Source: Spongiactinospora gelatinilytica
GTDB taxonomy: Bacteria > Actinomycetota > Actinomycetes > Streptosporangiales > Streptosporangiaceae
Direction of reading: 5' to 3'
DNA length: 57,388 nt
Assembly: GCF_003236385.1 (NCBI RefSeq)
Contig: NZ_POUA01000005.1
Span: 1-57,388, forward strand
Position numbers and translations under genes: made by a program. The notes under the pieces are model-generated. The model worked only from the letters and a program-made list of their open reading frames with translations, was not told the DNA's origin and ran no database searches. Shown piece by piece: positions 1 to 57,388 of the stretch; within the stretch, counting starts at the first letter, position 1, and the number at the start of each line of letters is the position of its first letter.

Positions 1-1
1 G

Positions 2-283
2 GGGCGGGCCGTGCCCGCGGGACATGGGCACACCCGCGGCGGGATGTACGGCATGGCGACGCTGGAGCAGATGAACCGGCTGCGCGCGGCCAGGGGGACC
101 GCCTTCGACCGGCTCTTCCTGCGGCTGATGATCACCCATCACCAGGGCGCGCTGACCATGGCGCGCGCACAACTCGACGGCGGGACGAACCGGCGCATGC
201 GCCTGATGACCCGCGATGTCATCTCCGGCCAGACCATCGAGATCAGCCGGATGCGCCGCCTGCTCGGCCCGGCGACGCCATGA
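2..283 (+). CDS. DUF305 family protein, C-terminal part (cut by window edge)
   Basis: The frame is open from the first bases of the window, so the N-terminus and any signal peptide lie outside. The visible part has the DUF305 (ferritin-like four-helix) pattern: GMATLEQMNRLRAARG, then FDRLFLRLMITHHQGALTMAR with the paired histidines, then a closing helix EISRMRRLL. Family members are usually small exported or lipid-anchored proteins of unclear role, sometimes linked to copper handling. The GTG at 11 is an internal valine or alternative start; without upstream sequence the true start cannot be set. It is convergent with the ssgB gene, with 14 bases between the stops. Confidence 0.75.
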   Translation, partial: GRAVPAGHGHTRGGMYGMATLEQMNRLRAARGTAFDRLFLRLMITHHQGALTMARAQLDGGTNRRMRLMTRDVISGQTIEISRMRRLLGPATP

Positions 284-297
284 GGATCAGGCGTTCG

Positions 298-714
298 TCA
301 GGAGCTCCACAACATGTTGCTCAGCTCCGCGTCGAGGTTCATGAAGTCGGTCTCACGGCCGGCGGGGACCAGCTCGTAGGTCCGGTGCAGGAACTCGGTC
401 AGGGGTGCGAGCGGCACCTCGAAGAGCGCCTGACCAAAGGGGGAGGTCAGGCTGATGTGCAGGGTGCGCTCGCCGTCGGAGCGCGCGGGCCACACCTGGA
501 CGTCGCCGTCTCCGACGCGCCGCACGATGCCCACGGTCAGCAACTCGCGGGCGAAGATCCACTCGACCGGTTCGTCGTTCCCCACATGGAAGGCCATCCG
601 GATCGCATACGGGTCTTCGGCCGTGTAGCTGAGTCCAGCGAGCAGGGGGACGGTGGTACGGTCGGGGACCACTAGCCGAAGGCCCAGCTCGGCGGAGACG
701 GTGGTGCTGTTCAT
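298..714 (-). CDS. ssgB: SsgA/SsgB-family sporulation and cell division regulator
   Basis: The 138-residue protein matches the SsgB pattern: MNSTTVSAELGLRLVV at the start, then AGLSYTAEDPYAIRMAFH, EPVEWIFARELL, GDVQVWPARS and a C-terminal FMNLDAELSNML. SsgA-like proteins are restricted to morphologically complex actinobacteria. SsgB recruits FtsZ to sporulation septa, so it is a cytoplasmic protein acting at the division site. The reading frame is open to an ATG at 762, but the conserved family N-terminus and length (about 137 residues) favour the ATG at 714. The gene stands alone; the roughly 450 bases upstream are less GC-rich and should hold its promoter. The exact paralogue (ssgB rather than another ssgA-like gene) is a likely but not certain reading. 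Confidence 0.88.
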   Translation of the reverse strand: MNSTTVSAELGLRLVVPDRTTVPLLAGLSYTAEDPYAIRMAFHVGNDEPVEWIFARELLTVGIVRRVGDGDVQVWPARSDGERTLHISLTSPFGQALFEVPLAPLTEFLHRTYELVPAGRETDFMNLDAELSNMLWSS

Positions 715-762
715 CGTCAGCCAAACCTTTACGTCGTCGGGTCCCCTCATCGGGGCTTTCAC

Positions 763-1168
763 TGCTCTGACGGGCTTCGTCGTGAGCTATGACGCGGAAC
801 GAAGAAACCTGTTGAAAAGATTCCGCCTCCGGGCCCTTCTGTAACGCACATCACAGCCCGACATTTAGGTCCCTACCTGGTCAAACATCGCCAACAGGCC
901 CATGTTTACGAGGGTTTTGCGTGTCGCTCCGGCCCTCAGGCCCCTCCCGCGGGACCTCTCTGACGAAAGCCCCCTGCTTCGTTCGTATCGTGTCACTGTA
1001 GGTCAGCACGATGCTATGCCAACCACCCCTCCCCACGCGCCCGATCCGCGACCTTCCCGGCAACCCGCCTCCACCCGATCACCGCGCCCCGGGCGGGAAC
1101 GGCTTCGCGGCCACCCCGCAAGTGCGGTATGGTTTTCCCGTCGGCCCCGCGAGGGAGCCGCATCACCT
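763..1168. other. Non-coding stretch between ssgB and tRNA-Val
   Basis: No convincing gene is seen in about 400 bases. The left half (about 770-900) is noticeably richer in A and T and should contain the leader and promoter of the minus-strand ssgB gene. The right end (about 1100-1140) carries a possible tRNA promoter: TATGGT at 1128-1133 as a -10 element, with only a weak TTCGCG 18 bases before it. Short open frames here have codon use unlike the flanking genes and were not called. Confidence 0.5.
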
Positions 1169-1240
1169 GGGCGATTAGCTCAGCGGGAGAGCGCTTCGTT
1201 CACACCGAAGAGGTCACTGGTTCGATCCCAGTATCGCCCA
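1169..1240 (+). tRNA. tRNA-Val (anticodon CAC)
   Basis: A full cloverleaf can be drawn by hand. Acceptor arms GGGCGAT (1169-1175) and ATCGCCC (1233-1239) pair at all seven positions, with discriminator A at 1240. The D stem is GCTC/GAGC (1178-1181 and 1189-1192). The anticodon stem CTTCG/CGAAG (1194-1198 and 1206-1210) encloses loop TTCACAC with anticodon CAC at 1201-1203, reading GTG valine codons. The T loop contains the standard GTTCGATCC pattern. The 3' CCA is not encoded, which is normal in actinomycetes. Confidence 0.96.
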
Positions 1241-1252
1241 CCCAGGTCCGAG

Positions 1253-1283
1253 CCCCAGAGGAAGATCAAGCTCTGGGGTTTTC
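1253..1283 (+). terminator. Intrinsic terminator after tRNA-Val
   Basis: Arms CCCCAGAG (1253-1260) and CTCTGGGG (1271-1278) pair perfectly over 8 bp around a 10-base loop and are followed directly by TTTTC. The hairpin begins 13 bases after the tRNA 3' end, the expected place for a factor-independent stop of the tRNA transcript. Confidence 0.85.
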
Positions 1284-1371
1284 GGCTTTCCGGGGGCATG
1301 CCCGCGGGCGGAACCATGGGCATGGCCGTGCCGTTGGTCGGGTGATGATCCCCGACTTCGGAGTGAGGAGC

Positions 1372-1930
1372 GTGTCACCGAAGAGAGCACGATTAGTCCT
1401 CCTGGCCGTGAGCGCGTCACCGGGTTCCGGCCACCTGGGCGAAGGCGAGGAAAGGCTCGTTCGAGGAGCCGTCCGACTACTCCTATCGGGCTCCGGCCAA
1501 GGGCGGCGTGGGCTCGGACGTGATGATCGCGGACCTCGAGGAGCGGGTAGAGGTCTGCGTGTTCGAGCGGACGCGCGTCAGGGTGGCGGACGTCCGGTGC
1601 GACGACGAGGTGCGAGGCTACTCCTGGTACTACATCCGCATCGACGGATACGCCCCGGCGGTCGGGAAGAAGGCCGGGGACGGTTCGTTCCGCTCGCCGT
1701 ACACCGAGGCCTATCGGGTGCGCAGGAAGGGCGGGGACGCCGCCAGGGCCGCGATCCATGACGACGACCTCGAAGAGGACGAGGACTTCGAGGACACCGA
1801 GCCCGATGTGGAGGATGAGAACACCTGTACCGAGACCATCGACGGTGTCCGCGCCAACACCGAGCACGGCACCTCGTGCAGTACCGTCCACCGGAACAAG
1901 CGCCGGCAGCGCCGCTGCACGTCGTTCTAG
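1372..1930 (+). CDS. Secreted hypothetical protein, apparently frameshifted
   Basis: The longest convincing frame starts at a GTG at 1508 and runs to 1930 (140 residues), but recognisable protein-like sequence (GSFEEPSDYSYRAPAKGGVG) precedes it in the same frame with no start codon. In the next frame, a GTG at 1372 begins VSPKRARLVLLAVSA, which looks like a signal peptide. Removing one A from the AAA run at 1451-1453 joins the two into one exported protein. The mature part has a VEVCVFERTRVRVADVRC segment, a strongly acidic stretch (DDDLEEDEDFEDTEPD) and a basic Cys-containing tail (CSTVHRNKRRQRRCTSF). I do not recognise the family. Whether the shift is real decay or a sequencing error cannot be told here. 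The 3' end overlaps the convergent reductase gene by 4 bp. Confidence 0.5.
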
Positions 1931-2886
1931 GTCAGGTCGAGTTCCAGGACGGGGGAGAAAGCGCGGGAGGAGCAGATGGTGAACAGCCCTTCGGCGCGTT
2001 CGTCGTCGGTGAGCACGTCGTCGCGGTGGTCGGGGTCGCCCGCCAGGACGCGAACGACGCACGTCCCGCAGATGCCCTGCTGACACGAGAAGGGCGCATC
2101 GACGCCGTTCTCCAGTAGCACGTCGAGCACGCTGCGGTCCTCGGGGACGAGGTACTCGGCACCGGTGGAGGCCAGGCGCACGGTGAAGGCGCCCGTGCCG
2201 TTACCGGCCGGTCCGGCGAGGGCCGGGGGGTCGCCGAACCGTTCCTTGTGCAGGGCCTGCTGTGGCCAGCCCAGCGTTTCGGCCGCGCGCAGCAGGTGGT
2301 CCATGAACCCGTCCGGGCCGCAGATGTAGACCGCCGTGTCCGGTCGCGGGTCGCCGAGGTCGCGGGCGAGGTCGAGCGGTTGGCCGGGGTCCTCGTCGTC
2401 GAAGTGGAAGGCGACCCGGGGGTCGCCCGCCAGCTCCCGCACGAATGCGGCGCGAGCACGGCTGCGGGCGCAGTAGTGCAGCGTGTACTCGGCGCGCTCG
2501 TGTTCGAGTTGCCGCACCATCGCCAGCAGGGGGGTGATCCCGATCCCGCCGGCGAACAGCAGGTGCCGGCGCGCCGTGACGAGGGGGAAGCGGTTGCGCG
2601 GCGCCGAGATCCGCAGCCGGTCGCCCACCTTGAGCGCGTGCATCGCCCGCGATCCACCTCGCGAGGCGGGCTCGTTCAGCACCGCCACCCGGTACGCCCC
2701 CTGCTCGGGCGGCCCGCACAGCGAGTACTGGCGGACCAGCCCCGAGCCGATCAGCACGTCGATGTGCGCCCCCGCCGTGTAGGCCGGGAACGCGGCCCCG
2801 GCCACCGGCGCGAGGTCGATCACCGCGATGTCCGGGGTCGCTGCGGAGCGGGAGACGACCGCCGCCTCCGTCCACGTCACGGCCAT
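1927..2886 (-). CDS. PDR/VanB-family oxygenase reductase (FMN/FAD, NAD, 2Fe-2S)
   Basis: This 319-residue protein has the layout of phthalate dioxygenase reductase and VanB: an N-terminal flavin-binding barrel (RQYSL near 52), an NAD(P) domain (GGIGITP near 113; CGPDGF near 199) and a C-terminal plant-type ferredoxin with Cys268, Cys273, Cys276 and Cys305. It should pass electrons from NAD(P)H to the terminal Rieske oxygenase encoded just upstream. The ATG at 2886 is 6 bases past the oxygenase stop, with AGGGG just before it, so the two are almost certainly co-translated. It forms the left margin of the polyketide cluster and may serve a late tailoring oxidation; that link is inferred from position only. 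Confidence 0.9.
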   Translation of the reverse strand: MAVTWTEAAVVSRSAATPDIAVIDLAPVAGAAFPAYTAGAHIDVLIGSGLVRQYSLCGPPEQGAYRVAVLNEPASRGGSRAMHALKVGDRLRISAPRNRFPLVTARRHLLFAGGIGITPLLAMVRQLEHERAEYTLHYCARSRARAAFVRELAGDPRVAFHFDDEDPGQPLDLARDLGDPRPDTAVYICGPDGFMDHLLRAAETLGWPQQALHKERFGDPPALAGPAGNGTGAFTVRLASTGAEYLVPEDRSVLDVLLENGVDAPFSCQQGICGTCVVRVLAGDPDHRDDVLTDDERAEGLFTICSSRAFSPVLELDLT

Positions 2887-2892
2887 GTCCCC

Positions 2893-4167
2893 TCAGGCCC
2901 CGGCTGCGGGCACGGCTGTGGGCACGGACAGCGTCTCCATGCCGGACCGGGTGCGCCGCGGCGGTACCTCGGTCAGGCTCACGCCCTGCGGGTCGCGGCC
3001 CGCCTCCACGTCGGCGACCATCGTCTTCAGCAGCCTGCGCAGCATCACGACCCCGCGGTCGGTGGTGGCCAGGGTCTCCTCCGAATGCAGGGTGATCGGG
3101 CCCTGCGACTCCTGCGCCTCGGCGTCTCCGGGGAATCGCTGGTGTTCTTCCTCGGTCAGTTCCCAGGCGTCCTTGCCGTTCTGCTTCACGCCGTAGAAGA
3201 ACCGGTCGAAACGCTCGGGGTCGGTGGTGCGCAGCGAGAAGAACGACCGGTGGTGGGTGTCGTCGACCGGGACGACCCAGATCAGCATGTCGCCCGGTGC
3301 GTCGGGGACGAGTTTCACGAAGTCCGACAGCACCAGGATGTTCGGCAGATGCAGTTCCGCCCCCCATTCGCGTTCCGGCCGGACACCGTTCTCCTCTTTG
3401 TCCAGGAAACGAATGCGATATTTGGCCCCGTAATCGGTCCGCTCGTAGGTGAGCCGGTCGGCCACGGTGTAGGGATCGTAGAAGTCCTCAGGGAAACCGG
3501 TGGTCCCGGTTCCGAGGAACTGGAAGCCGCTGTGCTGGGAGTGCAGCCAGTTGATGTGCGCCGGGTCGATCGCGTTCTCGTATATCTGGAGCCAGTTGAA
3601 GTCCTGTACCAGGCCGGTGACGTTCATGCCGGGGACCGGCCACTCGGCGTAGTACTTCTCGCCCTCTTCCTGCGGTTCCAGAATGTCGTACCGGGGAAGT
3701 ACCGGCTTTCGCTCCGGCGGTCCCATGTAGACGAACACCAGACCGTACCGCTCCTCGAGCGGGTACCACGGCTGGCGCGCCGCGCCGAGCCGGCGGCCCC
3801 TGCCGGGCTCGCCGGCCTGCTCCAGGCAGTGCCCCTGCACGTCGAACTTCCAGCCGTGGTAGCAGCACCGGATGCCGTCCTCCTCGACCCGGCCGTAGTA
3901 CAGGCTGGCGCCTCGGTGGGCGCAGCGCTCGAACACCACGCCGGGGCGGCCCCGGCCGTCACGGAAGACGATCAAATCCTCGCCCAGGATCCGCGTCCGG
4001 TGCGGTACGTCGGAGGTGAGGGCCGCCGACGTGGCGATCGGCTGCCAGTACCGCCGCAGCGCCTCGCCCATCGGGGTGCCAGGGCCGGTCTCGGTCAGCC
4101 GCGCGTCGTACGACGGCGCCTTGCGGCCGTAGCCGGTGCCGGTGTCCACAACTGATTGCTCGGTCAT
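2893..4167 (-). CDS. Rieske [2Fe-2S] aromatic-ring oxygenase, terminal component
   Basis: The 424-residue protein has an N-terminal Rieske domain (Cys82-x-His84 and Cys101-x2-His104 in CAHRG...CCYHGWKFD). The mononuclear iron site follows in ENAIDPAHINWLH, giving Asp202, His205 and His210. Overall it resembles phthalate 4,5-dioxygenase or vanillate O-demethylase oxygenases, which hydroxylate rings or remove O-methyl groups. The ATG at 4167 has a GAGGAG ribosome site 6 bases upstream. It is paired with its reductase downstream and is divergent from an SDR gene across 286 bases holding a perfect inverted repeat (4206-4221). Such a two-component Rieske system is not part of the standard angucycline set, so the substrate is open. 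Confidence 0.92.
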   Translation of the reverse strand: MTEQSVVDTGTGYGRKAPSYDARLTETGPGTPMGEALRRYWQPIATSAALTSDVPHRTRILGEDLIVFRDGRGRPGVVFERCAHRGASLYYGRVEEDGIRCCYHGWKFDVQGHCLEQAGEPGRGRRLGAARQPWYPLEERYGLVFVYMGPPERKPVLPRYDILEPQEEGEKYYAEWPVPGMNVTGLVQDFNWLQIYENAIDPAHINWLHSQHSGFQFLGTGTTGFPEDFYDPYTVADRLTYERTDYGAKYRIRFLDKEENGVRPEREWGAELHLPNILVLSDFVKLVPDAPGDMLIWVVPVDDTHHRSFFSLRTTDPERFDRFFYGVKQNGKDAWELTEEEHQRFPGDAEAQESQGPITLHSEETLATTDRGVVMLRRLLKTMVADVEAGRDPQGVSLTEVPPRRTRSGMETLSVPTAVPAAGA

Positions 4168-4205
4168 CTCGATCTCCTCGGCGGGCCTTGTTCATTCGCT
4201 TCCGC

Positions 4206-4221
4206 AATTCGCGTGCGAATT
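4206..4221. promoter_or_regulatory. Perfect inverted repeat, candidate operator
   Basis: Arms AATTCGC (4206-4212) and GCGAATT (4215-4221) flank GT. The site lies 39 bases upstream of the Rieske oxygenase start, within the divergent intergenic region, and a further half-site GCGAATT occurs at 4269-4275. Position and symmetry suggest a regulator-binding site, perhaps for the MarR protein encoded at 18675; that assignment is a guess. Confidence 0.45.
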
Positions 4222-4453
4222 CCGCGTGCGGGCGCGCGGGAAACCGGCCGCGGTGGTGCCGGGGCCGGGCGAATTGAATGGGGCCGGCATTGTGCCGGTG
4301 AATGGCAATATCCACTTTGCAGCCGGCGCGGCGCCGCGGCAAGGGTTCACCGCGGGACCTGTGGGAGAGCCACAGGGACAACGGCGGCCTTCCGGCCCTA
4401 GCTTGACAGAACAGGTTTTCTGCGGGTCGCGCGGACGGAAACCGGGAGGACGT

Positions 4454-5266
4454 ATGGAAGCACTTCGGCAGGTGGCGTTGATCAGTGGAGCGAGCCGGGG
4501 CATCGGCGCGGCGACCGCGCGGGAAATGGCGCGGCGCGGTTATCACGTGGTCGTGAACTATCGGCAGGACGCGGCGGCGGCGCACCGGGTGGTCGGTGAG
4601 ATCGAAACCGCCGGTGGGTCGGCGGAGGCGCTCCAGGCCGACGTGTGCGACGCCGGCCAGTCCGCTGAGATGGTCCGGCGGATACACGCCGACCACGGCC
4701 ATATCGATGTGCTCATCTGCAACGCCAACACCGTCAACCCGCCGTTCGAGCCGCTGCTTTCGGTGCCCTGGGAGGCGTTCATCGGGAAGATCACCGGGGA
4801 ACTGGCCGGGGCGTTCTTCCTCACCCGGCATGTGCTGCCCGCGATGCAGCGGCGGCGGGCCGGCCGGATCGTCTACATCTCCAGCACGGCCGCCGACTTC
4901 GTCGGCAGCGTCGCGGCGCACTCGATCGCCAAGGCGGCGCTGAACACCTACAGCCGCCATGTGGCCGCGCAGGCCGCGCAGCACGGGATCGTGGTCAACA
5001 CGGTCGCGTTCGGGACCGTGCGGACCGACGCGACCGCGGGCGTGCTCAACGGCGATCTGCGGAAGCTGACGGAGGAGCGTTCGGTCCTCGGCCGGGTGAT
5101 GGACGCCGAGGACGCCGCCAAGAGCGTGGCGACGGTGGCCGATGACGGTTTCGGCGTGACGGTGGGCCAGGTGATCCGGGTGGACAGCGGCTTCGGCGTC
5201 CTGGACCACCAGCTGCACATGATGACGAAGCACTTCCAGCGGGGCGACGAGGGGGCTTCGGCCTGA
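4454..5266 (+). CDS. SDR-family protein with His in place of the catalytic Tyr
   Basis: This 270-residue classical short-chain dehydrogenase/reductase-type protein has a clear cofactor motif (SGASRGIG near 11-18) and the fold's later elements (Ser143/144 in YISSTAA; VRTDATAG). The Y-x3-K catalytic motif reads HSIAK (His156, Lys160), and the usual NNAG motif reads CNAN. Normal reductase activity is therefore doubtful. The ATG at 4454 follows a GGGAGGA ribosome site; longer upstream versions of the frame lack family similarity. A TTGACA hexamer at 4403-4408 is a possible -35 element without a good -10. It is divergent from the Rieske pair, so probably part of the polyketide cluster as a tailoring or structural protein. 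Confidence 0.85.
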   Translation: MEALRQVALISGASRGIGAATAREMARRGYHVVVNYRQDAAAAHRVVGEIETAGGSAEALQADVCDAGQSAEMVRRIHADHGHIDVLICNANTVNPPFEPLLSVPWEAFIGKITGELAGAFFLTRHVLPAMQRRRAGRIVYISSTAADFVGSVAAHSIAKAALNTYSRHVAAQAAQHGIVVNTVAFGTVRTDATAGVLNGDLRKLTEERSVLGRVMDAEDAAKSVATVADDGFGVTVGQVIRVDSGFGVLDHQLHMMTKHFQRGDEGASA

Positions 5267-5293
5267 TCTGAGTCGCCGGTCCCGGCGCCTGGG

Positions 5294-5375
5294 CGGCCGA
5301 TCGGTCCGAAGGTCGTCTCCGCCTTGACAAGCCTGTGCCGGGTGGTCACGATTAACGCCTAGGACCGATCGGTCC
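5294..5375 (+). promoter_or_regulatory. Promoter flanked by two palindromic operators
   Basis: A perfect 14-bp palindrome GGACCGATCGGTCC lies at 5362-5375, and a 12/14 match (ending CCGATCGGTCC) at 5294-5307. Between them is TTGACA at 5324-5329, with CACGAT at 5347-5352 as a likely -10 (17-bp spacer). The downstream operator would cover the start of transcription. The arrangement matches the one at 27007-27089: 32 bases separate the -35 hexamer from the downstream operator in both. The promoter reads toward the decayed oxidoreductase gene at 5395-6071. Confidence 0.7.
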
Positions 5376-5394
5376 AGCCGGTCGGCGCACGCTT

Positions 5395-6071
5395 GGGCAC
5401 TCTGCCCCGGCCTCGCTGGCCGCCGTCCTGGCGCGGCGGATTACGGGCACCCGGCTGCTGATCGCCGCGGCGAATCACCGCGAGCACCCCTGGAACCTCG
5501 CCCGGGCCGTGGCCAGCCTCCAGACCATCCTGCCCGCGGGCAGCGGGCTCGTGCTGGGCTCGCGGGACCTCACCGTGGCCGGCGGGCGGCCCGGCGCGCT
5601 GGCTGGGACGTCAGGGACCTGGCCAAACCCGTCGACATCGGTCCGGAGGCGACGGTGGAGACGGGGGTGGTGTCGCGGAGACTGTGGGACGGCTATCCCT
5701 ATGACGCGATCATCGCCGATCCGGCCGCGTACATCGACCTGGCGCGCGTCCACGCCAGCGACCACCACGGCATCTACGACGTGGCCGGTCCGCTGCCGGT
5801 GCCGACCCGGGGCCGTCCGCTGCTGTCCCTGTTCGTCCCCGACGGCGTGCCGGCCGACGTCCCGTCCGCGTTCGACTCCGTCACGGTGCCCCTGGAAGTG
5901 GCAGGCGAGATCGGCGCCGACGCCTACGGCGGACGGCCGCTGATCGCGTACGTCAGGGACCCCGGCGACCTCGCCCGCGCGGGGGGCGACGGGCGGTGGC
6001 GGGGCCTACAGGCCCTCGCCACCGACGATCGCACGCTACACGCCGCGCTCGCCGTACTCGGGCGCGGCTGA
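5395..6071 (+). pseudogene. Remnant of an NtaA/SnaA-type LLM flavin monooxygenase
   Basis: Two adjacent frames together read as the middle of a bacterial-luciferase-like monooxygenase of the NtaA/DszA group. The first frame (to about 5603) gives APASLAAVLARRITG and HREHPWNLARAVASLQ. The second gives WDVRDLAKP, RRLWDGYPYDAIIADPA and RVHASDHHGIYDVAGPLPVP. A one-base shift near 5603-5606 separates them. There is no start codon before 5509 in the first frame, and the usual N-terminal 80-100 residues and the C-terminal region are missing, so the product cannot be functional. It still sits directly behind a double-operator promoter. It is convergent with the MFS gene at 6089. Confidence 0.7.
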
Positions 6072-6088
6072 CCCCGGCCCGGCCGTCC

Positions 6089-7288
6089 TCACGCACCCGC
6101 TTCGCCGGAGCGGGTGCGCAGGCCGGTCGCCGCGACCGCGACCCCGATGGCGCCGAGCACCGAGACGGCCAGCAACGCCGGCCGCGTACCGTCCGGGGCG
6201 TCCAGCAGGGCGGCGACCAGCGGCAGCATCACGACACTGCCGACCTGGACCCCCGTCTGGTAGACGGGCACCGCCGCGCGCCGCAGTTCGGCGGCGACGC
6301 TCTGCGTCGCCCGCATGTTCAGGGCGGCGAACGCCACGACGAACGACGCCCCGGCCAGGAGCAGCGACGGCAGCAGGTCGCCGGCGTAGGAGCCGCCGCC
6401 GGAACGCGCCAGCGCGAGCGGCCCGGCCGCGAACGCGAGCAGCGCGCCGAGCGCGATCGGCCGCGACGTGCCGAACCGCTGGACCAGCCGCCCCGCGAAC
6501 GGAAGGGAGAGCACCAGCGGCAGGCAGGCGGGCAGCAGGGCGAGCGCGACCTGCCACGCCCGCCACCCCATGCCCCAGCTCAGCGTGAACGTCACCACCA
6601 GCAGCAGGCCGATGTAGACGCCGTTCAGGATGCCCGCGCCCGCCACCGCGCGCATCAACGGCCCGTTGCGCAGCAGTGCGAGGCCGGACCTCGGGGGTGG
6701 CGCGCCTTCGACGTCCGGTATGAGGCGCCGCCCCGCCACCAGCAGCGCCAGCGCCACCGGAACCGGGAACAGGAACGTCCAGCGCCAGGTGTCGGCGACC
6801 AGAAGGCCGGACAGCACCAGCCCCAGGCTGAAACCGGAGGCCCCGAACATCGAGTAGACCGACACCGCCCTGCGCTGCCGCGGGCCGGACGGGAACGTCT
6901 CACCGATCAGCGCCAGCCCGGCGGGCGCGGTCAGCGCCGCGCAGGCCCCCTTGACCACCCGGGAGCCCACGAGGACCGCCATGTTCGTGCTCAGCCCGCC
7001 GACGAGGGAGGCGGCGGCGAACACCAGCATCGCGACGAGATAGACCCTGCGCAGCCCCCACACGGCGGCCAGCCGTGGCCCGAGCGTGAGGCTCGCCGCG
7101 AACCCGAGGGCGAACCCGCTCATCAGCCACTGCACCGCCCACGGGCCCAGCCCGAGATCGGCGCCGATGGCCGGCAACGCCACCAGCACCAGCGAGACCT
7201 CGATGGCGTCGAGCAGCATGTTCCCGGAAAGGACGAACAACAGCGGCCGGCCGCCGCGCCGGACCGTCGCGGTGCCGGTGCTATCCAC
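6089..7288 (-). CDS. MFS drug-efflux-type transporter
   Basis: About 400 residues, mostly hydrophobic, with around 12 predicted membrane helices and the MFS pattern of an early helix (LLFVLSGNMLLDAIEVSLVLVALP), then WLMSGFALGFAASLTLGPRL and an intracellular GLRR loop. It probably exports the polyketide or an intermediate. The frame is open to an ATG at 7327, but the GTG at 7288 overlaps the stop of the upstream LLM gene by 8 bases and gives the usual short cytoplasmic N-terminus, so translational coupling is likely. It is the last gene of the minus-strand polyketide operon. A second, larger MFS exporter lies at 25477. Confidence 0.85.
   Translation of the reverse strand: MDSTGTATVRRGGRPLLFVLSGNMLLDAIEVSLVLVALPAIGADLGLGPWAVQWLMSGFALGFAASLTLGPRLAAVWGLRRVYLVAMLVFAAASLVGGLSTNMAVLVGSRVVKGACAALTAPAGLALIGETFPSGPRQRRAVSVYSMFGASGFSLGLVLSGLLVADTWRWTFLFPVPVALALLVAGRRLIPDVEGAPPPRSGLALLRNGPLMRAVAGAGILNGVYIGLLLVVTFTLSWGMGWRAWQVALALLPACLPLVLSLPFAGRLVQRFGTSRPIALGALLAFAAGPLALARSGGGSYAGDLLPSLLLAGASFVVAFAALNMRATQSVAAELRRAAVPVYQTGVQVGSVVMLPLVAALLDAPDGTRPALLAVSVLGAIGVAVAATGLRTRSGEAGA
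6092..6118. terminator. Hairpin between convergent genes, possible bidirectional terminator
   Basis: A perfect 10-bp inverted repeat (CGCACCCGCT at 6092-6101, AGCGGGTGCG at 6109-6118) with a 7-base loop lies 20 bases after the monooxygenase remnant's stop and within the last codons of the convergent MFS gene. There is no T-run, which is common in actinomycete terminators. The role is inferred from position. Confidence 0.4.
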
Positions 7289-8264
7289 CCGCGGCCGCCT
7301 TCTCCAGCAGATCCGGAAGCCGCTCACAGATCAGCTCGATGTTCCTGGCCACCAGGTCGTCGGGCATGCCCGCGACGCTCGCCCAGAAGATGAGGTGCCG
7401 TACCGGCAGCCCGCGGATCTTCTCGTGGATGCGCGCCGCCGCGTCCTCCGGGGTGAGGATCTCCAGCATGGCCCACGATCCGTCGGCCGGCCGGTCGGGG
7501 AAGTCCTCCGCGCGCAGCGTCGGCGGCTGCGGCCGGTCGGTGCCCGCCGCCCAGGTCCGCCGATAGGTGTTCTTCTGATGGGCCAGGTGCGGGGCGACGC
7601 GGGGCCAGGCGGCCTCGGGGTCGTCGGACAGGATCAACGGCAGCAGGTCCGACACCCGCGCCGTGGCCGGGTCGTGCCCGCCCTCGATCAGGCCCGCGCG
7701 GTAGTGCTGGAACATCTCGGGGGAGATGTGCAGCAGGCCCAGGCCGAGGCGGCCCGCGATGCCCGCGCCGCGCGGCCCGTAGAACCCGCCCCACACGGGC
7801 GGCGGCTGCTGCAGCGGCGGCGGGGTGACCCCCGCCTCCCGCCACAGCCGCAGGACCTCGCCGATGTTCCGCTCGACGTTGCGGAACCGCCGTCCATGGT
7901 CGGCGTCGAAGAGCGCGTACTCCAGGGCCCCGTAACCCGCGCCGAAGCCGAGTTCCAGCCGGCCGCCGCTGATGAGGTCCACCACGGCGGCCTCCTCGGC
8001 GATCTGCGCCGGATGGCGCAGGTTCGGCAGCATCACCGCGGTGCCGATCCGGGCCTTGGCGGTGCGCGCCGCCGCGGCGGCGGCCATGGTCAGCGGCTGT
8101 GGCAGGTAGCCGTCCTCGAACAGGTGGTGCTCGGTGAACCAGAGGCCGCCCACCCCGCGCCGGTCGGCCTCTTCGCACAGTTCCAGGGAGCGCGCGTAGT
8201 GGTAGGCCCAGGGGCGCTGCCAGGGCTCCGGGTTGCGCATGTCGAAGAGCAGTCCGACTTCCAT
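7281..8264 (-). CDS. LLM-class flavin-dependent oxidoreductase
   Basis: This 327-residue bacterial-luciferase-like protein begins MEVGLLFDMRNPEPWQRPW and has the family landmarks LWFTEHHLFEDGY (residues about 40-53), the IGTAVMLPNLRHPAQIAEE segment and LELGFGAGYGALEY. Luciferase-like monooxygenases use FMNH2 or F420H2 to oxidise or reduce organic substrates. Within type II polyketide operons such proteins act on quinone or ring carbons, but the substrate here cannot be read. It lies 34 bases after the AccE gene and overlaps the MFS gene, consistent with one transcript. The ATG at 8264 starts directly with the conserved first beta strand. Confidence 0.88.
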   Translation of the reverse strand: MEVGLLFDMRNPEPWQRPWAYHYARSLELCEEADRRGVGGLWFTEHHLFEDGYLPQPLTMAAAAAARTAKARIGTAVMLPNLRHPAQIAEEAAVVDLISGGRLELGFGAGYGALEYALFDADHGRRFRNVERNIGEVLRLWREAGVTPPPLQQPPPVWGGFYGPRGAGIAGRLGLGLLHISPEMFQHYRAGLIEGGHDPATARVSDLLPLILSDDPEAAWPRVAPHLAHQKNTYRRTWAAGTDRPQPPTLRAEDFPDRPADGSWAMLEILTPEDAAARIHEKIRGLPVRHLIFWASVAGMPDDLVARNIELICERLPDLLEKAAAGG

Positions 8265-8297
8265 GATCAGTCTCCGTTCGTGGGGGCGGGCCCGCGG

Positions 8298-8495
8298 TCA
8301 GGCGGCCTGGGCCTGCCAGCTCCGCGGCCCTCGGTAGGCGGGGATCGGTTCGGGACGCCGCCATGGCGCCGGGGCGGCCGATCGCCACGGCCGCGGCCGT
8401 CGCCGCGCCGCGTTCCGCCGGCGCAGCAGCACCGCGGTGACCACGGCGAGTTCCACCGTGTCCAGCGCGCCCCGCTCCACGCGCAGCAGCGGCAT
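8298..8495 (-). CDS. Acyl-CoA carboxylase epsilon subunit
   Basis: This small protein (65 residues from the chosen start) has the AccE/PccE pattern: a leading PLLRVERGALDTVELAVVTAVLL, an Arg/Ala/Pro-rich middle, and the typical ending RRPEPIPAYRGPRSWQAQAA. Epsilon subunits are actinobacterial and stabilise the carboxyltransferase-biotin carboxylase complex. The ATG at 8495 is preferred because GGGAG lies 9 bases upstream and the family usually begins this way; an ATG at 8513 adds six residues. It directly follows the beta subunit gene, as in many actinomycetes, supporting a complete dedicated malonyl-CoA supply system with the alpha subunit at 22764. Confidence 0.85.
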   Translation of the reverse strand: MPLLRVERGALDTVELAVVTAVLLRRRNAARRRPRPWRSAAPAPWRRPEPIPAYRGPRSWQAQAA

Positions 8496-8547
8496 GTCGG
8501 TGTACTCCCTCATCGCTCTGATCGCTCCCCTCGCATCGGTGGTGGTC

Positions 8548-10149
8548 TCATTGCGGCGGATTGCCGTGCTTGCGGTGCGGGAGGGCGGCGTCCTTGTGCC
8601 GGAGCATGGCGAACGCCCGGACCAGCACGGCTCGGGTCTCCGCCGGGTCGATCACGTCGTCCACCAGCCCGTGCTCCGCCGCGTAGTAGGGGTGGACCAG
8701 CCGCTCGCGGTACTCCTCGATCTTCCGCGCGCGGGTCGCGACCGGGTCTTCGGCCGCCGCGATCTCCCTGCGGAAGATCACGTCGGCGGCGGCGTCCGCG
8801 CCCATCACCGCGATCTCGTTGCCCGGCCACACCAGCGCCAGGTCCGCGCCGATCGACCGCGAGTCCATCACGATGTACGCCCCGCCGTACGCCTTGCGCA
8901 ACACCACCGACACCCGCGGAACCGTGGCGTTGCAGTAGGCGTACAGCAGCTTCGCGCCGCGCCTGATGATGCCGTCGTGCTCCTGCCGCACCCCCGGCAG
9001 GAACCCGGGCACGTCCACGAGGGTCAGCAGCGGGATGGTGAAGGCATCGCAGAACTGGACGAACCGCGCCCCCTTCTCGCTGGCCCCGATGTCCAGGACG
9101 CCGGCCAGCATCGCCGGCTGGCTGGCCACCACGCCGACCACGTGCCCGTCCAGCCGGGCGAACGCGCACACCAGGTTGCGCGCCCAGTCGGCGTGCACCT
9201 CCAGCAGCTCCCCGTCATCGACGATCTCCGCGATGACCTCGCGCACATCGTAGGACCGGTTGCCGTCCACCGGCACCAGGTCGCGGACGCCGTCCAGCCG
9301 CCGGTCCGGCGGGTCGGCGGCGGGCACGACCGGCGGCAGCTCGCGGTTGTTGGCCGGCAGCATGGACAGCAGGTACCGCACCTCCGCCAGGCAGGTCTCC
9401 TCGTCGTCGTAGACGAAGTGCGCGGTGCCGGAGACCCCGCCGTGTACGTCGGCCCCGCCCAGGCCCTCGTGCGTCACCTCCTCCCCGGTCACCGCCGCGA
9501 CCACGTCCGGCCCGGTGATGAACATCTGCGAGGTGCCGCGGACCGCGAAGACGAAGTCGGTGAGCGCGGGGGAGTAGGCGGCACCGCCCGCGCACGGGCC
9601 GAGCATCACGCTGATCTGCGGGATGACACCGGACGCCCGTGTGTTGCGCTGGAAGATGCCGCCGTACCCGGCGAGGGCGGAGACGCCCTCCTGGATGCGC
9701 GCGCCCGCGCCGTCGTTCAGCGAGACCAGGGGGGCGCCCGCCGCCAGCGCCATGTCCATGATCTTGTGGATCTTCCCGGCGTGCGCCTCCCCGAGCGCGC
9801 CGCCGAAGACACGGAAGTCATGGGCGTAGACGAACACGGTCCTGCCGTTCACCTCGCCCCAGCCGGTGACCACGCCGTCGCTGTGCGGGCGTCTGGCCTC
9901 CAGCCCGAACCCCGTCGCCCGATGCCGGCGCAGTGATTCCACCTCGGTGAAGGTGCCCGGGTCGAGCAGCAGGTCAATGCGTTCGTAGGCGGTCAGCTTG
10001 CCCTTGGCGTGCTGGCGTTCGGTCGCCGCGGCGTCGGGCCCCTGACGGATCCGCCGCTTCAGCTCCCGTAACTCCTCGATCCGGCCGGCGAGGCCGGCCG
10101 GTTCCGGCTCCGCTGCCGGTGCGGTCATCGTTTCCTGTGCCGTGGTCAT
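8548..10149 (-). CDS. Acyl-CoA carboxylase beta (carboxyltransferase) subunit
   Basis: The 533-residue protein is a typical AccD/PccB carboxyltransferase. It has the N-terminal KGKLTAYERIDLLLDPGTFTEVE block, the oxyanion-hole regions (GGAAYSPALTDF in the N half; KAYGGAYIVMDS in the C half) and the ending RKHGNPPQ. It transfers CO2 from carboxybiotin to acetyl- or propionyl-CoA, here most likely making malonyl-CoA for the minimal PKS. The ATG at 10149 has GGGAG 11 bases upstream. It sits 33 bases after the oxygenase-reductase gene inside the polyketide operon. Acetyl- versus propionyl-CoA preference was not assessed. Confidence 0.93.
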   Translation of the reverse strand: MTTAQETMTAPAAEPEPAGLAGRIEELRELKRRIRQGPDAAATERQHAKGKLTAYERIDLLLDPGTFTEVESLRRHRATGFGLEARRPHSDGVVTGWGEVNGRTVFVYAHDFRVFGGALGEAHAGKIHKIMDMALAAGAPLVSLNDGAGARIQEGVSALAGYGGIFQRNTRASGVIPQISVMLGPCAGGAAYSPALTDFVFAVRGTSQMFITGPDVVAAVTGEEVTHEGLGGADVHGGVSGTAHFVYDDEETCLAEVRYLLSMLPANNRELPPVVPAADPPDRRLDGVRDLVPVDGNRSYDVREVIAEIVDDGELLEVHADWARNLVCAFARLDGHVVGVVASQPAMLAGVLDIGASEKGARFVQFCDAFTIPLLTLVDVPGFLPGVRQEHDGIIRRGAKLLYAYCNATVPRVSVVLRKAYGGAYIVMDSRSIGADLALVWPGNEIAVMGADAAADVIFRREIAAAEDPVATRARKIEEYRERLVHPYYAAEHGLVDDVIDPAETRAVLVRAFAMLRHKDAALPHRKHGNPPQ

Positions 10150-10182
10150 GGACCCCGTTACTCCCGAAGCTGCCGATTGGTT

Positions 10183-12225
10183 TCAGCCGAGCAGCGTGCC
10201 GCCGCTGGCGTCGACGAACGTCCCGGTGACCCACCTGGCCTCGTCGGTGGCCAGGAAGCGGATCACGTCGGCGACGTCCTCCGCCTGGCCGACCCGCTTG
10301 AACGCCGACAGTTGGGCCATCTGCCGCACCGCCTCGGGGACGTCGAAGATCGCGCTGCCGTTGTCGGTGATGCCGGGCGCCACGGTGTTGACCGTGATGC
10401 CACGCGGGGCGAGATGGCGGGCGAAGTGCAGGGTGATCTGCTCGATGGCGCCCTTGGTCATCGAGTACGCCACCTGTTCGGGGTTGGCCAGCCGGGTCAG
10501 CCCCGACGAGACGTTGATGATCCGCCCGCCGGCGGGCAGCAGCGGCAGGGCGCGCTGCACGATGAAGAACGGGGCCTTGACGTTGACGGCGTAGAGCCGG
10601 TCGAGGTCCTCGGGGGTGACGTCCTCCGGCATCTGGCCCGCGGGCGTGGTGATGGCCGCGTTGTTGACCAGGATGTTCAGCACGACCTCACCGGTACGGG
10701 CCTTCAGCTCCTGCTCCAGCCCCAGGAACAGCTCGTGGACGTCGCCGGGCACGCCGAGTTCGGCCCGCACGCTGAAGGCCCGCCCGCCGTCCTGCTCGAT
10801 CAGGCGGACGGTCTCCTCCGCCGCGTCCCGCTGGGTGGCGTAGTGCACGGCGACCAGGGCGCCCTCCTCGGCCAGCCGTCGCGCGACGGCCCGGCCGATG
10901 CCCCGGCTCGACCCGGTGACCAGCGCGGTCTTGTTCTCCAGCCGTTCCATCCTGCCCTTCCTCCCTTGTGGTGCGGTTCGCTCGCGTACCGGCGGGACCG
11001 GGGCCGGGGGCTGCGGAGCACCCGTCCGGCGGCCGATGGCCCAGGCGGCGGGCTCGCCGACCTGGCTGATCACGCGGGCCACGGCCCGGCGGACCGGGCC
11101 GGACTCCAGCAGTCCGGTGAAGACCTCCCGAAGCGGTTCCACGTCCTTTCCTCCGAGCAGCAGCAGCGACTGGACCCGGATGTTGGTGAGCGTGCGGACC
11201 CCGACGGCGTGCCGCCGTTCGTGGTAGCCGTCGAGGGCGTCCTCACCGACCCGGCCGGCCACCCGGCCGGCCAGCGGCCCGCTGAGGTCGGCCGCGTCCT
11301 GAAGCCCCAGGTTGAGCGCCTGGCCGCCGACCGGCATCTGCACATGGGCGGCATCGCCCGCGAGCAGGACCCGGCCCCTGCGGTACCGCGTCACCTGCCT
11401 GCTGGCGTCGTCGAACGCGTTGAGCCACAGCGGCGTGCCACCTTCGATCCGCTCTCCGGTCACCTCGGCCCAGGCCGCCGCGACCTCCTCGAACGCCGGA
11501 GGCGCGAGGCGCGCCCGGGGCCGGGCCCCGTACACATGCACCATGACCCGGGTGCTGCCGTCGGGCCAGCGGTGCGCGGTGGCCAGCCCCTTCGGCAGCC
11601 GCTCGAAGCGCCGGTCCGGGACGTCGATGCCCGCGACGTCGGCGCGCAGCATCTCGCGCCCGGCGTCGGTCCCGGCGAACTCGAAGCCCGCCAGCCCGCG
11701 GACCGCGGACCGTTCGCCGTCGCAGCCCACCAGGTAGCAGGCGGTCAGAGTGCGTCCGGTCCCATCGGCCGAGCGGATCTCGGCCGAGACGTGATCGCCG
11801 TGGTCGCGCAGGCCGGCCAGCCGCCATCCGCGCAGCAGGGCGGTGCCCGCCGCAACCGCCCGCTCCTGGAGCACCGCCTCCAGCCGGGCCTGGGGGCATT
11901 TCCACTGCCCGGCGTACGGGTGGCCGGGGTCGGCCTCGGTCAGGTCGAGCCGGATGCCGCCGAAGTGGCCGGGTCCGCCCCCGGGCAGTTCGCCGAGCCG
12001 GGCGAGGACGCCCCGTTCGGCGAGCAGTTCCATGGTGCGGGTGTGCAGGGTGGACGCCCTGGACTCGGTCATGGGCTCGGTGCGCTGCTCCACCAGCGTG
12101 GTGCGCACCCCCTGCTCCGCCAGATCGCCCGCGAGCAGCAGCCCGACGGGTCCGGCGCCGATGACGACCACGTCGGCATCGAGCGCGCCGGACCTCCGGG
12201 CGGCCGGGGTAGCCGTGTCCGCCAT
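10183..12225 (-). CDS. PgaM/UrdM-type fused FAD oxygenase and SDR reductase
   Basis: The 680-residue protein has two parts. Residues 1 to about 420 form an aromatic-ring FAD hydroxylase (ADVVVIGAGPVGLLLAGDLA; later [29 protein letters not shown]). Residues 426-680 form a short-chain reductase (ALVTGSSRGIGRAVA; active site AYSMTKGAIEQ). This fusion is the hallmark of angucycline enzymes PgaM and UrdM, which act after the PgaE-type oxygenase on the nascent benz[a]anthracene (12b-oxygenation followed by ketoreduction). A strong internal ribosome site (10955-10965) precedes Met426, so a free reductase domain is probably also made, as is known for PgaM. The start at 12225 is 3 bases after the aromatase/cyclase stop. 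Confidence 0.93.
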   Translation of the reverse strand: MADTATPAARRSGALDADVVVIGAGPVGLLLAGDLAEQGVRTTLVEQRTEPMTESRASTLHTRTMELLAERGVLARLGELPGGGPGHFGGIRLDLTEADPGHPYAGQWKCPQARLEAVLQERAVAAGTALLRGWRLAGLRDHGDHVSAEIRSADGTGRTLTACYLVGCDGERSAVRGLAGFEFAGTDAGREMLRADVAGIDVPDRRFERLPKGLATAHRWPDGSTRVMVHVYGARPRARLAPPAFEEVAAAWAEVTGERIEGGTPLWLNAFDDASRQVTRYRRGRVLLAGDAAHVQMPVGGQALNLGLQDAADLSGPLAGRVAGRVGEDALDGYHERRHAVGVRTLTNIRVQSLLLLGGKDVEPLREVFTGLLESGPVRRAVARVISQVGEPAAWAIGRRTGAPQPPAPVPPVRERTAPQGRKGRMERLENKTALVTGSSRGIGRAVARRLAEEGALVAVHYATQRDAAEETVRLIEQDGGRAFSVRAELGVPGDVHELFLGLEQELKARTGEVVLNILVNNAAITTPAGQMPEDVTPEDLDRLYAVNVKAPFFIVQRALPLLPAGGRIINVSSGLTRLANPEQVAYSMTKGAIEQITLHFARHLAPRGITVNTVAPGITDNGSAIFDVPEAVRQMAQLSAFKRVGQAEDVADVIRFLATDEARWVTGTFVDASGGTLLG
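10948..10965 (-). promoter_or_regulatory. Internal ribosome binding site before the reductase domain
   Basis: On the minus strand GGGAGGAAGGG (10965-10955) stands 4 bases before an in-frame ATG (10950-10948) that begins MERLENKTALVTG, exactly the start of the SDR domain of the fused enzyme. Such a purine-rich signal in the middle of a coding region suggests a second translation product of 255 residues. Confidence 0.75.
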
Positions 12226-12228
12226 GAC

Positions 12229-13176
12229 TCAGCGCCGGGCTTCCGCGTAATCCTTGGCGAGCCCCAGCGTCGCCCGGCTGTTGCCGCCGAGCGCCTCGCG
12301 GATGAACGAGCGGGCCTCCGCGACACCGGCGTCCGCGCCGAGGACATCGGTGATCCGCTTCGGGTCGATCACGACGGTGTGCTGGGAACTGGCCCTGGCG
12401 GCGCCGTCGCCCGTCTCCTCGAACTCCCAGTAGCCCGTGTGCAGCCTCATCAGGGCCGGCAGCGTGGTCTGCTTGTAGACGATGCGGTGGTGGGGGAAGC
12501 ACACCCGGACCGACTCGGTGGTGTGCGAGGAACCGTCCTTGGTGAGGGTGTCCATCCGCAGCACCTGAAGTCCCGGGGTGTCCTCGGTGAGCCGCACGGT
12601 GGCGACGTGCGGCAGCCGCTCCCGCCACCGGCCGGCCTCGTTGACGAAGTCGTAGAGGTCCTTGGCCGAGCCGGCGACCTCGACGGAGTCGACGAACGAC
12701 AGCGTGAGCGGGTCTTCCCCGGCCGCCTCCTCCAGCGCGGCCTTGACCGCGGGAAGTTCCTCGCTGCTGTTGCGGTCGACGGCCTGGTCGATCCAGGCCA
12801 GCCCCTCGGGGTCGTCGTCGATGGCCCGGTACCGGTGCAGCAGGCGCAGCCTGGTCTCCTGCGGGCCCGCCGGCTCGATGAGCCAGGCGCCGGTCATCTC
12901 CGCCACGGGGGGCGAGGAGACCTCCTGCCAGAAGTCGATGCGCTTGTCCTGCGGGAAGAGCCTGCGGCGCGAGGTCCAGCTCTTGGCCTCCCCGTTGGCG
13001 GTGGCCCAGATCCGGATGCGCTCCTCGCGTTCGCCGCGCTCCAGGTACTCCACGTGGACCGAGGGCGGGAACAGGCGCGGCCAGTTCTCGACCTCGGCGA
13101 GCAGGCGGTAGACCTCCTCGGCGCCGGCCCGCACCGTGACCTCGTGCTCGACCTCTCGTCCCGGCTGTTGCGACAC
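12229..13176 (-). CDS. Aromatase/cyclase (didomain START/Bet v1-like)
   Basis: 315 residues with two tandem polyketide aromatase/cyclase domains. The first (about 8-145) has HEVTVRAGAEEVYRLLAEVENWPRLFP. The second (about 165-300) has VDSVEVAGSAKDLYDFVNEAGRWRERLPHV and VYKQTTLPALMRLHTGYWEFEE. Didomain enzymes of this type (JadD, UrdL, Gra-ORF4) aromatise the first ring of a C9-reduced decaketide. The GTG at 13176 is chosen because GAGAGGAGC lies just upstream and the protein then has the usual length; the frame is open further upstream into the ketoreductase gene without homology. It fits between ketoreductase and oxygenase-reductase, the urdD-urdL-urdM order. Confidence 0.93.
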   Translation of the reverse strand: MSQQPGREVEHEVTVRAGAEEVYRLLAEVENWPRLFPPSVHVEYLERGEREERIRIWATANGEAKSWTSRRRLFPQDKRIDFWQEVSSPPVAEMTGAWLIEPAGPQETRLRLLHRYRAIDDDPEGLAWIDQAVDRNSSEELPAVKAALEEAAGEDPLTLSFVDSVEVAGSAKDLYDFVNEAGRWRERLPHVATVRLTEDTPGLQVLRMDTLTKDGSSHTTESVRVCFPHHRIVYKQTTLPALMRLHTGYWEFEETGDGAARASSQHTVVIDPKRITDVLGADAGVAEARSFIREALGGNSRATLGLAKDYAEARR

Positions 13177-13189
13177 TGTCGTGCTCCTC

Positions 13190-13999
13190 TCAGAAGTTGC
13201 CCAGCCCGCCGCAGACGTTGAGCGCCTGCGCGGTGATGGAGGCCGCGGTGTCGGAGGCGAGGTAGCCGACCAGGCCCGCCACCTCCTGAGGGGTGGAGTA
13301 GCGGCCGAGCGGGATCTTGGCCTGGAAGCGCTCCAGGATCGCCTCTTCGGTGGTGGAGTAGGCGTCGGCGTAGCCCTGCCGGACCCGCTGCGCCATCGGG
13401 GTCTCGACGTAACCCGGGCAGATCGCGTTGACCGTGATCCCGGTCGGCGCCAGCTCGTTGCCCAGCGCCTTGGTGAAACCGACGACGCCGTGCTTGGAGG
13501 CCGAGTACGGCGCCCCCAGCACCACGCCCTGCTTGCCCGCCGTGGAGGCGATGTTGATGATCCGGCCGCGGGACTTCCGCCGCATCCCACCGGCGTTCAG
13601 CACCTCGCGGGTCACCACGAACACGCTGGTCAGGTTGGTGGCGATGACGTCGTCCCACAGGGGGTCGCCGATGTCGGCGGTCACTCCGCCGCCGCTGCGG
13701 CCGGCGTTGTTGACCAGGACGTCGATGGTGTCGAACCGGGTCACCGCGGCCTGCACGAGGCGGGCGACGTCCTCCTTGGACCGCACGTCGGCCACGGTGC
13801 CGTCCACGTCGAACCCCTCGTTCTGGAGGGCCTTGACGGAGTCGGCGAGCGCCTCCTCGCCGCGCGCGCAGATGAACACCCGGTGGCCCTGGCTCGCGAG
13901 CAGCCGGGCACTGGCCAGGCCGATTCCGCTGGTGCCGCCGGTGACCAGGGCGACCCGGCCGGCGGCTTGCGTGATGGTTGCGGTGTTGACGGACATCAA
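13190..13999 (-). CDS. Type II PKS C9 ketoreductase (ActIII-like SDR)
   Basis: This 269-residue SDR closely follows ActIII: ALVTGGTSGIGLASARLL (near 17-34), NNAGRSGGG, IINIASTAGKQGVV with Ser152, APYSASKHGVVGFTKALG with Tyr165 and Lys169, ICPGYVETPMA, and the signature ending TAQALNVCGGLGNF. It reduces the C9 ketone of the bound poly-beta-ketone with NADPH, in the cytoplasm, together with the minimal PKS. Two adjacent ATG codons (13999, 13996) make the exact start ambiguous by one residue. It lies between the ACP gene and the aromatase/cyclase gene. All catalytic residues are present. Confidence 0.96.
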   Translation of the reverse strand: MMSVNTATITQAAGRVALVTGGTSGIGLASARLLASQGHRVFICARGEEALADSVKALQNEGFDVDGTVADVRSKEDVARLVQAAVTRFDTIDVLVNNAGRSGGGVTADIGDPLWDDVIATNLTSVFVVTREVLNAGGMRRKSRGRIINIASTAGKQGVVLGAPYSASKHGVVGFTKALGNELAPTGITVNAICPGYVETPMAQRVRQGYADAYSTTEEAILERFQAKIPLGRYSTPQEVAGLVGYLASDTAASITAQALNVCGGLGNF

Positions 14000-14018
14000 G
14001 GCTCCTCGGCGGGTGCGT

Positions 14019-14279
14019 TCACGCGGCGGGCAGGTGGGTGTTGACGAGGTCGATCAGCTCACGGGGGGTCTGGGCCTCCCCGAGCGCGTCCTCGTCCAGG
14101 CTGATCCCGTGGTGGCGTTCGATGCGGCTGGCGGTCTCCAGCAGCGCCAGGGACTCGTATCCGAGGTCGTCGAACGAGGTGTCGATGATGTCCCCGTCGA
14201 GGTCGACGCCCTCGTCCGTGCCGGCCGCCTGGCGCAGGACGGTCTTGAGATCGTCCAGCGTGAACTGGTTTCCGGGCAT
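14019..14279 (-). CDS. Type II PKS acyl carrier protein
   Basis: The 86-residue carrier protein has the phosphopantetheine attachment site in FDDLGYESLALLETASRIE (Ser43). It opens MPGNQFTLDDLKTVLRQAAG and ends with the family's LIDLVNTHL helix. It carries the growing polyketide chain for the KS-alpha/CLF pair encoded immediately upstream, with 19 bases between CLF stop and ACP start. No phosphopantetheinyl transferase gene is in the window, so activation must come from elsewhere in the genome. Confidence 0.96.
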   Translation of the reverse strand: MPGNQFTLDDLKTVLRQAAGTDEGVDLDGDIIDTSFDDLGYESLALLETASRIERHHGISLDEDALGEAQTPRELIDLVNTHLPAA

Positions 14280-14298
14280 GTGCGGTCCTTTCGTCTCG

Positions 14299-15534
14299 TC
14301 AGTGGTCCGCCGCGGCGGAGGGATCGACGGCCCGCACGACCATGGCGGAGTTGAGCCCGCCGTGGCCGCGCGCGATGACCAGGACGTGGCGCAGCGCCGC
14401 CGCCCGCGGGGCGCCGGTGACCAGGTCGAGGTCGTAGGCGGGGGAGGGCCGGGTGTTGACCGTGGGTGGGATGACCCCGTCGCGCATGGCCAGGCACGCG
14501 GCGGCGAGGTCCAGCGGGGCGGCCCCGGAGTACAGGCGGCCGGTCATCGTCTTCGGGGCGGTCACCGGCACGGCGGACGGCCCGAACACCTTGGCGATGG
14601 CCTCCGCCTCGACCCGGTCGAGTTCCGGGATGGCGGCGGCGTCGGCGAAGACCGCCCCGATGTCCGCGGGCTCCACCCCGGAGTCGGCGAGCGCCCCCTC
14701 GATGGCGGCCTGCAAAGTCGGTTCCCGGCCGCTGTCCCGCCGGGGATCGGTGGTGGCCGCGTACCCGGCGATCTCGCCGTAGACCCGCGCGCCGCGGGCG
14801 CGGGCGTGCCCGGCGTCCTCCAGTACCAGCAGCGCGCCGCCCTCGCCGGGGACGTGCCCGGTCGCGTCGTCGTCGAACGGCAGGTACGCCCGCTCGGCGT
14901 CGTCCCTGGTGCTGAGCCGGCCGCCGGTGAGCTGGGCGACCCACCCCCACGGGCAGATCGAGGCGTCGACCGCGCCGCTGATCACCATGGCGGTCCCCTT
15001 GCGGATCTGCCGGCGCGCCTGCGCGACCGCGTCGAGGCCGCCCGCCTGGTCGCTGACCACGACGCTGCTCGGTCCGCGCAGCCCGTGGCGGATGGAGATC
15101 TGGCCGCTGTTGACCGCGTAGAACCAGGCGAAGGACTGGTAGGCGCTGACGTACTGGCCGCCCTTGCTCCACAGCGCGCGCAGCTCGTTCTGCCCGAACT
15201 CGAACCCGCCGGAGTGGCTCGCCGTGATGACCCCGACGTCGAACTCCGGCAGGTCCGCCGGATTCACGCCCGCGTCGGCGAACGCCCGGTCGGCGGTGGC
15301 CAGCGCGAGCCGCGTCATCCGGTCGGTCTGCGGCAGCAGCCTGCTGGGAAGGTGGTCCTCGGCGACGAAACCGGTGATCTCACCCGCCAGCCGGGCCGGA
15401 TAGGAGGATGCGTCGAAACGGGTCACCGGCCCGATGGCGCCGCGCCCGGCCAGCGTGGCCGCCCAGTACTCGGCCAACGACAGCCCGGTCGGAGCCGCCA
15501 CGCCGAGCCCGGTGACCCAGGTCGCGGTGGTCAT
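14299..15534 (-). CDS. Ketosynthase chain length factor (KS-beta)
   Basis: 411 residues with the ketosynthase fold but with Gln163 ([12 protein letters not shown]) in place of the active-site Cys, the defining feature of chain length factors. This subunit pairs with KS-alpha, sets chain length and supports decarboxylative priming. A decaketide is expected from the angucycline-like gene set, but I could not model the cavity residues. The ATG at 15534 overlaps the KS-alpha stop by 4 bases (ATGA), the classic coupling that gives equal amounts of the two subunits. The frame remains open upstream into the KS-alpha gene without homology, so the shorter start is used. Confidence 0.96.
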
Positions 15535-16811
15535 GTGCCGCTCCGCCCGGGTGGCGCCAGCACGATCGCGCTCTGGAACCCGCCGAACCCGCTGCCGACC
15601 GACAACACCGCGTCCACCGGCAGCTCCCTGGCGGTCAGCGGCACGTAGTCCAGGTCGCACTCGGGGTCCGGCCGGTGCAGATTGGCCGTCGGCGGCACCA
15701 CGTTGTGCGTCATCGCCAGGATGGAGGCGGCGATCTCGATCGATCCGATGGCGCCCAGCGAATGCCCGACCATCGACTTGATGGAGCTGACCGGCGTGCG
15801 GTAGGCGTGCTCGCCGAGGCTGCGCTTGAACGCGGCGGTCTCGTGCCGGTCGTTCTGCTTGGTGCCCGAGCCGTGCGCGTTGATGTAGTCGATGTCCTCG
15901 GGCGCGAGCCGGGCGGCCTCCAGCGCGACGCGGATGGCCTCGGCCATCTCCCTGCCGTCCGGCCGGAGCCCGGTCATGTGGAAGGCGTTGGACCGCGTCG
16001 CGAACCCGGCCACCTCGGCGTAGATCCTCGCTCCGCGCGCCAGGGCGCTCGCCAGGTCCTCCAGCACGAACATGGCCGCCCCCTCGCCCAGCACGAACCC
16101 GTTGCGGCTGGCGTCGAACGGGCGGGAGGCGTGCTCGGGGTCGTCGTTGCGCGGGGTCGTCGCCTTGATCGCGTCGAAGCAGGCCAGCGTGATGGGGGAG
16201 ATGGGCGCGTCGGTCGCCCCGGCCACCAGTACGTCGGCCGAGCCCTCCCGGATGAGGTCGGCGGCGTAGCCGATCGCGTCCAGCCCGGAGGTGCAGCCGG
16301 TGGAGATCACCGTGGTGGGCCCCTCCGCGCCCACGGCCCAGGCGACCTCGGTCGCGAACGAGCTGGGCACCATGTAGTTGTAGAGGTGCGGCACCGCGTA
16401 GGTGTGGTCGACCAGGTCCAGCCGGCCGCCGTCACTGACGGTCCGGTACTCCTGGTCCAGCCCCATGGTCGCGCCCACCGCGCTGCCCACGGTCACGCCC
16501 ATGCGGTGGGGCGGCAGCGCCGCGAAGTCGAGCCCGCTGTCGGCCACCGCCTCGCGTGCGGTGACCACGGCGAACTGCGCCGCGCGGTCCATCCGCCGGA
16601 TCTCCTGAGGGGTCAGCCCGGACAGCTCGGCGTCGAAGTCGGCCTCGGCCGCGACCTGTGAGCGAAAGGGCGACGGGTCGAAGAAGGAGATCCGGCGCGT
16701 GGCGGTACGCCCGTCCGTGAGCAGCTTCCAGAACTCCTTGACGTCCTGGCCGCCCGGCGCGGTCACCCCGACGCCGGTGATCACCGGACGGCGGGAGGGC
16801 GGGCCGCTCAT
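15531..16811 (-). CDS. Type II PKS ketosynthase alpha subunit
   Basis: The 426-residue beta-ketoacyl synthase has Cys173 in [15 protein letters not shown], His313 in [11 protein letters not shown] and His350 in [10 protein letters not shown], a complete catalytic set. Together with the chain length factor it builds the poly-beta-ketone from malonyl-ACP. Its ATG at 16811 overlaps the cyclase stop by 4 bases and its stop overlaps the CLF start by 4 bases, so three proteins are translationally linked. Surrounding gene order (oxygenase, cyclase, KS-alpha, CLF, ACP, KR, aromatase) is that of angucycline clusters such as urdamycin and jadomycin. Confidence 0.97.
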
Positions 16812-17134
16812 CCCGCGCTCCAGGCGTAGAACCGGCGGGCCATGGCGTCCTTGGGGGAGCGCCAGGTCGCAGGGTCGTAGGCGGCGATGTACGGCTTGAG
16901 GTCCTCGCTGATCCGGACGAACCGCGGGTCGGTCTTCGCCTCTTCGATCAGCGCGCCGCCGTTGTCCTCGTCGAAGTCCTGGAGGTGGAAGTACAGGCCG
17001 TTGAACTCGAAGAGCTGCCGCCGCCGGGTCCCCATCCGGCCCGGCATGTCGGTCCGGTCGAAGTCGGCGAAGAGCTCGGACACCTTGTCCGCGGAGGAGG
17101 CGGCCATCTTCGCGACTATCAGTGTGCTGTGCAT
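16808..17134 (-). CDS. TcmI-family second/third-ring polyketide cyclase
   Basis: This 108-residue ferredoxin-like cyclase begins [10 protein letters not shown] and has the family's [22 protein letters not shown] strand pair and the closing [20 protein letters not shown]. Relatives UrdF, JadI and TcmI direct later ring closures; in angucycline pathways this member helps set the angular fourth ring. It lies between the PgaE-type oxygenase (18 bases downstream of its stop) and KS-alpha (4-bp overlap), the same position as urdF. Confidence 0.94.
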
Positions 17135-17152
17135 CGTTCCTCTTCTCGATCG

Positions 17153-18613
17153 TTATCGGCTCGGCCCGAACCAGCGGCCCAGAGCGGCGCGCAGATCGTC
17201 ATCGGTTCCAGGGGCGGCCCAGGCGACATGGCCGTCGGGCCGCAGCAGCAGCGCGGTGGTGCCGGCCAGCGGGCCCTCCGCGTCGTCCGCGTGCGGAGTG
17301 GCCGTCACGATGTCGACCCGGTCGGCCCACGGGCGGGCGCGCCGGCGCAGGACCCGGTTGCCGGTCAGGTCGAGCAGCACGCCCCGGCCGGTGCGCAACA
17401 GCTCGCCGCCCGCGGTGCCGCGGCCGGCGTGCTCCAGGCCCGGGTGCGGCATGCGCGCGCCCAGCAGGGGGTGCCTGCCGCGGCCGACGTCGTAGGTGAT
17501 GTCCAGGCCGCTGACGCGGGCGGCGAGCAGGCGCTGGGCCTCGGCGCCGCCGATCAGCTCGCCCAGGACGTCGCGGAGCGGCGCTGCCTCGTCGCCGCCG
17601 AGCAGCAGCGCGCCCTGCGCGCGGGTGTTGGCCAAAAGCGCGCGGCCGACCGCGTGCCGCTCGGTGTGGTAGCTGTCCAGCAGCGATTCGGGGGCCCGCC
17701 CCCGTACCACGGAGGCCAGCTTCCAGCCCAGGTTCACCGAATCCTGAATGCCGGTGTTCATGCCCTGCCCACCGGCCGGCAGATGGACGTGGGCCGCGTC
17801 TCCGGCCAGCAGTACCCGCCCCCGCCGGTATTCGGTGACCTGGCGGGCGGCGTCGCTGAACGCGCTGACCCACACCGGCTCCGCCGTGGAGATGTCCGAC
17901 CCCGCCACGCGTTTCCAGACATCGGCCACCTCGGTGAACTCCGGCGGGCCGGTCCGCGTCCGCGGCGGGGTCCCCCGCTCGCCGACGATGATCCGGTGCA
18001 CACCGCCGGCCAGCCGGGCCACCATCGCCATGCCGGTCGAGGTCTGTGCCCCGGCCGTGCGCGGCTCCAGCTCAAGGCCGCGGATGTCGGCGAGGAAGAG
18101 TTCGGTGGTGGCGGACGTCCCGGGAAAGTCGAATCCGCCCACCCTGCGCACCGTGCTCTGCCCGCCGTCACAGCCGACCAGGTACCGGCAGCGCAGGGCC
18201 CCGCCGTCGCGCAGGGTGACGGTCACCCCGGCCCGGTCCTCCACGAAGCCGGTGCACTCCAGGCCGCGCCGGATGTCGGCGCCCAACTGGAGGGCCCAGC
18301 CCTCCAGCACCTCCTCGGTGGTGTTCTGCGGCACGTTGCGGGCCGCGCCGTGCGCCGAGCCGAGCAGCCCGAGGTCCAGGGGGAGACCGCCGAAGTGCCC
18401 GGCGTGGCTGGTCTGGAGGTCCCTGAACCGTGGCAGCAGCCCCCGCTGGTCGAACACCTCCATGGTGCGGATGGTGAACCCGATGGCGCGGGACTGCCCG
18501 GAGCGCTCGCCCAGCCGGTCCAGCACGATGACGTCGATACCGGCCAGGCGGAGCTCTCCGGCCAGCATCAGCCCGGCCGGTCCTGCGCCGACGACGATTA
18601 CGGAAGCGTCCAT
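17153..18613 (-). CDS. PgaE/UrdE-type FAD-dependent angucycline oxygenase
   Basis: The 486-residue aromatic hydroxylase has an N-terminal Rossmann motif ([21 protein letters not shown]), the CDG motif ([14 protein letters not shown]), the second FAD motif ([35 protein letters not shown] begins near 283) and a C-terminal thioredoxin-like domain ending [10 protein letters not shown]. PgaE, UrdE and JadH use NADPH and O2 to hydroxylate C12 of the prejadomycin-type intermediate, after which a PgaM-type enzyme acts; that partner is encoded at 10183. As the most upstream gene of the core minus-strand operon, its promoter should lie in the 61 bases before 18675 or further up before the MarR gene. 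Confidence 0.94.
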
Positions 18614-18674
18614 GCGAACCTCCTGGGACGGCGGCTGAGCGTTTCGTGGAAACTGTCACGGGTACGGCGCGGAG

Positions 18675-19100
18675 TTACTCGCCCTGGATGTTGCGGGCGA
18701 TCCGTTCCAGTACGTCGTTGGCGGCCAGGAATTCGCTTTCGCTGATTCCGGCGAGCGATTCGGCGGCGTGCGCGTTCACGATCGCCTCGGCCCGTTCGTG
18801 CGCCGCCGCGCCGGCCTCGGTGAGCGTGTACGTCTCACCGGCGACGGCGACCCATCCGCGCGTGACGAATTCGTCGATGATCGGCCGGTACGATTTTTCA
18901 CCATCGGCGGCCAGGAAAGGGTCGAAAGCGTCGTCCACTGCGGCGACCGTGTCCACGCCGATGCCGAGTGCGTGCAGGACCTGCCACTGCCTGCGGCTCA
19001 GCCGCTCACCCGCCAGCGCGGAGCCGGTGGCGGCGTCGAAGAGCCGGTGCAGGTGCAGCAGCCAATAGCCGAGCCGCTTGGTCGTGTTCTGCTGGAGCAT
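18675..19100 (-). CDS. MarR-family transcriptional regulator
   Basis: 141 residues predicted to form a winged-helix protein: N-terminal helix KRLGYWLLHLHRLFDAATG, the recognition region LSRRQWQVLHALGIGVDTVAAVDDAF, a wing region ending FVTRGWVAVAGETYTLTEAGAAAHERAE, and a C-terminal dimerisation helix. MarR proteins usually repress nearby resistance or oxidation genes and respond to phenolic ligands, fitting a quinone-type product. It is read in the same direction as the core operon and may be its first gene. The ATG at 19100 starts the conserved first helix. Family assignment is by pattern; a related winged-helix family is possible. Confidence 0.75.
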   Translation of the reverse strand: MLQQNTTKRLGYWLLHLHRLFDAATGSALAGERLSRRQWQVLHALGIGVDTVAAVDDAFDPFLAADGEKSYRPIIDEFVTRGWVAVAGETYTLTEAGAAAHERAEAIVNAHAAESLAGISESEFLAANDVLERIARNIQGE

Positions 19101-19243
19101 GGGAAACCTCTATTGCCGCGACAAAGGGATTTATCGGTGTGTTCCCGAATCAATGCTTTGACTCTGGCATGCGCCCGCAGAGGCCACAAGGGGCCGTGAG
19201 ACAAACTACGGTAGGGCCGCAAGCATTCACCTGCGGGCAGCCG

Positions 19244-19281
19244 AAGGCTCCATCCGCCGCAATGGGCGGATGGAGCCTTTT
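19244..19281. terminator. Strong hairpin downstream of the LuxR gene
   Basis: Arms GGCTCCATCCGCC (19246-19258) and GGCGGATGGAGCC (19265-19277) pair over 13 bp, extended by two A-T pairs, around a 6-base loop. A T-run follows on the plus strand. The hairpin begins 26 bases after the minus-strand LuxR stop and should separate that transcript from the MarR/polyketide operon, as well as stopping any plus-strand readthrough. Confidence 0.8.
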
Positions 19282-19307
19282 CGGGCCGATATTCAGATGG
19301 AGCTGAC

Positions 19308-20669
19308 TTAGGAGACGGTGAGACTCAGTGCCATGGAGAGTTCGGCCCGTCCGGAAATGCCGAGTTTGCGGTAGACGCTGGACAGATGGAACTCGACCGT
19401 GCGGACGGCCAGGAACAACGTCTCGGCGATCTTGCGGTTGCTGTACCCGGCGCGGGCCAGGTTGGCGACCCTCGCCTCCTGGGGAGTGAGGGCCTGGGAG
19501 GCGTGGCCCTCACCGGACCTGGCCAGCGCCGCGTCGGTCCGGGTCACCCAGTACGCGTTGCCGCACCCGCGCGCGACCGCGGCCGCGGCGGTCAGGCCGG
19601 TCCGTCCGCCGGTCACGTTGCCCTGCTGAATTCGCAGCGCGCCGAGGTCGTACAGCGCCTGGATCAACGCGGCCCCCGCCTGGGCCAGGTACAACAGCTC
19701 CACGGCCTCCTCCAGCATGGCCGTGGACGCCTCGTCCCGGCGCGCCAGGGCGAGGGCGTGCAGCGCGACGCCGATGGAGCGCGGCGAACCCCACCGCCGG
19801 GCCGCGGCGAGTTCCTCTTCGGCCAGGACGCGTGCCAGGTCGCGGTGGTGTACCGCCAGCGCCCCCAGCGCGGCCCTGGACCGCCACGGGATCACCGCGG
19901 GGTTGGCGACGTTGAGCGACTTCAGCAGCCGGCCGCACTCCATGAAGTCATCGACGCCGAGCTGGAACTGGCCCGTGGCAAGGCGCAGGTTGCCCCGGGC
20001 GGCCAGGATGTGCGCGCGCTCGGCCGGCCCGCTGTTCAGCCGGCCGGTGAGCCCGTTGGCGAACAGCACCTCGTGCGCCTGGTCGAACTCCCCGACGCAC
20101 ACCAGCGCCTCGGTCAGCCAGGCGACCGCCAGGGTCCGGAGCGGCCCCGCGCCCATCTCGGCGAGCAGCGACCTGAACATCTCCGCGGCCAGGCCCATCG
20201 CCCGGGTCTCCAGGCCGACGCGGGCCCGCATCATGAGCAGCAACCCCCGGCGCAGCGGCGAGCGCGTCCACTCCTGATCGCGGGACAGCTCTTCACAGTA
20301 GTCGGTCACCGAGTCGAGGTCACCGGTGTAGAAGAGGGCCAGCAAGGTGAGCCACATGGCCTCCGCCGCCCGGTGCGGCTCGCGCGCGTTCCAGGCGCTC
20401 TCCACCTCGTCGAGTACGGCGCCGCGCATGCGCCGGCCGAGAGCGGCTATCTCGACGCGCCGCGCCGCCTCGCACATCGTCCGGCAGATCGAGCCGCCAT
20501 TCGGGAAGGCGACCCCCGGCGTGTAGCCGGTCACCAACTCACCGCGACCGGCCACGCCACCTGCGTGGCCGACGTTCCCGTGGAGCCCAGAGCCGGAAAG
20601 CTGTCGTTTCCCGCGCCCGTCCTCGTGTTTCACGATTGCGGCTGTTGTTCCTTGGTTCCTTCCGATCAT
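19308..20669 (-). CDS. LuxR-type regulator resembling the C-terminal half of LAL proteins
   Basis: The last 60 residues form a LuxR/GerE helix-turn-helix: LTPQEARVANLARAGYSNRKIAETLFLAVRTVE (33 residues starting near 389) and then HLSSVYRKLGISGRAEL. The preceding 300 residues are helix-rich, like the TPR-type middle of large ATP-binding LuxR (LAL) activators, but no Walker A or B ATPase domain is present, so the protein is about half the usual LAL length. It probably activates the polyketide operon. The N-terminal 70 residues look unlike the family; the GTG at 20633 or a later start is possible. It is separated from the MarR gene by a strong hairpin. Confidence 0.8.
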   Translation of the reverse strand: MIGRNQGTTAAIVKHEDGRGKRQLSGSGLHGNVGHAGGVAGRGELVTGYTPGVAFPNGGSICRTMCEAARRVEIAALGRRMRGAVLDEVESAWNAREPHRAAEAMWLTLLALFYTGDLDSVTDYCEELSRDQEWTRSPLRRGLLLMMRARVGLETRAMGLAAEMFRSLLAEMGAGPLRTLAVAWLTEALVCVGEFDQAHEVLFANGLTGRLNSGPAERAHILAARGNLRLATGQFQLGVDDFMECGRLLKSLNVANPAVIPWRSRAALGALAVHHRDLARVLAEEELAAARRWGSPRSIGVALHALALARRDEASTAMLEEAVELLYLAQAGAALIQALYDLGALRIQQGNVTGGRTGLTAAAAVARGCGNAYWVTRTDAALARSGEGHASQALTPQEARVANLARAGYSNRKIAETLFLAVRTVEFHLSSVYRKLGISGRAELSMALSLTVS

Positions 20670-21725
20670 GTTTTAGTGTCCCCATCAACTAGCTCAACGC
20701 GATGCGACCATTGGAGACGGGGGCCCAGGACGGTCCAGGGCGGGTGGGCGCGTCTGATCATTGAAAAGGCTCACACGCGGTAGAGGGATTCATCTCCTGG
20801 CGTGGTCCATGATCAACAAGTTAGATGACAGGACGCGGGCCGCCCACTTGGAGAGGCGATGAAGTGAGCGCCGCCCACCAGTCGGAATTCCTAACCCCCG
20901 TACGTCGCCGTCCCGCGCTCCGAATGAGCCGAGGGCCGGCCTGAGGAAGCCTGCGACGAGATCCCCACTAAATTAGTAGTCTATCTACTGTGCCGAAATA
21001 ATCAAGGGCCGTAAGGGCGGCCCGCACACGGCCAGAATAAGTGATGTTCGTCACTTGACGGCGGTGCGGAGGGCTGCTCGATCGGAGCGCCGAATCCACC
21101 GTGGGGGCTTCGCGACGGCATCGGGGCGGCGCATGTCCGGCCGCCTTTCGCCATCGCGCACGCGCGGGCCCGTTGCGTCGAGACGTGGGTGTCCGCCGCC
21201 TCTCCGGTCACCTTCCCGGCAGGTCTCCCCGGACGAACGTGACCGGCGCCATGGAACATGGGCCGGTCGCGTCGGCGTCACGGACCGGCGCCCCTGTTCC
21301 GGCCGCCCGCCTGGACCGCGATCCGGTCCTCGCCATTGGCGTCGAACCCGGGCCGGGGTTCCCGGCGGGCCGCCTCTGACCATAGGGTTCGCGGCCGCAG
21401 GCGGCCTGATGCGCCGTTGCGTCCATGGTGCCGAGCGCCCCGATCGGCCCCGCCGGGCGGCTGCTCGGCGGGGCCGGCGGAACCGCCGGCCTCCGCCGTG
21501 CCCGCCGTGTCATCTCCGCTTTGCCGGTTGTCGGCGGCCGGATGACAATCCGGCCCGCCGGGCTCTTGCGCCGGCCCGGCCCCTATGCTCCGGCCCGTCT
21601 CGCCGACTAACGTGATCGAATTATGTCGCTCCACCATCGGCCCCCTATTTGATCGGCTCCGGCATTCCATTCTTGAACCCTATGCGCTCCCTGAGCCCAG
21701 CGTCCCTACGGCTCCGCCACAGGTC
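20670..21725. other. Long non-coding stretch upstream of LuxR and the SDR operon
   Basis: About 1 kb with no convincing gene. The A+T-richer part (20960-21060) has several small symmetric elements: AGTAG/CTACT (20975-20989), GGGCCG/CGGCCC (21006-21023) and AAGTGA/TCACTT with a 6-base centre (21039-21056), the last followed by TTGACG. From 21060 to about 21600 the sequence is GC-rich; open frames on both strands there are Arg/Pro/Gly-rich without family features and are treated as chance. A degenerate operator half-site (GATCGGCTCC) lies at 21651-21660. Confidence 0.45.
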
Positions 21726-21743
21726 ACGGACCGAACGGTCCGT
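21726..21743. promoter_or_regulatory. Palindromic operator upstream of the SDR-carboxylase operon
   Basis: ACGGACCG and CGGTCCGT (8-bp arms) flank AA; the core GGACCGAACGGTCC differs from the perfect site at 5362 and 27007 by one base. It lies 118 bases before the SDR start at 21861. No strong promoter hexamers were found beside it, so its exact role at this operon is less clear than at the other sites. Confidence 0.65.
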
Positions 21744-21860
21744 ATCCCTTGCGGTGGCCCTGAAAGCTCTGCGAGAATTGCTGTGACCACCACTTTTACC
21801 CACTAGCGGCAGAACGCCGGCGGGGGCTGGACCCCCGTCTTGGCGGCCGAAGGGATTTCC

Positions 21861-22691
21861 GTGAAGAACATTGTCATAACGGGCGGGACGTCCGGTATCG
21901 GGCTGGCCCTGGCCCGTGCCTGTCGCGATCGCGGGGACAACGTCCTCATCGTCGCCCCGGACCCGGCGAAGGGCGCCCGCTTCATCGAAGAGTCGGAGAA
22001 GAAGGAGGCCGGTAAGCGGGTTTTCTTCATAGCGGCCGATCTCAGCCTGGTCAGCGAGAACGAGCGGGTTCTTCGCGAGGTCGGCGAAATATTCCCGACC
22101 GTGGACGCCCTGGTCCTGTGTGCACGGTTCTTCCGCTCCTACCGCCGGGTCACCGCCGAGGGCTTCGAGCACCAGTTCGCGCTGTACTACCTGAGCCGGT
22201 TCCTGCTCAGCCACGGCCTGGTGGGACCGATGCAGAAGGCCGGGACGTCGGCGGTCGTCAATGTCGCCGGCCCCGGAATATCGGCCGGCCGGGTCCACTG
22301 GGACGACGTCGAACTGACGCGGGGCTACGACGGCTGGGAGGCGATGTTCCAGGGCGGCAAGCTCAACGATCTGCTCGGTGTCGCCTGGGCCGCCGCGCAC
22401 GGTGACCGGGGGATTCGTTACGTGCTGCAGTTCCCCGGCGGCACGCGCACCGGCCTCGCGGGCGAGTTCGACCCCGAGACGGCGGCACAGGTCGAGGAGA
22501 TGAAGAAGGGCGCCACGAAGTCGGCGGAGGAGTCCATCATCCCGATCGTGGCCGTCATCGACGGCCCGCCGGCCGAACCGCTCACCGCCCTGTGGGAGGA
22601 CCGGTTCATCGGCCTGGACGGCTGGTCGTTCGACCCCGCGGCCGCGACGCGCCTGCATCGCATCACCGAGGATCTCCTCGCGCGGCGCTGA
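21861..22691 (+). CDS. Atypical SDR-family protein lacking the catalytic Tyr and Ser
   Basis: The 276-residue protein starts VKNIVITGGTSGIGLALARA, a normal SDR cofactor motif, but further motifs are changed: NNAG is replaced by LCARF, the active-site Ser region reads VVNVAGPG, and Y-x3-K reads FQGGK (Phe163, Lys167). It resembles divergent retinol-dehydrogenase-like SDRs and may be a binding or structural protein, or use other chemistry. The GTG at 21861 is chosen because GAAGGGA lies 5 bases upstream; a TTG at 21840 would add seven residues. It heads a three-gene plus-strand operon with the carboxylase alpha subunit and a hydrolase, behind an operator-like palindrome. Confidence 0.8.
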   Translation: MKNIVITGGTSGIGLALARACRDRGDNVLIVAPDPAKGARFIEESEKKEAGKRVFFIAADLSLVSENERVLREVGEIFPTVDALVLCARFFRSYRRVTAEGFEHQFALYYLSRFLLSHGLVGPMQKAGTSAVVNVAGPGISAGRVHWDDVELTRGYDGWEAMFQGGKLNDLLGVAWAAAHGDRGIRYVLQFPGGTRTGLAGEFDPETAAQVEEMKKGATKSAEESIIPIVAVIDGPPAEPLTALWEDRFIGLDGWSFDPAAATRLHRITEDLLARR

Positions 22692-22763
22692 GGAAGCAAC
22701 TCCGGCCACCGCTTCGCCGGCTCCGGCCACCACTTCACCGAAACGCAGGGAGGGCGGTTTCAC

Positions 22764-24527
22764 GTGCGCAAGGTCCTGATCGCCAACCGCGGGGAGATCG
22801 CGGTCCGAATCGCCCGCGCGTGTCGTGACGCCGGACTGGCCAGTGTGGCGGTGTACGCCGAGCCGGACCTCGACGCGCCGCACGCCCGGCTGGCCGACGA
22901 GGCGTACGCGCTGGGCGGGCAGACGGCCGCCGAGTCGTACCTGGCCATCGGCAAGCTGCTCGACGTGGCCCGGCAGGCGGGCGCCGACGCGGTGCACCCC
23001 GGATACGGGTTCCTGGCCGAGAACGCCGAGTTCGCCGCGGCGGTGATCGAGGCGGGGTTGACCTGGATCGGCCCGCCGCCCCGGGCGATCACCGCGCTGG
23101 GCGACAAGGTGGCCGCCCGGCACATCGCGCAGAAGGTCGGCGCGCCCCTGGTGGCCGGGACCGCCGACCCGGTCACCTCGGCCGACGAAGTGGTGGCCTT
23201 CGCCCGCGATCACGGCCTGCCGATCGCGATCAAGGCGGCGTTCGGCGGCGGCGGCCGCGGGCTGAAGGTCGCCCGGACCCTCGCGGAGGTGCCCGACCTG
23301 TTCGAGTCGGCGGTGCGCGAGGCGGTCGCCTCCTTCGGGCGGGGCGAGTGCTTCGTCGAGCGGTACCTGGACCGCCCCCGGCACGTGGAGACCCAGTGCC
23401 TGGCCGACGCCCACGGCAACGTCGTGGTGGTGTCCACCCGCGACTGCTCCCTCCAGCGCAGGCACCAGAAGCTGATCGAGGAGGCCCCCGCCCCGTACCT
23501 GACCCAGCCTCAACTGGAGCTGCTCCACTCCTCCTCCAAGGCGATCTTGGCCGAGGCCGGGTACGTGGGGGCGGGGACGTGCGAGTTCCTGGTCGGCCGG
23601 GACGGCACGATCTCGTTCTTGGAGGTCAACACCCGTTTGCAGGTCGAGCATCCGGTCACCGAGGAGGTGACCGGGATCGACCTGGTCCGCGAGCAGTTCC
23701 GCATCGCCGACGGACAGGCCCTGGGCTACGGGGACCCGGTGCCGCGCGGGCACTCGCTCGAATTCCGGATCAACGCCGAGGACCCGGGGCGGGACTTCCT
23801 GCCCCAGGTCGGCACCCTCACCCGCTGGCAGCCCCCCTCCGGGCCGGGGGTGCGCGTGGACGCCGGGTGCGCGCAGGGCCAGACCATTCCGCAGGCGTTC
23901 GACTCGATGATCGCCAAGCTGGTCGTGACCGGGGCGACCCGCCGCCAGGCCATCGACCGGGCCCGCCGCGCGCTGGCGGAGTTCGAGGTCGGCGGGATGC
24001 CCACGGTGCTGCCCTTCCACCGGGCGGTACTGGAGGACCCCGCCTTCGTACCCGCCGACGACGCCACGCCGTTCAGCGTGCACACCCGCTGGATCGAGAC
24101 GGAGTTCGACAACCGGATCGCCCCCTACGAGGAGCCGGACGCCTTCGGCCGGGAGCAGCCGGCCGAACGCGAGATCGTGGTCGTCGAGGTCGGCGGCAGA
24201 CGGGTGGAGATCTCGCTGCCCGCGCTGAGCGGCGAGCCCGCCACGTCCATCGGCGACGACGGTGCGCGCGGCAGGCCCAGGGCGGTGAAGAGGTCCCGCT
24301 CGGCGCTGTCCGGCGACGCTCTGCTCGCCCCCATGCAGGGCACGATCGTCAAGGTCGCCGTGGCGGACGGAGAACCGGTGCAGGCCGGGCAGCCCGTCGT
24401 GGTCCTGGAGGCGATGAAGATGGAACAGCCCATCAACGCGCACCGCTCCGGCACCGTCAGCGGCCTGTCCGCCGCGGTCGGCGTGGCCGTCTCCGCCGGC
24501 GCCGTCATCTGCCGGATCAACGACTAG
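22764..24527 (+). CDS. Acyl-CoA carboxylase alpha subunit (biotin carboxylase and BCCP)
   Basis: 587 residues. The biotin carboxylase half starts [20 protein letters not shown] and contains the ATP-grasp glycine loop [14 protein letters not shown] and [18 protein letters not shown]. The C-terminal carrier domain has [14 protein letters not shown], with Lys552 as biotin site. It carboxylates biotin with ATP and bicarbonate and works with the beta and epsilon subunits encoded at 8548 and 8298, giving malonyl-CoA for the polyketide. It is encoded on the opposite strand to those partners, in a small operon with an SDR and a hydrolase. A cluster-borne carboxylase alpha subunit is also known from jadomycin (JadJ). 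Confidence 0.95.
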
Positions 24528-24533
24528 GACGTC

Positions 24534-25436
24534 ATGACGCTGTCTTTTTCGTCCCCGCAGGCGCGGGGCGTCCCATCCGGCGCGCAGGTCCGTCCCGTGG
24601 AGGTGGACGCGGCCGGGCTGCGGCTCTCCGGGCTGCTCGCGCTGCCGCCCGGCCCGCCAAGGGCCGTGATCGTCGCCCTGCACGGCGCCGGTATGCGCGC
24701 GGGGTACTTCCACGGCACCGCCGACCCGGCCGCCTCGTTGCTCAGCCTCGCGGCCTCGCGCGGTCACGCCGCGCTCGCGCTGGACCGGCCGGGGTACGGC
24801 CTTTCCGCGGCCACGGTGCCCGACGGGCTGGAACTGGCCGAACAGGCGAACCATGTCCGGCAGGCCCTCACCGGCTACCACGGCCGCCACCCCATCGGAG
24901 CGGGCTTCGTCATCGTCGGTCACTCCCTGGGCGGCAAGGTCGCGCTCGCGGTCGCGGCGGGCTGGAGCGGCGAGGCGGCGCTGCTGGGCGTGGACGTCTC
25001 GGGGATCAGCGACCGCTGGGCCGTGGACCGTGACCTGCGCGGCGAGGTGAACGGGCGGCGTACCCGATCCCTGAGCTGGGGTCCGCTGCGCCTGTACCCG
25101 CCGAGGACCTTCCAGCACGCGATGCGGCTCGCCGCGCCGGTCCCGCCCCGGGAGGCGGCGGAGATACCGGAGTGGCCGCGCCGGTATCCGGAGGTGGCCC
25201 GTGAGGTCCGGGTTCCGGTGCGGTTCACCTTCGCCGAGCACGAACGCTGGTGGCGCTGCGACCCGGCGACCGTCGAGGCCATGACGGCCCGGCTGGCCGC
25301 TCCCTTCGTGCGTACCGAGCACCTGGCCGGCGCCGGGCACAACATCAGCCTCGGCTACGCCGCCCGCGACTACCACCTCGGCGTGCTCGCGTTCGCGGAC
25401 GAATGCCTGGCCCGGTCGAACTCGGATACGACCTGA
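24534..25436 (+). CDS. Alpha/beta hydrolase
   Basis: A 300-residue alpha/beta hydrolase with the nucleophile elbow VIVGHSLGG (Ser131), an oxyanion region VALHGAGMRAGYF near 47-59, and a C-terminal HLAGAGHNIS histidine. The acid residue probably lies in FAEHERWWRCDP. Substrate is unknown; possible roles include ester or lactone cleavage or ring opening of the polyketide, or removal of a stalled product. It starts 6 bases after the carboxylase stop, so it is in the same operon. It is convergent with the MFS exporter gene. Confidence 0.88.
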   Translation: MTLSFSSPQARGVPSGAQVRPVEVDAAGLRLSGLLALPPGPPRAVIVALHGAGMRAGYFHGTADPAASLLSLAASRGHAALALDRPGYGLSAATVPDGLELAEQANHVRQALTGYHGRHPIGAGFVIVGHSLGGKVALAVAAGWSGEAALLGVDVSGISDRWAVDRDLRGEVNGRRTRSLSWGPLRLYPPRTFQHAMRLAAPVPPREAAEIPEWPRRYPEVAREVRVPVRFTFAEHERWWRCDPATVEAMTARLAAPFVRTEHLAGAGHNISLGYAARDYHLGVLAFADECLARSNSDTT

Positions 25437-25476
25437 GCCAGGCACCCGTCCTCGCGCCGGATCACGGGGGGAGCGG

Positions 25477-26910
25477 CTACTGGGCGTGCCGCCTGTTCGG
25501 CGCGAGGGTGAAGCACAGTCCCGCGCTGACCACCAGGGCCGCCATCACCGCGATCATGCTCGTGGTGAACGCCCCCTGGTAGTCCCGGGCACCCTCAAGG
25601 ACGGTGAAGAACAGCGTGCTGAACGCCGCGACGCCGAGCGCGCTGCCGAACTGCTGGCCGGTGGTCCAGACACCGGAGGCCGATCCGGCGTACTCGGGCG
25701 GCACGGCCGACAGGAACAGGGTGGTCAGCGGCGGCATGACCAGGGTCATCCCGACGCCGAGCGCGAACAGGCCCGGCACCAGCGACCAGGCGTTGACCGG
25801 CGAGCCGGCCTGTACGGCGACGAGCAGCATGAGCCCGCCCACCACGGAAAGCAGGCACCCGGCGAGCACGATGAACCGCCCGAACCGTACCGTGAGCCGC
25901 CCGGTCGGCATCGCCATGACCAGCCCGCCGGCGGCGAACGCGATCGAGACCAGGCCCGCGCTCAGCGCCGAGTAGCGCTGCCCGTCCTGCAACCACAGCG
26001 GGATGATCATCATGATGCCGCTGAAACCGGAGAACGAGAGCAGCAGCACGAGCAGCCCGCCGGCGCCGGTCCGGTTGCGGAACAGGGCCACGGGCAGCAG
26101 GGCGCCCGCCCGCCGCCGCGGATCGCGCTGCTCGACGATCGCCAGCCCCACCACCGCCAGGACACCGGCGGCGAGCAGGAGCCAGCACCACGCGGGCCAG
26201 CCGTAGGTACGGCCTTCCAGCAGCGGGAACACGATCGCGACGAGCCCGACGACGAGCACGCCGGTGGCGCCCCATCTGGGCCGGGCGCCGCCGGCCGCGC
26301 GGCTCTCCGGGACCAGCCAGATCGCGAGAGGGATCAGCACGATCGCCACCGGAACGGTGACCAGGAAGATCATGCGCCAGCCGAGCCCGGCGACGTCCGC
26401 GGTGATCAGTACCCCGCCGAGGATCAGCCCACCGGCCTGCGTGATCCCGGAGACCAGACCGAAGGTCCCGAAGACCGTGGCGCGCTCCCGGCCGGTGAAA
26501 ATCGTGTAGAGAATGCTCATCACCTGAGGGGCGATCGCGGCGGCCGCCAATCCCTGAAGCACCCGCGCGGCGATCAGCTCGCCCGGGCTGCGCGCGATTC
26601 CACACCATACGCTGACCACCGCGAAGGCGACGATTCCGAGTATGAAAACCAGCTTCCGGCCGCGCAGGTCACCCAGCCTGGCGGCGGTGATCAATGCGAC
26701 GGCGAAGGAGAGCAGGTAGGCGGCGGATATCCACTCCAAATCGGTCGGACTGGCGCCGAGATCGCGCTGGATCGCGGACAGGCCGACATTGACGATGGTG
26801 ACGCTCAGCAAATCCAGCATGAAGGCCACAAGGAGGACGACCAGCGCGGCCCAGCGGCGTGGATACACCACTTCGGAATCGGGCTGGGCGGATGTCGTTT
26901 CTGTAGTCAC
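25477..26910 (-). CDS. MFS exporter, DHA2 (14-helix) family
   Basis: The 477-residue transporter is strongly hydrophobic with about 14 predicted helices. It has the EmrB/QacA pattern: WAALVVLLVAFMLDLLSVTIVNVGLSAIQ opening (motif D1), ISAAYLLSFAVALITAARLGD, GRK loop, and the motif C region FGLVSGITQAGGLILGGVL. Such pumps export hydrophobic antibiotics with proton exchange and often give self-resistance. The GTG at 26910 has AGGAG 7 bases upstream. Its promoter (27029-27058) is embedded between two copies of the palindromic operator, which implies tight repression until inducer, probably the product, is present. Confidence 0.92.
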   Translation of the reverse strand: MTTETTSAQPDSEVVYPRRWAALVVLLVAFMLDLLSVTIVNVGLSAIQRDLGASPTDLEWISAAYLLSFAVALITAARLGDLRGRKLVFILGIVAFAVVSVWCGIARSPGELIAARVLQGLAAAAIAPQVMSILYTIFTGRERATVFGTFGLVSGITQAGGLILGGVLITADVAGLGWRMIFLVTVPVAIVLIPLAIWLVPESRAAGGARPRWGATGVLVVGLVAIVFPLLEGRTYGWPAWCWLLLAAGVLAVVGLAIVEQRDPRRRAGALLPVALFRNRTGAGGLLVLLLSFSGFSGIMMIIPLWLQDGQRYSALSAGLVSIAFAAGGLVMAMPTGRLTVRFGRFIVLAGCLLSVVGGLMLLVAVQAGSPVNAWSLVPGLFALGVGMTLVMPPLTTLFLSAVPPEYAGSASGVWTTGQQFGSALGVAAFSTLFFTVLEGARDYQGAFTTSMIAVMAALVVSAGLCFTLAPNRRHAQ

Positions 26911-27006
26911 ACGGCACTCCTGGTCGGCCGGGAACGAGAGAAGGGATGGGCGGCGCGGACCGCCGCAGCGACTTCCGCCGGCATCTCGGCCGGCTCGTAC
27001 GGCCCT

Positions 27007-27089
27007 GGACCGATCGGTCCGCAGTCGAATTATCCGTACGGTTGCGAAGGCATGTCAAGGTGAGGCGGCCGCTTGGGACGGATCGGTCC
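27007..27089 (-). promoter_or_regulatory. MFS exporter promoter between two operators
   Basis: On the minus strand TTGACA (27058-27053) and GATAAT (27034-27029) are separated by 18 bp, a near-consensus promoter. A perfect palindrome GGACCGATCGGTCC lies at 27007-27020, just downstream of the expected transcription start. A 13/14 copy (GGACGGATCGGTCC) lies at 27076-27089, 17 bases upstream of the -35. Spacing between the -35 hexamer and the downstream operator (32 bases) is identical to the 5294-5375 promoter. Confidence 0.82.
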
Positions 27090-27328
27090 GAGGTTTCGGG
27101 CCTGGTATCCGAAATGCACGGGAATCTGCCCCGGAGACCGCCGCCCGCGCCGTCGGCACCTGACCGCGAGGGCGGCGGCCGGTCCTTCGGCTGTACCACA
27201 GAACAGGGCGGGAACCCTTGCGGCCACCACACCCGCTTGCGACCGTTGGCATGTCACCGGCCGCGCCGCGCGCGCGCCGCGATCGCGTCCGTCCATCGCC
27301 GGGCGGCATTGATCCGAAAGGTAGCAGG

Positions 27329-27835
27329 ATGTTAGACGATGTGGATGCGGCCGGCACACTGAAGCAGCTCACGAAACGCGTTGCGGAACTGGAGGCCGTC
27401 CGCGATCTCACCAGCCTGCGAGCTGAGTTCCATCGCTGTCTCAACAACGAAGAATGGGACGCCCTTGCCGCGCTGTTCACCGACGAGGCGCACCTCGACT
27501 ATGGCGAATACGGCCAGGCCCACGGGAGCAAGGAGGTCAGGGACTACTATGGCCGGCTGCTGGAGCAGATCCGGGACATGCGCAACGCCACCGCCATCGC
27601 ACTGAAGAACTTCGTCCACGGGCACCAGGTTCGCGTTCTTGACGGGGAGACCGCCACAGGCGTGTGCTTCTTTGAAGAGCAGATCAGGTTCAACAAGGAC
27701 AGCATGGCGTTCAGCAGTATCGGCCAGTTTTCCGACGAGTACGTCCGCAGAGGCGATCGCTGGTACTTTGCGAAGGTCGTGCTCGACCATTATTGGGTGG
27801 TTCCCGACAACGACGGCTGGCGCTGGCCCTGGTAG
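27329..27835 (+). CDS. SnoaL-like (nuclear transport factor 2 fold) protein
   Basis: 168 residues matching the SnoaL_4-type pattern: an N-terminal helix TKRVAELEAVRDLTSLRAEFHRCLNNEEWDALAALF begins near residue 12, followed by TDEAHLDYGEYGQAHGSKEVRDYY and the paired strands ending RGDRWYFAKVVLDHYW. NTF2-fold proteins in aromatic polyketide clusters act as cyclases, hydroxylases, dehydratases or accessory binding proteins (for example SnoaL, JadX); the role here is not clear. The ATG at 27329 has AAAGG 7 bases upstream. It is divergent from the MFS exporter over 418 bases holding the double operator. Confidence 0.82.
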   Translation: MLDDVDAAGTLKQLTKRVAELEAVRDLTSLRAEFHRCLNNEEWDALAALFTDEAHLDYGEYGQAHGSKEVRDYYGRLLEQIRDMRNATAIALKNFVHGHQVRVLDGETATGVCFFEEQIRFNKDSMAFSSIGQFSDEYVRRGDRWYFAKVVLDHYWVVPDNDGWRWPW

Positions 27836-27910
27836 CGTTCTGAAGCATTTTCCGACCGCGGCGGACCGGATGCCGGCCCATTTTATAGTGGCCCCGTTTC
27901 AGGAGTTCCC

Positions 27911-28768
27911 ATGACCATCCTGGTGACCGGCGCGACCGGTCGCGTCGGCAGCCGGTTCGTTCCCCGCCTGCTCCGGCGGGCCGAGCCGGTCCGCGTCCTG
28001 GCCCGCGACCCGGTGCGCGCCGAGCCGCTCGCCCGGCTCGGCGCCGAGGTCGTCATCGGCGACCTGCGTGACGGCGGCGCGCTCGCCGGCGCGCTCAAGG
28101 GGGTGGCCGCGGTCGTCCATCTCGGCGCGGCGTTCCGCGAGGTCGGTGACGAGGAGGCGGTCGCGGTCAACCGCACCGCGACCATCGAGCTGGCCGAGGC
28201 CGCCCTTCGCGCGGGCGTGTCGCGTTTCGTCAGCGCCGGCACCACCCTCGTGTACGGTCCCGGCCGAGGCCGGCCCGCCCGGGAGGCCGACGAGCCGGCG
28301 CCGCCCGCCTGGGCCTACACGACGAGCAAGGTGGCCGCGGAGGAGGCGCTGTTGCGGCTCCATCGGACGGAGGGGCTGCCGGTGCGCATCGTACGCCTGG
28401 CGTTCGTGTACGGCGAGGGCGATCCGCACCTGGCCGAGTCGCTGGCCTGGGCCCGGGACTGGCCGGCGCACAAGCGGCTGCACCTGGTCCACCACGCCGA
28501 CGTCGGTCAGGCTCTCCTACGGGCCGTGCGGGCCGAGGGGGTGGACGGGCGGACGTACAACGTGGCCGACGACGCGCCCGTCACCCACCTGGAACTCCGG
28601 GAGCTCAACGGCGAATCGGTCACCGAACCGGGCACCGGCCCGGCGGTGGACCAGGGGCCCGCCGATCCCTGGGAAGGCATCGTCGACACCGCGAAGATCC
28701 GCCGCGAGCTGGGTTTCCGGCCGATCTATCCCACCGTCTACACCGCGTACGAGGCGGGGGCCCTGTGA
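27911..28768 (+). CDS. NAD(P)-dependent epimerase/dehydratase (extended SDR)
   Basis: The 285-residue protein has an N-terminal ILVTGATGRVGSRFV nucleotide-binding motif, a LGAAF segment, the active site region WAYTTSKVAAEE (Y-x3-K intact) and the RIVRLAFVYGEGD block of extended SDRs. These enzymes modify nucleotide sugars or reduce carbonyl and lignan-type substrates. No other deoxysugar genes are nearby, so a sugar role is not supported. It starts 75 bases after the SnoaL-like gene, on the same strand, and its stop sits in a small hairpin shared with the convergent methyltransferase gene. Confidence 0.82.
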   Translation: MTILVTGATGRVGSRFVPRLLRRAEPVRVLARDPVRAEPLARLGAEVVIGDLRDGGALAGALKGVAAVVHLGAAFREVGDEEAVAVNRTATIELAEAALRAGVSRFVSAGTTLVYGPGRGRPAREADEPAPPAWAYTTSKVAAEEALLRLHRTEGLPVRIVRLAFVYGEGDPHLAESLAWARDWPAHKRLHLVHHADVGQALLRAVRAEGVDGRTYNVADDAPVTHLELRELNGESVTEPGTGPAVDQGPADPWEGIVDTAKIRRELGFRPIYPTVYTAYEAGAL

Positions 28769-28779
28769 CCGTGGGTCAC
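28765..28779. terminator. Small hairpin spanning two convergent stop codons
   Basis: GTGACC (28765-28770) and GGTCAC (28774-28779) pair over a 3-base loop, covering the stop codons of the epimerase and methyltransferase genes. There is no T-run; a bidirectional terminator is possible but weakly supported. Confidence 0.3.
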
Positions 28780-29522
28780 CTGCGCCGCGCGCGCACGTGC
28801 GACATCGGCGTCAGCACCCGCCCGCGCTCGTCCACCCGCAGGCCGTCCGGGTCGGGCGGGGCCACGACGTCCGGCGCGCCCGCCTTCCACATCTCGGCGA
28901 GCAGTTCACGGGTGAACCCGGTGGCGAACGCGGTCTCGGTGATCTCCTCGATCCGCCAGTGCCGGTCCAGGTGAGTGTGCAGGTCGTCCGCGCTGACCAG
29001 GACCTCCTGGGCGATCGGCGTTCCCGCGGGGACGGACTCGGCGAAGCAGAACAGGTGCAGCGTGGCGTCCGGTCGGCACACCCGGTGCAGGGCGGCGGCG
29101 TACGCCGAGCGCTGCTCGCCGTTCAGGCAGTGGTAGAGGCCGCTGTCGAGCGCCGTCTCAAAACCGGTCCCGATGTCGCGCAGCTCCGTCGCGTCGGCCA
29201 CCTTGAACAGCGCCCGGACGCCGTGCTCGGCGGCCCGCCGGCCGGCCTGCTCGATCGCGCTCGGCGAGCCGTCCACACCGGTCACCTCCAGGCCGGCGGA
29301 CGCGAGCATGATCGCGTTCTCGCCGAGGCCGCAGCCCGCGTCGAGCACCTTGCCCCGGAAACCGCCCGCCCGGGCCAGCTCCACGATCACGGGCTGAGGT
29401 TCGCCGATGTCCCAGGGAATGAACCCCGCGCCCGGATCAGAGCCCTCGAATGTCGCACGTCCGGCGTACAGCGCGTCGAAATCATAATCCGCCTGGGAGA
29501 AAGTCCGCTCTTGCTGGGCCAT
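28776..29522 (-). CDS. Class I SAM-dependent methyltransferase
   Basis: 248 residues with the SAM-binding motif VLDAGCGLGENAIMLASAGLEVTGVD (26 residues beginning near 63) and later FKVADATEL and FETALDSGLYHCLNGEQR. The opening WDIGEPQPVIVELARAG resembles TPMT-like methyltransferases. It could methylate an oxygen, sulfur or nitrogen atom of a small molecule; whether it tailors the polyketide is unknown. The ATG at 29522 begins MAQQERTFSQADYDFDALY; the frame is open far upstream but without homology. It is divergent from the TetR gene (213 bases between starts). Confidence 0.85.
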   Translation of the reverse strand: MAQQERTFSQADYDFDALYAGRATFEGSDPGAGFIPWDIGEPQPVIVELARAGGFRGKVLDAGCGLGENAIMLASAGLEVTGVDGSPSAIEQAGRRAAEHGVRALFKVADATELRDIGTGFETALDSGLYHCLNGEQRSAYAAALHRVCRPDATLHLFCFAESVPAGTPIAQEVLVSADDLHTHLDRHWRIEEITETAFATGFTRELLAEMWKAGAPDVVAPPDPDGLRVDERGRVLTPMSHVRARRR

Positions 29523-29707
29523 TCCGGGTACTCCGTCCACTCGCCGGTTCGCCGGCCGCCGCCTGGTGGATCTCGCGGGGCGATATGCGGAATCGATGCT
29601 AGGCCGGTGTCCGGCCGCGGGCCATCCGGCGGCGGCTAAACTACGGGCGGCCACGGGATTCCGGCGTGCCTGGCCAGGCGGCCTCGTCCGGCCTTCCGCC
29701 GCTGCCC

Positions 29708-29736
29708 GGACTGATTGGTCTGCTATTATCGCCTTA
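29708..29736 (+). promoter_or_regulatory. tetR promoter with operator; probable leaderless start
   Basis: GGACTGATTGGTCT (29708-29721), a 12/14 match to the palindrome at the other sites, lies 2 bases upstream of TATTAT (29724-29729). The tetR ATG is at 29736, just where transcription should begin, so the mRNA is probably leaderless. A repressor bound here would cover the spacer and -10 region, giving autoregulation. Confidence 0.65.
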
Positions 29737-30326
29737 TGGCACGGCAACCGTCCGCCAGCGTGCGTGAGCGCATTCTCGACGCCGCGACCGACTTGTTCGA
29801 CCGTTATGGCGTACACGCCGTCGGGATGCAGCGCATCATCGACGCGGCAGGTTGCGGAAAGCAACTGCTCTACCGGGAGTTCGGCAGCAAGGACGAGCTG
29901 GTGACCGCCTATCTGCACCGGTGCGAGGGCAGTTGGGAGCGGAGCTTCGCCGCCGCGGTCGAGGTGGGCGAGCGGCCGGAGGAACAACTGGTCGAGCTGG
30001 TCCGGGTGGTCGGCAGGAGCGTTCCCGGCCCTCGCGGCTGCCCGATCCGCAACACCTACGCGGAGTTCCCCGAGGAGGGGCATCCGGTGCACCGTACGGC
30101 GCTGGAGCACTTCAGCGCGGTACGTGAGCAGATCTGCACGCTGGCCCGGCGCACCACGGCGGCCGATCCCCAGCGGCTCGCCGACCGCATCCTGCTGATC
30201 ATCAACGGCCTCTTCACCTCGGGCTCCACGCTGAGCACGGACGAGAACGCCCGGCTCGCGGTGGAGCTGGTGCAAGACGTGATCGCGGTGGAGACGGCGA
30301 CGGCGCGGACGTCCACCTCCGTTTAG
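29736..30326 (+). CDS. TetR/AcrR-family transcriptional regulator
   Basis: The 196-residue protein has a TetR N-terminal domain (SVRERILDAATDLFDRYGVHAVGMQRIIDAAG starting near 6, then CGKQLLYREFGSKDELVTAYL) and a helical ligand-binding domain with CPIRNTYAEFPEEGHPVH. It is a likely cytoplasmic repressor responding to a small molecule. A palindrome in its own promoter closely matches palindromes at the MFS exporter, the SDR operon and the decayed oxidoreductase, so it is the best candidate regulator of that set. An in-frame TTG or GTG upstream is possible, but the ATG at 29736 gives the conserved start and agrees with the promoter. Confidence 0.9.
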   Translation: MARQPSASVRERILDAATDLFDRYGVHAVGMQRIIDAAGCGKQLLYREFGSKDELVTAYLHRCEGSWERSFAAAVEVGERPEEQLVELVRVVGRSVPGPRGCPIRNTYAEFPEEGHPVHRTALEHFSAVREQICTLARRTTAADPQRLADRILLIINGLFTSGSTLSTDENARLAVELVQDVIAVETATARTSTSV

Positions 30327-30763
30327 TCGGAAGTCGGCTTTCTGTCCCTTCCGCGTGGGGTGCTGAGGATCCGCCGGCCGAGGTCCGGGGTGATCAACGG
30401 GGCTATCTGAGGGTCGGCCAGCAGACTGATCGGGGCGATGTGGTCGTCGTTCAGCGGGCGCCACGACTCAAGGGCTTCGTGCAGGGCCTGCCATGGGTCC
30501 GGGGCGGTGACGGCGGCGCGCGCGGCCGACTCGAACTCCGGCGGGCCGAGCCGCGGCCGGAAGCCGGGCTCGGCGGCCCGCGCCCGATAGTCCATGATCA
30601 GCCGCCTGACCTGGTCCGGACCGTAGTCGGTGAGAAACGACAGCATGGACAGCGTGCCCATCGGGGTTCGAGGTCGCACCCAGCCCAGCTCATCGGCGGC
30701 GCGCAGGCCGACCATCTCAGCAGAGATCCCCGACAGTTCGCCCGCCCGGCGATCGGGCACCAT
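30323..30763 (-). CDS. Conserved hypothetical protein
   Basis: I do not recognise the family. The 146-residue product is soluble and helix-rich (FLTDYGPDQVRRLIMDYRARAAEPG; FESAARAAVTAPDPWQALHEALESW) and ends basic (GRRILSTPRGRDRKPTSD). Coding potential is supported by codon position composition and by the clean convergent overlap of its stop with the tetR stop (4 bases). The ATG at 30763 has no clear ribosome site; an ATG further in (MVGLRAADELG) is an alternative. Its start is only 7 bases from the divergent Sir2 start as called, suggesting that one of the two starts is set too far upstream. Confidence 0.6.
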   Translation of the reverse strand: MVPDRRAGELSGISAEMVGLRAADELGWVRPRTPMGTLSMLSFLTDYGPDQVRRLIMDYRARAAEPGFRPRLGPPEFESAARAAVTAPDPWQALHEALESWRPLNDDHIAPISLLADPQIAPLITPDLGRRILSTPRGRDRKPTSD

Positions 30764-30769
30764 GGAGAT

Positions 30770-31621
30770 GTGATTGAGACGGCGGCGGAAACGGGCTCGA
30801 CGTTCGGGCTCCTGACGGACCTGGTGGCCGACGGCGGGGTCGTGGTCCTGAGCGGGGCCGGGCTGTCCACCGAGTCCGGCATACCCGACTATCGCGGTGA
30901 AAGCGGCCGGAAGCGGCAGGCTCGGCCGATGACCTACCAGACGTTCGTGGGCAGCGTGGCGGCCCGCAGGCGGTACTGGGCGCGCAGCCACCTGGGCTGG
31001 CGGCACATCACCGGGGCCCTGCCCAACGCCGGTCACCGGGCGGTCGCCGAGCTGCAACGCCGCGGGCTGGTGGCCGGGATCATCACCCAGAACGTGGACG
31101 GCCTGCACCAGGCCGCGGGCGCGAGCGACGTCGTCGAGCTGCACGGCGGCCTGGACCGCGTCCGCTGCCTGTCCTGCGGCGAGCGCAGCCCGCGGCATGT
31201 GCTGCACCGGCGGCTCGCCGCCGCCAACCTCGGCTGGGACTCCGCGGCGGGCGAGATCAACCCCGACGGCGACGCCGACCTCGACGACGACCTGATCGAG
31301 TCGTTCACGATCGTGGACTGCCGCGGCTGCGGCGGTGTGCTCAAACCCGACGTCATCTTCTTCGGCGAGAACGTGCCGCGCGTACGCGTGCAGGAGTGCT
31401 ACGCGATGACCGGGCGCGCCGCCCTGCTCCTGGTCCTCGGGTCGTCCCTGACCGTGATGTCCGGGTACCGATTCGTCCGGCACGCCGCCGAGCTCGCCAT
31501 CCCCATCGCGATCGTCAACCAAGGTCCCACGCGCGGCGACGCCCAGGCCATGGTGACCCTCGACGCCCCCCTCGGCCCGACCCTCGGCGCGCTCGCGGCG
31601 CAGCTCTGCCCGGCGACCTGA
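30770..31621 (+). CDS. Sir2-family NAD-dependent protein deacylase
   Basis: 283 residues with all sirtuin motifs: GAGLSTESGIPDYRG (residues about 30-44), ITQNVDGLHQAAG, the catalytic His in ELHGG, two zinc-binding pairs (CLSC and CRGC), GSSLTVMSG and IVNQGPT. The enzyme removes acyl groups from lysine using NAD. The start is uncertain; GTG at 30770 gives a normal N-terminus but lacks a spaced ribosome site. The frame is open further upstream against the hypothetical gene on the other strand. This appears to be an ordinary chromosomal gene outside the polyketide cluster. Confidence 0.93.
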   Translation: MIETAAETGSTFGLLTDLVADGGVVVLSGAGLSTESGIPDYRGESGRKRQARPMTYQTFVGSVAARRRYWARSHLGWRHITGALPNAGHRAVAELQRRGLVAGIITQNVDGLHQAAGASDVVELHGGLDRVRCLSCGERSPRHVLHRRLAAANLGWDSAAGEINPDGDADLDDDLIESFTIVDCRGCGGVLKPDVIFFGENVPRVRVQECYAMTGRAALLLVLGSSLTVMSGYRFVRHAAELAIPIAIVNQGPTRGDAQAMVTLDAPLGPTLGALAAQLCPAT

Positions 31622-31733
31622 TCCCCGCCGTACATCGGCTGGGACACGCTCCCTTTTCTCTGTATCAGGGCTCCGGCGTCCTGGCTCTGTAAAGGTGCGC
31701 GCACTTCGCAGCGCGACCGAGAGAGGAAGGGAA

Positions 31734-32036
31734 GTGCCGGCCATGTCCCATGTAACCGACCTGCTCCACGCCGCGCGGGCCGAGGCTCTGTTCGTCAGCC
31801 CGCTCTCCGCGTCCGGCCTGCCCGGCGCGGAGGAGGCGACCCAGGCCATCCGTACGGCGGTGCGCGCGCACGGGGGCACCAGGGGATGCGCCGGAGAGGT
31901 CGCCGCGGTCTATGGCGACTATCCGGACACCGCGGTCCAGCGGATGCGCTGGGCACTCGCCGCGGTGGACACCCTGTTCGTCAGGAACGTCCACATGCGC
32001 GCCGTACCCATCACCGCAGGTTCCCGCGGCGGCTGA
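31734..32036 (+). CDS. Small conserved actinobacterial protein
   Basis: A 100-residue protein with the pattern LLHAARAEALFVSPLSASGLP, AIRTAVRAHGGTRGCAGEVAAVYGDYPDTAVQRMRWALAAVD (42 residues from about 40), seen in small uncharacterised actinomycete proteins. No catalytic motif, signal peptide or membrane segment is visible. The GTG at 31734 follows AGGAAGGGA closely; an ATG at 31743 is an alternative three codons later. It is downstream of the Sir2 gene on the same strand with a 112-base gap. Confidence 0.65.
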   Translation: MPAMSHVTDLLHAARAEALFVSPLSASGLPGAEEATQAIRTAVRAHGGTRGCAGEVAAVYGDYPDTAVQRMRWALAAVDTLFVRNVHMRAVPITAGSRGG

Positions 32037-32252
32037 CACCCCACGGCCCCGACCGACACCGCAACATCCCAACGTGCCGGTCCGGACCAGCGCCGGGGAG
32101 CAGCGCTGTCACGGGGCCTTGATCGCGCGGAGACTGGGTGACGGGACGACGCGCGGTGGGGGCCTGCGCCGGGGAGTGGTGCCGTCGCAGTGTCTTGATC
32201 GTGACGGCCGCCGGGACGTTACCCGTGTCGCGGTGCGGTACCTCGGCCGGGC

Positions 32253-32550
32253 TGCGGCGCCGGCATGGCGTCTCGACTACGCCGGTGGTCGCGTGGGTGA
32301 TGGTCGTGGCATGACGTGGCGTGTTGTTGGTGCGGCGGCGCGATCGTGGACGGTCTTCGGGCGTTGCTCGCGTCGCGGCCCGCTATCGCTGCCGGGATAC
32401 AGGGGGAGGCGGCGCCGCCATGGCGGCTCGACCGTATGGGTGGTCGCGGGGCCGAATACCGTGTCACGGCATGGCGTGCCGGTGGGGGAAGCGGTGTACC
32501 CAGCGGCGTTGCCATGGTGTCTCGATGGCGCGGGGGTGGTGGTGTTCGCG
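32253..32550. repeat. Three degenerate direct repeats at and behind the phosphatase 3' end
   Basis: Segments at 32253-32293 and 32408-32448 are identical at 32 of 41 bases and share the core GGCGCCG-CATGGCG-CTCGAC and the ending GGTGGTCGCG. Similarity continues weakly for about 30 more bases. A third, looser copy (32501-32550) lies inside the phosphatase gene and encodes its RAIETPWQRR segment. The two outer copies lie beyond the stop codon in the 427-base gap between 32037 and 32463, which holds no other gene I can support. They look like decayed duplications of the gene's 3' end. Confidence 0.5.
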
Positions 32551-32955
32551 GGTCCAGGTGACGGCGTCGGCGGGATTCAGGCCGGACAGGACGGCCAGGC
32601 AGGCGATGACGGTTCCGGTACGGCCGACTCCGCCGCCGCAGGCCACCTCGACCGCCGCGCCCGCGCGTGCCTGGTCGTGCAGTGCGCGGATGTGCCGGAC
32701 GGCCTCGGCCGGGTCGCGGGGGAGCAGGAAGTCGGGCCAGTCGAGCCACTCGCGCGGCCACCGCAGCCCGTCGTCGTGGCGGCGGCGGAGCCGGCGTGAG
32801 CCGAGATAGAGACCGGCATCGGGCGCGGGGCCGCCCGGCGATGGCCGGCGTAGGCCACGACCGCGAACCCAGCAGCCGTCCGGCAGCCTTATCGCGCCCG
32901 GCAGCGGCGGCCCGCTGGGCGGGTCGTTCGGCGAGGCATTCATTGTGGTGTTCAT
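32464..32955 (-). CDS. Protein-tyrosine-phosphatase-like protein
   Basis: The 163-residue protein contains the phosphatase loop VEVACGGGVGRTGTVIACLAVLSG (24 residues; key residues Cys, Gly-x-x-Arg-Thr), matching the dual-specificity/tyrosine phosphatase C-x5-R-T signature, with a WP-type segment DFLLPRDP upstream. It could dephosphorylate proteins or small phosphates. Two in-frame ATG codons (32955 and 32943) are possible. The tail EHHHPRAIETPWQRRWVHRF is conserved in look with two decayed copies behind the stop. Its 5' neighbour encodes a CGNR regulator on the same strand. Confidence 0.75.
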   Translation of the reverse strand: MNTTMNASPNDPPSGPPLPGAIRLPDGCWVRGRGLRRPSPGGPAPDAGLYLGSRRLRRRHDDGLRWPREWLDWPDFLLPRDPAEAVRHIRALHDQARAGAAVEVACGGGVGRTGTVIACLAVLSGLNPADAVTWTREHHHPRAIETPWQRRWVHRFPHRHAMP

Positions 32956-33019
32956 CGAGGCCGGCCTTGAACGTAGGTGCCGTCCGGCGGCCTGCTCGGA
33001 GAGGTGGTTGGTGGGGTGT

Positions 33020-33610
33020 TCATCGGGGGGAGCCTTCCTCGGTGGTACGTCTGGCGCGGTGGTTGGCCACGTTGACCCGGTTGCCGCAGGCGTCGGGGGT
33101 GCAGTAGCGGCGGCGGCCGGCCCTGCTGGTGTCGGCGAACAGGCCCCGGCAGCCCGGGGCGGCGCAGGCGCGGAAGCGGTCGTGCCCCAGTGTCCGCAAG
33201 ACGCCCAGCAGCCCGATGCCGACGAGCGCGGCCAGTTCGGCCACCAGCGGGGCGCCCGCCCGGGTCGGCACCTCCCACCGCCACCCGCCATCCGCGTCGC
33301 GCCCCAGCACCGGGGCCAGGCCGGCCCAGCCGGCCAGCACGCCCGCCGCCGCCACCGCGTCGTCCTCGGTCGCCGCCGCGAGGACGGCGCGCACCTCGCG
33401 GCGCAGCAGGCGGACCTGGTGCAGGTCCGTCGAGGTGGGATTGCGCGCTCCCGGGGCGTCGAGCGGTACGTCGTGCCCGGCCAGGAACTCCGCCAGCGCC
33501 CCCGGATCGGGCAGCGCGTCACCGGCCGCGCCCCGCACCGACGACGACCCGTTGACCAGCTCGGTCGCCACCGCGGCGGCCGCCGCATAGTCGCGGATGG
33601 AGATCCGCAC
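33020..33610 (-). CDS. CGNR zinc-finger (ABATE-domain) regulator
   Basis: 196 residues: an N-terminal ABATE domain (ELVNGSSSVRGAAGD ... LRREVRAVLAAATEDD) and a C-terminal CGNR zinc finger with CAAPGCRGLFADTSRAGRRRYC and CGNRVNVANHRARR. These proteins are stress- or signal-linked transcriptional regulators in actinomycetes with largely unknown targets. The GTG at 33610 has GGAGGGAG a few bases upstream. Divergent from the RecD-type helicase gene, with 110 bases between starts. Confidence 0.88.
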   Translation of the reverse strand: MRISIRDYAAAAAVATELVNGSSSVRGAAGDALPDPGALAEFLAGHDVPLDAPGARNPTSTDLHQVRLLRREVRAVLAAATEDDAVAAAGVLAGWAGLAPVLGRDADGGWRWEVPTRAGAPLVAELAALVGIGLLGVLRTLGHDRFRACAAPGCRGLFADTSRAGRRRYCTPDACGNRVNVANHRARRTTEEGSPR

Positions 33611-33720
33611 GCCACTCCCTCCTTCAGCCCGGTAACTGCTAAAGCCAGAATATAGCCCTTACGTGGTCTACAGGTGCCGAATCGGAGTGTCGGGCGGCTT
33701 GGGTATTGTCCGGCGGTGGA

Positions 33721-35907
33721 GTGACGCGTGATGTCGGGAAACCGGGGTGGGCCGTGCTGACGGCTGTGCAGGCGACGGTCGAGCGGCTGGTGTTCGTGGC
33801 CGACGACGAATACACGGTCGCGCGGATGACCGCCGACGACCGGCCCGGGTTCGTGGCCTCCGGCCGGCCGCTGGCCGGAGTGCAGCCCGGGGAGACGTTG
33901 CGGCTGGCGGGCGAGTGGGAGCGCCACCAGCGGCACGGCGACCGGCTCGTGGTCAAGGAGTGCGAGCGGGTGGTGCCCTCCACCGTCCGGGCCATCACGC
34001 TGTACCTCGGCTCCGGCCTGGTCCGCGGGATCGGCCCGAGGCTGGCGCACGCCATCGTCAGCCACTTCGGCGAGCAGACCCTGAAGATCATCGACACCGA
34101 GCCGGCCCGGCTGCGCGAGGTGATCAACATCGGCGCGACCCGGCAGGCGCAGATCGTCGCCGCCTGGGCGGAGCAGAAGGCCATCGCCGCGCTGATGGTC
34201 GTCCTGCAGGGGCTCGGCATCAGCCCGCTGCTCGCGGCCAAGATCTACCAGGTCTACGGCGAGGAGTCGGCGCAGATCCTCACCGGCGACCCCTACCGGC
34301 TGATCGGCCAGGTCAGGGGGATCGCCTTCCACACCGCCGACCGGATCGCGCTGCGCTCGGGGGTGCCCGAGCGCGACGGCGGCCGGATCCGGGCCGGGGT
34401 GCTGGACCGGCTGGAGGCCGCGGCGGCCCGTGACGGGCACTGTTACATGCCGATGCCCGTCCTGCTGGCCGCCGCCGCCCGGCTGGTCGAGCAGGACGAG
34501 GAGCTGGTCCGCGCGGCGATCGACGCGCTGACCGCGGAGAAGCGGATCGTCGTGGAGCCCTCGCCCGTCGTCCCCGGGCAGGCCGTGGTCTACATCAAGG
34601 AGCAGCACGCCCGGGAGAGCGCACTGGCCGCGCAGCTCGCCCGGCTGTGCCGGGCCCGCTCCACCCTGCCCATGCGCCCCTACGCGGAGGACGAGACCCT
34701 GCACGACGACCAGCGCGCGGCCGTCAACCTGGCGCTGACCAGCACGGTCTCCGTGCTCACCGGCGGGCCGGGCTGCGGCAAGAGCCACACGGTGCGGGTG
34801 ATCGCGGCGACCGTGCGGGCGATGGGCGGCACGGTGACCCTGACCGCGCCGACCGGCATGGCGGCCAAACGCCTGTCGGAGGCCACCGGGTTGCCCGCGA
34901 TGACCGTGCACCGGATGCTCGCCCGCCGCGGCGAACCGGAGGAGGGCACCCTGTTCCAGGACTCGCCCGCCGGGGCCGACCTGGTCGTGGTGGACGAGGC
35001 GTCGATGCTGGACCTGCACCTGGCCACCCGGCTGACCTCGGCGGTCCCGGCGGGCAGCCACCTGCTGCTGGTCGGCGACGCCGACCAGCTCCCCAGCATC
35101 GGCCCCGGCAACGTGCTGGACGACGTGCTGCGGGTTCCGGAGGTCCCGCGCGTCCGGCTGACGCACGTCTTCCGCCAGGCGAGCGGCAGCGGCATCATCT
35201 CGGCCGCCCACCTGATCCGGGCGGGGGGGCTGCCGAGGCCGCCGGGCGGCGGCGGGTTCTGGTTCGAGGAGCTGGACGACCCCGACGCGGTCGCCCGGCG
35301 GGTGGTCCACCTGGCCACCGAGGCGATCCCCCGCAAGCAGGGCGTCGATCCGGGGCAGGTCCAGGTGCTGTGCCCGACGCGCAAGGGCGCGGCGGGCAGC
35401 GTCGAGATCGGCCGCAGGCTGCAGGAACGGCTCAACCCCGCGCGGGACGGCGTGCCGGAGCACTGGGCCGGGCCCGCGGTGTTCCGGCCGGGCGACCGCG
35501 TCATGCCGATCCGCAACAACTACGACAAGGGCGTCTTCAACGGCGAGACCGCCACGGTCACCGAGGTCGACGTCCCCGAGCGCGTGGTGAAGATCCGTAC
35601 CGACGACGGGCGGGACGTCGAGTACGCCTTCGGCGAGCTGGACGACCTCACTCACGCCTACGCGATCACCGTGCACCGTTCCCAGGGCGGCGAGTACCCC
35701 TTCGTGGTGGCCCCGATCGTGGGCGAGGCCGGTTCGGCGATGCTGCGCCGCAGGCTGCTCTACACGCTGGTGACCAGGGCGCGGTCCTGGGTGGTGCTGG
35801 TCGGCGGCCGGGAGGCCCTGGAGTCGGCGGCGCGGCGGCTCGGCGGGCGCAGGAACACCGGCCTGGCCGCGCGCCTGGCGGCCGGCCTGGCCGCCGCATC
35901 GCGCTGA
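33721..35907 (+). CDS. recD2: RecD2-type ATP-dependent 5'-3' helicase
   Basis: About 728 residues with RecD2 layout: an N-terminal OB-like region and helix-hairpin-helix repeats (YLGSGLVRGIGPRLAHAIV near 90-110), Walker A GGPGCGKSHTVR near 340, TLTAPTGMAAKRLSEATG, Walker B VVVDEASMLD, GDADQLPSIGPGNVL, and a C-terminal UvrD-like part ending HAYAITVHRSQGGEYPFVV and LLYTLVTRARSWVVLVG. It is a DNA repair/replication helicase independent of RecBC. The start is uncertain: GTG at 33721 is used; a TTG at 33706 or GTG at 33754 would also keep the conserved part. Confidence 0.92.
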   Translation: MTRDVGKPGWAVLTAVQATVERLVFVADDEYTVARMTADDRPGFVASGRPLAGVQPGETLRLAGEWERHQRHGDRLVVKECERVVPSTVRAITLYLGSGLVRGIGPRLAHAIVSHFGEQTLKIIDTEPARLREVINIGATRQAQIVAAWAEQKAIAALMVVLQGLGISPLLAAKIYQVYGEESAQILTGDPYRLIGQVRGIAFHTADRIALRSGVPERDGGRIRAGVLDRLEAAAARDGHCYMPMPVLLAAAARLVEQDEELVRAAIDALTAEKRIVVEPSPVVPGQAVVYIKEQHARESALAAQLARLCRARSTLPMRPYAEDETLHDDQRAAVNLALTSTVSVLTGGPGCGKSHTVRVIAATVRAMGGTVTLTAPTGMAAKRLSEATGLPAMTVHRMLARRGEPEEGTLFQDSPAGADLVVVDEASMLDLHLATRLTSAVPAGSHLLLVGDADQLPSIGPGNVLDDVLRVPEVPRVRLTHVFRQASGSGIISAAHLIRAGGLPRPPGGGGFWFEELDDPDAVARRVVHLATEAIPRKQGVDPGQVQVLCPTRKGAAGSVEIGRRLQERLNPARDGVPEHWAGPAVFRPGDRVMPIRNNYDKGVFNGETATVTEVDVPERVVKIRTDDGRDVEYAFGELDDLTHAYAITVHRSQGGEYPFVVAPIVGEAGSAMLRRRLLYTLVTRARSWVVLVGGREALESAARRLGGRRNTGLAARLAAGLAAASR

Positions 35908-35909
35908 GC

Positions 35910-37103
35910 TCAGACCCCCAGCATGGTGTCGATGGCCTCGGGGGAGAAGACGTGCTTGGCGACCATCAGGGTGAGCCCGAGCGTGGCGCTCTCGTCGCCG
36001 TTCCTGGCGGGGACGACGCGTAACCGCCGGGTGGCCCGTTCCATCGCGTCGGCCCTGACCCGGCGGCCGACCTCGTCGGCGACGATCGGCAACTGCCCGA
36101 TGATGCCGCCGAGCACCAGCGTGCTCGGGTTGAGCGTGGCGGCCAGCGTCGCCAGCACCCGTCCCAGCCGCCGCGCGCCCTCCCGCAGGGCGGCGATCAC
36201 GTCGGGGTGCTGGGCGTTCGCGCTCAGCACGATGTCCTCAAGCGTGTGCACGCCGTGGCCGGCGAGCTGGTCGAGCAGCGCCCTGCCGGAGGCCCAGGCG
36301 GCCAGGCAGCCGCGCCGCCCGCAGCGGCAGCGCGGGCCGTCGTCGGTGACCCTGATGTGCCCGATGTCGCCCGCCGCGCCGTCCGCGCCGCCGATCACCC
36401 GGTCGTCCACGACGATCCCGGCGCCGATCCCGGTGGCGTACTTCACGGCGAGCAGCACCCCCCGCTCGCCGCTCGCCGACGCCTCGCCGAGAGCGAAGGC
36501 GCGGGCGTCGTTCTCGATCAGCAGGGGCACGTCCCAGCGGGCGCGGACCGTCTCCTCGATCGCGTAGCCCTCCCAGCCCGGCATGGTGGTGCTGGCGCCG
36601 AGCCGCCCGGTGGTCACGTCCACCGGGCCGGGGATGCCCATGCCGATCCCGACGACCTGCGCCTCCTCGTCCACGCGCAGCAGCTTGTCGGCGCGGTCCA
36701 GGAGTTTGGGCAGCAGTTCGCCGGGCGGCCGGGAGATGTCCAGGTGCAGCGTCTCCATCCGCAGCGTGCGGCCGAACAGGTCGGCGATCGAGATGCGGCC
36801 GTGCGCCTGGCCGAGGTCCAGGACGAGCGCGACCCGGTTGCGGTCGTCGAACCTGAGCCGCTGGGCCGGGCGGCCCACCGACGACCCGGTGGAGCCGGAC
36901 TCGTACACCAGGCCCGCCCGGAAGAGCTGGTCCAGCCGCTCGAACAGGGTGGTCCGGGACATGCCGGTGGCGCTGAGCAACTGCTGGCGGGTCCACCCCG
37001 GGCGGGTGCGGATGAGTTCGAGCAGGTGACCCGGGGAGGCCGGTCCGCTCGCGGCCTGTCCTGGTGGAGCGGCCGGGGGGTCGGGGTGCCGAAAGACCGT
37101 CAC
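35910..37103 (-). CDS. ROK-family transcriptional regulator
   Basis: 397 residues. An N-terminal winged helix (HLLELIRTRPGWTRQQLLSATGMSRTTLFERL begins near 26) is followed by the ROK sugar-kinase-like domain: VALVLDLGQAHGRISIADL, VGIGMGIPGPVD, ENDARAFALGEA, GIGAGIVVDD and the zinc motif CRCGRRGCLAAWASG. In the consensus this last motif has Glu after GCx; here it is Ala. Such proteins (NagC/XylR type) repress sugar genes and respond to a sugar ligand. The divergent glycosidase gene is the likely target. The GTG at 37103 has AAGGAG 11 bases upstream; the frame stays open to 37163. Confidence 0.88.
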   Translation of the reverse strand: MTVFRHPDPPAAPPGQAASGPASPGHLLELIRTRPGWTRQQLLSATGMSRTTLFERLDQLFRAGLVYESGSTGSSVGRPAQRLRFDDRNRVALVLDLGQAHGRISIADLFGRTLRMETLHLDISRPPGELLPKLLDRADKLLRVDEEAQVVGIGMGIPGPVDVTTGRLGASTTMPGWEGYAIEETVRARWDVPLLIENDARAFALGEASASGERGVLLAVKYATGIGAGIVVDDRVIGGADGAAGDIGHIRVTDDGPRCRCGRRGCLAAWASGRALLDQLAGHGVHTLEDIVLSANAQHPDVIAALREGARRLGRVLATLAATLNPSTLVLGGIIGQLPIVADEVGRRVRADAMERATRRLRVVPARNGDESATLGLTLMVAKHVFSPEAIDTMLGV

Positions 37104-37140
37104 GGACCCACATTCTCCTTCATGTGGTGCGGCCATGCTC

Positions 37141-37169
37141 TTGACCGGCGAGATCGACCTCATTATGTT
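37141..37169 (+). promoter_or_regulatory. Promoter of the glycosidase gene
   Basis: TTGACC (37141-37146) and TATGTT (37164-37169) are separated by 17 bases, a good sigma-70-type pair reading toward the gene at 37269. The stretch just downstream (37170-37200) is A+T-rich for this genome and could bind the ROK regulator. Confidence 0.55.
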
Positions 37170-37268
37170 CGACGACCATACAGAATCTTGGCATCAAAAG
37201 GGAGATTTCTTGCCCGCCCCCGCCGTAACTTTCCCCACGCCTGGTCCGCGCGACACCGACGGCAGACC

Positions 37269-38579
37269 ATGACGGCCGCTCTGGCGGACGCCGCCGCGGC
37301 CGTGCTGCGCGGCAACGATCTCGGTCATCTCACCGTCGCCTCGCCCGACCTCTATCCACATCAGTGGAGCTGGGACACCGCGTTCGTAGCGGTCGGGATC
37401 TCCCGGCTCTCGGTGCCGCGGGCCGTCGCGGAGATGACGTCGCTGCTGGCCGCGCAGTGGCCGAGCGGGATGATCCCGCACATCGTGTTCGATCGCCCCT
37501 CGGCCTACTTCCCCGGCCCCGAGCGCTGGCGGAGCGAGCTGGCGATCGACCCGCCGGCATTACGGACATCGGGAATTTGTCAGCCACCCGTACATAGCGT
37601 GGCGCTGGCGTGCATCCTCCAGGAAGGACGCAGGCGCGGCGGGTCCGACCGGCGCACGGCGGAGGACTTCGTGGCCGGCACCCTGCCCGGCTGGCTGGCC
37701 TGGCACCGCTGGCTGGCCGCGAGCCGCGACCCCGAGGGCCACGGGCTGGTGGAGATCCACCACAGCTGGGAGTCCGGCATGGACAACTCCCCGCGCTGGG
37801 ACTTCCCCTATTCCCGGGTGATGCCGGGCGAGATGGAACCGTTCACGCGTACCGACACCCGGCACGTGGGCGAGGTCCGGCAGCGCCCCACCGACGAGGA
37901 GTACCGCCGCTACATCTGGCTCGTGGACCAGATGGTGGCCGTCCGCTACGACGAGGAGGCGATCAGGAAGACGATCGACTTCCACGTCGCCGACGTCTTC
38001 TTCTCCGCGTTGCTCGCGCTAACCGCCGAGATCATCGGCGAGCTGGCCGAGGAGTTCGGCCGCCGCGCCGACGCCGCCGAGATGAGCGAGGTGGCCGCCC
38101 GGTTCCGCGCCGGGGTCGCCGCGGCCGTGGACCCGGAGACCGGGCTGGCCACCGACCGCGACCTGCGGTCCGGCCGCCTGCTGCACTCCGCCGCGCTGAG
38201 CGGGTTCGCGCCGCTGATCAGCGGCGCGGAGGCGGACGTCCTGGCCCGCCAGCGGGAACTCCTGCTCGGGCCCGACTGGTGCGGCCACCGGGCGCTGCGG
38301 CACGCCGTACCGCCGAGCACGTCGCCGGCGGCGGCGCAGTTCGACCGCAGACGGTACTGGCGCGGCCCGCAGTGGCCGGTGATGACCTGGCTGTTCAGCT
38401 GGGCGGCCCGGCGGCACGGTGACGCCGAGCTGGCCGGGCGGCTCCGCGAGGAGGCCCTGCGCCAGCTCGGCGACCTCAGCTTCGCCGAGTACTACGACCC
38501 GCTGTCCGGGCAGGCGCTCGGCAGCCGGGCTCAGTCCTGGACGGCCGCCGCGGCGCTGGACTGGACGGCCTGGTCATGA
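37269..38579 (+). CDS. MGH1/GH63-like glycoside hydrolase (glucosylglycerate hydrolase type)
   Basis: The 436-residue protein has an (alpha/alpha)6-type helical pattern with HQWSWDTAFVAVG near 34-46, GMIPHIVF, CQPPVHSVALACI, SWESGMDNSPRWD (catalytic acid region) and RYWRGPQWPVMTWLFSWA near the end. These match mannosyl-/glucosylglycerate hydrolase-like enzymes of the GH63 clan, which split glycosidic bonds of compatible-solute type sugars. No signal peptide, so intracellular. It is divergent from a ROK regulator and its 3' end overlaps the convergent dehydrogenase gene by 49 bases. The substrate is inferred only from family resemblance. Confidence 0.85.
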   Translation: MTAALADAAAAVLRGNDLGHLTVASPDLYPHQWSWDTAFVAVGISRLSVPRAVAEMTSLLAAQWPSGMIPHIVFDRPSAYFPGPERWRSELAIDPPALRTSGICQPPVHSVALACILQEGRRRGGSDRRTAEDFVAGTLPGWLAWHRWLAASRDPEGHGLVEIHHSWESGMDNSPRWDFPYSRVMPGEMEPFTRTDTRHVGEVRQRPTDEEYRRYIWLVDQMVAVRYDEEAIRKTIDFHVADVFFSALLALTAEIIGELAEEFGRRADAAEMSEVAARFRAGVAAAVDPETGLATDRDLRSGRLLHSAALSGFAPLISGAEADVLARQRELLLGPDWCGHRALRHAVPPSTSPAAAQFDRRRYWRGPQWPVMTWLFSWAARRHGDAELAGRLREEALRQLGDLSFAEYYDPLSGQALGSRAQSWTAAAALDWTAWS

Positions 38580-39514
38580 GCGTTCACGACGTGCAGCGGC
38601 CGCTCGCCTGCGATGACCCTGCGCAGGTTCTCCCCGACCATGGCGCGCACCCGGGACCTGGCCTGCCAGGTGCCCGCGGCGATATGCGGGGAGAGGTAGA
38701 CGTTGCCCAGCCCGCGCAGCGGGGAGTCATCGGGCAGCGGCTCGGGGTCGAAGACGTCCAGCGCGGCGGCCGCCGGCCGGCCCGCGCGCAGTCCCTCGGC
38801 CAGCGCGTCGTGGTCGACCAGCCCGCCGCGCGCGGAGTTGACCAGGATCGCGCCCTCGCGCATCGCGGCCAGCTCGGCGCGGCCGATGAGGCCGCGGGTC
38901 TGCGCGGTGATCGGCAGGTGCAGGCTGATGACGTCCGCGGTGGCGAGCAGGTCGCCGAAGTCCACCTGCCGAGCCCCCTCGACCTCGCGCGGGGTGCGCG
39001 CGGTGAAGACCACGGCCGCGCCGAACCCGCGCAGCCGCGCCGCGGCGGCCCTGGCCACCGCGCCCATGCCGACCAGGCCGACGGTCCGCGCCCCCAGCTC
39101 CTCGCCGAGCGGACGGGCGGCCCAGCCGGCGCCGCGCAGGGACGCGTCGGCGGCCAGGCCGCCGCGCAGCACGACGAGCATCGCCATGATCGTCCAGTCC
39201 GCGACGGCGGCGGCGTTGTAGCCGGGGGCGTTGGCCACCGGGATGCCCCGCTCGGCGGCCCTGGCGACGTCCACGGTGTCGTAGCCGACGGCGGGCTGCT
39301 GGATGAACCGGCAGCGCCGCATGGCGTCGATGGCCGCGGCGTCCAGCACGTAGTGGCGGGCCGCGTCGGCGATCACGATGTCCGCGTCGGCGACCAGCCC
39401 GGCCACGTCGGCCTGGCCGCCGGTGCGAGGCGCGATCCGGATCTCGGCGTCGCCGGTCCCCGCGAGCCGGCGGACCAGCTCCTCGTCGTAGTCCGACAGG
39501 CAGGTGATGATCAT
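38531..39514 (-). CDS. D-isomer-specific 2-hydroxyacid dehydrogenase
   Basis: The 327-residue NAD-dependent dehydrogenase has GLVGMGAVARAAAARLRGFG (nucleotide fold, near 148-167), LHLPITAQTRGLIG, NSARGGLVDHDAL (catalytic Arg), DVFDPEPLPDDSPL and LSPHIAAGT (catalytic His). It interconverts a 2-keto acid and a D-2-hydroxy acid, with substrate unknown. It is 18 bases after the enolase-superfamily gene, suggesting a shared transcript that handles an acid-sugar-like or hydroxyacid intermediate. The 3' 49 bases overlap the convergent glycosidase gene. Confidence 0.92.
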   Translation of the reverse strand: MIITCLSDYDEELVRRLAGTGDAEIRIAPRTGGQADVAGLVADADIVIADAARHYVLDAAAIDAMRRCRFIQQPAVGYDTVDVARAAERGIPVANAPGYNAAAVADWTIMAMLVVLRGGLAADASLRGAGWAARPLGEELGARTVGLVGMGAVARAAAARLRGFGAAVVFTARTPREVEGARQVDFGDLLATADVISLHLPITAQTRGLIGRAELAAMREGAILVNSARGGLVDHDALAEGLRAGRPAAAALDVFDPEPLPDDSPLRGLGNVYLSPHIAAGTWQARSRVRAMVGENLRRVIAGERPLHVVNAHDQAVQSSAAAAVQD

Positions 39515-39532
39515 GTTCCTCCTCGGCGAAGG

Positions 39533-40720
39533 TCAGAGCGGGCGTGCGTCGAGCACGCGGTTTCCGGCCAGGCGCATGCCCAGCCCGGGCGTCGCGGGCG
39601 CGGCGACACGGCCGTTGACGGGGGCGATCGGATCGGTGAGGAAGTGCTGGTAGAGCGGGCCGAGCCGGGCCAGGTACTCCATCTCGGGGATCACCGCCGG
39701 GCTCGCGGCGAAGGTGAGCGCGGCGTTGCACTGCAGGGACTGCCCGTGCGGGATGAACTGCCGTCCGGCCGCCGAGACGAGCGCGGAGATCTTGACCATC
39801 TCGCTGATGCCGCCGCCCCAGTGCGGGTCGGCCTGGTAGAGGTCCAGCAGGTCCTCGCGGAGCAGGCGGGCGATGCCCCAGCGGGTGTACTCGTGCTCGC
39901 CGCCGCTGATCCGGACCAGGCCGCCGAGGTCGCGGCGCAGCGCGGCGTACCCCGCGGTGTCGTCGGCGGGCAGCGGCTCCTCGATCCAGCGCAGCCGCAG
40001 CGGCGCGCACTCGCGGGCGACGTCCACGGTGAACGGGATGTCCCAGGAGCTCCAGGCGTCCAGCATGATGTCCAGGCCCGGACCCCCGGCCTCCCGTACC
40101 GTGGCGACCAGCTCCACCACCCGCGCAACCCCCCGGCGTCCGTCTCCCGGACCCCAGCGGGGGAACCACTTGATTCCGCCGAACCCCGCCGCGACCAGCT
40201 CACGGGTACGCCGGGCGACGTCCTCGACGGCCAGCGAGTCGCCCAGCGTGGAGACGTACGCGGGCGCCTCCTGGCGGGTGGGGCCGCCGAGCAGCACGTG
40301 CGCGGGAACGCCGAAGTACTGCCCGCGGACGTCCCACAGCGCGCAGTCCACCGCCGAGAGGGCGAGCATGCCCGTTCCCGCCCGGCCGTGGATCATCGAG
40401 CGGTACCCGAGGTCCCAGATCCGCTCGGCGGCCAGCGGGTCGGCGCCGAGCAACTGCGGGCGCAGCACGGTCAAGACGGTGTGCGCCTGCTGCTCGGACA
40501 GCACGGCGGTGGTCCCGGTGATCCCCTCGTCGGTGTCGACGTGCAGGAAGATCGAGCGGACCTCGACGCCGCCGTCGTCGCGGAGCGGCGGCTGGAGCGG
40601 CCCGTCGGCGGCGCGCTCGGGGTAGATGTCGGTGGGGCGCCGCAGCCGCTCGTCCCAGAGCGGGCCGGGCAGGCGCATCGAGCCGGTGTACTCGACGCAG
40701 CGGACGTCGGTGATTCTCAT
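39533..40720 (-). CDS. Mandelate racemase/muconate lactonizing enzyme-family protein
   Basis: 395 residues of the enolase superfamily: an N-terminal capping domain (MRITDVRCVEYTGSMRLPGP), then a barrel with IKWFPRWGPG, metal ligands in DIMLDAWSSWD, LRWIEEPLP and ISGGEHEY, and YQADPHWGGG and a PHGQSL histidine. Relatives dehydrate acid sugars or cycloisomerise lactones after abstracting an alpha proton. The exact reaction is not predictable. The frame is open far upstream but the ATG at 40720 starts the conserved strand. It is divergent from the molybdenum hydroxylase operon across 63 bases that contain an imperfect TTGTC-A-GATAA symmetry. Confidence 0.9.
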   Translation of the reverse strand: MRITDVRCVEYTGSMRLPGPLWDERLRRPTDIYPERAADGPLQPPLRDDGGVEVRSIFLHVDTDEGITGTTAVLSEQQAHTVLTVLRPQLLGADPLAAERIWDLGYRSMIHGRAGTGMLALSAVDCALWDVRGQYFGVPAHVLLGGPTRQEAPAYVSTLGDSLAVEDVARRTRELVAAGFGGIKWFPRWGPGDGRRGVARVVELVATVREAGGPGLDIMLDAWSSWDIPFTVDVARECAPLRLRWIEEPLPADDTAGYAALRRDLGGLVRISGGEHEYTRWGIARLLREDLLDLYQADPHWGGGISEMVKISALVSAAGRQFIPHGQSLQCNAALTFAASPAVIPEMEYLARLGPLYQHFLTDPIAPVNGRVAAPATPGLGMRLAGNRVLDARPL

Positions 40721-40783
40721 CGTGCAATCCCGCAGATTTGTCAGATAAGTGAACGTAACTCCGATGAGGCTGCACCGTATCGT

Positions 40784-42976
40784 GTGCGAAACCCCGTCCG
40801 TAACCCGGAACAGGCTCAGGTAGGCCGTTCCGTGCCCGCCGAGCAGGCGCGCGAAATCGTCGTCGGCACCCTTGAATACGTCACCGACCTGCGGTTTCCC
40901 GGAATGCTGCACGGCGCGGTGACCCGCTCGGCGATCCCGCACGGCCGGATCGTCGCGATCGACACCACGAAGGCCGCCGCCATGCCGGGCGTGCGGGCCG
41001 TGCTCATCGGCGCGGACGTGCCGTGCAACCGGCTCGGCCCGGCCGACGTGGACGGCCCGGTGCTCGCCGACCAGCGGGTACGCCAGGTCGGCGAGGCCAT
41101 CGCCCTGGTCGCCGCCGTGGACGAGGGCACCGCCAGGCGCGCGGCCGAGGCCGTCGTGGTCACCGTGGAGCCGCTGCCGGTCGTCGCCGACCCCCGTACC
41201 GCCCTGTCGCCGGAGGTCCCGAAGCTGCACGAGGGCGGCAACCTGGCCGGGCGGATCGGCTTCGCCTCCGGCGACGTGGAGGCCGCCCTGGCGGCGGCCG
41301 ACGTCGTGGTCGAGCGCGTGGTCGGCACCGGGGCGCAGGAGCACGTGGCGATCGAGCCACCGGGCGGCGTCGCCCTGTGGGAGGCGGGCCAGGTGACGAT
41401 CTGGTGCGGTTCGCAGAACCCCGGCCTGCACCGCCGCAAGGTGGCGCGGGCGCTGAACGTCGAAATCGATGACGTGCGGCTGGTCGCCGGGCCGGTCGGC
41501 GGGGCCTTCGGCGCCCGCAACGACGATCCGATGCCGGTCTTCCTGGCCGTGCTCGCCAAGGCCGCGGGCGCGCCCGTGCACATGCGGATGACCCGCGAGG
41601 AGGTGATGGCGGCGGGGCCCAAGCGGCACCCGTTCCACACCACGGTGCGCGTCGGGTTCACCGAGGACGGCGACCTCGCCGCGAGCGACATGACCGCGCT
41701 CGCCGACACCGGCCCGTACGTCACCTCCGGCCCCAACGTGCTCAAGACCTCCGCCGAGATGTCGGTCGGGCCCTACCGGATGCCGGTCGCCCGCTTCGAC
41801 GGCCGGGTCGTCTATACCAACAACGCCAACGCCGGGGCCTTTCGCGGGTACGGCGTGCCGCAGGTCGCGTTCGCGCTGGAGACCGCGATCGACGAGGCCG
41901 CGGCCCGGCTCGGCATGGACCCGGTGGAACTGCGCATGCGCAACCTGCTGCGCGGCGGCGACCGGCACGGCCTGTACGGGCACGCCGTCACCCCGGGACT
42001 GCGCGCGGCCGAGACGCTGGCCGCCGCGGCGGCCGACGAATGGTGGGTCTCCCGCCGGGAATGGCAGCGCGCGGCCCGGGGCCCCTGGCGGCGCGGCACC
42101 GGGATCGCCATGGCGGTCAAGGGCGTCGGGCTGGGCAGCGGGCGGGGCGACGCCGCCCGCGCCCGGCTGATCTGCGACATCAACGGGCACGTCAGGATCT
42201 GGGCCGGACCGAACCACACCGGCCAGGCCATCGACGTGGCCTACCGGCAGATCGCCGCCGACGTGCTCGGCATGGACCCCGCCCGGATCACCGTCACCGT
42301 CGGGGACAGCCAGCTCGTGCCGGAGTCCGGCGCGACCGCCGCCTCCCGCAGCATGTACGCGGGAGGGTCCGCGGTCGCCGCGGTCTGCGAGCGCTACAAG
42401 GCGGCCCTGGCCGAGGCCGGCGGTCCCGCCCGGCTGGTCGAACTCGGCCGGGCCGAGTTCGAGGCCACCTTCCACCTGCCCGACGTGGCCGACCCCGGCC
42501 TGATCCCCCCGAAACGGCTCGGCGACCACGCCCCCCACCTGGTCTACGGCTGCTCGGCCCAGGTCGTCCGCCTGGAGGTGCACGAGCTGACCGGCGAGAT
42601 CCGCGTCGCGGGCGTCGTGTGCGCCGTCGACTGCGGCCGGGCGATCAACCCCGGCGCGGTGATCGGCCAGGCCGAGGGCGGCGTCGCGCAGGGGCTCGGC
42701 TTCGCGCTGATGGAGGAGCACCGGCTCGACGGCGGCCGCCCGCTGACCACCAGCCTGGAGAACTACCTCATCCCCACGGCCAGGGACGTCCCCGAGATCC
42801 GCACCCTCCTGGTGGAGGGCGACGAGCCCACCGGCCCGATGGGCGCCAAGGGCATGTCCGAGGTGGTCATCGTGCCGACCGGCCCCGCGGTCGCCGCGGC
42901 GGTCGCCGACGCGGTCGGCGTACGCCCCGCCCGCCTGCCCATCACCCCGGAACGCCTGCTGGAGGGACTCAGATGA
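40784..42976 (+). CDS. Xanthine dehydrogenase-family molybdopterin subunit
   Basis: 730 residues, the large catalytic subunit of a heterotrimeric molybdenum hydroxylase. Features are [24 protein letters not shown] at the start, [15 protein letters not shown] (molybdopterin contact), [14 protein letters not shown] (the Arg loop typical of hydroxylases rather than CO dehydrogenase) and [15 protein letters not shown] with the catalytic Glu near the C-terminus. It hydroxylates a carbon next to a ring nitrogen or an aldehyde with water as oxygen source. The GTG at 40784 gives a family-like N-terminus; the frame is open for 2 kb upstream without homology. First of ten tightly packed genes. Confidence 0.92.
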
Positions 42977-43398
42977 AGGTCAACGGCGTGCCCGTCACGC
43001 CCCCCGACCCCGACGCCAGGCTGCTCGACTACCTGCGCGACGACCTCGGCCTGATCGGGGCCAAGGAGGGCTGCGGGATGGGGGAGTGCGGCAGTTGCAC
43101 GGTGCTCATGGACGGCGTGCCGGTCTGCTCCTGCCTGGTGCTGGTCTGCCAGGCCGAGGACGCCGACGTCACCACCGTGGAGGGGCTGCGGCGCACCGCC
43201 CTTCAGGAGGCGTTCGTCACCGGCCAGGCCGTGCAGTGCGGGTTCTGCATCGCCGGCATGGTCGTCTCGGCCTCCGCCCTGCTGGCCGAGCACCCCGACC
43301 CCACCGACGAGCAGATCCGCGCCGGGCTCGAGGGCAACCTGTGCCGCTGCACCGGCTACGGCGCGATCGTGCGCGCGGTGCGCGAGGCGGCCCGATGA
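42973..43398 (+). CDS. Molybdenum hydroxylase [2Fe-2S] subunit
   Basis: This 141-residue subunit has two iron-sulfur domains: a plant-type ferredoxin ([17 protein letters not shown] then CSC) and a C-terminal helical domain (QCGFCIAGM and [10 protein letters not shown]). It carries electrons from the molybdenum site to the FAD subunit. Its ATG at 42973 overlaps the large-subunit stop (ATGA), and its own stop overlaps the FAD-subunit start in the same way. All eight cysteine ligands are present. Confidence 0.95.
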
Positions 43399-44240
43399 GC
43401 CCGCACCCGCGTACCGCGGCCGAGGTGGACCGGCTCGATCCGGCGCGCGCGCTGCTCGCCGGAGGCACCGACCTGCTGGTACGGCGGCGCGCCGGGCACC
43501 AGGGGGGCCCGCTCGCCGACGTCTCCCGGCTGCGCGACGCCCCCGCCCCGGTACGGCGTCTTTCCGATGGCTCGATCTGGCTGTCCGCGCTCGCCCCCCT
43601 CTCGGTCATCGACCGCGAACTGGGCGGGAAACTCCCCGGCCTGCGCGCGGCCATCGCCTGCTTCGCCTCCGGCCAGATCCGCAACCGCGCCACGCTCGGC
43701 GGAAACCTGGCCAACGCCTCCCCGGCCGCCGACGGCGTGCCACCGCTGGTGGTGGCCGGGGCCGTGCTGCGGCTGCGCGGGCCCGCGGGCCGCAGAGAGA
43801 TCCCGGTGACGGAGTTCGCGACCGGACCCGGCCGTACCCGGCTGGCCCCCGGCGAGTGGATCGAGAACATCGACGTGCCGCCGCAGCCCGCCCACGCGGG
43901 GTTCCGGAAGATCGCCGGGCGGCGGGCGCTCGCCATCTCCATCGTCAGCCTGGCCTGGACCTGGGACCGCGGCCCCGGCGGCGCGCTGACCGGCGTACGG
44001 CTGGCCGCCGGGGCGGTGGCCCCCGTGGTCGTCCGCTGCCCCGGCGCGGAGGCCGCGCTGGAAGGCCGCGCCCCCACGCCCGACGTGGTGGCCGCGGCGG
44101 TCGCGGCCCTCGGCCACGACATCAGCCCGATCAGCGACCTGCGCGCCTCCGCCGGATACCGGCGGGCCGCACTGGCCGGAGCGCTCACCGAAGCGCTCAC
44201 ACCGGCGCTCACCGAAGCGCCCGCAAGGAGGAACACGTGA
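43395..44240 (+). CDS. Molybdenum hydroxylase FAD-binding (CoxM-like) subunit
   Basis: 281 residues with the FAD loop [16 protein letters not shown] near 21-36, the second FAD contact [18 protein letters not shown], and the C-terminal CO-dehydrogenase flavoprotein domain ([19 protein letters not shown]). It passes electrons to an external acceptor. The tail [16 protein letters not shown] comes from a short in-frame DNA duplication near 44176-44222 and is probably neutral. The start ATG at 43395 and stop at 44240 each overlap the neighbouring gene by 4 bases. Confidence 0.93.
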
Positions 44241-45187
44241 AGACCACAGCCACCGTACGGCTGGATCGCCCGATCACCGAGGCGGCCGAGCTGGCCCGCC
44301 GGGCCGAGGACCTCGGCTTCGACGGGGTCTGGGTGGCCGACCACTACTTTCACCGCGACGCGACGGGGGCGCTGGCGCTGATGGCGGCGGCCACCGAGCG
44401 GGTCACGCTCGGCACCGCCGTGGTCAGCCCGCTGCTGCGGCACCCGGCGCTGCTGGCCGGCGCAGCCGCCACGATCAACGAGATCAGCGACGGCCGGTTC
44501 GTGCTCGGCATCGGCGCGGGCGGGTACGAGTTCGCCGCCGAACTCGGCATCCCGCCGCGCCGCCCGCTCGGCCTGACCGCCGAGGCGGTGCGGATCGTGC
44601 GCGAGCTGCACACCGGCCGGGCCGACGTCACCGGCGAGACGTTCACCACCCGCGGCGAACTGCGGTTCACCCCCGTCCCCACCCCGGTCTACCTGGCCGG
44701 GCGCGGCCCCAAGATGCTCGCCCTGGCCGGCGAGATCGGCGACGGCGTGATCACGCACGGGCTGTCCGGGCGGCACATCGACTACGTCAAGGAGAAGCTG
44801 GGCGGCCCCGGCACCGCCGTCGTGCTGATGCTCGACGTCGAGGTGGACCGCGACCGGGCGCGTGCCCTGGACGCGCTGCGCCCGCGCTGCATGGCGATGG
44901 CCGGCGGCTCCTACGCCGACGAGCTGATCGAGGTGTACGGCCTGGACCCCGCCGAGATCGGCGCGCTGCGGGCGGCGCTGCGCTCGGGCGACCGGGCCGC
45001 CGCCGGGCGGCTGGTCACCGACCAGATGGTGGACGCCTTCGGCATCGCCGGGCCGCCAGAACTCCTCAGGGACCGGCTCGCGGAGTTCGCCGCCGCCGGG
45101 ATCGACGAGGTGATCCTTTCCGTCGGCGGGGGCGATCTGGACGCCTCCACCGGACATCTGACCGAGCTAGCGAAAGCGGTGTTGTGA
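44237..45187 (+). CDS. LLM-class (F420 or FMN) oxidoreductase
   Basis: 316 residues in the luciferase-like family: [54 protein letters not shown], then [26 protein letters not shown]. The last segment is typical of the F420-dependent (Mer-like) branch, though FMN cannot be excluded. The GTG at 44237 follows AAGGAGG by 5 bases and overlaps the preceding stop. Within the operon it would provide a second redox step on the imported compound, after or before the molybdenum hydroxylase. Confidence 0.9.
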
Positions 45188-46305
45188 GAATGAGCCTTCC
45201 CGAGTCCGTCGTCGTCCTGGGATCCGGTGCGGGCGCGCTGTCGTGTTCGGTGGAACTGTCCCTGGCCGGGCTCAAGGTCACCCTGGCCGACCTGCCGCGC
45301 TTCGCCGACGGGGTGAACGCCGTCGGCGCCGCGGGCGAGATCCGGCTGCGCTGCCCCTGGCACGGTGAGACCGCCGCGCCGGTCGCCGCCACCGGCACCG
45401 ACCCGGCCGCCGCCATCGACGGCCAGGAGTTGATCGTCGTCTCGGTGCCCGCCTTCGGCCACCAGGCGTGGGCCGACCTGCTGGCCGCCGAGCTGAAGGA
45501 CGGGCAGTCGGTGCTGTGGGTGGGCGAGGGCGGCGGCGCGCTGACGCTGGCCGCGACGCTGCGCCGTACCGGACGGCGGCCCGCGGTGCACATCGCCGAG
45601 ACCAACAGCCTGCCCTACGGCGCGCGGGTCCGCGGCCCCGGCCTGATCACCGCCTCCCGCAAGTCCGGCGGCACCCTGGTCGCCGGCCTCCCCGCCGAGA
45701 ACAACCCGCTGGTCGCCATCGCCTGCAAGGTCTGGCCGTGGATGAGCCCCGCGGAGAACGTGTGGGAGACCACGCTGCTCAACTTCAACGCGATCGACCA
45801 CGTCCCGCCGATCATCTGCAACCTCGGCGCGATCGAGGGCCGGACCGGGTCGTTCCTGCTGTGGGGCGAGGGGGCCAGCCCGGCCGTCTCGCGCATGATC
45901 GAGCGGATCGACGCCGAACTGCTCGCCCTGCGCGGCGCGCTCGGCCTGACCAACACCGACGGCTACGCCGACTACCTGGTCGCCCAGGGGTTCGCGCCGC
46001 GCCGGGAACCGACGCTGCACGCCACCCTGCAGTCCTCCAGCTTCGCCGCCAGCACCTTCCCGTGCGGCCCCGACGCGCTCAAGAGCCGGTACCTGACCGA
46101 GGACGTGCCGTACGCCCTGGTCCTGATGGCCTCCATCGGCGACGAACTGGACATCCCCACCCCCACCATCGACAGCCTCATCCACCTGGCCTCGGTCGCC
46201 GCCGGCACCGACTTCCAGGCCGGCGGGCGCACCCTGGCCGACCTGGACCTCGCCGGCGCCGGCAGGGACGGGCTGCTGACCGCCGCCCGGGAGGGCCGGT
46301 GGTGA
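45184..46305 (+). CDS. NAD/NADP octopine/nopaline dehydrogenase-family protein
   Basis: The 373-residue protein has an N-terminal Rossmann domain (SVVVLGSGAGALSCSVELSLAGLKVTLAD, 29 residues from about 8), an NADP-type strand LIVVSVPAFGHQAWADLL and the C-terminal all-helical opine dehydrogenase domain (TTLLNFNAIDHVPPIICNLGAIE, then YADYLVAQGFAPR). Opine dehydrogenases join or split an amino acid and a keto acid at a secondary amine. In this operon it may break a C-N bond in an intermediate. Start is GTG 45184 (overlapping the previous stop) or ATG 45190. Confidence 0.88.
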   Translation: MRMSLPESVVVLGSGAGALSCSVELSLAGLKVTLADLPRFADGVNAVGAAGEIRLRCPWHGETAAPVAATGTDPAAAIDGQELIVVSVPAFGHQAWADLLAAELKDGQSVLWVGEGGGALTLAATLRRTGRRPAVHIAETNSLPYGARVRGPGLITASRKSGGTLVAGLPAENNPLVAIACKVWPWMSPAENVWETTLLNFNAIDHVPPIICNLGAIEGRTGSFLLWGEGASPAVSRMIERIDAELLALRGALGLTNTDGYADYLVAQGFAPRREPTLHATLQSSSFAASTFPCGPDALKSRYLTEDVPYALVLMASIGDELDIPTPTIDSLIHLASVAAGTDFQAGGRTLADLDLAGAGRDGLLTAAREGRW

Positions 46306-47609
46306 GCGACCTGCTGATCCGCGGCGGCACGCCGGTCACCGGCTACGCCGACCCCGCCCCGGCCGACCTGCTGGTCAGGGACGGACGGCTGGCCGACGGC
46401 CCGCCGCTCCCCGGCGCCGAGACCCTGGACGCCACCGGGCTGCTGGTACTGCCCGGCCTGGTCAACACGCACGACCACCTGCGGTCGCTGCTGCCGATGA
46501 CCCGCCGCGCCGACACCAGCGGCCTGGCACAGATGATCGAGGCGGGGAAGCTGGCCGGGGCCGCGGCGACCCCGGAGGACTACCGGGCGCTCACCGCGCT
46601 CGCGGCGGCCCGGATGGTGCTGTCCGGCGTGACCACGGCGGTGGACCACGTCTACCCGCTGCACCGCCCCGGCATGCTCGCCGCCGTCGCGGCCGGGCAC
46701 GCCGACGTCGGGCTGCGCGCGCACCTGGCGTACGGGCTGACCGAGGACTACGAGGAGCAGATCCGGCTGGCCGTGGCCGCGGCCGACGACGAGGTACCCG
46801 CCGGCCGCCTGTACCTGGCGCCGGTCTCGCTGCGCCAGACCTCGGCCGACGGCTACCGGGCCGCCGCCCGCGCGGCCGAGCGCACCGGCCTGCGCCTTTA
46901 CACCCACATCGCCGAGACGCGCGAGGAGGTGGACAAGTGCCTGGCCGAGCACGGGGTGCGGCCGGTGGAACTGCTGCACCAGGCGGGGTTCCTGCGCCCG
47001 GGCACCGTCCTGGTGCACTGCGTCCACCTGTCGGAGCGTGAGATCGGGCTGCTCGCCGACAACGAGGTGGCGGTCGCCTACTGCCCGTCCAACCACCTGC
47101 GCCTGGCCAAGGGGTTCGCCCCCGTGGTCGCGCTGCGGGAGGCGGGCGTACGCGTCGGGCTGGGCGTCGACGGCATGGACGACCTGTTCACCGAGATGCG
47201 CCAGGCCGTCTACGCGCAGGGACAGGCCGCGGGCCGGCCCGGCGTGCTCGGTTCGGACGCGGCGCTGCGGATGGCGACCGGCGAGGGCACGGCCGCCATC
47301 GGCGAGCCGGACGCCGGGCGGCTGCGCGCAGGCGAACGCGCCGACCTGATCACGCTGCGCCCGGGGACGTCCATGCGCCCGCTGGCCGACCCGGTGCAGT
47401 CATGCGTCCACCGCGCCCACGGGCAGCACGTGTCCGACGTGCTGGTGGACGGCGAGTTCGTGGTGAGGGACGGCCGGCTCACCAGAGCCGGCGAAACCGA
47501 GCTGGCCGACCGCGCGTGGCGGGTCACGCGCGACCTGGCCGGCCGGACCGGTCGCGAGCACGCGGCCGACTGGCAGTGGGGCCCGGCGGCCCCACAGGAA
47601 ATGCCTTAA
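46302..47609 (+). CDS. ATZ/TRZ-type amidohydrolase
   Basis: 435 residues of the metal-dependent amidohydrolase superfamily. The N-terminal LIRGGTPVTGY strand and LLVLPGLVNTHDHLRS (His-x-His metal site near 61-63) are followed by LYTHIAETREEVDKCL, VLVHCVHLSEREI and VGLGVDGMDDLFTEMRQAV (catalytic Asp). These resemble deaminases and chlorohydrolases acting on ring C-N or C-X bonds (guanine deaminase, AtzA, TrzN). A hydrolytic deamination of a ring produced by the molybdenum hydroxylase is a reasonable inference. The GTG at 46302 overlaps the upstream stop by 4 bases. Confidence 0.92.
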   Translation: MSDLLIRGGTPVTGYADPAPADLLVRDGRLADGPPLPGAETLDATGLLVLPGLVNTHDHLRSLLPMTRRADTSGLAQMIEAGKLAGAAATPEDYRALTALAAARMVLSGVTTAVDHVYPLHRPGMLAAVAAGHADVGLRAHLAYGLTEDYEEQIRLAVAAADDEVPAGRLYLAPVSLRQTSADGYRAAARAAERTGLRLYTHIAETREEVDKCLAEHGVRPVELLHQAGFLRPGTVLVHCVHLSEREIGLLADNEVAVAYCPSNHLRLAKGFAPVVALREAGVRVGLGVDGMDDLFTEMRQAVYAQGQAAGRPGVLGSDAALRMATGEGTAAIGEPDAGRLRAGERADLITLRPGTSMRPLADPVQSCVHRAHGQHVSDVLVDGEFVVRDGRLTRAGETELADRAWRVTRDLAGRTGREHAADWQWGPAAPQEMP

Positions 47610-47626
47610 CAGGAAAGGCGACAGCC

Positions 47627-48922
47627 ATGAGTCAAACCCCCAACATGCGGATGAGCCGCCGCGGGCTGCTCCGCGCCACCGGCGGCATCGCCGCCACGGC
47701 CGTGCTGGCCGCGTGTGGCAACGGCGGCGGCACGGGCGGCGGTTCCGGCGGCGGCGCGAAGGGCACGCTGACGCTGTGGGCCTCCACCGCGTTCGCGGGC
47801 GACGCCAAGGCGGCGCTGCGGACCGCCGCGCAGGAGTACGGCGGCAAGCAGGGGCTCACCATCAACGTCGAGGGCTTCCCGGCCAACGACCTGGCCAAGA
47901 AGATCACCACGGCGCTGGCCGGCGGCGGCGGTCCCGACATCGTCGTGGCCGACGTCTCCTCGATCCCGCAGTTCGCGGCCTCCAAGATGCTGGTGGACGT
48001 GACCGCCCGGTTCAAGGCGGCCCAGGGGGAGTTCTTCGCGGGCAACGTGGCCGCGGCCAGCTTCAAGGACGCGGTCTACGCCGTGCCGTACGACACCTCC
48101 AACGTGGCGCTGCTGTGGAACAAGAAGCTGTTCCAGCAGGCCGGCATCCAAAGCCCGCCCGGCACCTGGGATGAGCTGCTGGCCTCGGCCAAGGAGCTGA
48201 CCGGCGGCGGGCGGCACGGGTACATGCTGGGCGCGCAGGGTTATGGATCGTTCCTGTTCTGGCCGTGGCTGTGGCAGAACGGCGGGCGCATCCTGGACGA
48301 CGCCGGGACCAAGGCGCTCTTCAACGCCCCCGAGGGGCTTGAGGCGTGGAACTTCTACGCCGGCCTGCACCTGACCCACGGCGTGGTCCCGCCGACCTTC
48401 CTCGGCGTCACCCAGGCCTGGGACCAGTACATCCAGCCCTTCCTCACCGAGAAGGTGGCGATGCTGGCCATCGGCGACTGGGGGCTCGCGCCCATCGCCA
48501 AGGGCAACCCCGGCCTGGAGTACGGCGTGGCCTCGCTGCCCAAGGGCAAGGAGAGCGCCACCGTCCTCGGCGGCAACGCGATCGGCATCACCAGCGCCTG
48601 CAAGAACGTGGACGCGGCCTGGGGGTTCGTGTCCTGGCTGACCTCGGCCGGCCAGGAGAAGGTGCTGCGGGACGGCTACCAGCGGATCCCGGCGCGCACC
48701 GACGTCGGCAACGGCTCGATGGCCGGTCTGGACGAGGCCCATCAGATCTTCATCCAGCAGGCCGCCTCGGCCCGGCCACGCCCGGCGGTGACCGCGTGGG
48801 GCGACATCGAGTGGCAGGTGATGGCCAACGCCTGGGACTCGGTCATCCAGAAGAAGAAGTCACCGCGACAGGCGCTCAACGAAGCCGCGACGGCCGCCAC
48901 CCAGGCACTGTCGCGGGGATAG
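47627..48922 (+). CDS. ABC importer substrate-binding lipoprotein (sugar type, Tat signal)
   Basis: The 431-residue extracellular binding protein has a twin-arginine signal followed by a lipobox (SRRGLLRATGG ... VLAACGNGGG, lipidated Cys near 28) and a Gly/Ser linker. The mature part has family-1 solute-binding features: GTLTLWASTAFAGDAK, PDIVVADVSSIPQFA, YAVPYDTSNVALLWNKKLFQQAGI, WDELLASAKELTGGG and AWGFVSWLTSAGQEKVL. It captures the substrate outside the membrane for the two permeases that follow. The ATG at 47627 has AGGAAAGG 9 bases upstream; this is the first gene in the operon with its own clear spacing from the one before (17 bases). Confidence 0.95.
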   Translation: MSQTPNMRMSRRGLLRATGGIAATAVLAACGNGGGTGGGSGGGAKGTLTLWASTAFAGDAKAALRTAAQEYGGKQGLTINVEGFPANDLAKKITTALAGGGGPDIVVADVSSIPQFAASKMLVDVTARFKAAQGEFFAGNVAAASFKDAVYAVPYDTSNVALLWNKKLFQQAGIQSPPGTWDELLASAKELTGGGRHGYMLGAQGYGSFLFWPWLWQNGGRILDDAGTKALFNAPEGLEAWNFYAGLHLTHGVVPPTFLGVTQAWDQYIQPFLTEKVAMLAIGDWGLAPIAKGNPGLEYGVASLPKGKESATVLGGNAIGITSACKNVDAAWGFVSWLTSAGQEKVLRDGYQRIPARTDVGNGSMAGLDEAHQIFIQQAASARPRPAVTAWGDIEWQVMANAWDSVIQKKKSPRQALNEAATAATQALSRG

Positions 48923-48931
48923 AGGCCCTTG

Positions 48932-49870
48932 ATGGCAACGACTCACCTCAAGGAGTCGGCGGCGGCCCCGGCCTCCCGCGTCGCGTCCGCCCCGCGGCGG
49001 CCGCGGGGGGGCCGGCGGCCGTGGGCCTACCTGGCTCCCGCCGTGCTCCTGCTGGGCGGCGTACTCGGCTATCCGGTGCTCGACGGGCTGTGGACCAGCT
49101 TCAACCACAGCATCCTGACCCAGCCGGGCGCCGACCGGTTCACCGGGCTGTCCAACTACGCGGCCGTGCTGACCGACCCGGTGCTGCTGACCGCGGCCTG
49201 GCACACGGTGCTCTGGGGCGTGGCCAACCTGGTGCTCCAGTTGGTGCTCGGGTTCGCGCTCGCCATGCTCATGCACCAGAAGCTCGCCGGGCGGGCGTTC
49301 TTCCGCAGCGTGGTGATCATCCCATGGATCGTTCCGTCCGTGGTGGTGGCGCTGGTCTGGCGATTCCTGCTCGACCCGACCTCCGGGCCGCTGAACCAGC
49401 TCCTGCTGAACCTCGGCCTGATCGACCAGTCGCCGCAGTGGCTGGCGGACGAGTCCACCGCGATGCCGGTGCTCATCCTGCTCAGCACCTGGAAATGGAC
49501 GCCGCTGGTGGCGGTCATCCTGCTGGCCGGGCTGCAGACCATCCCCAAGGAACTGCACGAGGCGGCGATGCTGGACGGCGCGGGCGCCCCGCAGCGGCTG
49601 CGGTACGTCATCATCCCGGGCATCCGCACATCGATCGCGCTGGCCGGCCTGCTGACCGTGGGCTACTCGGTCAACAACTTCAACGGCATCTGGATGTTCA
49701 CCAGGGGCGGACCGGCCGGGGCCACCGAGACCCTGACCACGCTCGCCTACCAGTACGCGTTCACGCAGTTCGACTTCGGGCGGGCGGCCGCGGTGGCGAT
49801 GATCCTGTTCGCCTTCCTGTTCCTGCTGAGCACTGTCTACTTCTATCTGGTCGAGGGGCGGAAGCGATGA
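48932..49870 (+). CDS. ABC sugar-type permease, first subunit (MalF-like)
   Basis: 312 residues with about six membrane helices, starting with AYLAPAVLLLGGVLGYPVLDGLWTSF, and the permease loop EAAMLDGAGAPQRLRYVIIPGI that contacts the ATPase. A long Arg/Pro/Ala-rich cytoplasmic N-terminus of about 30 residues precedes helix one. Start is ATG 48932, 9 bases after the binding-protein stop; an overlapping TTG at 48929 is less likely. No ATP-binding subunit is encoded in the operon, so a shared MsiK-type ATPase elsewhere must energise it. Confidence 0.94.
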   Translation: MATTHLKESAAAPASRVASAPRRPRGGRRPWAYLAPAVLLLGGVLGYPVLDGLWTSFNHSILTQPGADRFTGLSNYAAVLTDPVLLTAAWHTVLWGVANLVLQLVLGFALAMLMHQKLAGRAFFRSVVIIPWIVPSVVVALVWRFLLDPTSGPLNQLLLNLGLIDQSPQWLADESTAMPVLILLSTWKWTPLVAVILLAGLQTIPKELHEAAMLDGAGAPQRLRYVIIPGIRTSIALAGLLTVGYSVNNFNGIWMFTRGGPAGATETLTTLAYQYAFTQFDFGRAAAVAMILFAFLFLLSTVYFYLVEGRKR

Positions 49871-50688
49871 GGGCCTTGGGCAGGCCGCTGGTGTACGCCG
49901 GCGCGCTGGTGGCCGTGGTGCTGTTCGCGGGGCCGTTCGTGTTCATGGTGCTGTCCAGCTTCAAACAGCCGCAGGAGCTGAACGGGGTCGTCAACGGGTT
50001 CCTGCCGCAGTCGCTCTACACCGGCAACTACGAGAACCTGTTCGCCACCGGGAACTTCGCGCTCTACTTCGTCAACAGCGCCGTGGTCGCGCTGCTCACC
50101 ACGGTGCTCGCCCTGGTCGTGGCGATCCTGGCCGGGTACGCGCTGGCCCGCTTCCCCTTCACCGGGCGCAGGCTGCTGCTGCTCGCGGTGGTGGCCATGC
50201 AGATGTTCCCCGCGGTGCTGATGGCGATCCCGCTGTACAAGATCCTGCGCAACCTAGGCATGCTGGACGCGCGCAGCGGGCTGATCCTGGTCTACGTCAC
50301 CTTCGCGCTGCCGTTCTGCATCTGGATGATGCGCAACTACTTCGCCACCGTCCCCAAGGAGATCGAGGAGGCCGCGCTCATCGACGGGTGCGGGCACTTC
50401 CGGGCGCTGTGGCGGGTACTCCTGCCGCCCGCGCTGCCCGGGGTCACCGCGGCCGGCGCGTTCAGCATGATCCTGGCCTGGGACGAGTTCCTGTACGCCA
50501 ACACCTTCGTCAACAGCGACGAGAAGCGCACGCTGTCGGTCGGCCTGGACTCCCTGGTCGGCCAGTACACCACCGACTGGGGCCAGCTCCTGGCGGGCGG
50601 CGTGCTGATGACCCTGCCGGTGGTGCTGATCTTCGCGTTCCTGCAGCGCTACCTCACCCAGATCGCGGGCGGCGGGGTGAAGGGGTGA
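49867..50688 (+). CDS. ABC sugar-type permease, second subunit (MalG-like)
   Basis: 273 residues, about six membrane helices, beginning RPLVYAGALVAVVLFAGPFVFMVLSSFK. It has the conserved cytoplasmic loop EEAALIDGCGHFRALWRVLLPPALPG that docks the ATPase, and a C-terminal ending of the MalG type (FLQRYLTQIAGGGVKG). It forms the membrane channel with the preceding permease. The ATG at 49867 overlaps the previous stop by 4 bases, and its own stop overlaps the next start. Confidence 0.95.
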   Translation: MRALGRPLVYAGALVAVVLFAGPFVFMVLSSFKQPQELNGVVNGFLPQSLYTGNYENLFATGNFALYFVNSAVVALLTTVLALVVAILAGYALARFPFTGRRLLLLAVVAMQMFPAVLMAIPLYKILRNLGMLDARSGLILVYVTFALPFCIWMMRNYFATVPKEIEEAALIDGCGHFRALWRVLLPPALPGVTAAGAFSMILAWDEFLYANTFVNSDEKRTLSVGLDSLVGQYTTDWGQLLAGGVLMTLPVVLIFAFLQRYLTQIAGGGVKG

Positions 50689-51887
50689 CGCTGCTGCGCG
50701 GCGCGCTGCTGCCCGGCGGGGAGACCGCGGACGTACGGCTGGCGGACGGCCTGGTCGAAGAGGTCGGCGACCTCACCCCGCGCCCGGGGGAGGCGGCCGG
50801 CGACCTTGACGGATGGCTGCTGCTCGGCGCGTTCGCCGAGCCGCACGTCCACCTGGACAAGGCGTTCACCGCGGACCGGGCGGCCAACGCCACGGGCGAT
50901 CTCGCCGGGGCGATGCTGGGCTACGCGGGCGTGGCCGCCGCGCCCGACCCCGCCGGCATCCGCGGCCGGGCGCGGACGGCGCTGCGGCTGTTCCTGGCCG
51001 CCGGGACCACCGCCGTGCGCTGCCAGACGGGCTGCGGGCCGCTTTCCGGGGTGAGCGCGGTGCGGGCGATGGCCGCGCTGCGCGAGGAGGTCGCCACCGT
51101 CATCGACCTGCAGATCGTGGCGCACGCCGCCGTACCGCCGGGCGGGCCGTCCGCGCACCGCGAACTGCTGCGCGCGGCCGTGGCCGAGGGCGCCGACCTG
51201 ATCGGCGGCAACCCGTTCAGCGAGGACGACCCGCGCGCCGCGCTGGAGACCTGCTTCGAGGTCGCCGCCGAGCTGGGGTGCGGGCTCGACCTGCACGTGG
51301 ACGAGAGCACCGACACCACAGGGCTGACCCTGCCGGACGTCGCCCGGCTGGCCGCCGCCCACCCCTTCCCGGTCACCGCGGCGCACTGCGTGGCGCTGGG
51401 CGCGCTGCCCGGGCCGGTGGCGCTGGAGGCGGCCGCCCAGACCGGCGCGGCCGGCGTCGGCGTGGTCACCCTGCCCGCGACCAACCTCTACCTACAGGGC
51501 CGAAAGGACGGCCGGCGCGGGCTGACCGCGATCGGCGCGCTGCGCGGGCACGGCGTCACCGTCGCCGCGGGCGCGGACAACGTCCAGGACCCGTTCAACC
51601 CGACCGGCCGCTGCGATCCGCTGGAGACCGCCTCGCTGCTGGTCACCGCGGGACACCAGGGGGTGCCGGAGGCCGCCGCCATGGTGGGCGCCGACGCCCG
51701 CGCGCTGCTCGGGCTGCCGCCCGCCGGTCCCGAGCCGGGCGCGGTGGCCGACCTGGTCGCGCTACGCGCGGGCTCGCTCGGCGACGCCGTGGCCCGCGCG
51801 CCCGCCGACCGTATCGTGTGGCGGCGCGGACGCGTGGTGGCCAGGACGATCGCCCGCACCGAGTTCGCCGCGGGCATCGACCTCTAG
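50685..51887 (+). CDS. Cytosine-deaminase-like amidohydrolase
   Basis: 400 residues of the amidohydrolase superfamily: LLLGAFAEPHVHLDKAFT (His-x-His near 52-54), LDLHVDESTDTTGLTLPDVARLAAAH, VTAAHCVALG, and VAAGADNVQDPFNPTGRCDPLETA, the last closely resembling the Asp-containing block of cytosine/isoguanine deaminases. It likely hydrolyses a C-N bond in a small ring or amide. It closes the operon: the GTG at 50685 overlaps the permease stop, and its stop overlaps the convergent membrane protein gene by 4 bases. A second amidohydrolase lies at 46302, implying two successive hydrolytic steps. Confidence 0.9.
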   Translation: MTLLRGALLPGGETADVRLADGLVEEVGDLTPRPGEAAGDLDGWLLLGAFAEPHVHLDKAFTADRAANATGDLAGAMLGYAGVAAAPDPAGIRGRARTALRLFLAAGTTAVRCQTGCGPLSGVSAVRAMAALREEVATVIDLQIVAHAAVPPGGPSAHRELLRAAVAEGADLIGGNPFSEDDPRAALETCFEVAAELGCGLDLHVDESTDTTGLTLPDVARLAAAHPFPVTAAHCVALGALPGPVALEAAAQTGAAGVGVVTLPATNLYLQGRKDGRRGLTAIGALRGHGVTVAAGADNVQDPFNPTGRCDPLETASLLVTAGHQGVPEAAAMVGADARALLGLPPAGPEPGAVADLVALRAGSLGDAVARAPADRIVWRRGRVVARTIARTEFAAGIDL

Positions 51888-52540
51888 GCCCCGGCGGCCT
51901 CGGGGGCGGTGCGGTCCCGATATCCGCAAAGCCGCATCCCGGCCTGCACCAGCGGGCCGATGGCCAGGGTGAACACGATCGTGCCGAGCCCGGCGGAGCC
52001 GCCGAGGGCGATCCCGAGGGCGAGGATCGCCACCTCGATCTGGAACCTGGCCAGGCGGATGGAGATGCCGAACCTGCGGTTGATGCCGGTCATCAGGCCC
52101 TCACGCGGCCCGGCCCCCAGCCGGGGCGCGAGGTACATGCCCTGGCCGAGCGCGAACAGGGCGACCCCGCCGGTCATCAGCGCGCCGCGCGACCACCACT
52201 GCGTGGCGGGCCCGGTGACGGTCAGCAGCCGGTCGATGACGATCCCGGCGACGAACACGTTGAGCACCGTGCCCACGCCCGGCCGCTCGCGCAGCGGCCA
52301 CCAGGGCAGCAGCGCGGCGACCCCCACGAGGATGACGACCAGGCCGAAGCCGAGGCCGGTCCGGGCGGCCAGCCCCTGGTGCAGCACGTCCCACGGGCCG
52401 AGACCCAGCTCGGCCCGGATCAGCATGGTGATCGCGACGCCGTTCAGCGTCAGCCCGGCCACCACCATCGAAAGACGCACCACCAGGTGCCGCTCCGCCG
52501 CGTCCCTGACGACGACCCGACGCCACGGAACGCGGCCCAT
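51884..52540 (-). CDS. YczE/YitT-type integral membrane protein
   Basis: 218 residues with about five hydrophobic helices and the family's early segment VAITMLIRAELGLGPWDVLHQGLAARTGLGFGLV (34 residues from about 32), followed by GTVLNVFVAGIVIDRLL and LGAGPREGLMTGINRRFGISI. Relatives of Bacillus YczE are often encoded beside NRPS genes; the function is unknown, possibly linked to peptide production. The ATG at 52540 is preferred because GGGGGGAG lies 4 bases upstream; an ATG at 52564 would add eight residues. It is 84 bases after the NRPS stop on the same strand and may share its transcript. Confidence 0.8.
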   Translation of the reverse strand: MGRVPWRRVVVRDAAERHLVVRLSMVVAGLTLNGVAITMLIRAELGLGPWDVLHQGLAARTGLGFGLVVILVGVAALLPWWPLRERPGVGTVLNVFVAGIVIDRLLTVTGPATQWWSRGALMTGGVALFALGQGMYLAPRLGAGPREGLMTGINRRFGISIRLARFQIEVAILALGIALGGSAGLGTIVFTLAIGPLVQAGMRLCGYRDRTAPEAAGA

Positions 52541-52624
52541 GTGCTCCCCCCACCGTCGCCTCACAGGGGGAGTTCCACGTTCCCACGGCCCTTCCCCGCG
52601 ACGGAACCCGCCGCGCCGTACCGG

Positions 52625-55600
52625 CTACACAGGTGCCTTGAGCAGCGCGGACACCGCGGACCGGTAGCGTTCGCACAGCGTGGCGACGGTCTCCGGGCGG
52701 TGCAGGTCGCGGCTGTAGACCACCCGTACGCCCAGCCGCCCCTCGGCGACGGCGGCGTGAAAGGACAGCGCCCATGGCCGCAGCGCCCGGTCGTCGCGGA
52801 CCCTCATGCGGCGTTCCGGCGCCTGCCGCAGCGGCACCGCCCGTGGCCCGGGCTCGACGGAACCCAGGTAGTTGAATGACACCTGCGCCGGGGACGGCGG
52901 CACCAGCGGGCCGTCAGGATGGCAGTGGCGCAACAGGCCATAGGACAGACCGGCGTGCGGCACCGCGCGCCATCGGGAGCCGATCTCCCACATGGCCCGC
53001 GCCGGATCCGCGGCCGGGGCGATCGGGACGCGCAGCGGGAAGACGGAGGAGAACCAGCCCATCGTGCGGCTGAGGTCCATGCCGGGATCGGCGGGCCGCC
53101 GGCCGTGGTCGAACAGGTCCACGACCAGGTCGCCGGCGGCGCCGATCCACTCGCCGAGCGCCAGCGCCAGCGCGGTGAGCAGGGCTTCGTGGACCCGGCC
53201 GGCGAAGGCCGCGCGAAAGGCGTCCGTCGTGGCGGCGTCGATCCGGAACCCGGCGACGGTCACCGACCCTTCGTCCGCCGGGCCGAGGACGTGGTCGCGT
53301 GGTGGCCGGTACCCGCCGGGGGCGGCCTGTGCCGTCCAGAAGCCGCGGTCGCCGAGCACGGCGGGGTCGCGGGCGTGCTCGGCCAGCCACCGCGCCCAGG
53401 TGGCGTACGAGACGGTCGCCGGGGGCGAGGACATCGCCTGGCCGGCGGCACGCAGGTCGTAGGCGGTGAACAGCTCTTCGCGCAGCATCGCCGTGGAGGG
53501 GCCGTCCACGGCGAGGTGGTGGACGCTGAGGAGCAGCAGGTCGGGCTGTCCGGGCGGGGTGGTGCCGTACAGGAGGAAGAGCAGTGGGCCGCCGGCGAGG
53601 CTGCGCCCGGCCTGGAGTCGCGCGGCGTGCGCGTCGAGGACGTCCATCCGGCCGGCGGGCGGGACCTCCGAAAGGTCGATCGGGAGTACCAGGGGCCCGC
53701 TGGTCTCGCCCCGTTCTCCAATGGTCTGCCGCCAGCCGTCCTGCCGGCGTGTGAAGCGCAGCCGCAGGGCGTCGTGGCGGTCGATGACCTCGATCGTCGC
53801 TCGTTCCAGCAGGCCGATGTCGATGCGCCGGTCCACCTCGTAGACGATCACCTGGTCCCAGTGCTGCGGGGCCGGATTGTCCAGGCCGAAGAACCGGTGC
53901 TGGATCGGCGTCAGCGGCACCGGAGAGTCGTCCGGCGGGGCCTCGGGCGGCGGGGGACCGGGCGGTTCGACGGTCACGACGGCGCTCAGCTCGGCGATGG
54001 TCGGACGGCTCAGGACGTCCTGCGGGCTCAGGTGCAGACCGTGCTCCCTGGCCTGGGCGACGACGCCGAGACTGCTGAGGGAGTCGCCGCCGAGGGCGAA
54101 GAAATCGTCGTGCGGCGTGATCGGCGAGCGGCCGAGCACCCGCTCCCAGATCGCGGTGAGCCGCCGCTCGACCGTGCCGGAGGCGGCCCGGGCGCTTCGC
54201 GGAGCGGTGCGGGGGGACGGCAGACGGGCGTGGTCGATCTTTCCGCCGGCCGAGACCGGCAGGGCGGGCACGGTGACCCACGCGGACGGGATCATGTGGT
54301 CCGGCAGCCGCCGCGCGAGCCAGTCGCGCAGCTCGCGCGGGGCGCCGGACGCCTCCCCGGCCGGGACGATCCAGGCGACCAACCGGCCGTCCCGCAGGCC
54401 CACCGCGGCCTCGGCGATGCCGGGGTGCCAGGCCAGGACGGCGGACACCTCCACGGGTTCCACGCGATGACCACGGATGTCGAGCTGGTCATCGGCACGG
54501 CCCAGGAACTCCAGCCGCCCGCCGGGCAGCCACCGGACGAGGTCCCCGGTCCGGTACAGCCGCGCGCCCGGCGGGCCCGCGGGGTCGGCCACGAACCGCG
54601 CGGCGGTCAGCGCCGGCCGCCCGACGTACCCGCGGGCGACACCGGCCCCGCCGATCCACAACTCACCGGCCACCCCCACCGGCACCGGCCGCATCAGACC
54701 ATCCAGAACCCTGACCACGGTCCCACCCACCGGCCGCCCGATCGGAACCGTCACGCTCCCCGTGCCGCTCGTGTCCGGCGTGGCGGTGATGTGCTCGACC
54801 GTGGTGGTGATGGTCGCCTCGGTCACGCCGTAGGCGTTGACCACCGACACGTGTTCGGCTCCCGGCGCCTGCCAGTCCCGCAGAGCGGCGGCAGGGACCG
54901 GGGAACCGCCCACCACGACCAGGCGCGGCGACGGGGGCAGGGCGGTGCCGAGGCGGCGGCGTTCCGCTGCCCAGTGCGCCCAGTAGCCGGTAGGGAGATT
55001 GGCCACGGTGACGCCCGCCTGCCCCAGGTGGGCGGTCAGTTCCGGTACCGAGACCACCCGGTGCGGCGCGATCTCGACACAGCCTCCGGCCAGCAAGGTC
55101 GGGAGGATCTCCTCCGCCGCGACGTCGAAGCCCAGCGCGGAGAACTGCAGCACGCGGTCGTCCGCGCCCAGCCCGAAGGCGTCGATCATGGCGTACGCGT
55201 GGTTCAGCAGCGCGCGGTGCTCGACCATCACGCCGTTGGGCGCGCCGGTCGTGCCGGAGGTGTAGATCACATAGGCGAGGTCGTCCGGGGCGGGCCGGTG
55301 TTCCAGCGGCCCGTCCGGCTGCGCGGCGATGTCGCCGGCCGCGCAGTCCAGGCAGAGGACCCGCGCCGCGCCGAGGAGCGCCGGGTCGTAGGCGATGTGC
55401 CGGCCGTCCGCGTCATGGCCGGTCAGGACCAGCCGGGCGCCGCTGTCCCGCAGCATGTCGCGAAGGCGTTCCGGCGGGTGGTCGTGGTCCATCGGCAGGT
55501 ACGCCGCGCCCGACTTGAGCACGCCCAGCAGCGCGACCAGCGTCTGCGGCGTCCGTGCGCCCAGGACACCGACAAGGAACTCCGGGCCCGCCCCGGCCCG

Positions 55601-57106
55601 GCGCAGGTGGCGGGCGAGCCGGTTCGAGCGGCGGCTCAGCTCACCATGGGTGAGCCGCATGTCCAGGAGGCGCACCGCGGGGGCGTCGGGCCGGTCGGCG
55701 GCCCGCCGTTCCAGGAGCGCCGGGAGCGTCGCATCCGAGCCGATGGGCCGCACCGGTCCCCGACCCCACGCCTCCAGCACCGCCTTTTCATCCGGGCCGA
55801 GGAGTTCCACCGCGGCGAGCGGCGTGTCCGGTTCGGCGAGCATCCCTTCGATCGCCGCGGCGTAGTGGGACAGCAAGGATCTGACCGCCGCCGAAGAGAG
55901 CGCGGTGGTGTCGTACTCGGCCACGACCGAGGGCCGGCCGTCGGCCGGATCGACCAGCACGGACAGCGGGAACTTCGGGTGCCCCGCGTGGGTCGGCAGC
56001 AACGAGAGGTCCAGCGACAGGTGCTCGATCCGCTCCGGGACGGTGGCACCGCTTCCGACGTTGAACATGACCTGGAACGGCGTCGCGTCGTTGGAGCCGG
56101 AGGCGCGGCGGCGGTGCGAGGCGAGCGTCTCGAAGGGCAGGTCCCGGTGGCCCAGCATCCCGATCACGGTCGTGCGGCAGCGCTCAAGGTACGCGCCGAC
56201 GGACGGCCCGCCGCGAAGGTCCATGCGCAGCAGGCAGGTGTTGACGAACGGCCCGATGGCGCGGAACGCGCCTGAGCGCAGGCGTGTCGTCACGGGGGTG
56301 CCGACGACGAACTCCTCCAGCCCGCCGTACCGGTGCAGCAGATATCCGAACGCGGCGGAGAGCACCATGAAAGGGGTCATCCGCCGATCCCGGCACAGCG
56401 CCCGTACCCGCTCGTAGAGCGGGGCCGGCAGCTCGGCGCGCTCCTCGCCGGCAGGTCCCGTGCCGCCGGGGGGCACGCCGTACGGCAGCGGGTAGGCCGG
56501 TGGGTCCCCGGCCAGCTCGCGCAGCCAGTAGGCCATCGAGGCGCCGCCCTCGCCGTCGCGCAGTCGGCGGCGCTCCTGCTCGGCGTGGTCCGGGTACTGG
56601 CAGGAGACCGGCGGCAACCGTGGCTCGCCGCTCGCGAGGCGCGCGGTGTACGCGCCGAACAGTTCGTCGAGCAGGACGACCCATGAGCCCTCGTCACAGA
56701 TGATGTGGTGCAGCACGAACAGCAGGACGTGGTGGTCGTCGCCGAGCCTCAGCACGACGCACCGCAGCAGCGGGGCGTGCGCCAGCGCGAACGGCTCGGT
56801 GATCGCCGAGTCGATCTCGGCGGCGACCCGCTCGGGTGCGGACGTCAGGTCCACGACGGAAGGGCGTACCGGCACATAAGGGTGGATCACCTGCATGACC
56901 TCGCCATCGTCCCGTCGCCGGAACCCGCACCGCAGCGCCTCGTGACGGGTCACGACGTCTTGCAGGGCGAGTCGCAGGGCGGTGAGGTCGAGCCGGCCGC
57001 GCAGGTCGAGGGCGAGGGATTCGTGGTAGGAGCGGTTCGCGGGGTCGAACTCCTGTAGCAGCCACATGCGCTCCTGCGCCGGACCGGCCTGGACGACGCG
57101 TTTCAT
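52625..57106 (-). CDS. NRPS module with C-A-T-E domains
   Basis: 1493 residues. Condensation domain about 5-440 with HHIICDEG near 133. Adenylation domain about 455-960 with YVIYTSGTTGAPNG near 617, GELWIGGAGVARGYVGRP, YRTGDLVRWLPGG and GKIDH (Lys of motif A10). Carrier domain near 1007 (FFALGGDSLSSLG). An epimerase-type domain follows, about 1050-1490 (LTPIQHRFFG, HHLAVDG near 1195, MGWFSSVFPL). The EGHGRE motif of epimerases reads FDHGRR near 1330, so the catalytic Glu is missing. Hand alignment gives specificity residues about D-V-E-N-V-G-A-I-T-K, not assigned. There is no thioesterase. The ATG at 57106 overlaps the previous stop, so it follows another NRPS subunit. Confidence 0.93.
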   Translation of the reverse strand: MKRVVQAGPAQERMWLLQEFDPANRSYHESLALDLRGRLDLTALRLALQDVVTRHEALRCGFRRRDDGEVMQVIHPYVPVRPSVVDLTSAPERVAAEIDSAITEPFALAHAPLLRCVVLRLGDDHHVLLFVLHHIICDEGSWVVLLDELFGAYTARLASGEPRLPPVSCQYPDHAEQERRRLRDGEGGASMAYWLRELAGDPPAYPLPYGVPPGGTGPAGEERAELPAPLYERVRALCRDRRMTPFMVLSAAFGYLLHRYGGLEEFVVGTPVTTRLRSGAFRAIGPFVNTCLLRMDLRGGPSVGAYLERCRTTVIGMLGHRDLPFETLASHRRRASGSNDATPFQVMFNVGSGATVPERIEHLSLDLSLLPTHAGHPKFPLSVLVDPADGRPSVVAEYDTTALSSAAVRSLLSHYAAAIEGMLAEPDTPLAAVELLGPDEKAVLEAWGRGPVRPIGSDATLPALLERRAADRPDAPAVRLLDMRLTHGELSRRSNRLARHLRRAGAGPEFLVGVLGARTPQTLVALLGVLKSGAAYLPMDHDHPPERLRDMLRDSGARLVLTGHDADGRHIAYDPALLGAARVLCLDCAAGDIAAQPDGPLEHRPAPDDLAYVIYTSGTTGAPNGVMVEHRALLNHAYAMIDAFGLGADDRVLQFSALGFDVAAEEILPTLLAGGCVEIAPHRVVSVPELTAHLGQAGVTVANLPTGYWAHWAAERRRLGTALPPSPRLVVVGGSPVPAAALRDWQAPGAEHVSVVNAYGVTEATITTTVEHITATPDTSGTGSVTVPIGRPVGGTVVRVLDGLMRPVPVGVAGELWIGGAGVARGYVGRPALTAARFVADPAGPPGARLYRTGDLVRWLPGGRLEFLGRADDQLDIRGHRVEPVEVSAVLAWHPGIAEAAVGLRDGRLVAWIVPAGEASGAPRELRDWLARRLPDHMIPSAWVTVPALPVSAGGKIDHARLPSPRTAPRSARAASGTVERRLTAIWERVLGRSPITPHDDFFALGGDSLSSLGVVAQAREHGLHLSPQDVLSRPTIAELSAVVTVEPPGPPPPEAPPDDSPVPLTPIQHRFFGLDNPAPQHWDQVIVYEVDRRIDIGLLERATIEVIDRHDALRLRFTRRQDGWRQTIGERGETSGPLVLPIDLSEVPPAGRMDVLDAHAARLQAGRSLAGGPLLFLLYGTTPPGQPDLLLLSVHHLAVDGPSTAMLREELFTAYDLRAAGQAMSSPPATVSYATWARWLAEHARDPAVLGDRGFWTAQAAPGGYRPPRDHVLGPADEGSVTVAGFRIDAATTDAFRAAFAGRVHEALLTALALALGEWIGAAGDLVVDLFDHGRRPADPGMDLSRTMGWFSSVFPLRVPIAPAADPARAMWEIGSRWRAVPHAGLSYGLLRHCHPDGPLVPPSPAQVSFNYLGSVEPGPRAVPLRQAPERRMRVRDDRALRPWALSFHAAVAEGRLGVRVVYSRDLHRPETVATLCERYRSAVSALLKAPV

Positions 57107-57388
57107 TCTTCCGCTCCCATCGGGTGGTCGGCCGGTGATTCCAGGTGGGACAGCGCGGCGGCCATGGTCCGTACCGTGGGGTGTGCGAAGATCATGCTCA
57201 ACGGCACCTCGTGGCCGGTCAGCCGTTCCAGGCGCGCCCGTACGGTCAGCAGCGTGACCGATGTCCCGCCGGCGTCGAAGAAGTTGTCGTCGAGCCCGTC
57301 GTACGGGACGCCCAGCGCCGCCGACCAGATGGCGGCGATCCGCTCGGCCATCGGGCCCCCGGGGCACGGGGCCGGAGCGGGCCGGGCG
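57103..57388 (-). CDS. NRPS carrier-protein end of an upstream subunit (cut by window edge)
   Basis: The visible 94 residues end a protein that starts outside the window. They form a peptidyl carrier domain: MAERIAAIWSAALGVPYDGL, DDNFFDAGGTSVTLLTVRARLE with the phosphopantetheine Ser, and FAHPTVRTMAAALSHLE. Before the Met at 57351 the frame stays open and reads ARPAPAPCPGGP, like the linker between an adenylation and a carrier domain, so this is probably the tail of a larger NRPS rather than a free carrier protein. Its stop overlaps the start of the C-A-T-E gene by 4 bases. A stand-alone carrier of 82 residues starting at 57351 remains possible. Confidence 0.82.
   Translation of the reverse strand, partial: ARPAPAPCPGGPMAERIAAIWSAALGVPYDGLDDNFFDAGGTSVTLLTVRARLERLTGHEVPLSMIFAHPTVRTMAAALSHLESPADHPMGAEE

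Follow-up and report, generated by a model that had tools for sequence, protein, structure and literature searches.

In the window, by which we mean the whole stretch of 57,388 nucleotides from Spongiactinospora gelatinilytica (contig NZ_POUA01000005.1) that was analyzed, we found a unit of about 14 genes that could well be, in our tentative reading, a catabolic island for a nitrogen heterocycle of the purine or pterin kind linked to glucosylglycerate. The gene set, its conservation, the family assignments, an exchange of glucosylglycerate enzymes and the F420 enzymes beside some clusters were all computed directly.

Gene content and distribution

The initial annotation had described ten genes between 40784 and 51887, and all ten reading frames were indeed found on the plus strand in the families it had named, each above its Pfam cut-off (MoCoBD_1/2, Fer2/Fer2_2, FAD_binding_5, Bac_luciferase, Octopine_DH, Amidohydro_1, SBP_bac_1/8, BPD_transp_1 twice, and Amidohydro_3). 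It had, however, begun the unit at 40784 and thereby missed ROK, GH, HADH and ENOL (35910-40720), which we count as members because 13 genomes from three families carry the set. On these comparisons the unit comprises about 14 genes and starts at about 35910:

35910..37163, minus strand: ROK, ROK-family transcriptional regulator, divergent from GH (Pfam ROK, 162 bits)
37269..38579, plus strand: GH, predicted glucosylglycerate hydrolase, GH63 type (NF047898, 636 bits, cut-off 550)
38531..39514, minus strand: HADH, D-2-hydroxyacid dehydrogenase (Pfam 2-Hacid_dh_C, 173 bits)
39533..40720, minus strand: ENOL, enolase-superfamily protein, sugar-acid dehydratase-like (MR_MLE_C, 167 bits)
40784..42976, plus strand: coxL, molybdenum-binding subunit of a xanthine dehydrogenase-type hydroxylase (MoCoBD_1/2; pucD 522 bits, below the cut-off of 784)
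42973..43398, plus strand: coxS, [2Fe-2S] subunit (Fer2_2, Fer2; two Cys motifs seen in the translation)
43395..44240, plus strand: coxM, FAD subunit (FAD_binding_5, CO_deh_flav_C)
44237..45187, plus strand: LLM, luciferase-like oxidoreductase, nearest to F420-dependent Mer enzymes (Bac_luciferase, 209 bits)
45190..46305, plus strand: ODH, octopine/opine dehydrogenase-family protein, alternative start GTG 45184 (Octopine_DH, 126 bits)
46302..47609, plus strand: AH1, amidohydrolase, 8-oxoguanine-deaminase/TRZ-ATZ-like (Amidohydro_1, 136 bits)
47627..48922, plus strand: SBP, extracellular sugar-type solute-binding protein (SBP_bac_8/1)
48932..49870, plus strand: P1, CUT1-type permease (BPD_transp_1)
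49867..50688, plus strand: P2, CUT1-type permease (BPD_transp_1)
50685..51887, plus strand: AH2, cytosine-deaminase/AtzC-like amidohydrolase (Amidohydro_3, 78 bits; PRK07583 191 bits, below the cut-off of 403)

The tight coupling noted earlier was confirmed, with 4-bp overlaps at coxL/coxS, coxS/coxM, coxM/LLM, ODH/AH1, P1/P2 and P2/AH2 and gaps of 17 bases between AH1 and SBP and 9 bases between SBP and P1. A seventh overlap, at LLM/ODH, would require GTG 45184 as the start of ODH; the ATG at 45190 leaves a 2-base gap. This ATG lines up with the initial Met of the homologue in genome G513, so that it is the more likely start and six overlaps at the nine junctions are likelier than the seven first counted. 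The sugar-type ABC importer is represented by SBP and two permeases, its ATPase being encoded by none of the 14 genes. Between Spongiactinospora genomes, dN/dS was 0.08-0.35 for all 14 genes; an operator common to the GH and coxL promoters was looked for in these genomes and none was found. By eye, the next gene downstream, which runs on the opposite strand, resembles one for a non-ribosomal peptide synthetase (NRPS).

The full set, with exchanges in two slots, occurred in three Spongiactinospora genomes, seven of family f116 and three of family f21, with gene order kept across genera. HADH and ENOL were present in all 13 clusters and AH2 in 10, its place being taken by AH3 in the three f21 clusters, while ROK lay at the same position in S. 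rosea and TRM90649 and was also found in all seven f116 clusters. Pairwise identities of seven unit proteins co-varied over 66 genome pairs (r 0.94-0.98), and the unit was rare, being present in 5 of the 394 genomes sampled from the class, a count that includes the window's own. Judged by this recurrence, the gene set is a real unit shared with other families of the class; the low dN/dS values and the kept gene order likewise speak for more than a chance arrangement. The initial annotation had held that the genes act as one set, a view that would fall if they were together in no other genome; their joint occurrence in three families bears it out.

Accessory genes were also seen. XdhC was found in six of the seven f116 clusters and MoaA near the cluster of G1015. 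On a Paracoccus plasmid, the genes annotated around an AH2 relative (36%) include XdhC, three molybdenum hydroxylase subunits and a nucleobase symporter. G513 keeps the LLM-ODH-AH1 trio, plus only distant HADH and AH3; GH was not found within the 29 kb read. This genome is without the sugar importer.

Predicted activities of the encoded enzymes

GH exceeded the curated cut-off for glucosylglycerate hydrolase, and all ten cluster copies kept the catalytic Asp182/Glu419, the glucose-site residues checked and the glycerate contacts Tyr36, Trp40, Tyr88, Arg216 and Tyr375 (catalytic and direct contact residues as given in excerpts of PMC6608630), whereas His78 was kept in four of ten and tunnel residues 212, 214, 215, 432 and 433 varied. 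We therefore predict a 2-O-alpha-glucosyl-D-glycerate hydrolase, which looks specific for the glycerate aglycone. In f21 the last gene of the run encodes a GH13 protein that carried, in all three copies, both marks of glucosylglycerate phosphorylase described in excerpts of PMC7178133, (T/S)ETN and a loop-A Glu, the loop-A position being assigned by eye; a GH13 of this type was not found in the window. Two unrelated enzymes, one GH63-type hydrolase and one GH13 with phosphorylase marks, thus fill one slot in different clusters. In f116 clusters the matches to GH and coxL are near neighbours or overlap (e.g., 16118/16115 in G1035), which, together with the phosphorylase at the end of the f21 run, suggests a single pathway. 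The best NCBIfam match of ENOL was L-rhamnonate dehydratase, at 192 bits against an equivalog cut-off of 393; coxL, LLM, AH1 and AH2 likewise reached no curated cut-off of the listed families.

The MoCoBD, Fer2/Fer2_2 and FAD_binding_5 subunits together make up a three-subunit molybdenum hydroxylase in the broad sense, and all 12 coxL copies read contained the GAKGMxE motif, whose Glu we take to be the active-site residue. CoxL scored best against the xanthine dehydrogenases PucD (522 bits) and XdhA (435 bits), compared with 325 bits for glyceraldehyde dehydrogenase; as a xanthine dehydrogenase proper it was rejected, the equivalog cut-offs being 784 and 780. For coxS, glyceraldehyde dehydrogenase was a slightly better match than xanthine dehydrogenase (163 vs. 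155 bits), and aldehyde oxidation is therefore possible.

The closest solved chains to LLM were F420-dependent methylene-H4MPT reductases (1z69, 150 bits), the next kind being 1rhc (70 bits). Identity with methylene-H4MPT reductase (Mer) proper was rejected on the equivalog cut-offs (195 vs. 276 and 167 vs. 349 bits). F420-reducing enzymes of two kinds lay beside related clusters: FGD in the run of five of the seven f116 clusters, being missing from the other two, with both scored copies (464 and 466 bits) above the TIGR03554 cut-off of 420, and an NpdG-like protein in G513 (TIGR01915, 143.8 vs. 149.8 bits, over a stretch covering only profile positions 53-219 of 220). FGD, NpdG and XdhC were not found in the window, the 21-kb loci of two relatives or the f21 stretches. 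From the nearest solved relatives and these neighbours, LLM is most likely F420H2-dependent.

ODH scored 126 bits against a 30-bit Octopine_DH cut-off and matched 1bg6 over nearly its whole length (E 1.4e-36); H204 and D305, presumably the catalytic His/Asp, were invariant in nine of nine aligned sequences. We predict that ODH uses NAD(P) to split an N-carboxyalkyl amine. The initial annotation had offered an opine-like conjugate as substrate, but the opine-type bond more likely belongs to an intermediate.

In AH1, H57, H59, H202, H239 and D290 were invariant in 11 of 11 aligned sequences, which we take to be the metal-ligand pattern of amidohydrolases; its score against 8-oxoguanine deaminase was 225 bits (PRK08203, cut-off 532). 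Two AH3 copies were scored, leaving out G831 and G768, and that of G816 passed this cut-off (545 bits) whereas that of G513 did not (495 bits). AH3 also matched 2paj (E 7.5e-77), which we take to be isoxanthopterin deaminase; isoxanthopterin deamination occurs in its family according to excerpts of PMC5270733. With the coxL scores, the AH3 result makes the proposed nitrogen heterocycle likely. The earlier description had overlooked both a probable 2-O-alpha-glucosylglycerate part of the degraded compound and the likely dependence on F420.

Proposed pathway and alternatives

Which cofactor LLM uses, in what order the steps run and what the heterocycle is are our inferences beyond these data. 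The CUT1 importer, with an ATPase from elsewhere, would take up a glycoside whose sugar part would be freed as, or via, 2-O-alpha-D-glucosyl-D-glycerate and cut by GH through hydrolysis or, in other genera, by the GH13 phosphorylase, and HADH would act on the 2-hydroxy acid, either D-glycerate or a related compound. The molybdenum enzyme would hydroxylate the ring beside a nitrogen to give a lactam, LLM with F420H2 would reduce a double bond (C=N or C=C) in the hydroxylated ring, and AH1 would hydrolyse the now non-aromatic ring to an amine bearing a carboxyalkyl group. ODH would cleave this opine-type bond oxidatively, giving an amine plus a 2-oxo acid, an exocyclic amino group would be taken off by AH2 or AH3, and HADH and ENOL would convert the oxo acid to a 2-oxo-3-deoxy acid. 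The freed glucose would become glucose-6-phosphate, from which FGD could supply F420H2. We regard as rather unlikely the boldest version of this scheme, a self-fuelled route in which the ring's own glucose yields, via FGD, the F420H2 that reduces the molybdenum-hydroxylated purine- or pterin-type ring before an amidohydrolase opens it to an opine and ODH splits it. We know of no natural compound joining 2-O-alpha-glucosylglycerate to a purine- or pterin-like ring, and of no other catabolic route that breaks a fused nitrogen heterocycle via an opine and F420.

The main alternative, which we consider unlikely, though not negligible, is that there are two substrates, the heterocycle being a nitrogen source whose use is coupled with glucosylglycerate mobilisation, so that GH and GH13 would cut glucosylglycerate that the cell has made or scavenged, with no conjugate involved. 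Glucosylglycerate is an osmolyte heaped up by nitrogen-starved mycobacteria. The ring-degrading set would yield nitrogen, and the direct glycerate contacts of GH are unchanged, as expected for plain glucosylglycerate. The hydrolase has moreover been linked to recovery from nitrogen starvation (excerpts of PMC6608630). Against two substrates, the unit's only importer is sugar-type and placed among the ring enzymes, the positions of GH beside coxL and of the phosphorylase point to one pathway, and G513, lacking that importer, shows no GH in the stretch read.

It is improbable that cyanobacterial pterin alpha-glucosides of the biopterin or neopterin type are the substrate. In that case the molybdenum enzyme would hydroxylate C7, F420H2 would serve to reduce N5=C6, and the N8-C7 lactam would open to give a pyrimidine N-(1-carboxyalkyl)amine, which ODH would split into a triaminopyrimidine and a 2-oxo polyhydroxy acid for HADH and ENOL. 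This one chain would account for the molybdenum hydroxylase, F420 enzyme, opine dehydrogenase, hydroxyacid dehydrogenase and dehydratase; LLM is closest to the reductase of a pterin, AH3 matches 2paj, and tetrahydrobiopterin glucosides are abundant in cyanobacteria, where an alpha-glucosyltransferase makes them (excerpts of PMC3546692). G513 also has pieces of 4-hydroxy-2-oxovalerate aldolase and acetaldehyde dehydrogenase, enzymes with which a biopterin chain would be expected to finish. However, both frames are incomplete, and the aldolase exceeded its cut-off in only 4 of 14 genomes searched, the window's best match being a 128-bit piece. Both GH and GH13 seem restricted to a glycerate aglycone, whereas biopterin side chains would not yield glucosylglycerate, and excerpts of PMC6608630 state that the M. 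hassiacum hydrolase (GgH) rejects glucosylglycerol.

We give a similarly small chance to osmolyte oxidation with no heterocycle, in which imported glucosylglycerol would be converted by LLM, as an F420-dependent alcohol dehydrogenase, and the molybdenum enzyme, as an aldehyde oxidase, to glucosylglycerate for GH and HADH. The coxS scores, the F420-dependent alcohol dehydrogenase 1rhc among LLM relatives, the sugar-type importer and the glucosylglycerate enzymes fit this, but it gives no role to two amidohydrolases, ODH and ENOL, coxL favors xanthine dehydrogenases, and FGD and NpdG make F420H2, which suits reduction and not oxidation. Ordinary purine breakdown by xanthine dehydrogenase and guanine-type deaminases is very unlikely: the families of coxL and AH1-AH3 agree with it, but coxL scores below the xanthine dehydrogenase cut-offs, LLM, ODH, GH, ENOL and the sugar importer have no place in it, and uricase and allantoinase were not recognised by eye among the gene starts viewed. 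That the unit provides self-resistance or supply for the adjoining NRPS-like gene, as its position might suggest, is contradicted by TRM90649, which keeps the whole unit while similarity stops at window 52535, before that gene, and we consider it extremely improbable.

Significance and relation to known systems

A glucosylglycerate-linked heterocycle route would add a catabolic pathway combining molybdenum hydroxylation, F420H2 reduction and an opine dehydrogenase; the open-licence literature searched held no description of such a pathway or combination, in line with the initial annotation, which had recognised no known counterpart of the operon. It would give a role to orphan opine dehydrogenases, and the exchange between two glucosylglycerate enzymes brings the search for the substrate down to a testable range. 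It would also provide a function for the glucosylglycerate phosphorylases of organisms that are not believed to accumulate glucosylglycerate, a puzzle raised in excerpts of PMC7178133. Were the ring a pterin, the question would arise of how bacteria take apart the pterin core past deamination.

Among known systems, GH resembles the Mycolicibacterium hassiacum glucosylglycerate hydrolase (GH63, PDB 5ohc) in score and in catalytic, glucose-site and direct glycerate residues, but sits in a heterocycle operon with an importer and varies at His78 and in the tunnel. The f21 GH13 shares the TETN motif and loop-A Glu of GH13_18 glucosylglycerate phosphorylase, yet its best solved relative is a glucosylglycerol phosphorylase, and it was found in the f21 clusters and not in the window. 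The molybdenum enzyme has the three-subunit layout, domains, GAKGMxE motif and, in most f116 clusters, the XdhC gene of the xanthine dehydrogenase family (PucD/XdhABC), but differs in its sub-cut-off coxL and in its F420, opine and glucosylglycerate neighbours; nicotine and nicotinate hydroxylases also belong to that family. AH3 of G816 and the metal-ligand pattern of AH1 recall 8-oxoguanine and isoxanthopterin deaminases, whereas AH1 and AH2 score below the 8-oxoguanine deaminase and cytosine deaminase/AtzC cut-offs, respectively. ODH, whose H204 aligns with a His of N-(1-D-carboxylethyl)-L-norvaline dehydrogenase (1bg6), stands in an operon unlike an opine pathway. Finally, LLM shares the fold family of Mer while scoring below its cut-offs, and the F420-reducing partner genes (FGD or NpdG) beside some clusters parallel the catabolism of picrate, which uses F420.

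Extent and regulation of the gene unit

All ten genes claimed by the initial annotation were present, with the order and families it had given. Of the seven 4-bp overlaps in the same claim, six are certain, while the seventh, between the genes for LLM (a luciferase-like oxidoreductase) and ODH (an octopine/opine dehydrogenase-family protein), requires that ODH start at GTG 45184; the ODH start ATG 45190 aligns with the beginning of the homologue in G513, a genome from another genus of the same family. On its two sides SBP is separated from its neighbors by 17 and 9 bases; together with P1 and P2 it makes up the sugar-type ABC importer. The importer's ATPase is encoded by none of the 14 genes of the unit; in actinomycetes, a shared ATPase such as MsiK can serve importers and may do so here.

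The window's genome comprises 8.0 Mb in 957 contigs. Scanning the named genomes by sequence pattern, an approach that detects close relatives only, gave ODH loci in Spongiactinospora rosea LHW63015 (97%) and Spongiactinospora sp. TRM90649 (92%). Identical values came from G001 and G002, the other two members of the window's genus, which places the window in Spongiactinospora or very close to it. Similarity to both spans the ten genes and four upstream: ROK, a glycoside hydrolase (GH), a D-2-hydroxyacid dehydrogenase (HADH) and an enolase-superfamily protein (ENOL). GH, in the frame from 37269, is 95.6% and 86.7% identical to its counterparts in these two relatives, against both of which dN/dS was 0.08–0.35 for all 14 genes. 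Since similarity to TRM90649 stops at window position 52535, we rejected the downstream NRPS-like gene as a member and placed it outside the unit. Four neighboring features of the window, all identified by eye (the first two from their translations), were as follows:

30440-31621 (+): sirtuin-like deacetylase
33706-35907 (+): RecD-like helicase
51884-52564 (-): YitT-like membrane protein, converging on the amidohydrolase gene AH2 with a 4-bp overlap
52625-57367 (-): NRPS-like gene reaching near the window end, a separate gain or loss

A homologue of the YitT-like protein lies close to the G513 cluster (L059:1358-1975, minus strand, 230 bits).

Promoter and terminator scans yielded no sigma-70-like site and one terminator-like site, which did not rise above shuffles, and an operator common to the promoters of GH and coxL (a molybdenum hydroxylase subunit gene) was sought in Spongiactinospora and not found. 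Between ROK and GH in f116, another family of the class, we noted by eye a palindrome-like sequence (GTTCAG-N3-CTGAAC or GTTCA-N5-TGAAC) behind a TTGACG box in G1026, G1035 and other genomes, which may be the ROK operator. The palindrome ACCAATATATTGGT precedes GntR in the genome G831.

Distribution and gene order of the set

The search for the same genes elsewhere that had been named as a check recovered the set in 13 neighborhoods, from three Spongiactinospora genomes, seven of f116 and three of f21, a further family of the class; the cluster of one genome, G768, is split over two contigs. Counts from the large samples are lower bounds, the best few candidates per genome having been scored, and the genome samples of the ODH searches overlap one another: at E 0.001 the ODH probe matched 45 of the 396 genomes sampled from the phylum (all except the window's at 166 bits or less), a four-row ODH profile matched 7 of 394 across the class at 1e-10 (five above 450 bits, window included), and a nine-row profile, applied to the orders of the two other families, matched 7 of 238 genomes for f116 (six belonging to f116 itself and one weak, at 211 bits) and 3 of 22 for f21, while among 297 genomes of the window's order AH1, an amidohydrolase, was found at E 1e-60 in the window's genome and G513 only, and AH2 at E 1e-50 in eight. 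Within narrower groups, searches with ODH gave matches in three of 60 relatives (each a member of the window's genus, the window among them), in 3 of 22 genomes of f21 and in 7 of 24 of f116; of the 16 genomes in G513's genus, G513 itself was the one that matched.

Neither 29 loci from weak ODH-match genomes of the phylum (about 1.5 kb per side where the contig allowed) nor five longer stretches from such genomes (L066-L070) held a match to LLM or AH1. Likewise, no ODH or AH1 match lay near the AH2 matches of G036, G703 and G711 (47–51%), G681 and G650. By eye, the AH2 relative of G036 (50%; L060, 8772-18333) sits inside a tryptophan-kynurenine degradation set, and that of G711 (47%; L063, 7821-12147) adjoins a BMP-type (nucleoside) ABC importer.

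Gene order in the clusters of the two other families
f116: ROK (divergent), GH, coxL, coxS, coxM, LLM, ODH, AH1, SBP, P1, P2, AH2, MFS transporter (by eye), ENOL, HADH
f21: GntR, coxL, coxS, coxM, LLM, ODH, AH1, SBP, P1, P2, ENOL, HADH, AH3 (a third amidohydrolase), GH13

HADH is followed in f116 by an F420-dependent glucose-6-phosphate dehydrogenase (FGD) in five of seven clusters and by XdhC in six of seven; in Spongiactinospora, the HADH-ENOL pair is inverted and still adjoins the operon. AH2 (10 clusters) and AH3 (three) substitute for each other. Across 12 genomes (66 pairs; G768, with its two contigs, and G513 excluded), the identities of coxL, LLM, ODH, AH1, SBP, ENOL and HADH correlate at 0.94–0.98, as they would for a jointly inherited set, and species relatedness alone would yield much of the same.

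In G513, LLM, ODH and AH1 are adjacent (47, 56 and 49% identity, respectively), and the importer differs, consisting of an NMT1-like binding protein, an ATPase and a permease (the last identified by eye). The neighborhood also contains a GntR-like regulator, a distant HADH, the dihydroxyacid dehydratase IlvD (824 bits) and an NpdG-like F420 reductase, with a relative of AH3 at some distance beyond; no match to the molybdenum hydroxylase or GH was found in the 29 kb examined. Short broken frames of an acylating acetaldehyde dehydrogenase and a 4-hydroxy-2-oxovalerate aldolase lie between the IlvD and NpdG-like genes (L058:18090-18966), and G513 encodes an aldolase above the cut-off elsewhere in its genome.

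Predicted substrate and pathway

GH exceeds the cut-off for glucosylglycerate hydrolase, and the solved structures closest to it are those of the Mycolicibacterium hassiacum enzyme, which rejects glucosylglycerol and glucosylglycolate (PMC6608630). When we checked the residues named in that article, both catalytic acids, the glucose-site residues and all five residues in direct contact with glycerate, as well as Phe89, Trp177 and Tyr222, were unchanged in all 10 GH copies; His78 is kept in four of the 10, and tunnel residues 212, 214, 215, 432 and 433 vary. GH was not found in the f21 clusters, which carry GH13 in its place; this protein is sucrose phosphorylase-like (159 bits against a cut-off of 334) and displays both marks of glucosylglycerate phosphorylase (PMC7178133) in three of three copies (loop A placed by eye). 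Two unrelated enzymes predicted for one glycoside within one set constitute the strongest clue to the substrate.

For the ring, coxL scored highest against xanthine dehydrogenases (522 bits; glyceraldehyde dehydrogenase, 325), and coxS scored nearly evenly against the two, with glyceraldehyde dehydrogenase first. Near the f116 clusters we found XdhC and, in G1015, MoaA. From the enzyme families we infer the steps of a pathway in which, on chemical reasoning, hydrolysis of a reduced, hydroxylated pyrazinone-type ring would produce an N-(1-carboxyalkyl)amine, that is, an opine bond; because the opened ring would carry this bond, the opine dehydrogenase would have a role.

Our main rival to a single glucosylglycerate-linked heterocycle is that two separate substrates are coupled under nitrogen starvation; it earns this place because glucosylglycerate hydrolase is known in such a role (PMC6608630), and we nonetheless consider it rather unlikely. 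A pterin version of the pathway suits the enzyme families well but does not fit the predicted specificity of a glycerate-specific GH, and we therefore keep it as a rival. Biopterin glucoside as the main reading was rejected on the glycerate site of GH and on an aldolase above cut-off in only four of 14 genomes.

The reduction assumed for the glucosylglycerate-linked heterocycle touches on F420. The closest solved relatives of LLM are F420-dependent methylene-H4MPT reductases, under whose curated cut-offs LLM falls. F420-reducing neighbors comprise FGD within the f116 run and the NpdG-like protein of G513, which lies just below its cut-off when scored over profile positions 53–219 only; searches of the window, of both relatives' loci and of the f21 stretches detected neither FGD nor NpdG. 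A glucose-6-phosphate route to F420H2 accompanies the sugar-releasing enzyme in five clusters, and an NADPH route occurs in the cluster lacking such an enzyme (G513); one G513 against five f116 genomes gives a hint that the route tracks the presence of that enzyme. A weak match to an LLM-type protein (41–49 bits) was also seen at window 7722-8183 (minus strand).

Comparison with known systems

In keeping with the claim that the operon has no recognized counterpart, we found none described for such a set in the open-licence literature searched, as judged by titles and abstract openings. Pterin deamination of folic acid is described in Variovorax, with later steps left open in the part of the article consulted (PMC9513972). 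Searches of a plasmid collection with ODH, AH1 and AH2 listed 30 matches for each, and nine annotated regions that were examined contain no such set. The nearest likeness among those nine is plasmid pNSM5b of Paracoccus sp. SMMA_5 (L044, 9791-19759), whose annotation places a relative of AH2 (36%) amid genes for XdhC, an NTP transferase, three molybdenum hydroxylase subunits and a nucleobase symporter; this partial likeness, too, points to nucleobase-type rings.
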